From: a virus
Length of the DNA stretch: 21,307 nt
Virus record (IMG/VR): IMGVR_UViG_3300004369_000182
Coordinates: 1-21,307 of that record
Direction: 5' to 3' (one strand)
Positions 1 through 21,307 of the stretch are shown piece by piece. Under the pieces are notes generated by a model, which did no database searches, was not told the origin of the DNA, and was given only the letters and a program-made list of their open reading frames with translations. Position 1 is the first letter of the stretch. Each line of letters starts with the position of its first letter. The translations under genes were made by a program, and so were the position numbers.

Positions 1-1064
1 CTAAGCGGCTTGAAGCGTTTATCTATAAATCTAAAGTAGAGTTCCCCGCCGTCGCACTTGTCGTATATTACTAACGAGCCCGAAACTACATTGTAGATGG
101 GGTTTTCGTTCTCCGATGCCCCACCGATCGCATTGTCGTGATGCATGCCCATACCCGCCCCTATGCCATAAACGGCGACGTGAGCGTCGCTCCGCCACTG
201 AAGACAATCTTTTGCTTCCGGGTACACATTCGAATATGCATGTATGCAATCAAACATTGCTTTTTCGAGTTTGGTGTGAAACTCCATATCGTTGGAGGGG
301 GCTCCTTCTGGTGAAAGATTCAAGTATCTTTCTGGAGCCTCTGTAACTTGTGCTTTCGTAAACTTATATCCACCGCGATTCACGTAAAACCCATTTTCAT
401 CAATTGTGTAGTCATGCGGTTCAACTTTGCGCCTACGCTCCAGCCAGCCAGGGATAAAGGCTTCATCAACCGCAAGCACATTGTGGAACTCCACAATCCC
501 ATACCCATAATCTGTATGTGGCATTGTTTTGTCCTTGTCTCGATTTTCTCTCCACCGTTTAATGTCTTTGGCAGTTTCTTGAGTTTCGCAAATGGAACCC
601 CTAAATATGTCACCATCAATAAGGCGATGAGCGAATGCTGAGTGCTTGCCGCTTAAATATATTGTTCGTTCTGCATTTGGGTTTTCGACGTGAGGGTAGG
701 GCCACCCATAAATCGCTGCCTCGACGTAACGAATACGCGCACGAGACAGCATCTCCCGAAGGTATACTTCCTGATTTTTGTCACCAATATGGTTGGCATC
801 AATATATGTCCCCGTGAAGCCATGCTTTATTGCTTCTTCGGCATTTGGGAACACCCCTCCCCCCATGCAAATAGAAATAATAACCTCAACCTCCTGGGAC
901 ATGGCTCCGATAGTGCCGAGATCGATTAGCCCAATGGAGTTGGCGCGAGTCTTGGTGGTCTCGGAGCGCCCATTTAGTGCGCAAAAAACATCATGGCCAT
1001 TCCTTAAACACGCTTGGGCTAAGGATGCCCCCATTTTGCCCGGGTGCAAGATGCCAATTTTCAT
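1..1064 (-). CDS. Fusion of NAD(P)-binding dehydrogenase-type domain and 2OG-Fe(II) oxygenase (3' end outside window)
   Basis: The reading frame opens with an ATG at 1062-1064 and stays open for 354 codons to the window edge, so the C-terminus is missing. Residues 1-160 resemble the Rossmann domain of beta-hydroxyacid/6-phosphogluconate dehydrogenase-like proteins, closest to the DUF1932-associated type: the N-terminal loop reads GILHPGKMG (residues 4-12), followed by a GHDV strand end, an SIC strand end near 64-66, TYIDAN near 86-91 and an IYLSG motif at 135-139. Residues about 180-354 are a 2OG-Fe(II) oxygenase domain. It shares DYGYGIVEF with the neighbour at 1061-1687 and has the HxD iron ligands H308 and D310; the distal His and Arg lie beyond the edge. 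The start overlaps the upstream stop as ATGA, implying translational coupling. The helical C-terminal domain expected after such a Rossmann domain appears replaced by the oxygenase. Substrate unknown. Confidence 0.85.
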   Translation of the reverse strand, partial: MKIGILHPGKMGASLAQACLRNGHDVFCALNGRSETTKTRANSIGLIDLGTIGAMSQEVEVIISICMGGGVFPNAEEAIKHGFTGTYIDANHIGDKNQEVYLREMLSRARIRYVEAAIYGWPYPHVENPNAERTIYLSGKHSAFAHRLIDGDIFRGSICETQETAKDIKRWRENRDKDKTMPHTDYGYGIVEFHNVLAVDEAFIPGWLERRRKVEPHDYTIDENGFYVNRGGYKFTKAQVTEAPERYLNLSPEGAPSNDMEFHTKLEKAMFDCIHAYSNVYPEAKDCLQWRSDAHVAVYGIGAGMGMHHDNAIGGASENENPIYNVVSGSLVIYDKCDGGELYFRFIDKRFKPL

Positions 1065-1687
1065 TGATCAGCCTGGCCCAATTCCACTATCTCAAAATTC
1101 CCAGTTCTTTTCCCATGCCCAAACCACTCTAGTCGTGCGACCCTGGTCCCAGAGATCACTTTAGTTATGTAGTGGGCCCCCATGAAATTAGATGGGAATG
1201 CAAAGAATGAACCTTTGCACGGGAGAAATTCCTGACCAAGATAGTGAAATCCCAACGCTCCACCTACGCAGCGATCTGAGAGAATCAGCGAAGTAGAAAT
1301 TACCGAGCCGATCAATTCTTCGTTTTGTGTCCCCGAGTCGATCGCATTGTCATTATGCACCCCGATGTGGCAACCTGGTCCATAGGAGATCACATGAGAG
1401 TCTCCTCTCCATGCAATTGATTTCGCTGCCCCAGGGTAGATCTTTGCGTAGTGTCCTACTGCTCTCATCGTGGCATCCCGTAGGCGCTGAATCAGCATTA
1501 ATCGAGACTCATCGGGGTGACCTGCATAAAAATTCGGGTACCTCTGAGGGGCCATTTCAAACGCCTTGTAGCATTCAGGCTGCTCGTCATGCATGTCCTC
1601 AACCCATGCATCGAGTACGTCATCTGCAATATTCGCAATCAACAGCGGAAATTCCACCACCCCGTAACCATGGTCAACGCAGTCCAT
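1061..1687 (-). CDS. 2OG-Fe(II) oxygenase, prolyl-4-hydroxylase-like
   Basis: This 208-residue protein has the core of a 2-oxoglutarate/Fe(II)-dependent dioxygenase. Iron ligands are H111 and D113 (in GVHNDNAI) and distal H172, followed ten residues later by R182, the expected 2OG-carboxylate-binding position. The preceding segment YPGAAKSIAWRGDSHV matches the C-terminal domain of the fusion gene at 1-1064, so the two are paralogues, this one lacking the NAD(P)-binding part. The N-terminus starts almost directly at the shared GYGVVEF motif. An AGAGGA-type ribosome site lies about 11 bases before the ATG, overlapping the end of the upstream gene four bases away. Its stop overlaps the next start as ATGA. 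Proline, other amino-acid side chains or small molecules are possible substrates; the sequence does not tell which. Confidence 0.85.
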   Translation of the reverse strand: MDCVDHGYGVVEFPLLIANIADDVLDAWVEDMHDEQPECYKAFEMAPQRYPNFYAGHPDESRLMLIQRLRDATMRAVGHYAKIYPGAAKSIAWRGDSHVISYGPGCHIGVHNDNAIDSGTQNEELIGSVISTSLILSDRCVGGALGFHYLGQEFLPCKGSFFAFPSNFMGAHYITKVISGTRVARLEWFGHGKRTGNFEIVELGQADQ

Positions 1688-1691
1688 GGGT

Positions 1692-2543
1692 TTACTGATC
1701 CTCTAACGCCCCAGTTGGAGGAAGCAAGGAGTACCCAGTCGGCATGTACACATTAGAGGACATTTGCGCTTGGTCTGGGTGGGCGAGGGGATCGCACACC
1801 TCTTCTCTCACTGATGGGTTTGGCGTGCCCTGGCAGTACCAGCCTAGGTACGAATAACGCCAACCGCCCGTAATCATTTGCACTTCATGAGCCGCCATGT
1901 AATTCGAAGGGAAAAATAGAATGTCCCCTTTCGACGGCTTGTGGGTTATATCTAAGTAACAAAAATGGTGCAAACCCCCTGTGAAATTTGTGCCATCAAG
2001 TTCATCCTCCGAATCGACGCAATCGTTGAGGTAGGCGACGACTGAGACCGTATTGCGGGTTGCCAATTGATCAATCGGGTGCGGCTTGCCATATTCGTAG
2101 TCAGTTGATACATCCGAGTGCATCCCAAGGTACGCCCCCTTGGGGTACGCCACGATATGACTTTTAATTTTCCACCATATGCACTTCCCAACTAAAGGGA
2201 AAATGTCTAAATAGGACAGGAGGCACTTGTCGCGTACTGATTCGATGTAATTAAGGGCTTCGATTACTTTCTCGTCAGAATTTTGGTGAATCATACTTCC
2301 TCGCCAAGGCATTTCCTCGATGGAATTCTTGTTGAAGAAGTAACCGCTTCTGTTTATATATCCTTCAATCCCGCTTATTGGGTCAATGCCAGGAGTATAC
2401 GATTTGGCCCTTTCTTCAAGAAGAGTTTCGTGGCAAAAATTTCGCATCCAATCCCAATCAAGGGAAAATACATTTCTAAACAAAACGACACCCGACCCAA
2501 GGTGTGTCGCCTCAAATCTGTCACCACTGTTGTTTTGGCTCAT
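1692..2543 (-). CDS. 2OG-Fe(II) oxygenase, prolyl-4-hydroxylase-like
   Basis: This 283-residue protein carries a complete 2OG-Fe(II) oxygenase active site: H142 and D144 in LGMHSDVS, a GG turn at 189-190, the strand GDILFFPSNYMAAHEV with distal H219, and R229 ten residues later. The spacing fits prolyl-4-hydroxylase-like members. It aligns in order with the two downstream oxygenases (FP..., IWWKIKSHIVAY, G.H.D), so it is probably the third member of a local tandem family. About 45 C-terminal residues after the catalytic core are Pro/Ser-rich and unassigned. The ATG overlaps the end of the methyltransferase gene by 23 bases and has an AGAAGG ribosome site about 4 bases upstream, which supports this start. 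Substrate unknown. Confidence 0.85.
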   Translation of the reverse strand: MSQNNSGDRFEATHLGSGVVLFRNVFSLDWDWMRNFCHETLLEERAKSYTPGIDPISGIEGYINRSGYFFNKNSIEEMPWRGSMIHQNSDEKVIEALNYIESVRDKCLLSYLDIFPLVGKCIWWKIKSHIVAYPKGAYLGMHSDVSTDYEYGKPHPIDQLATRNTVSVVAYLNDCVDSEDELDGTNFTGGLHHFCYLDITHKPSKGDILFFPSNYMAAHEVQMITGGWRYSYLGWYCQGTPNPSVREEVCDPLAHPDQAQMSSNVYMPTGYSLLPPTGALEDQ

Positions 2544-3147
2544 AAAACCTTCTCAAGTATTCCCTACTAACATACTGCTCGCACTTTTGCCAGTCTATGA
2601 CGTTTGGATCGATCCAGTAGTCCTCGCCAACATCGCGAACTGCCAGTACGTAACCAAACGAGTCCAGGATTTCTCTTTGGATATCCCGCATCACCTGATT
2701 GCGAAAATATTTGATCCAATCATGCTCAAAGCAAATAACAGAAAACCGATAAGACGATAAAGGGAGACTGATTAGTCCATGGAGGCAGTTTAATGGGTTG
2801 CCCCTTGGCCGTCGTGCATAGTCGTACCCAGTGTCGATATCAATCTGTAAAAAATCTATCTGCTTGGGAAAATTATTTTCCTCGAAGTAGGATATGTAGT
2901 TAAATTTTAGGGCATCGCCAAAACATGGGTTTCGCCGTGCTGAGTTGAACTCACTCCTCCGTTCTTCCTTAATTTCAAAAGATACGCCAACCCAGCCGTA
3001 TGTATTTTCCAGGAAGTAAGTATTGCTTTGTTCGCGCGAATGATAGGCGCCGACCTCCACATAATGACCCTGGGATTTGAAATTGGTCATTTCTAAAGCA
3101 AATAATTCTTGGGTGCTTTCACCAGGGTATCGATTGTGATTAGGCAT
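2521..3147 (-). CDS. FkbM-like SAM-dependent methyltransferase
   Basis: This 208-residue protein resembles the FkbM class of methyltransferases, which usually O-methylate sugar or polyketide hydroxyls. Motif I is seen as GHYVEVGAYHSREQSNT (residues 27-43), with the acidic residue ending strand 2 at E58 and an IDFLQIDIDTG segment (97-107) typical of the family's motif with central Asp. A late segment, FGYVLAVRDVGEDYWIDP (164-181), also matches the FkbM end pattern. The gene lies 9 bases after the TauD-like gene, with only a weak GGCAGG ribosome site. It is placed among oxygenases that could create hydroxyl groups, so methylation of a hydroxylated product is conceivable, but that is inference. 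Confidence 0.75.
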   Translation of the reverse strand: MPNHNRYPGESTQELFALEMTNFKSQGHYVEVGAYHSREQSNTYFLENTYGWVGVSFEIKEERRSEFNSARRNPCFGDALKFNYISYFEENNFPKQIDFLQIDIDTGYDYARRPRGNPLNCLHGLISLPLSSYRFSVICFEHDWIKYFRNQVMRDIQREILDSFGYVLAVRDVGEDYWIDPNVIDWQKCEQYVSREYLRRFYEPKQQW

Positions 3148-3156
3148 AGGCCTGCC

Positions 3157-4671
3157 CTATCTGTCGATCTCATGCTCATTGAGTTCGAGCATGTACTGCA
3201 GGTAGTCAACGATTGCTTCAATAATTTCTTTTCGTTCTTCGTTTGTTTCAAGATGGTTGAAACATCCATACACCGTGTCGACGGCAAACTGAACCAGGAA
3301 GTCAAATGGGGGTTGCGAATCCTCAAAACCTTCATAATCGATGAACGATAAATTATGCCAATCCCAAGGGCGATTCTTTAGGGGCTGGTGCGGGAACCAG
3401 TCTGGATAGTGCCAAGCGTGCCCTGCATGCCGAAGATCTGCATGGAATTCTCCAAATGCTTCGATCAGCCGAAGTAATGGCCATCTGCCCTGATCGTCGA
3501 GTTCGGTGCTAAAAAGATCGTCCGATGGAGCATATGCTTTCTCCAGATCTCCATTAGGGGTAAACAGAAATTTTTGGCCCTCTAAGGGGGCCCCAGGAAG
3601 GGCGCGCTTGCTATAGCGTTCGAGAAAGTTTCCCGACTCAGGCGAGACGGGGATGATGTCAAATTCAGGGTTCCAAGTTTCTGCTTTTACCCGCTCCGCA
3701 TCTTCCGGTATTTGTCCGTTGCTGCTATAAACGAACATTGTTGCTTTTTGGAATCTGTGCTCCAGGCCGGGCAAGGCGTAAATGCCCTTAGTAAACACCA
3801 ATGGGATGTGATCTGGATTTGGGCCAACCGACCTGTCTTTTGCTACCGTATGATGCCTAATGACATCACCGAATGCAGGGTTCAGTTTTGATTGCCTGCC
3901 GGGGTCAAAATATGGCATCTCCTCTCCGATGCTCCCACGGGCAAATATGCGCTGAGAATGATTCCACCCAGGCCCAAAAGAATGGATAGTTGCCCTATTG
4001 TCCCAGACAATAAAGTCTCCAACTTTCCAGTCCCACTGGTACCAGTTGCGACCGTCTGACAGATACTGGTGTACCCATTCTGAAAACGCAGGGAACCAGT
4101 CGCACTCCACTTCGGGGGAAGTTTCTGGGCCAGTCCAAAAAATCATCGTCTCGCCGGTCACCGGATGTGTCCGTAGGGCCGGGTGAGCAACCAGCCCCTG
4201 ATCCCCGCACGGTGCAATGGAACCTGTGTGGTGGACAAATTTAATGAGTTCTAATTCTTTTTTGAAATGATCTGGACACATTTCATACATCAAGCACAAA
4301 GAAGCCAAATAGGTTGACCCAACGCCTTTGGGCAAATCAAATGTATGCATATGCATCGATGTGAACGATGGAGGTTCCGGGAGAAATGGATTGTCGACAT
4401 GCCATTGTGACATCACAAAATTGTGATGCTCGCTGGATAGGGTGTTCGGGTTCCCGATATGGTTCTCGTTGGGGAGTAAGCCTTCTTCTGGTTTCGGATC
4501 ATCGCCCCTATATAAGGCATGGAGTATTGCAAAATGCTCGTCTTGAGTTGGATGAAGTCCGATAAATCCGATCATTTTATTACGAGCGAGGATTTCGGCG
4601 AAATATTCACCATCCTCAATAATTTGCTGGGCCGTTAGTCCCTTGACCTTGAAGCCAAGTGATCCAAGCAT
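3157..4671 (-). CDS. TauD/TfdA-type 2OG-Fe(II) dioxygenase with long C-terminal extension
   Basis: From the ATG at 4669-4671 the product is 504 residues. Residues 1-45 look like the usual TauD N-terminus (GFKVKGLT...). Iron ligands are H91 and D93 in QWHVDNPF and distal H220 in ATIHSFG. R231 and R235 follow at +11 and +15, the spacing of the 2OG-binding arginines in E. coli TauD. The TauD fold should end near residue 245. The remaining 260 or so residues are not a known part of it; they are rich in Trp, His and Phe and contain AWHYPDWFPHQP. An ATG at 4788 would add 39 basic/hydrophobic residues but overlaps the upstream gene by 95 bases and has no ribosome site. The ATG at 4671 follows the upstream stop by 22 bases with a weak AGGT, so I prefer it. 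Substrate unknown. Confidence 0.85.
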   Translation of the reverse strand: MLGSLGFKVKGLTAQQIIEDGEYFAEILARNKMIGFIGLHPTQDEHFAILHALYRGDDPKPEEGLLPNENHIGNPNTLSSEHHNFVMSQWHVDNPFLPEPPSFTSMHMHTFDLPKGVGSTYLASLCLMYEMCPDHFKKELELIKFVHHTGSIAPCGDQGLVAHPALRTHPVTGETMIFWTGPETSPEVECDWFPAFSEWVHQYLSDGRNWYQWDWKVGDFIVWDNRATIHSFGPGWNHSQRIFARGSIGEEMPYFDPGRQSKLNPAFGDVIRHHTVAKDRSVGPNPDHIPLVFTKGIYALPGLEHRFQKATMFVYSSNGQIPEDAERVKAETWNPEFDIIPVSPESGNFLERYSKRALPGAPLEGQKFLFTPNGDLEKAYAPSDDLFSTELDDQGRWPLLRLIEAFGEFHADLRHAGHAWHYPDWFPHQPLKNRPWDWHNLSFIDYEGFEDSQPPFDFLVQFAVDTVYGCFNHLETNEERKEIIEAIVDYLQYMLELNEHEIDR

Positions 4672-4693
4672 AAGACCTGCCGCTAGACCGCCT

Positions 4694-5425
4694 TTAACTT
4701 TTTTCACGAGGGACCTCCAAAGTCGCATGATTTTCATGCCGTGGGCCAATTCTATTACCCTCGGCGTCGAGGCCAGTCCTAATCCCATTCATCCAAGACC
4801 ACGGTTTTTCTTGAAGTTTCTTTACTTTCGCATCCCCATACGCTTGGCGAGAGGCAACAAGTTCCTTGTTGTCCCATAGGTTCTTCACTTCGAATTCGGT
4901 TTCTTTTATGAGAGACGGTTCGTAGAAATTGAAAAATGCTAGTCCTGACCCAGCGGGAAATGTAATTGGAGTTTTTTCCTTGGTGATAATCCAACTCATA
5001 TTGACCTCATCGGGCCACCAATCGGAGGGGATGGATGCCGACAAAGGAATGGCTCCATCAACTACGTAGTTGGGAGTGCCGGTCAACCATGTATGTACCC
5101 CAGGTGGGGTATTAAAGACCCAACCTAGGCAAAATGTAGCCATCCCGACAATCGATTGCTGGACAATATTTTGTTCATAAGAATGCCCGTTGATCGATCG
5201 AGTTACCGTCCCACCCTCTAGGACGCGAGGGACACTGGTGCCCCCGTCCCATTGGAAGACAACGTCATGCGGAAGGACAATTTCCCAACCGCTTACATTG
5301 GCCTCTGTCACAGGAAGGCATCTATAGGCGTGCTTGTTATAGGTGTCGTCCATCCATTGGCGACGAACGGTTGACTGACGTATTTCTAGAGGCTGAGGCG
5401 TTGTTTTGACCAACGATACCTTCAT
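4694..5425 (-). CDS. DUF6065 family protein of unknown function
   Basis: This 243-residue protein matches my recollection of the DUF6065 family: RRQWMDDTYNKHAYRCLPVT (residues 22-41), GWEIVLP (47-53), a QWDGG (58-62), a GILTF-like GMATFCLGWVF, a PPGVHTWLTGTPNY segment and a VNMSWIITK strand. The family function is unknown to me; it is found in phages and in bacteria near modification genes. No signal peptide or transmembrane segment is evident. The ATG overlaps the stop of the preceding oxygenase gene as ATGA and there is no clear ribosome site, so translation is probably coupled. The identification rests on motif memory, not a database search. Confidence 0.7.
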   Translation of the reverse strand: MKVSLVKTTPQPLEIRQSTVRRQWMDDTYNKHAYRCLPVTEANVSGWEIVLPHDVVFQWDGGTSVPRVLEGGTVTRSINGHSYEQNIVQQSIVGMATFCLGWVFNTPPGVHTWLTGTPNYVVDGAIPLSASIPSDWWPDEVNMSWIITKEKTPITFPAGSGLAFFNFYEPSLIKETEFEVKNLWDNKELVASRQAYGDAKVKKLQEKPWSWMNGIRTGLDAEGNRIGPRHENHATLEVPREKS

Positions 5426-6129
5426 GACGCCGAAGAGACTTGACCGCCCCCGACCGTTGGCAAATCAGGCTTTGGGTATGTCGTCGGGTCATAGCCCGGC
5501 TGATTTTGCTGCTGGTGATTTCTGTCGTTGTAGTCGTACATAGTGACCGCCGAATACTTGACACCCTTCGTTACTGGTCGTGACGAGTGAGCATAAATGA
5601 AGTTCGACGGGTGGATAATGAGGTCTCCCTTTTCGGGCTTAAACATGACATCCTGGAAGGGCATCAAGTATTCCCCTCCCTCGTAGTCGTCATTGATGTA
5701 CCCAATCGACGACACCGTGCAAAAGTATGCGAAGCCTGAATCCGGGTGGACACCAAAAAATTGACCCTCTTCGTACTTGACAAAGTTGGTGACTTCCTCG
5801 TACTCCAAAACCAGGTTGTACAGCGATGAATAGTGGCGCACGCACTCCCTGACCCCAGCAATTACTTCGGCATATACATTCTTCAAGTCGGACATTTCTT
5901 CGGGCAATGTATGGAGTGAGCGCTCTCCAATTTTCAGGTCATAACAATCTCGATAATTCTTCATGACCTCGTAATCGCCGACAGTGGCAGGGAGCCACTT
6001 GTAGGCGTCGTTCTCGTGAGCCCGAAGAGCATCCTCAATGCGCTCAACGAAATTTGCATCCGGCGACCATACGTTCTTATATAGAACGATTCCTGCATTG
6101 GGGTGCCCGATGTACCCTGCGATATCCAT
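5422..6129 (-). CDS. 2OG-Fe(II) oxygenase, prolyl-4-hydroxylase-like
   Basis: This 235-residue protein has the HxD ligands H128 and D130 (FFGVHPDSG), the strand YINDDYEGGEYLMP, GDLIIHPSNFIYAHSS with distal H171, and K181 at +10. Lysine in that position is the 2OG ligand in classical prolyl-4-hydroxylases, so this copy is the most P4H-like in the window. The C-terminal 35 residues are Gln/Pro/Ser-rich and look flexible. A perfect AGGAGG lies 4 bases upstream of the ATG, suggesting efficient translation. It follows the second glutathione-peroxidase-like gene by 42 bases and overlaps the DUF6065 gene by 4. Substrate unknown. Confidence 0.87.
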   Translation of the reverse strand: MDIAGYIGHPNAGIVLYKNVWSPDANFVERIEDALRAHENDAYKWLPATVGDYEVMKNYRDCYDLKIGERSLHTLPEEMSDLKNVYAEVIAGVRECVRHYSSLYNLVLEYEEVTNFVKYEEGQFFGVHPDSGFAYFCTVSSIGYINDDYEGGEYLMPFQDVMFKPEKGDLIIHPSNFIYAHSSRPVTKGVKYSAVTMYDYNDRNHQQQNQPGYDPTTYPKPDLPTVGGGQVSSAS

Positions 6130-6171
6130 TTATCCTCCTGTGTTTGGCGTGTCGCGATTGACTCTACTACG

Positions 6172-7107
6172 TCACAGTTCTGTTTGTGACAACATGAAGT
6201 TAATGTCTTTAGTAATGAGATCAAGCGAATGGGTCACCCCAAATCGAATAATCTCAATAAAATCAAAATTCGGAGCCGAGAACATCTCGCTTTCCAAGTT
6301 TACGTTCGGCTCGCTGGACTTGACGGCTCCACCCCTATAGTCCTCGATCCCATCTTCGGAAGTTGAAATTGAAAGCCAAGGAAACAAATTATTGTTCCGG
6401 TCACGCTGTCCAAACAGAAAACCATTGCCGTATCTGATAAAACATTCGCCAGATCTAGAGATCAGGAATTTTTCGAAATTCCCACGTAGTGGGGCGTACC
6501 CTCGTTTATGGTCTGGTGGTCTAACTCGTTTAACGTCAGTCCATCCTGCAACTTCATTTTGGTACGGAATGCCATTTTCGTTGACGTCAGCCAGATATGC
6601 CCCAGTTAGATAATGCCAAAAATTACTCATTTCTTGAGTTGGCTTTTCTCCAGGGACCCACTTGGGATCGTAAGTGTGCTTATCGTATCGCCCATAGGTT
6701 TGCGAAGTGAATGGGTATGTTGATCCATAATTTTCGAAAGCGTATTTGCAAGCCATTTGCCCGGGCGAGATTGACAGCCCGTGGCCGTCAATGTAATTTT
6801 GAAGACCATCTTGAAACTCTGGGTAGCCATGGCACCAAAAATCGTCAACGACAACAGCAAGAATAGAGAAGTCAGGGTTGTCTGCAAAACGCCTGTTTAA
6901 CTCTTCGAGAACAGCATGTTGCGGGATATTCCCACATCCTGCCGCTACATTGAAGAGGAGCGTTACTTTCCCAGCCAATTTTCCTAAGATGTCTTCGTTG
7001 GGGTCGTTTGCTGAGCCGAGTTCTAAGTCATAAATAGAAATTGGTAAACGGTTGATCCGGCAAGGTTCGTTTTCAAATATTTCTTTGCTCGGTATTGTGT
7101 AATCCAT
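6172..7107 (-). CDS. Glutathione-peroxidase-like thioredoxin-fold protein (second copy)
   Basis: From the ATG at 7105-7107 the product is 311 residues. It has the GPx core: SIYDLELG, GKVTLLFNVAAGCGNIP with C58 at the peroxidatic Cys/Sec position, a VDDFWCHGYPEF segment where GPx has its FPCNQFG loop, ENYGSTYPF, and GNFEKFLISRSG, equivalent to the GPx WNF-KFL motif. The tetrad Asn is kept but the Trp is Gly, and the tetrad Gln is not obvious. It has a roughly 110-residue C-terminal tail beyond a normal 160-200-residue GPx. I prefer this start over the ATG at 7167 because an AGGAG at 7119-7123 overlaps the upstream stop, whereas 7167 has no ribosome site and a 46-base overlap. Paralogue of 7799-8662. 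Peroxidase, disulfide or redox-partner roles are all possible. Confidence 0.8.
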   Translation of the reverse strand: MDYTIPSKEIFENEPCRINRLPISIYDLELGSANDPNEDILGKLAGKVTLLFNVAAGCGNIPQHAVLEELNRRFADNPDFSILAVVVDDFWCHGYPEFQDGLQNYIDGHGLSISPGQMACKYAFENYGSTYPFTSQTYGRYDKHTYDPKWVPGEKPTQEMSNFWHYLTGAYLADVNENGIPYQNEVAGWTDVKRVRPPDHKRGYAPLRGNFEKFLISRSGECFIRYGNGFLFGQRDRNNNLFPWLSISTSEDGIEDYRGGAVKSSEPNVNLESEMFSAPNFDFIEIIRFGVTHSLDLITKDINFMLSQTEL

Positions 7108-7118
7108 AACGGCAGTTT

Positions 7119-7123
7119 CTCCT
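7119..7123 (-). promoter_or_regulatory. Ribosome binding site that decides the 7107 start
   Basis: AGGAG on the minus strand, overlapping the TAG stop of the upstream oxygenase gene and lying 11 bases before the ATG at 7105-7107. The longer candidate start at 7167 has no such site. Confidence 0.6.
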
Positions 7124-7772
7124 AGCCACGGAAGCCTGTGATTGTGTAGAAAGATGGTGTCGTCCATCGAACGCCAGACAGTACGGGCTTAACACCATGG
7201 AGATAATGAATATCCCCCGGATGTGCAACGGCCATTCCCGCTTGAATAGGATATTCTCGCCGATGATCTGGGTAGTAGAACTCCCCACCACTAAAGTCGT
7301 CATTCCAGTAAATAATCGAGTTGATGTCGTAGAGCGGGAAAGGGTTGGGTCGACCATCGTTCAGTTGTTTGTCGGCGTGAGGTTCTTGCAAGTTACCTGG
7401 GAGCCAGCGAACTAAAACGGGAGGCCGCTGATGCACGTATACGCCAAACTTGTCCTCAATAATCATGGCCATTTTATCGATGTACTTTTCTAAAATTTCA
7501 AATGCCTTGAGATCTAGTTCTCCAATAATTTGGCCACTGCACACTCTGTCCCACCAATAATGCTTTTGATAGATGCAGTCGCCCTCTTCGTTGTATGTAT
7601 CGTCCATGCCGTTTTCCCACCTGTCGATGGTCTCAACGAAAGATTGGATGTAAGCGAGATCGCCTGGATCAACAAAGTTTTCTTCGTAAACGATGTTGTC
7701 CGAAGACGCACCAAAATGGCCTGGCTGGACAAGGGAGTCTTCAATAATTTCGTAATCTTGCTCGTTGTCCAC
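7122..7772 (-). CDS. 2OG-Fe(II) oxygenase, prolyl-4-hydroxylase-like, GTG start
   Basis: This 216-residue protein has the HxD ligands H132 and D134 (LQEPHADKQ), then IIYWNDDFSGGEFYYP, an AVAHPGDIHYLHGV segment with distal H192, and R202 at +10, a complete 2OG-Fe(II) oxygenase site. It starts with GTG at 7770-7772; an AAGGT ribosome site sits 6 bases upstream (7779-7783) and no in-frame ATG lies before residue 56, so the GTG is well supported. The gene lies between the two glutathione-peroxidase-like genes, 26 bases after the first. Sequence similarity to the 5422-6129 oxygenase is limited to the catalytic core. Substrate unknown. Confidence 0.87.
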   Translation of the reverse strand: MDNEQDYEIIEDSLVQPGHFGASSDNIVYEENFVDPGDLAYIQSFVETIDRWENGMDDTYNEEGDCIYQKHYWWDRVCSGQIIGELDLKAFEILEKYIDKMAMIIEDKFGVYVHQRPPVLVRWLPGNLQEPHADKQLNDGRPNPFPLYDINSIIYWNDDFSGGEFYYPDHRREYPIQAGMAVAHPGDIHYLHGVKPVLSGVRWTTPSFYTITGFRG

Positions 7773-7778
7773 AATCTG

Positions 7779-7783
7779 ACCTT
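7779..7783 (-). promoter_or_regulatory. Ribosome binding site supporting a GTG start
   Basis: AAGGT on the minus strand, 6 bases before the GTG at 7770-7772. Confidence 0.55.
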
Positions 7784-7798
7784 GGGGAGAAGTTGCGT

Positions 7799-8662
7799 TT
7801 ACTCTATCACGTCAGCCAAAAAATTGTCAATCTCTTGCCGGATAGTCTGAAGCGAAACGTCAATCCATTTGCGTTGGAGGGGGGTGGGGAAAGGGCCGTT
7901 ATTATCTGGATTGTCTGCTCTTTCCTGGTGGTTTGGTCTCCAGTCGGGGACACCAGGGTAAATTTCCTCTTTTTCAAAACCCGGGTAGAGGTTGGCATGC
8001 TCGTCGCGCTCACCCAGAAGGAAGGCATTGGGGTACCGTCGAACTCGCCTCCCGCTCCTATCAACAAGAAATTTATCAAAGTTTCCCGTCAGTGGAATAA
8101 ACGACTTTAGGTCATCGGCTGGCTTTTCCGAAAAGGAGTCGGACCAAGGTAGTTGCTCGTTGTGGACTGGTAGCCCATTGTCCCCAATAGAGGCTTCAAA
8201 TGCTTCTGTTAGCAGATACCACAATTCGTGCATATCCTGCTCTTTGACAGATCCAGGAACGAACGATGAATCGTAGCGATGCTTATCGTATCTGCCATTC
8301 GTCAATTCGGAGAAGGAATAGGTAGCCCCATAATTGTCGCGTGCGTATTGCTGGGCAACCTGCCCTGGGGTAACAGTCAGCCCGTTTTCCTCGATGTAAT
8401 TAACTAAACCATTTGAAAACTCTGGGTACCCATGGCAAGTGAAATCGTCAACGGTCACGGCCACAATATTGAAATCCGGCTCATCCCGATATGACTCATT
8501 AAGTTCCTGCAAAATCATGTGCTGGGGGATATTGCCGCACCCTGCAGCGCAATTGAATACAAGGGTAACTTTCCCCTTGTAGGCACCAAGCAAGTCGTCG
8601 ATTTGGCCATCCGCCGACCCTAAAGGGACGTCGTAAATTGATTTAGGCAGAAGTTTAGCCAT
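7799..8662 (-). CDS. Glutathione-peroxidase-like thioredoxin-fold protein (first copy)
   Basis: This 287-residue protein shows the GPx fold signature in order: SIYDVPLG (8-15), GKVTLVFNCAAGCGNIP (30-46) with C42 at the peroxidatic position, VDDFTCHGYPEF (71-82), DNYGATYSF (109-117) and GNFDKFLVDRSG (193-204). C38 and C76 are further cysteines that could act as partners. The tetrad Trp is replaced by Gly before the conserved Asn-Phe, so classical peroxidase chemistry may be altered. About 80 C-terminal residues lie outside the GPx fold. The gene starts 6 bases after the PASTA/xFPP gene with an AAGGA site about 10 bases upstream, placing it in the same transcript as the tail genes. It is a paralogue of 6172-7107. 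Confidence 0.82.
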   Translation of the reverse strand: MAKLLPKSIYDVPLGSADGQIDDLLGAYKGKVTLVFNCAAGCGNIPQHMILQELNESYRDEPDFNIVAVTVDDFTCHGYPEFSNGLVNYIEENGLTVTPGQVAQQYARDNYGATYSFSELTNGRYDKHRYDSSFVPGSVKEQDMHELWYLLTEAFEASIGDNGLPVHNEQLPWSDSFSEKPADDLKSFIPLTGNFDKFLVDRSGRRVRRYPNAFLLGERDEHANLYPGFEKEEIYPGVPDWRPNHQERADNPDNNGPFPTPLQRKWIDVSLQTIRQEIDNFLADVIE

Positions 8663-8668
8663 GTTGGC

Positions 8669-9229
8669 TTAATCCTTCGCGTTTTCGTCTTCTTCGGAGG
8701 TCGTCGTATCTTTGCTTTTACGCTTGATAATGCCAGGAAGGAACAAATCAGTACCATCTTTAGTGAACGATGGCGGGAAGAAAGGCGGGAAATATGGACC
8801 GAACGCTGGCGGGAAGAAAGGCGGAAAGAAAGGCGGGAAGTGTGGCGGGAAGAAAGGCGGGAAGAAAGGCGGGAAGTGTGGCGGGAAGAAAGGTGGGAAG
8901 TAGGGCGGGAAGAATGGCGGGAAGTGCGGGGGAAAGAAAGGCGGGAAGAAAGGCGGAAAATAGGGCGGGAAATAGGGTGTGGCGATCACGTAGTTGATGA
9001 TCTCGCCCAAAGGGATAGTGCTCCCTGCTGTCTCTGTTTGCGAAATAACTTTATTGAGGTTGCCGGAACCTATTGAGCCACCACTGTCATCAATAGGGCT
9101 TGTCGTTGAACTGGTCCCGATAAACCCTGCGTTAGAAACCTGGGTGTCAGCATTGGCGGAAGTCAGGCCGACAAGGTTTGGTACGGTGCCTTTCGGCAGT
9201 TCCTCACTCCATGATGGATTAGTAGCCAT
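8669..9229 (-). CDS. PASTA-domain protein with (xFPP)17 proline-rich repeat
   Basis: This 186-residue protein has a PASTA-like domain at about residues 14-84 (TVPNLVGLTSANADTQ near the start, then VISQTETAGSTIPLGE), as found in peptidoglycan-sensing kinases and PBPs of Actinobacteria and Firmicutes. Residues 86-153 are 17 tetrapeptides xFPP with x = Tyr, Phe or His; one unit is degenerate (AFGP). A charged, Ser/Thr/Glu-rich tail follows. No signal peptide is seen. It lies 3 bases after the giant fibre gene with an AAGGT ribosome site, so it is probably a virion or fibre-associated protein that may bind cell wall. The repeat is a possible substrate for the neighbouring prolyl-hydroxylase-like enzymes (inference). 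Confidence 0.8.
   Translation of the reverse strand: MATNPSWSEELPKGTVPNLVGLTSANADTQVSNAGFIGTSSTTSPIDDSGGSIGSGNLNKVISQTETAGSTIPLGEIINYVIATPYFPPYFPPFFPPFFPPHFPPFFPPYFPPFFPPHFPPFFPPFFPPHFPPFFPPFFPPAFGPYFPPFFPPSFTKDGTDLFLPGIIKRKSKDTTTSEEDENAKD
8771..8974 (-). repeat. 12-base tandem repeat encoding xFPP tetrapeptides
   Basis: Seventeen consecutive 12-base units on the minus strand, mostly of the form TTC CCG CCN plus one aromatic or His codon; on the plus strand it reads as GGCGGGAAG-rich DNA. A higher-order pattern HFPP-FFPP-FFPP (36 bases) is visible in the left half. One unit is degenerate (AFGP). Confidence 0.95.
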
Positions 9230-9232
9230 GAT

Positions 9233-12200
9233 TTACACCTTCATGTCGCCTGACAGTAGCCAGGTATCTGTCGCCCGCTTACGGAGTGTAGCAGTTGACC
9301 ACTGGGCTCTCAAACGAGCGCCAGCCGCATTATTGACAGTAACGCCCGTGTCTCCGGCTATGGTCACTTCTCCGGTTCCGACTCTGGTGATCGTAATTAC
9401 TGTTCCCACCGGGAACGCTTCGTTTGCGTTTGTGGGGACAGTAATTGTAATAGCACTTGACGAGTTTGCCTCGATTACCTTGTATTGGTGGGTCGCCAGA
9501 GCCAAAGTCGCTGAAGCGGTGAAATCATAATATGCCTCCGGGAAGAAAGTTGTAGAAGGCAATGTCACGGTCCCCGTAAAAGTGGGGGACGCTAGTGAGG
9601 CAATATCCGCAAGCGGGTCATTCACCCACTCGCCCGCAGTGCTGTCATACCGAAGAACATCGTTATCGCTCGGGCTGGGAGCGTTAATATCCCCCACGTC
9701 GTCGATGGCGTTAATTGTCGGGATATCTGCAGCCTGCCATTCGCTACTGGCGGACACGTACTTGAGGAACTGCCCGTCGCTCGGCGTAGGCGCATTAACA
9801 TCCCCAACGTCATCCAGATTGTTGATTGTAGGAATTGATGCCCATTCAACTCCATTAGTTGCACCGGAATTGGACTTAAGAAAGTAGCCGTCAGTGCCCG
9901 CGCTCAAGATCGCTGGTGTACCTGCTGATGCTCCGACGATGAGATCGCCCGTGGCAACAATGTCGGCATTGAGTATCGCCTGATCGCCTATCTCCGCGTC
10001 TACAAATGCTGTTGTCGCAATTTGTGTCGTGCTGTCGCCAACTGATGCCGTAGGCGCGGTGGGGGTCCCCGCAAGTGCCGGGTCGGTAGCGCGTACGGCC
10101 CCACCGGTTCCTGTCGAAGAGGTGCCATTGATGTAAATGTCGTCGACATCGATTGAGCCCAGAGTCCCCGTGAAGACTTCGCCGGTGTTGGTTGCATCCG
10201 GGATGAACGTGAATCTTCCGGTTCCTTCGTCGTAGCCAAAGAACCCGACCTTGGCGTCAGTCCCATTGTGCCAGCGGAACTCGACACCTCGATCCTTGCT
10301 GTCGTTGATTGTGGGGGCCGCATCTCCACCGAGGGTGATGACGGGATCATCCACTGTAGTGACAGTTGAGTTCACCGTTGTAGTTGTGCCGTTCACCGTA
10401 AGGTCACCCGAGACAACCAGGTTGTCGTCAATGGTAACAGTTCCTCCAGCAGAGTCAATAGTCAAGTCCCCGCTAGACGTATCAATCTCGTTAGCGTCGG
10501 TAATGCCTACTTGAATTGCGTCCAAGGTTGCGCCAGCAAATGTTGGAGAGTCCGTTGTCTCTACCGATTGGCCGATGGCAACAGTTGGCGTTGCTCCTTC
10601 GCCCGAGTTATTGGATAGGGTGACACCAGTTCCAGCAACTAGGCTTTCTACGTAATCTCCGGTCGTGTCAGTGCCCAGGTCGACGGCATCGTTGACCCAT
10701 GCAGAGCCGTTCCACTTCAGAAAGTCTCCGGAGGTCGCTGAGGTAATCGTGACATCGCTGACGTCTTCAAGGTTTGCACTGAGGCTGACAGTTGCTGTTG
10801 AACCCTCTGCTGGAGTATGTGAAACAGCGATACCCGTACCAGCGGACAAATCGGACATGTAGTTGCCGGTTGTGTCAGTCCCAAGCGCGATTGTCCCATT
10901 GATGGCCAATGTTCCACTTGCATCGGGCAGCGTGATCGTGCGGTCAGCAGTGGGATCTGTAGCCGTGAGCGTAGTTTCGAAGTCGTCGGCAGTGGCGCCC
11001 TCGAATACCACATCAGAGTTTGTCCCTAGCGATGATGCACTGATTGTCCCTGCCGTCGCAATGTCGGCAGAAACATTCACACGAGTATTTGCAATGTGAA
11101 GATACTGCGTATGATCATCATCACCTAGGCCGGTCATCGTTCCGTGGTCACTCACTGGTTGAGCAGGGATGCCACTACCAGCCGATATGGCTCGGCGGAT
11201 ATCAGTGACTCCACGGATGGATGCTTTGACAGTATTGGCAAAGCCATCCGATACGACAAAAGCAATCTTGTAAAGCGGACGGAACTCAAAAATGGGGAAG
11301 TCCGTCAGAGTCAGGTCTTCCCAATCACTTTCTTCTATCGTGCTTTGGTTGTCCGCCGATGTCTGACCGAGGATGGCAATAACAGGCTCATTTAAGTTGT
11401 TAGTAGCCACAATCCACATTGCGCCGTACTTGTTGTTCTGGACATCAGCGGTTGACCAGGTGCCAGCGGTATTCAGGTTGTACTGAGCGCGGGATGTGCC
11501 AGCCTTAAACGGGAATGTCGTGGCCGCATCTTTCACCCATGCCGTACCAGATAGATAGAACACGGGAATTTCCGCTGTGCCTTCAAGCACCTGTTGCCAG
11601 GTATTTGCAGTGGGCGAAGCGGAGTGAGTGATGTCAACCTGGAGGTCTTCGTCAAAGAAAGTTCCTCCGGTCAGAGCGATCTGAGCATGGGAGTCGGAAT
11701 TACCATCCCCGTCGGTGACATACCCGCTTGCACTAAATCCACTTGCGATAGCCGCTCCGCGCGTACGATGCAGGTATTCATGGGTCTGCCAGTCGAGGGT
11801 TACCCCGTGGCGCTCATCAGCGAAGAACTCCGCCTTGCTTGTGGTGGCGTTCCAGTAAATATACGCCGTAGGCGTGTCGTTCTCCCAATCAAAGTAAGAT
11901 GTTCGATAGGACAAGACTCCTGACGAATTGAAATAAATGTAGTACAGGCCAGTTGTTGAGCCAATTGTGACGGTCTCGGCGCTGGACTTAACATACCGCT
12001 TGCCCTTACACCAGACCGTGTATGACGAGCCAGAGGGTTCGATAGTGAAAACCCGTGTTCCGTCATTGAACGAAATCGTGCTGTCTGCCTTATTTTCGTG
12101 GCCAATGGGCTCCGACCCGGCCTGAACTGCATTGACCCAATTTGTTCCGTCATACTGAAGAATCTCGCCGTTTGCAGCCGACGTGATCACGGCATCCGTG

Positions 12201-15200
12201 AGATCGTCCACTCCCATGGTTTCAGTGACAGTTGCCCACTCGACGCCATTCGCCGCAGCAGAGTTGGCCTTAAGGAAGTAGCCATCCGTACCTACGCCCA
12301 ATCGTGCTACCGTGTCAGCACCGCTGGCGACGATGAGGTCACCCTTGGCATCGACAACGCTGTTCAAAACGGCCTGATCGCCGATTTCTGCATCAACGAA
12401 TGCTGTTGTAGCAATTTGTGTCGTGCTTGTTCCAACTGAAGCAGTGGGAGCCGTTGGGGTCCCTGTGAGAGGCGTGTCAGCGAAGTCGATAGCAGAAGTT
12501 TCTTGCCCGGTCACACGCCCATATGAGTCAACCGTAACGGACGAAACAAAAGTGGTGGTATCGGACCCTGAAGTATTTGACTGGGCAACACCAGCAAGGT
12601 CGATGTCGTCGGCATTCACTACAATTCGGGCGGCGCTTGCCGTGCCGACATTAATCGTGTTGCCCGACTGGCTCATACCGTCGCCAGCAGTGAATGCCTG
12701 AGTGCCAGTGAACTGTGTGAAACTCAAGTCATCTGTTCCGATGGAATGGGCGCCATCAGTCCCCGAACCCGAAGTAGTGAGAACGAAACCCTGGCGCACA
12801 TTCACTGCACCGGCGGTAATATAAATAGCCTCGCCTGACTTAACCTCGTTAGAGGGGCTAGCGTCGAAGTCTGTGGATCGTGTCAAGACCCAGTATGTAT
12901 CTACAGCATTACCCTGCTCGGTTACGACGTATACGCCATTTTCTGATGCATCGGTCTGGTTTTTAACGAGAATGCGATCACCGGTTGTTGCATTCGTTCC
13001 ATCTACGAAAAGTCGTGAATAGGCCGTGGCAGTTAGTGTGGCGCCCACACCCGAGGAGCCGTTGCTGTAGGACGGAGTGTTGGGTAGAGCAGCGGCCGTG
13101 GCAAATTTTGCGGCTTGGTGCCAGTCCAAACCCGCCACTGCTGTATCAACATAAGACTTTGTTGCGGCATGAGTAGCCTGCGAGGGCGAGGAAGTGATTG
13201 TTACGTTTGCGAACGTGACATCGTCAGTAGTAGCAACGGCCTGCCCAATGGAAATAGTAGGGGTAGCGCCTTCGCCTGAATTATCTGCAAGGGTAATGCC
13301 GGTACCAGCAACCAAACTATCCACATAGTCACCGGTGGTATCAGAGCCAAGTGCTACTGCATCGGCGCTGACGGTTGTAGATATCTGAACATCACCAGAA
13401 CCGTTAAATGAAACTGATCCAGTTACATCGCCAGTAAGTTCGATAGTGCGGCTTGTTTCAAGTGTTGTGGCAGTTGAAGCGTTTCCTATGAGCGAGCCCG
13501 TTACATCACCGGTGAACGTCGCATCGGTTCCGTCCGTGCCAGAGTCAAGAACGGTGGTTCCATTTGTTGCCTTGACGTCACCGACGAGATTGCTGGTAAC
13601 ACTATTGAAAGTTACATCGTCAGTTGTTCCAACAGACTGGCCAATAGCAACGGACGGGGTAGAGCCCTCGCCCGTTCCCCCGGTAATGGTAACGCCGGTT
13701 CCGGCTGAAATGCTTTCGACGTAGTCCCCAGTAGTGTCCGTACCAAGTACTGTGGAATCGGCGCTTACCGTAGTAGAGATTTGGACATTGGCTGAGCCAT
13801 CAAAAGAAACCGACCCGGTCACATCTCCAGTAAGTTCGATGGTACGTGCCGCCTCCAGAGAACTAGCCGTTGAGGCGTTCCCTGCAACAGACCCAGTGAA
13901 TGTTGCATCAGTCCCATCTGTGCCAGAGTCAAGAACGGTGGTTCCATCCGTGGACTTGACGTCGCCAATCAGGTTGCCGGTAACGCTATTGAAGGTGACG
14001 TCATCGGTTGTTGCGACGGACTGGCCGATAGCGATGCTTGGCGCGGAGGCCTCTCCCGGGGTGTGGGTAACGGTAACACCAGTGCCGCCAGTGACATCGG
14101 AAACATAGTTGCCATTTGTGTCTGCGCCAAGATCAATTTGACCAATAAGAGCAACTTCGCCCGATGAATCGGGGAAAGTAATTTGCCGATCAGCAGTAGG
14201 ATCTGTTACAGCAAGCGTCGTCTCAAACTCATTGGCAGTATTGCCTTCAAAAATGATGTGCGAGCCATCAATTGTGACTTCAGCAAATGTAACGGAGTCT
14301 GTTGTCGCTACTGGCTGACCAATAGAAATTGTAGGCTGAGACCCCTCGCCAGTTCCATCGGCAACCGTAACGCCCGTACCGGCAGTTAGGTCTTGTACGT
14401 AATCGCCTGTCGTATCGTTACCAAGTTCAATAGTGCCCTGGATGGCCAGAATTCCCGACTCATTCGGGAACGTGATTGTCTGATCGGCTGTTAAGGTCTC
14501 AAATCCAAAACTTAAGTCATAAACGCCACCATTAATTGTTTCAAAAGTAAGGCCATCAGTAATTGTTACCTGGCCAAATGATGGGTCCGTAGTCGGAACC
14601 GGATGATATGTGGTTCCATCGTTAGTGAACTCCCAAATATCCAGAGTTTCATTCCAGCGAACCAGGACATTCGTATCGGACGTGCCGCGTTCCACTTCGA
14701 TACCAGCGTTGACGCTGGCAGTCGTAGCATTTGAATTAAGAACAACGACATTATCCTCAATGGTTAGTTCAGTGGTGTTGATGCTGGTTGTTGTTCCGTT
14801 AACGACAAGGTCACCACCAATGGTGACGTCTCCAGTCGTCTCAATGCTATTGAACTGGACATCGTCAGAGGTGCCAACAGATTGCCCAATAGCAATCGTC
14901 GGCGTTGCGCCCTCGCCAGAATTGTTCGTGAGCGTTATCCCGGTTCCGGCGGTGAGACTTTCGACGTAATCGCCCACCGAGTCAGTGCCGAGATTGACGG
15001 CATCGTTGATCCAGGCGGAGCCATTCCAGCGGAGAAAATCCCCATCTACGGCAGAAGAAATAATGACATCGCTAATGTCATTTAGGACACCCGCCCCCAT
15101 GGTATTGACGTATGAAAGACTATTCCAAGCGGTAGACCCGTCTCCCGTCTTCATCTTGTAAGTGTCAGTCTCGTAACCAACTTCGCCAGCAGCCAAAGTT

Positions 15201-15265
15201 GGATTCGCCGAAGTCCAAGAAGCAGCCGTACCTCTGCGGAACTGAATTACAACATTTGCGCTCAT
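9233..15265 (-). CDS. Giant repetitive tail fibre protein, 2010 residues
   Basis: The N-terminus (about residues 4-52, VVIQFRRGTAASWTS...GDGSTAWNSL) resembles the Mtd N-terminal/fibre attachment domain that anchors many phage fibres. The body holds seven copies of a roughly 50-residue beta unit (LG-DTTGDYV-SL-AGTG...GEG-TP...IGQ-V-TTD-VTF), five in the first third and two later. Between them is a segment with SYVDTAVAGLDW and RILVKNQTDASENGVYVV, shared with the 16045-17403 protein. A non-repeat central region (residues about 1050-1390) ends in GLGDDDHTQYLH, a common fibre motif. The C-terminus (ITVPTNANEAFPVGT...WLLSGDM) is a common fibre tip type. A GGTGGAG ribosome site lies 6 bases before the ATG. 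Likely role: host-surface recognition; receptor unknown. Confidence 0.9.
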   Translation of the reverse strand: MSANVVIQFRRGTAASWTSANPTLAAGEVGYETDTYKMKTGDGSTAWNSLSYVNTMGAGVLNDISDVIISSAVDGDFLRWNGSAWINDAVNLGTDSVGDYVESLTAGTGITLTNNSGEGATPTIAIGQSVGTSDDVQFNSIETTGDVTIGGDLVVNGTTTSINTTELTIEDNVVVLNSNATTASVNAGIEVERGTSDTNVLVRWNETLDIWEFTNDGTTYHPVPTTDPSFGQVTITDGLTFETINGGVYDLSFGFETLTADQTITFPNESGILAIQGTIELGNDTTGDYVQDLTAGTGVTVADGTGEGSQPTISIGQPVATTDSVTFAEVTIDGSHIIFEGNTANEFETTLAVTDPTADRQITFPDSSGEVALIGQIDLGADTNGNYVSDVTGGTGVTVTHTPGEASAPSIAIGQSVATTDDVTFNSVTGNLIGDVKSTDGTTVLDSGTDGTDATFTGSVAGNASTASSLEAARTIELTGDVTGSVSFDGSANVQISTTVSADSTVLGTDTTGDYVESISAGTGVTITGGTGEGSTPSVAIGQSVGTTDDVTFNSVTSNLVGDVKATNGTTVLDSGTDGTDATFTGDVTGSLIGNASTATTLETSRTIELTGDVTGSVSFNGSGDVQISTTVSADAVALGSDTTGDYVDSLVAGTGITLADNSGEGATPTISIGQAVATTDDVTFANVTITSSPSQATHAATKSYVDTAVAGLDWHQAAKFATAAALPNTPSYSNGSSGVGATLTATAYSRLFVDGTNATTGDRILVKNQTDASENGVYVVTEQGNAVDTYWVLTRSTDFDASPSNEVKSGEAIYITAGAVNVRQGFVLTTSGSGTDGAHSIGTDDLSFTQFTGTQAFTAGDGMSQSGNTINVGTASAARIVVNADDIDLAGVAQSNTSGSDTTTFVSSVTVDSYGRVTGQETSAIDFADTPLTGTPTAPTASVGTSTTQIATTAFVDAEIGDQAVLNSVVDAKGDLIVASGADTVARLGVGTDGYFLKANSAAANGVEWATVTETMGVDDLTDAVITSAANGEILQYDGTNWVNAVQAGSEPIGHENKADSTISFNDGTRVFTIEPSGSSYTVWCKGKRYVKSSAETVTIGSTTGLYYIYFNSSGVLSYRTSYFDWENDTPTAYIYWNATTSKAEFFADERHGVTLDWQTHEYLHRTRGAAIASGFSASGYVTDGDGNSDSHAQIALTGGTFFDEDLQVDITHSASPTANTWQQVLEGTAEIPVFYLSGTAWVKDAATTFPFKAGTSRAQYNLNTAGTWSTADVQNNKYGAMWIVATNNLNEPVIAILGQTSADNQSTIEESDWEDLTLTDFPIFEFRPLYKIAFVVSDGFANTVKASIRGVTDIRRAISAGSGIPAQPVSDHGTMTGLGDDDHTQYLHIANTRVNVSADIATAGTISASSLGTNSDVVFEGATADDFETTLTATDPTADRTITLPDASGTLAINGTIALGTDTTGNYMSDLSAGTGIAVSHTPAEGSTATVSLSANLEDVSDVTITSATSGDFLKWNGSAWVNDAVDLGTDTTGDYVESLVAGTGVTLSNNSGEGATPTVAIGQSVETTDSPTFAGATLDAIQVGITDANEIDTSSGDLTIDSAGGTVTIDDNLVVSGDLTVNGTTTTVNSTVTTVDDPVITLGGDAAPTINDSKDRGVEFRWHNGTDAKVGFFGYDEGTGRFTFIPDATNTGEVFTGTLGSIDVDDIYINGTSSTGTGGAVRATDPALAGTPTAPTASVGDSTTQIATTAFVDAEIGDQAILNADIVATGDLIVGASAGTPAILSAGTDGYFLKSNSGATNGVEWASIPTINNLDDVGDVNAPTPSDGQFLKYVSASSEWQAADIPTINAIDDVGDINAPSPSDNDVLRYDSTAGEWVNDPLADIASLASPTFTGTVTLPSTTFFPEAYYDFTASATLALATHQYKVIEANSSSAITITVPTNANEAFPVGTVITITRVGTGEVTIAGDTGVTVNNAAGARLRAQWSTATLRKRATDTWLLSGDMKV
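10538..10768 (-). repeat. Dispersed 77-codon repeat, C-terminal copy
   Basis: Encodes EDVSDVTITSATSGDFLKW...GQSVETTDSPTF, the second copy of the block at 14852-15082, about 4.3 kb away in the same gene. Confidence 0.8.
13352..14131 (-). repeat. Two tandem units (128 and 132 codons) in the fibre gene
   Basis: Units at 13748-14131 and 13352-13747 encode near-parallel blocks: DYV/NYV-AGTG..., then LIGDVKSTDGTTVLDSGTDG versus LVGDVKATNGTTVLDSGTDG, then RTIELTGDVTGSVSF and QISTTVSAD in both. DNA identity is also high locally, for example around TTGACTCTGGCAC on the minus strand. Confidence 0.85.
14852..15082 (-). repeat. Dispersed 77-codon repeat, N-terminal copy
   Basis: Encodes NDISDVIISSAVDGDFLRW...GQSVGTSDDVQF, matching the copy at 10538-10768 residue for residue in length, with most positions identical. 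Confidence 0.8.
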
Positions 15266-15994
15266 TTACACTCCACCTGCGTCAATAGATACGTGAGCCC
15301 GGAGCCAAGTGGTCGGAGACCCACCATCGGCCGAAATCACGTCTTGCCATGAATAATTGTAGTCAGAATTGTCATTTTTCGTGAGAACCTGACCCGTGTT
15401 CCCTCCCGCAGGAAGGGCATAAAATGTACTTGCTTCCCACATCGCCGTTGACGTGTTGTACTGGAGCACCTGTCCGTCGGTAGGTGACCCGGCATCCACG
15501 TCAGCCAGCGAGTCGATATTAAGGGCTCCAGTAGCCGAAACCCAGGACCCACTAGACCGAACATATAAAATTCCGTCATCTGTATCAAACCACATGTCTC
15601 CGTCAGAGACATTCGTCGTTGGGGCGGAAGGAGAGAGTTCAACACTAGCACTGCCAGCCTTAACCCATACGCTCTGACTCCTCAACCAAAGGCGATCTTC
15701 GTTGGTGTCAATCGCCATGGCCCCATCAGGCAAGTTTGCCGTAGGCTTGCCAATTGTAGTGAGGGTGATGACACCATTCGATGCGTATAGGGTGTCATCG
15801 GTCTTCAGGGTGGTGGCATCAGACCTATAGAGGTTGACATCACCAGCGCCAGAGCCGTCGCCCCACGTAAGTCGCCCACCAGCATCAATCCTCAATCGGG
15901 CATTTGAATCACCACTGACACGTGCGGAGATCGCTTCATCTCCCGCATTGGCAAATTCAACGCCCTTTACGGGCGTACCTACAAATCGTGTCAT
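15266..15994 (-). CDS. Tail fibre / fibre-associated protein
   Basis: This 242-residue protein has fibre-type motifs seen in many environmental phages: RLRIDAGGRLTWGDGSGAGD followed by LYRSDATTLKTDDTL (about residues 33-69), two display-type blocks AIDTNEDRLWLRSQSVWVKA and MWFDTDDGILYVRSSGSWVS, then DSLADVDAGSPTDGQVLQYN, a unit also present near the C-terminus of the 2010-residue fibre. It has no Mtd-like N-terminal domain. Its stop touches the start of the giant fibre gene. A GAGG lies about 10 bases upstream of the ATG. Probably part of the tail tip or fibre network. Confidence 0.8.
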   Translation of the reverse strand: MTRFVGTPVKGVEFANAGDEAISARVSGDSNARLRIDAGGRLTWGDGSGAGDVNLYRSDATTLKTDDTLYASNGVITLTTIGKPTANLPDGAMAIDTNEDRLWLRSQSVWVKAGSASVELSPSAPTTNVSDGDMWFDTDDGILYVRSSGSWVSATGALNIDSLADVDAGSPTDGQVLQYNTSTAMWEASTFYALPAGGNTGQVLTKNDNSDYNYSWQDVISADGGSPTTWLRAHVSIDAGGV

Positions 15995-16044
15995 GGTGAA
16001 TCAGCCTCAACTGTTTCGTTGTGAATGCCCCTCAAGGCATGGTT

Positions 16045-17403
16045 TTAGCCGCTGACGACCACCCGGTAAGCACCGGAAGCAGGTGCAACCGAGAAGGAAA
16101 CGTCAACTTGGTTGGCGTTCGTGCGGACAACATCGGTGATCACCGTGTCATAGGTGCTGCTGTCATACACCTGGACGGTGACATCGCGCGTGCCGAAGTT
16201 GTGGACGATTGAGAATGTGGCGTCGGCTCCGTTGCCGATGGTTTGGGCAGAAATACGAGCCAGGGTCGGCGTGCTCGTGGTGAGACCAGTTGCCGATGTT
16301 GCAGCCAGATTGTCACGCGCGTCAGCCTCCGTGCTCGCGTTTGTGCCACCATTTGCAATTGGGAGCAGCCCGCTGACACCGTTTCCTGACGCACTGGTGA
16401 GGTCGATAGTGTCGGTCGAGAGGACTCCGGCAGTGAAAGTGATGCCAGTTCCAGCAATGTTCGAGTCAAGAGCCAGACCATCGACAGTGGTTGTCAAGCC
16501 ATCAAAATTACTATCAACCTTAATCTGGAGATTGTCAGATGCAATTTCGATGCCACCATCACTGGCAACATTGACGTTAAGAACGTCTCCTGTTTTGGAG
16601 AGGCCATCTCCTGCGAGAATTGTCCCAGCAACCGAGAACAGGGCAAAATCAAGGCCAGTAGTGCCAAGCGTAATTGTTCCGTTATTCGTCAGAACCCAAC
16701 CGGAGTCGGCGTTCTCATCACCCTCTTCAACGAAGGTGAACATTCCCGGCGTAACTTCATCGGCACTATCCGCATCGGTGGCGCGTACCGCTGCCCCTGA
16801 TGCTTGTACGACATAAATTCCGTTTTCAGAAGCAGAGGCCTGGTTCTTGACAAGAACTCGATCACCAGCGACGAGAGTGACATTATCGATGGTGTCCCCG
16901 GCCTCAAGATCGGTCGTGATGCTCAGGGCCCCTGTGGTCGCGGCTCGCACTGATGCCTTTACATCAAGACCGGTACGAGCAGCGTCTACATAAGACTTAT
17001 TAGCGGCATCAAGATCATTGACTGGTGCCGAGACTTGAAGACGACCAGCAGCATCGCGAAGGGCAATCGTGGAGCCAGTGTTGCTAGACGTCTTGTTGTC
17101 AAGGGCTTGCTTGTCTGTGCCATTAAGCAGGCCAGACGCGCCAGAGGCAACGGCATCGGCAATTGAAAAAGTTACGCTTCCGTTCGACTCTGAAATTACT
17201 AACGCTGTCGTTGTGGACGAAAGAGCGTGGATAGCCTTTCGCCATGCAGTTCCGTCATATACTTTCAGCACCTTTTCGGTGCTGTTATAAATGAGCCGAC
17301 CTTCAAAATTGTTGGTGTTGGGGTCCGTGGCAACAGACTCAAAGCGACCATTGAGCAACTGGTTCTGATTGAGGTCAAGGTTTGTTACATATTTTTGCGC
17401 CAT
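16045..17403 (-). CDS. Tail fibre protein, 452 residues
   Basis: The N-terminus (YVTNLDLNQNQLLNGRFESV, then RLIYNSTEKVLKVYDGTAWR) is a widespread phage fibre start. The middle segment NKSYVDAARTGLDVKASVRA with RVLVKNQASASENGIYVVQA is paralogous to part of the 2010-residue fibre. Then come LPIANGGTNASTEADARDNL, a common fibre motif, and a C-terminal beta domain (TFSIVHNFGTRDVTVQVYD...VDVSFSVAPASGAYRVVVSG), typical of distal fibre proteins. A GGGAG ribosome site lies 7 bases before the ATG. A 50-base gap separates it from the next gene. Confidence 0.85.
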   Translation of the reverse strand: MAQKYVTNLDLNQNQLLNGRFESVATDPNTNNFEGRLIYNSTEKVLKVYDGTAWRKAIHALSSTTTALVISESNGSVTFSIADAVASGASGLLNGTDKQALDNKTSSNTGSTIALRDAAGRLQVSAPVNDLDAANKSYVDAARTGLDVKASVRAATTGALSITTDLEAGDTIDNVTLVAGDRVLVKNQASASENGIYVVQASGAAVRATDADSADEVTPGMFTFVEEGDENADSGWVLTNNGTITLGTTGLDFALFSVAGTILAGDGLSKTGDVLNVNVASDGGIEIASDNLQIKVDSNFDGLTTTVDGLALDSNIAGTGITFTAGVLSTDTIDLTSASGNGVSGLLPIANGGTNASTEADARDNLAATSATGLTTSTPTLARISAQTIGNGADATFSIVHNFGTRDVTVQVYDSSTYDTVITDVVRTNANQVDVSFSVAPASGAYRVVVSG

Positions 17404-17415
17404 CCGTGACTCCCG

Positions 17416-17730
17416 TTAAGTGAGATAGGCATAACCGGAAAATGGAGCAGTGAATTCTACCCGAATTTCAGTTGTGCTTACATATATTACATCACCAACG
17501 ACGACACTATCCGCAGAATCCACAACCATAACTGACGGTTTGCCGCCCAAAGTATGAGTGATTGTCCAGGCTGAAGAAGGGGAAGACTGAACGTGTACAT
17601 GGCGGCGAGTATTGACCGCACCCCCACCCCCGGCAATTACTTCGATGACCGTGGGGGCACTGTCCTCGACAATTACCTGATTCGGAGAATCTTGATATAC
17701 ATAGACTTGATTGGGTACCGCATTAGTCAT
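17416..17730 (-). CDS. Small tail-associated beta-domain protein
   Basis: This 104-residue protein has a short N-terminal strand-rich region (QVYVYQDSPNQVIVEDSAPT), a GGGG hinge near residues 34-37, and a C-terminal domain WTITHTLGGKPSVMVVDSAD...VEFTAPFSGYAYL. This domain resembles the one that ends the 452-residue fibre. It overlaps the upstream gene as ATGA and has a strong GGAGG site about 8 bases before the ATG. Likely a small virion protein of the baseplate or fibre connection; the specific role is not known. Confidence 0.7.
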   Translation of the reverse strand: MTNAVPNQVYVYQDSPNQVIVEDSAPTVIEVIAGGGGAVNTRRHVHVQSSPSSAWTITHTLGGKPSVMVVDSADSVVVGDVIYVSTTEIRVEFTAPFSGYAYLT

Positions 17731-18104
17731 CGGGTGACCTCCAGGGAGAGAGTAAAGGTGCCCTGGATGACACGCGAAACCACCCCGCCTGCGGAAATGA
17801 TCTCCAAGTCGTATACCCCGTCGGAAGTTAAGGCTGCCGTTTCCTCATCGGTGAGGTTCAAGCGAATTATGCCTTTTTCTCCAGCGGGCTCGATAAGGAT
17901 TCGACCATTCTCCGTCGTCAATTCAACCTGCGCCGTCGTCGAGGAAATTGTACGCCGCACCTGCATGCGGGCAGTGTGGCCCTCCAGGTCATAGTCAACA
18001 TACGTCGTTTGGGTGGGGTCGGCGGGATCGGGCATTTTCAGCCTGATAACACGGGTGAAGGTCGACCCTTGCTGGCAGGTCACGTTGTAAATTCCTGCAA
18101 TCAT
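17727..18104 (-). CDS. BppU-like small baseplate/tail protein
   Basis: This 125-residue protein begins IYNVTCQQGSTFTRVIRL, then DYDLEGHTARMQVRRT, and ends GVYDLEIISAGGVVSRVIQG before a TFTLSLEVTR tail. The pattern resembles the N-terminal domain of phage upper-baseplate (BppU-type) proteins and similar small phage proteins placed just before fibre genes. GGGAG lies about 10 bases upstream of the ATG. The assignment is by pattern, not search. Confidence 0.65.
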   Translation of the reverse strand: MIAGIYNVTCQQGSTFTRVIRLKMPDPADPTQTTYVDYDLEGHTARMQVRRTISSTTAQVELTTENGRILIEPAGEKGIIRLNLTDEETAALTSDGVYDLEIISAGGVVSRVIQGTFTLSLEVTR

Positions 18105-18123
18105 TGGCGCTTTCTCCCGTCCA

Positions 18124-18158
18124 AACTACCTTTTTATTGTAGTTCAGGGAAGCCCTGA
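18124..18158 (-). other. Two adjacent hairpins in the holin downstream gap
   Basis: In the 70-base gap between the holin stop and the next gene, TCAGGG/CCCTGA (18144-18158, 3-base loop) is followed on the minus strand by AACTAC/GTAGTT (18124-18144) with an A-rich loop. There is no U-run on either strand, so this is not a classical Rho-independent terminator; it may be an attenuating or RNA-protecting structure. Confidence 0.5.
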
Positions 18159-18174
18159 TAGGGGTGAGGTTCAC

Positions 18175-18387
18175 TCAGATTGCAGAAGCGGATTCCTTGT
18201 CGGGTCCAGCCTTCTTCAGGCCCATGCTCATTGCGACAGACAGTGCTACAGCAACAACGCCAGTCTTCCAGTTGTCCTTGTCCACGAGGCCATCAAAATC
18301 GGCTCCAGTGGCTACCCAGACGCCCAAATACGCTTGGACGAAGGTGCGGACTGCTCGCTCGGCGGCTTCTTTCCAAAACTTGGTCAT
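18175..18387 (-). CDS. Putative r1t-type holin
   Basis: From the ATG at 18385-18387 the product is 70 residues: MTKFWKEAAERAVRTFVQAY, a hydrophobic stretch through LGVWVATG, a polar turn FDGLVDKDNW, then a second hydrophobic stretch TGVVAVALSVAMSMGL and a charged tail. Size, the AERA-TF-Q motif and the two membrane segments fit r1t-like holins, common in phages of Actinobacteria and some Firmicutes. Such proteins make membrane holes that release the endolysin. The frame is open further upstream to 18531, but the ATG at 18387 has a perfect AGGAGG 4 bases before it and gives the expected length, so the longer start is rejected. No endolysin is seen in the window. Confidence 0.75.
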   Translation of the reverse strand: MTKFWKEAAERAVRTFVQAYLGVWVATGADFDGLVDKDNWKTGVVAVALSVAMSMGLKKAGPDKESASAI

Positions 18388-18391
18388 ATGA

Positions 18392-18397
18392 CCTCCT
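18392..18397 (-). promoter_or_regulatory. Strong ribosome binding site deciding the holin start
   Basis: AGGAGG on the minus strand, 4 bases before the ATG at 18385-18387; it excludes the longer in-frame start at 18531. Confidence 0.75.
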
Positions 18398-18427
18398 CTG
18401 TCAAGAAAATAATACACCTGCCAGTTG

Positions 18428-18712
18428 TCAAATAACTTCCATAAAAAGGAAAAGTTGGCCAGTGCGACTTTCTTGAGCATCAATCTCGGGCTTGGTTCCG
18501 TATTCGATCCAATTTGAGCCGTCATACACAAAAATCTTTTGAATATCTTTACAGTAGGCGACCATGCCCTCGGTGATAACAGAAGTTAATTCCGAGTTTC
18601 TGTCAGCCTCTGTATCGAAGACCATAACGGCCTGCTGCATGATGTATTCGTTCACATCATAGGCATGCAAAACATCGCCTTGAGCCCAAATTTTAATTCC
18701 CCTATTTGGCAT
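18428..18712 (-). CDS. Small tail-associated protein
   Basis: This 94-residue protein contains QGDVLHAYDVNEYIMQQAVM (near residues 11-30), VFDTEADRNSEL and GMVAYCKDIQKIFVYDGSNW (49-68). These motifs recur in small proteins or fibre N-termini of actinobacterial and environmental phages, where they are annotated as minor tail proteins. A GAGGAG ribosome site lies 5 bases before the ATG. It sits between the large tail protein and the holin. Its exact role is unknown. Confidence 0.7.
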   Translation of the reverse strand: MPNRGIKIWAQGDVLHAYDVNEYIMQQAVMVFDTEADRNSELTSVITEGMVAYCKDIQKIFVYDGSNWIEYGTKPEIDAQESRTGQLFLFMEVI

Positions 18713-18725
18713 TTCGTCTCCTCAC

Positions 18726-20789
18726 TTAGGCAAGTACAGCATAACCCAATAGGCCGAGGCCCGGGCTACCTAGTGTAAAGTAAAAATCATCGGCAGTCGT
18801 AGATACGAACGAGTACCCTGCGGGTCGCGTTGGCTCAATTGCAGCCATAACCAGAGGGGAACTTGATGTTGCTGGATCAACTTCTGGCGTTTCAACATCG
18901 ATAGTTCGAACCTCAATAATGAATGGTTCGTCAAGGTAATTTGGGAGAATTGCCACCCTCTGCGAGCCAGATAGAACCAGTTGGGCCGCCTCTCTGATGG
19001 ACTGTCCTGTTCCTGCGTTGTATCCGTAATTGGAAGTACCTATTTGCCACCTTTCAAATCCATCGGCACCTTCTTCAGTTGCGTAAAAGGAAACAGGATC
19101 TTGAATGTACCCAAAACTCACATTGACAGGCTCATACACCGCCCTCATTTGGGCAGTATCATCAGATGGGGACCTAAATAGTGTAGGTATAACGTAGGCG
19201 CTCTGGTCAGACGAATAAAACCACCCATCGCCGTCGCCATTGTAAATATATTTTGCTTTTTGTACCACTCCAGAACCTGCTGAAGTATCGTCGACGTATA
19301 CGGCATCCCCGTGATTGAGATTGTTTAGCAATGTCTCAAAATCCACGTCTTGTCCCCCGTGCAACTCGACGGTGATGCACGGTCCGTTGAGAATGTTGCC
19401 ACTAAATGGGACAAAGCCCACGTCCAGTTCGAAGTTGGGGTCTCCGCCATTGATGGCATTGATCATCGCCGACGGTTCGGCGGGGTCGCTGAAATGATCG
19501 CCCCCGGAGTAAGAGGGGTATGAAGTTATTGGATGGGTGATTCCGTCTGGGTCTCCTAGCGTCGGAACAGTAAACTGTGACCCATCCGGTTCAGCCGGGA
19601 GGAAAATTGCTGGCCACCACGAACCGGCAGGATTATCATAAAACCAAACATATTTCCAATTTGCCCCAGTAGTTCTATACTTCCACACTACTGCCTCTGG
19701 TTGATTCAACCTCCAAGGAGAAAAAAGTGCAGAGGGAACTGGCAAAAAGCCATCTGTGGGGGTTAGTTCTATCGTATTGCTACCGAGGTTAGCACCGACT
19801 TCGCCCAGGCGAATCTTCTCTACTAGCGCATCAATATATTCGGGCCCACCCGCTTGTCCCGTAATCCACTCAATTGGTTCATAATTTTGATAAACATGAG
19901 ATACCATCCCGTTGACGGGAGTTGAGATTCTGGGCAATGGCCAGTCTTCGATAGTCGTAGGCCGATAGACAATATTTTTTCTTACCTCCGAACCAGTGAA
20001 TTGCCCAAGCCAAGTCCTATATGACGGGTTGTGGTAATCTGCGTCCGTCAAAGAACTCTTCACCCAGGATGATGTTGCATCGTGAACGGGCGACAATTCG
20101 GAAATATCGTATTCAAAAATGTTTGAATATGTTTCCATTGCTTCGGATGAAGAATGGGACAACACGTCAATCAACTTAAACATTGGGAATTGTGGGTTTC
20201 GCTGCTGAGAATCAATATTCCAGAACATATCTGGCATATATTTTCGGGCTTCCAAAACATAGGGATTGTCCAAGAACGAAAACGTGTCATGGACTGCGGG
20301 TAGCGTTACAAAAATACTTGCGCCGCCGTGGCCAGAGAGAGTAAATGTGCAAGTAACTAATTCATCAAAATTTTCTGTTGGCATAAGTAGTTTATTGGTT
20401 CTGCCAGTTGACCAAGCCAATCGTGTAGTCGTCGCAGTTGCTTCTGCTACGCCTTCGGGCAATGGTTGGTTTTTGAGCGTCAAACGACCAGTAACCTCTA
20501 GGGGTGAATTTGATTTAAATTGGGCGTGCCCGATAAGAAAAGATGCAAATTCTGAGTCTTCATCGTAACAACGAACATTGTCAATTGTAAGAACAACTGG
20601 AGTTGTGCTGTTCGTTGGCGAGACTTCAAGACTGTAGTTATCAATACTCAATATTTCTGTGTCAGTTACGCGATGCGTGCCAGCGTATGTCAGCCAAGTC
20701 TCACTGAGAGACGAGGCCGTACGCCGCAGACCGGTCGCTCCAAAAACACTCAGCCTATCGTCTAGTCCAATGAAGTTTAGGTGGCTCAT
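18726..20789 (-). CDS. Large tail/baseplate protein, gpI-like central region
   Basis: This 687-residue protein overlaps the baseplate J-like gene by 4 bases. That order, J then I, is typical of P2-type baseplates. Residues 1-180 are beta-rich (LSIDNYSLEVSP, VVLTIDNVRCYD, CTFTLSGHGGASIFVTLP), like a carbohydrate-binding or Ig-type domain. Residues about 190-300 (FPMFKLIDVLSHSSSEAMET, WLGQFTG) look like the helical core of tail protein I. The C-terminal half is beta-rich and Pro/Gly/Asp-rich with no family I recognise. A GAGG lies 4 bases upstream of the ATG. Probably a baseplate wedge or tail-tip protein; the gpI comparison is tentative. Confidence 0.65.
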   Translation of the reverse strand: MSHLNFIGLDDRLSVFGATGLRRTASSLSETWLTYAGTHRVTDTEILSIDNYSLEVSPTNSTTPVVLTIDNVRCYDEDSEFASFLIGHAQFKSNSPLEVTGRLTLKNQPLPEGVAEATATTTRLAWSTGRTNKLLMPTENFDELVTCTFTLSGHGGASIFVTLPAVHDTFSFLDNPYVLEARKYMPDMFWNIDSQQRNPQFPMFKLIDVLSHSSSEAMETYSNIFEYDISELSPVHDATSSWVKSSLTDADYHNPSYRTWLGQFTGSEVRKNIVYRPTTIEDWPLPRISTPVNGMVSHVYQNYEPIEWITGQAGGPEYIDALVEKIRLGEVGANLGSNTIELTPTDGFLPVPSALFSPWRLNQPEAVVWKYRTTGANWKYVWFYDNPAGSWWPAIFLPAEPDGSQFTVPTLGDPDGITHPITSYPSYSGGDHFSDPAEPSAMINAINGGDPNFELDVGFVPFSGNILNGPCITVELHGGQDVDFETLLNNLNHGDAVYVDDTSAGSGVVQKAKYIYNGDGDGWFYSSDQSAYVIPTLFRSPSDDTAQMRAVYEPVNVSFGYIQDPVSFYATEEGADGFERWQIGTSNYGYNAGTGQSIREAAQLVLSGSQRVAILPNYLDEPFIIEVRTIDVETPEVDPATSSSPLVMAAIEPTRPAGYSFVSTTADDFYFTLGSPGLGLLGYAVLA

Positions 20790-21307
20790 ACCGCCTCGAT
20801 TGAAGTCGACTGAATCGATGAAGAGACAATTGCAGTCAAATTAATCCTCGTAGGATCAACATTAGGAATTGTTCCTTTCACGAGCCACGGAGCGTACGCC
20901 GGCTCACTTGCTGCCGTGTACGTGCCGTCTCCAACAATTGCTACCGAGTTCACAAAGGCAACTTGGGGATGATTCCTGATGATCGAGGCAATATCAGCAG
21001 CGACAAGGCCCTCTGCTGTAGAGGTATACCCGCTCGGGCTCAAATAAGCAGCAATTTCAGTTGCAAGTTCGTCTCTCACGGTTGTTGAATCGACGTCTGG
21101 GCCAACAGTGAAGAATGCCGCGATGTCAAAGTCATCAGCCAAAACCATATTTACGACTTCAATAGTGAGACCAGCCAAAGCACGCGACTGGATATCTTGG
21201 GCAATGGCGCTCCGTTCTAGGGCTGTCAAAAATCTTTCACTGCCATATACAAATACAAGAACGCTTCCTGTGACCGGCTCCCCCTCAATGGGATACAGAT
21301 TGGTATT
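20786..21307 (-). CDS. Baseplate J-like protein, C-terminal part (5' end outside window)
   Basis: The frame is open from the right edge to the TGA at 20786-20788, giving 173 residues. GEPVTGSVLVFVYGSE is followed by ERSAIAQDIQSRALAGLTIE, a DIAAFFTVGPDVDSTTVRDE strand-helix, AYLSPSG, and an IIRNHPQVAFVNSVAI segment. These match the C-terminal region of baseplate J/Mu gp47/T4 gp6-type proteins, which form the baseplate wedge ring. The TTG at 21229 is internal and not a true start, since the frame and family pattern continue upstream. Stop and next start overlap as ATGA. Confidence 0.85.
   Translation of the reverse strand, partial: NTNLYPIEGEPVTGSVLVFVYGSERFLTALERSAIAQDIQSRALAGLTIEVVNMVLADDFDIAAFFTVGPDVDSTTVRDELATEIAAYLSPSGYTSTAEGLVAADIASIIRNHPQVAFVNSVAIVGDGTYTAASEPAYAPWLVKGTIPNVDPTRINLTAIVSSSIQSTSIEAV

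Follow-up and report, generated by a model that had tools for sequence, protein, structure and literature searches.

What do six 2OG-Fe(II) oxygenases, encoded next to the tail genes of a virus, act on? That viruses encode prolyl hydroxylases was known by 1999 at the latest, without an established target for these enzymes, whose role is given as unknown in a review (PMC7019647); likewise, viral use of prolyl 4-hydroxylase "remains cryptic" (PMC9301287). Our literature search for a phage prolyl hydroxylase together with a tail fibre or proline-rich protein found no paper. The window analysed here is a whole stretch of 21,307 nt (IMG/VR record IMGVR_UViG_3300004369_000182), in which a ten-gene island carries these oxygenases. 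Judging from sequence comparison and structure models, the island is probably a dedicated post-translational hydroxylation module, and its substrate would be the xFPP repeat of the adjoining tail-region virion protein.

The ORF map shows ten minus-strand ORFs arranged head-to-tail at positions 3-8662, where neighbours either lie 4-42 nt apart or overlap over a short stretch (ATGA at 5422-5425 and at 1061-1064), as the first-pass annotation had described; all features named below are on the minus strand. The island lies downstream of the tail genes and, as also stated there, is co-directional with the tail and fibre genes. Six of its products are 2OG oxygenases, five of them P4H-like and one of TauD type; the others are two GPx-like proteins, a DUF6065 protein and a protein with a weak FkbM match. 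All six oxygenases named earlier were found, the fifth P4H-like domain being the C-terminal half of the ORF at 3-1064; of the other members, DUF6065 held up well (1e-39) and the GPx-like and FkbM-like assignments lie below the Pfam cut-off. Just outside the island, the xFPP gene (8669..9229) starts 3 nt after the gene of a 2010-aa fibre (9233..15265) directly upstream, which has an Mtd_N domain (PF18454, 1.4e-14) and matches structural/tail PHROGs. The island genes would be expressed late together with the fibre genes, as their position suggests; promoter and terminator scans gave chance-level matches only. No photosystem genes were present in 17 large records examined.

Conservation of gene order in relatives, which the annotation had proposed to look for, was found: many other viral contigs show the island order, which is therefore not due to chance. 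The core set of xFPP, P4Hc, P4Hd and DUF6065 stays together across loci, and the edges vary (FkbM, TauD copies, P4H number, second GPx). Such variable edges could be expected of an accessory-gene hotspot whose genes have no joint function, but divergent contigs share the core order xFPP-(GPx)-P4Hd-P4Hc-DUF6065 and long-diverged orthologues still keep their catalytic motifs, which makes a mere hotspot highly improbable.

We then considered what the oxygenases resemble. Pfam 2OG-FeII_Oxy_3 (PF13640) is above cut-off in three island ORFs, P4Ha (1061..1687; 1.7e-6), P4Hb (1692..2543; 1.9e-9) and P4Hc (5422..6129; 6.3e-8), and below cut-off in a fourth, P4Hd (7122..7772; 0.0016). P4Hb, P4Hc and P4Hd form separate supported clades of conserved orthologues (100/100 for P4Hb, with 13 rows; 99/96 for P4Hd). 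HxD plus distal His and Arg or Lys is present in P4Ha-d (distal His/Arg in P4Ha), and the HxD...H plus Arg/Lys motif is kept in 367/379 P4H relatives. The ORF at 3..1064 is a fusion, cut by the record end, of a Rossmann domain (weak matches, like 6PGDH/tartronate-semialdehyde reductase) with a P4H domain; only its HxD falls inside the window, and the complete fusion of a relative (L094, 9898-11094) shows the remaining motif. The earlier statement that active-site residues are intact in all proteins thus stands for P4Ha-d and fails for this ORF, which is truncated before the distal His, and for the GPx-like proteins described below.

By profile search against solved structures, P4Hc matched P4H (1.3e-6) and lysyl hydroxylase LH3 (2.9e-4), and its predicted fold matched peptidyl prolyl hydroxylases with Z up to 20, including an algal P4H bound to (Ser-Pro)5, a bacterial EF-Tu prolyl hydroxylase, PHD2-HIF complexes and PBCV-1 vCPH. 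P4Hc therefore resembles peptidyl prolyl hydroxylases by both profile and modelled fold. P4Hd is nearest to the same enzymes by profile, its closest solved relative being collagen prolyl 3-hydroxylase 1 (P3H1, 3.9e-8); for P4Hb the profile search found no solved relative.

The proposed substrate contains a PASTA domain (3.1e-5, residues 15-78) followed by 14 consecutive aromatic-x FPP repeats (YFPP, FFPP and HFPP). The repeat codons vary synonymously although the peptide is fixed, and x is F, Y, H or W in 1460/1475 xFPP units counted. The same repeat is carried on several mutually unrelated N-terminal regions (FN3/PKD, PASTA and others), most of them with a P4H nearby, so the earlier view that the sequence shows no single substrate is too pessimistic. 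A bacterial origin of the repeat was considered and rejected: among the matches listed from genomes of bacteria and archaea, the FPP DNA pattern mostly encoded short repeats whose x was P, L, V, R or S, and no P4H or DUF6065 gene lay beside any of these listed matches.

Co-occurrence of the enzymes with the xFPP/PASTA gene, another relationship that the annotation had raised, is strongly positive in both search directions. The forward scan of viral contigs searched for the FPPxFPPxFPP DNA pattern and for no enzyme, and gave 115 loci with at least three aromatic xFPP units. P4H-like genes were present in 82/115 (median distance 618 bp; same strand in 63), at least two P4H-like genes in 60/115 and DUF6065 in 60/115. 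Control loci with a collagen pattern (GPPGPPGPP), which were not matched for virus group, had a P4H in 6/120 (Fisher 1.8e-28 against the xFPP loci), at least two P4Hs in 0/120 and DUF6065 in 1/120. When the full records of the remaining 33 xFPP loci were read, 18 contained a P4H and 12 DUF6065, compared with a P4H in 4/40 full control records. P4H went undetected in 15 of the 115 xFPP records, which are fragments of 6.9-38 kb. One carrier architecture (9 proteins) has no P4H in the DNA around its loci, and in some of these records P4Hs lie 20-31 kb off. In the reverse direction, loci were found through P4Hd alone and those with at least 14 kb of DNA were counted: xFPP was present in 22/23, P4Hc in 23/23 and DUF6065 in 23/23. 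As far as sequence goes, a conserved enzyme set of protein-hydroxylating type beside an xFPP tail-region gene spans hundreds of uncultured phages. Because this set sits beside the xFPP gene, the enzymes very probably hydroxylate the xFPP protein. The annotation's proposal of a multi-step modification of a virion or host-surface molecule is thus favoured for the virion molecule, by the xFPP linkage, and not for a host-surface molecule.

The P4H-like enzymes might instead target a protein of the infected host, as a bacterial prolyl hydroxylase targets EF-Tu, with the xFPP gene a mere late-operon neighbour. The P4Hc model is indeed close to the Pseudomonas prolyl hydroxylase-EF-Tu complex (Z 19.6), and phage P4Hs can have other targets, since the regions read from cultured cyanophages contain distant P4Hs, scattered and accompanied by neither xFPP nor DUF6065. 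However, the repeat linkage holds from either side, across unrelated carriers and after rearrangement, and several distinct paralogues per phage suit a many-site repeat better than one host residue; we regard a host target as unlikely.

The TauD-type enzyme (3157..4788) has PF02668 at residues 59-272 (1.5e-23; 84.5 bits vs a cut-off of 27), HVD at 130-132, solved relatives in the TauD family and ~240 extra C-terminal residues. The FkbM-like methyltransferase (2521..3147) is weak and accessory: PF05050 at 3.8e-4 and 21.1 bits misses the family threshold of 22.7, profile search found no solved relative, and the gene occurs in few relatives. TauD-type and Rossmann domains are typical of small-molecule enzymes, the P4H fold includes small-molecule oxygenases (PasI and PolD are among the matches here), and cyanophage 2OG genes sit among glycosyltransferases. 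On these grounds the island enzymes could synthesise or alter a sugar, a nucleotide or another small molecule, for instance a glycan of the surface or a modified base, the TauD, Rossmann and FkbM-like proteins contributing pathway steps. But the core set, where solved relatives exist, is most similar to peptidyl hydroxylases and follows the repeat, whereas among the 23 long P4Hd loci TauD occurs in only 13 and FkbM in 0; the chance of such a pathway is small, slightly below that of a host target.

GPx-like protein 1 (7799..8662; GSHPx 4.4e-5) is of thioredoxin fold with solved GPx/HYR1 relatives, and protein 2 (6172..7167; 9.2e-6) is 52% identical to it; both Pfam matches are just below cut-off. 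Where protein 2 and the TauD-type ORF start is uncertain, since the ORFs as called mechanically run 46 nt and 95 nt, respectively, into their neighbours. Two Cys characterize the phage family, Cys42 (51/52) and an extra, invariant Cys76 (52/52), and the GPx catalytic tetrad (Cys/Sec, Gln, Trp, Asn) is incomplete: Cys42 and Asn194 are kept, Gln is replaced by Asp73 and Trp by Gly193. GPx was tried as module anchor and dropped: a GPx1 search gave 15 loci apparently lacking the P4H cluster and xFPP, and in the full records of 7/10 looked up these two lie together ~20 kb from GPx, the repeat still adjoining the P4H cluster. From its variable position, therefore, GPx is not core. Scattering of genes away from the others and from the tail genes, which the annotation had counted as evidence against its reading, was found for GPx only, in these seven records.

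DUF6065 (4694..5425) is a core member with a PF19541 score of 136.9 bits (cut-off 26.6) and a predicted beta-clip (dUTPase-like) fold (pLDDT 94). The model matched dUTPases with Z 10 (118 residues aligned at 3.0 A for 3ecy) at 8-17% identity; as modelled, DUF6065 shares the beta-clip fold with dUTPase, and the fold only. A sequence profile against the PDB gave nothing significant and no dUTPase, 50,697 named phage records gave no match, and a literature search on DUF6065 found no paper. In bacteria, stand-alone DUF6065 genes exceed the cut-off in 23/190 alphaproteobacterial genomes, with no P4H within ~1.5 kb flanks and no functional hint from the context; the phage module gives DUF6065 its first functional context.

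If the xFPP protein is the substrate, P4Hc would hydroxylate prolines of the FPP repeat, probably at C4, and P4Hd a neighbouring proline, probably at C3, both regiochemistries being guessed from distant homology. The remaining P4H-like enzymes and the TauD-type enzyme may carry out further oxidation or methylation of the repeat protein, to which the FkbM-like enzyme may contribute in the few phages that have it. The GPx-like protein might be a thiol-redox partner and DUF6065 a putative scaffold or adaptor. The product may be a stiff appendage, hydroxylated and rich in proline and aromatic residues, with adhesin domains of PASTA or FN3 type as carriers and a use in particle stability or host attachment. 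More speculatively, a widespread phage system could produce an aromatic FPP fibre that is rich in hydroxyproline, possibly 3,4-dihydroxylated, and serves attachment at the virion surface, like a collagen- or mussel-type hydroxylated structural protein. Such a system would use two or more peptidyl prolyl hydroxylases, DUF6065 as its beta-clip adaptor and, as a novel partner, the two-Cys GPx-like protein. The xFPP repeat is a specific low-complexity candidate substrate and would offer a testable answer to the purpose of viral prolyl hydroxylases; if true, collagen-like post-translational hydroxylation would extend to tailed phages.

Among known systems, collagen P4Hs, P3H1-3 and LH3 share the 2OG-Fe(II) oxygenase fold of the phage enzymes and act on proline-rich repeats; collagen (GPP)n, which is 3-hydroxylated (PMC3973637), is formally like (xFPP)n. 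In contrast to the collagen system, the phage enzymes are single-domain, without PSB domain, CRTAP or cyclophilin, the module has DUF6065 and a GPx-like protein, and the repeat is aromatic-F-P-P with no Gly-X-Y. PBCV-1 vCPH is a virus-encoded peptidyl P4H whose fold matches the P4Hc model (Z 17.5); its role in virus replication is unknown, hydroxyproline was undetected in purified virion proteins and no comparable linked substrate is described (PMC7019647), whereas the phage module has an adjoining presumed substrate and clustered paralogues. Cyanophage 2OG-Fe(II) oxygenases (PHROG 61, 81 and 3531) belong to the same superfamily as the module P4Hs (P4Hc matches PHROG 61 at up to 2.4e-23), and EGLN3-like proteins are widespread in marine phages (PMC12774648); the P4Hs of six named cyanophage/marine-virus regions are distant (best scores 39-84), with no xFPP or DUF6065 nearby. 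The algal and plant P4Hs with their Hyp-rich wall proteins follow the same principle, in which dedicated P4Hs modify a repeat rich in Pro, and the (Ser-Pro)5-bound algal enzyme is among the best fold matches of P4Hc. The phage repeat differs in being aromatic-Phe-Pro-Pro, its enzymes are phage-encoded, and Hyp glycosylation is not indicated in the phage module.

Every recognisable gene of the 21,307-base record lies on the minus strand. In the direction of transcription, baseplate/tail-type proteins, an r1t-type holin and several fibre-like proteins lead to a 2010-aa fibre (9233-15265) that opens with an Mtd_N (major tropism determinant N-terminal) domain. Starting 3 nt past this fibre gene, a 186-aa protein (8669-9229, minus strand) combines a PASTA domain with 14 successive aromatic-Phe-Pro-Pro (xFPP) repeats, and it is followed in order by GPx1, P4Hd, GPx2, P4Hc, DUF6065, a TauD-type gene, an FkbM-like gene, P4Hb, P4Ha and a Rossmann-P4H fusion (P4Ha to P4Hd are the four free-standing P4H-like 2OG-Fe(II) oxygenases). 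The gene count of the modification island proposed in the first-pass annotation is borne out, with six 2OG oxygenases, two GPx-like proteins, DUF6065 and one FkbM-like protein, the last matching below the Pfam cut-off. We consider it quite likely that the island is a post-translational hydroxylation module acting on the xFPP repeat of this tail-region protein.

The proposed co-occurrence with the xFPP gene was examined from the repeat side and from the enzyme side, and the two were linked in both. Viral contigs were scanned with a degenerate DNA pattern for FPPxFPPxFPP that encodes nothing of the enzymes, which yielded at least 115 loci with at least three aromatic xFPP units. Among the 115 listed loci, P4H-like genes were present within the stretch examined in 82 (at a median of 618 bp from the repeat; 63 share its strand), two or more P4H-like genes in 60, and DUF6065 likewise in 60; the corresponding counts in GPPGPPGPP control loci were 6/120, 0/120 and 1/120. 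For P4H presence the Fisher value is 1.8e-28, which overstates the case because control loci were chosen without matching by virus group and contigs that are related cannot count as independent, an objection answered in part by the unrelated carriers of the repeat. When the complete records of the 33 xFPP loci without P4H were searched, P4H was found in 18 and DUF6065 in 12, often 1-2 kb from the repeat but past the stretch first examined; P4H was found in 4/40 complete records of the collagen control. In the reverse direction, with P4Hd as the sole query, xFPP was found in 63 of the best 80 loci (of 594 relatives), and the 23 of these 80 with at least 14 kb of DNA contained xFPP in 22, P4Hc in 23, DUF6065 in 23 and GPx in 22. 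Natural rearrangements point the same way: in seven records with GPx about 20 kb off, the repeat still adjoins the P4H cluster and DUF6065, and in three GPx-search records without the P4H cluster (20-32 kb fragments) neither repeat nor DUF6065 was found. Some observations count against the xFPP protein as substrate: no P4H was detectable in 15 of the 115 listed xFPP records (fragments of 6.9-38 kb), and one carrier architecture of nine large proteins had no P4H in the locus DNA examined, some records placing P4Hs 20-31 kb away.

By their N-terminal regions the carriers form several groups with no relation to one another (FN3 type, PASTA type and small groups), and P4H lies within the locus for 47/59 of the FN3 type and 19/22 of the PASTA type. 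This indicates that the repeat, not its carrier, goes with the enzymes. Of 1475 units, 1460 have Phe, Tyr, His or Trp as residue x; among the matches listed when bacterial genomes were scanned with the FPPxFPPxFPP pattern, Pro, Leu, Val, Arg or Ser mostly takes this place, and no P4H or DUF6065 gene lies beside any of these listed matches. Synonymous codons differ from unit to unit, so conservation is at the level of the peptide. In one subgroup a Hint/intein-like domain with weak Pfam scores follows the repeat (FN3-xFPP-Hint; related viral loci L076:6071-7393, L125:4048-5253, L119:1759-3075 and L124:8063-9304), which suggests C-terminal self-cleavage or ligation.

Gene set and order are conserved: a GPx1 search of viral contigs gave 35 loci, about half of which show the gene order fibre, PASTA/xFPP, GPx, P4Hd, P4Hc, DUF6065, TauD, P4Hb, Rossmann/P4H to each contig's limits. 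Orthologues are 44-70% identical between phages, versus about 22-33% for paralogues inside the window, and in a maximum-likelihood tree of 121 P4H sequences P4Hb, P4Hc and P4Hd form separate, well supported clades common to most loci. Judged from these sequences, the three are old enzymes, each maintained separately, which suggests distinct jobs. Several relatives have two to four separate TauD-like genes in place of the single TauD-type protein (3157-4788), whose approximately 240 C-terminal residues have no family match. The fusion ORF (3-1064), its C-terminus cut by the record end, has a complete counterpart in a relative, L094:9898-11094; the pairing of Rossmann dehydrogenase-like and P4H-like oxygenase domains is unusual. 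The first-pass annotation held active-site residues to be intact in all the proteins. This is true of the 2OG enzymes (HxD...H...R/K kept in 367/379 relatives) and not of the GPx-like family, in which the tetrad Gln is replaced by Asp73 and Trp by Gly193, Cys42 and Asn194 are retained and an additional Cys76 is invariant. By sequence, the phage proteins are divergent two-Cys relatives, not canonical glutathione peroxidases. Having both cysteines (42 and 76) invariant while lacking the Gln and Trp of GPx, they make up a distinct thiol-redox family (6172-8662 and relatives).

At E < 0.001 the P4Hc profile retrieved as solved relatives only Bacillus-type prolyl 4-hydroxylases and collagen lysyl hydroxylase LH3; the top solved relative of P4Hd was human collagen prolyl 3-hydroxylase 1 (3.9e-8), followed by a prolyl 4-hydroxylase. 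As modelled by AlphaFold2 (mean pLDDT 88), P4Hc matched best to peptide-modifying prolyl hydroxylases, namely a PHD-HIF peptide complex (Z 20.4), algal P4H with (Ser-Pro)5 (Z 19.8), bacterial P4H-EF-Tu (Z 19.6) and PBCV-1 vCPH (Z 17.5). The high-confidence DUF6065 model (4694-5425, pLDDT 94) adopts a dUTPase-like beta-clip fold (Z 10); DUF6065 is a possible scaffold, a fold in common with dUTPases being no proof of function. Of the alphaproteobacterial genomes sampled, about one in eight has stand-alone DUF6065. What the data show directly is the conserved linkage, the catalytic motifs and the enzyme class by profile and fold. One strand and small gaps suggest late co-expression, after which the module would hydroxylate prolines of the FPP repeats. 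P4Hc might act at C4 and P4Hd at C3, the analogy being with collagen, whose (GPP)n undergoes 3-hydroxylation (PMC3973637). The remaining oxygenases may carry out further oxidation, and the GPx-like protein could give redox or chaperone support. A stiff hydroxylated rod might then be displayed on the virion via PASTA or FN3 domains, for two reasons only: the gene follows the fibre gene and the domains are of adhesin type.

Reviews regard the role of viral P4H as unknown (PMC7019647) and its use as 'cryptic' (PMC9301287). Six regions from named cyanophages or marine viruses that hold distant P4Hs had neither the repeat nor DUF6065 near them, so P4Hs of other viruses may serve other purposes. Against 50,697 named phage records, two DUF6065 queries gave no match and P4Hd gave weak partial matches only. 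Our literature search found no paper mentioning DUF6065 and none that brings prolyl hydroxylase of phages together with tail fibre and proline-rich terms. That prolines of a repeat protein can be hydroxylated is itself already known, but no description was found of a phage module linked to an aromatic-FPP substrate of its own.
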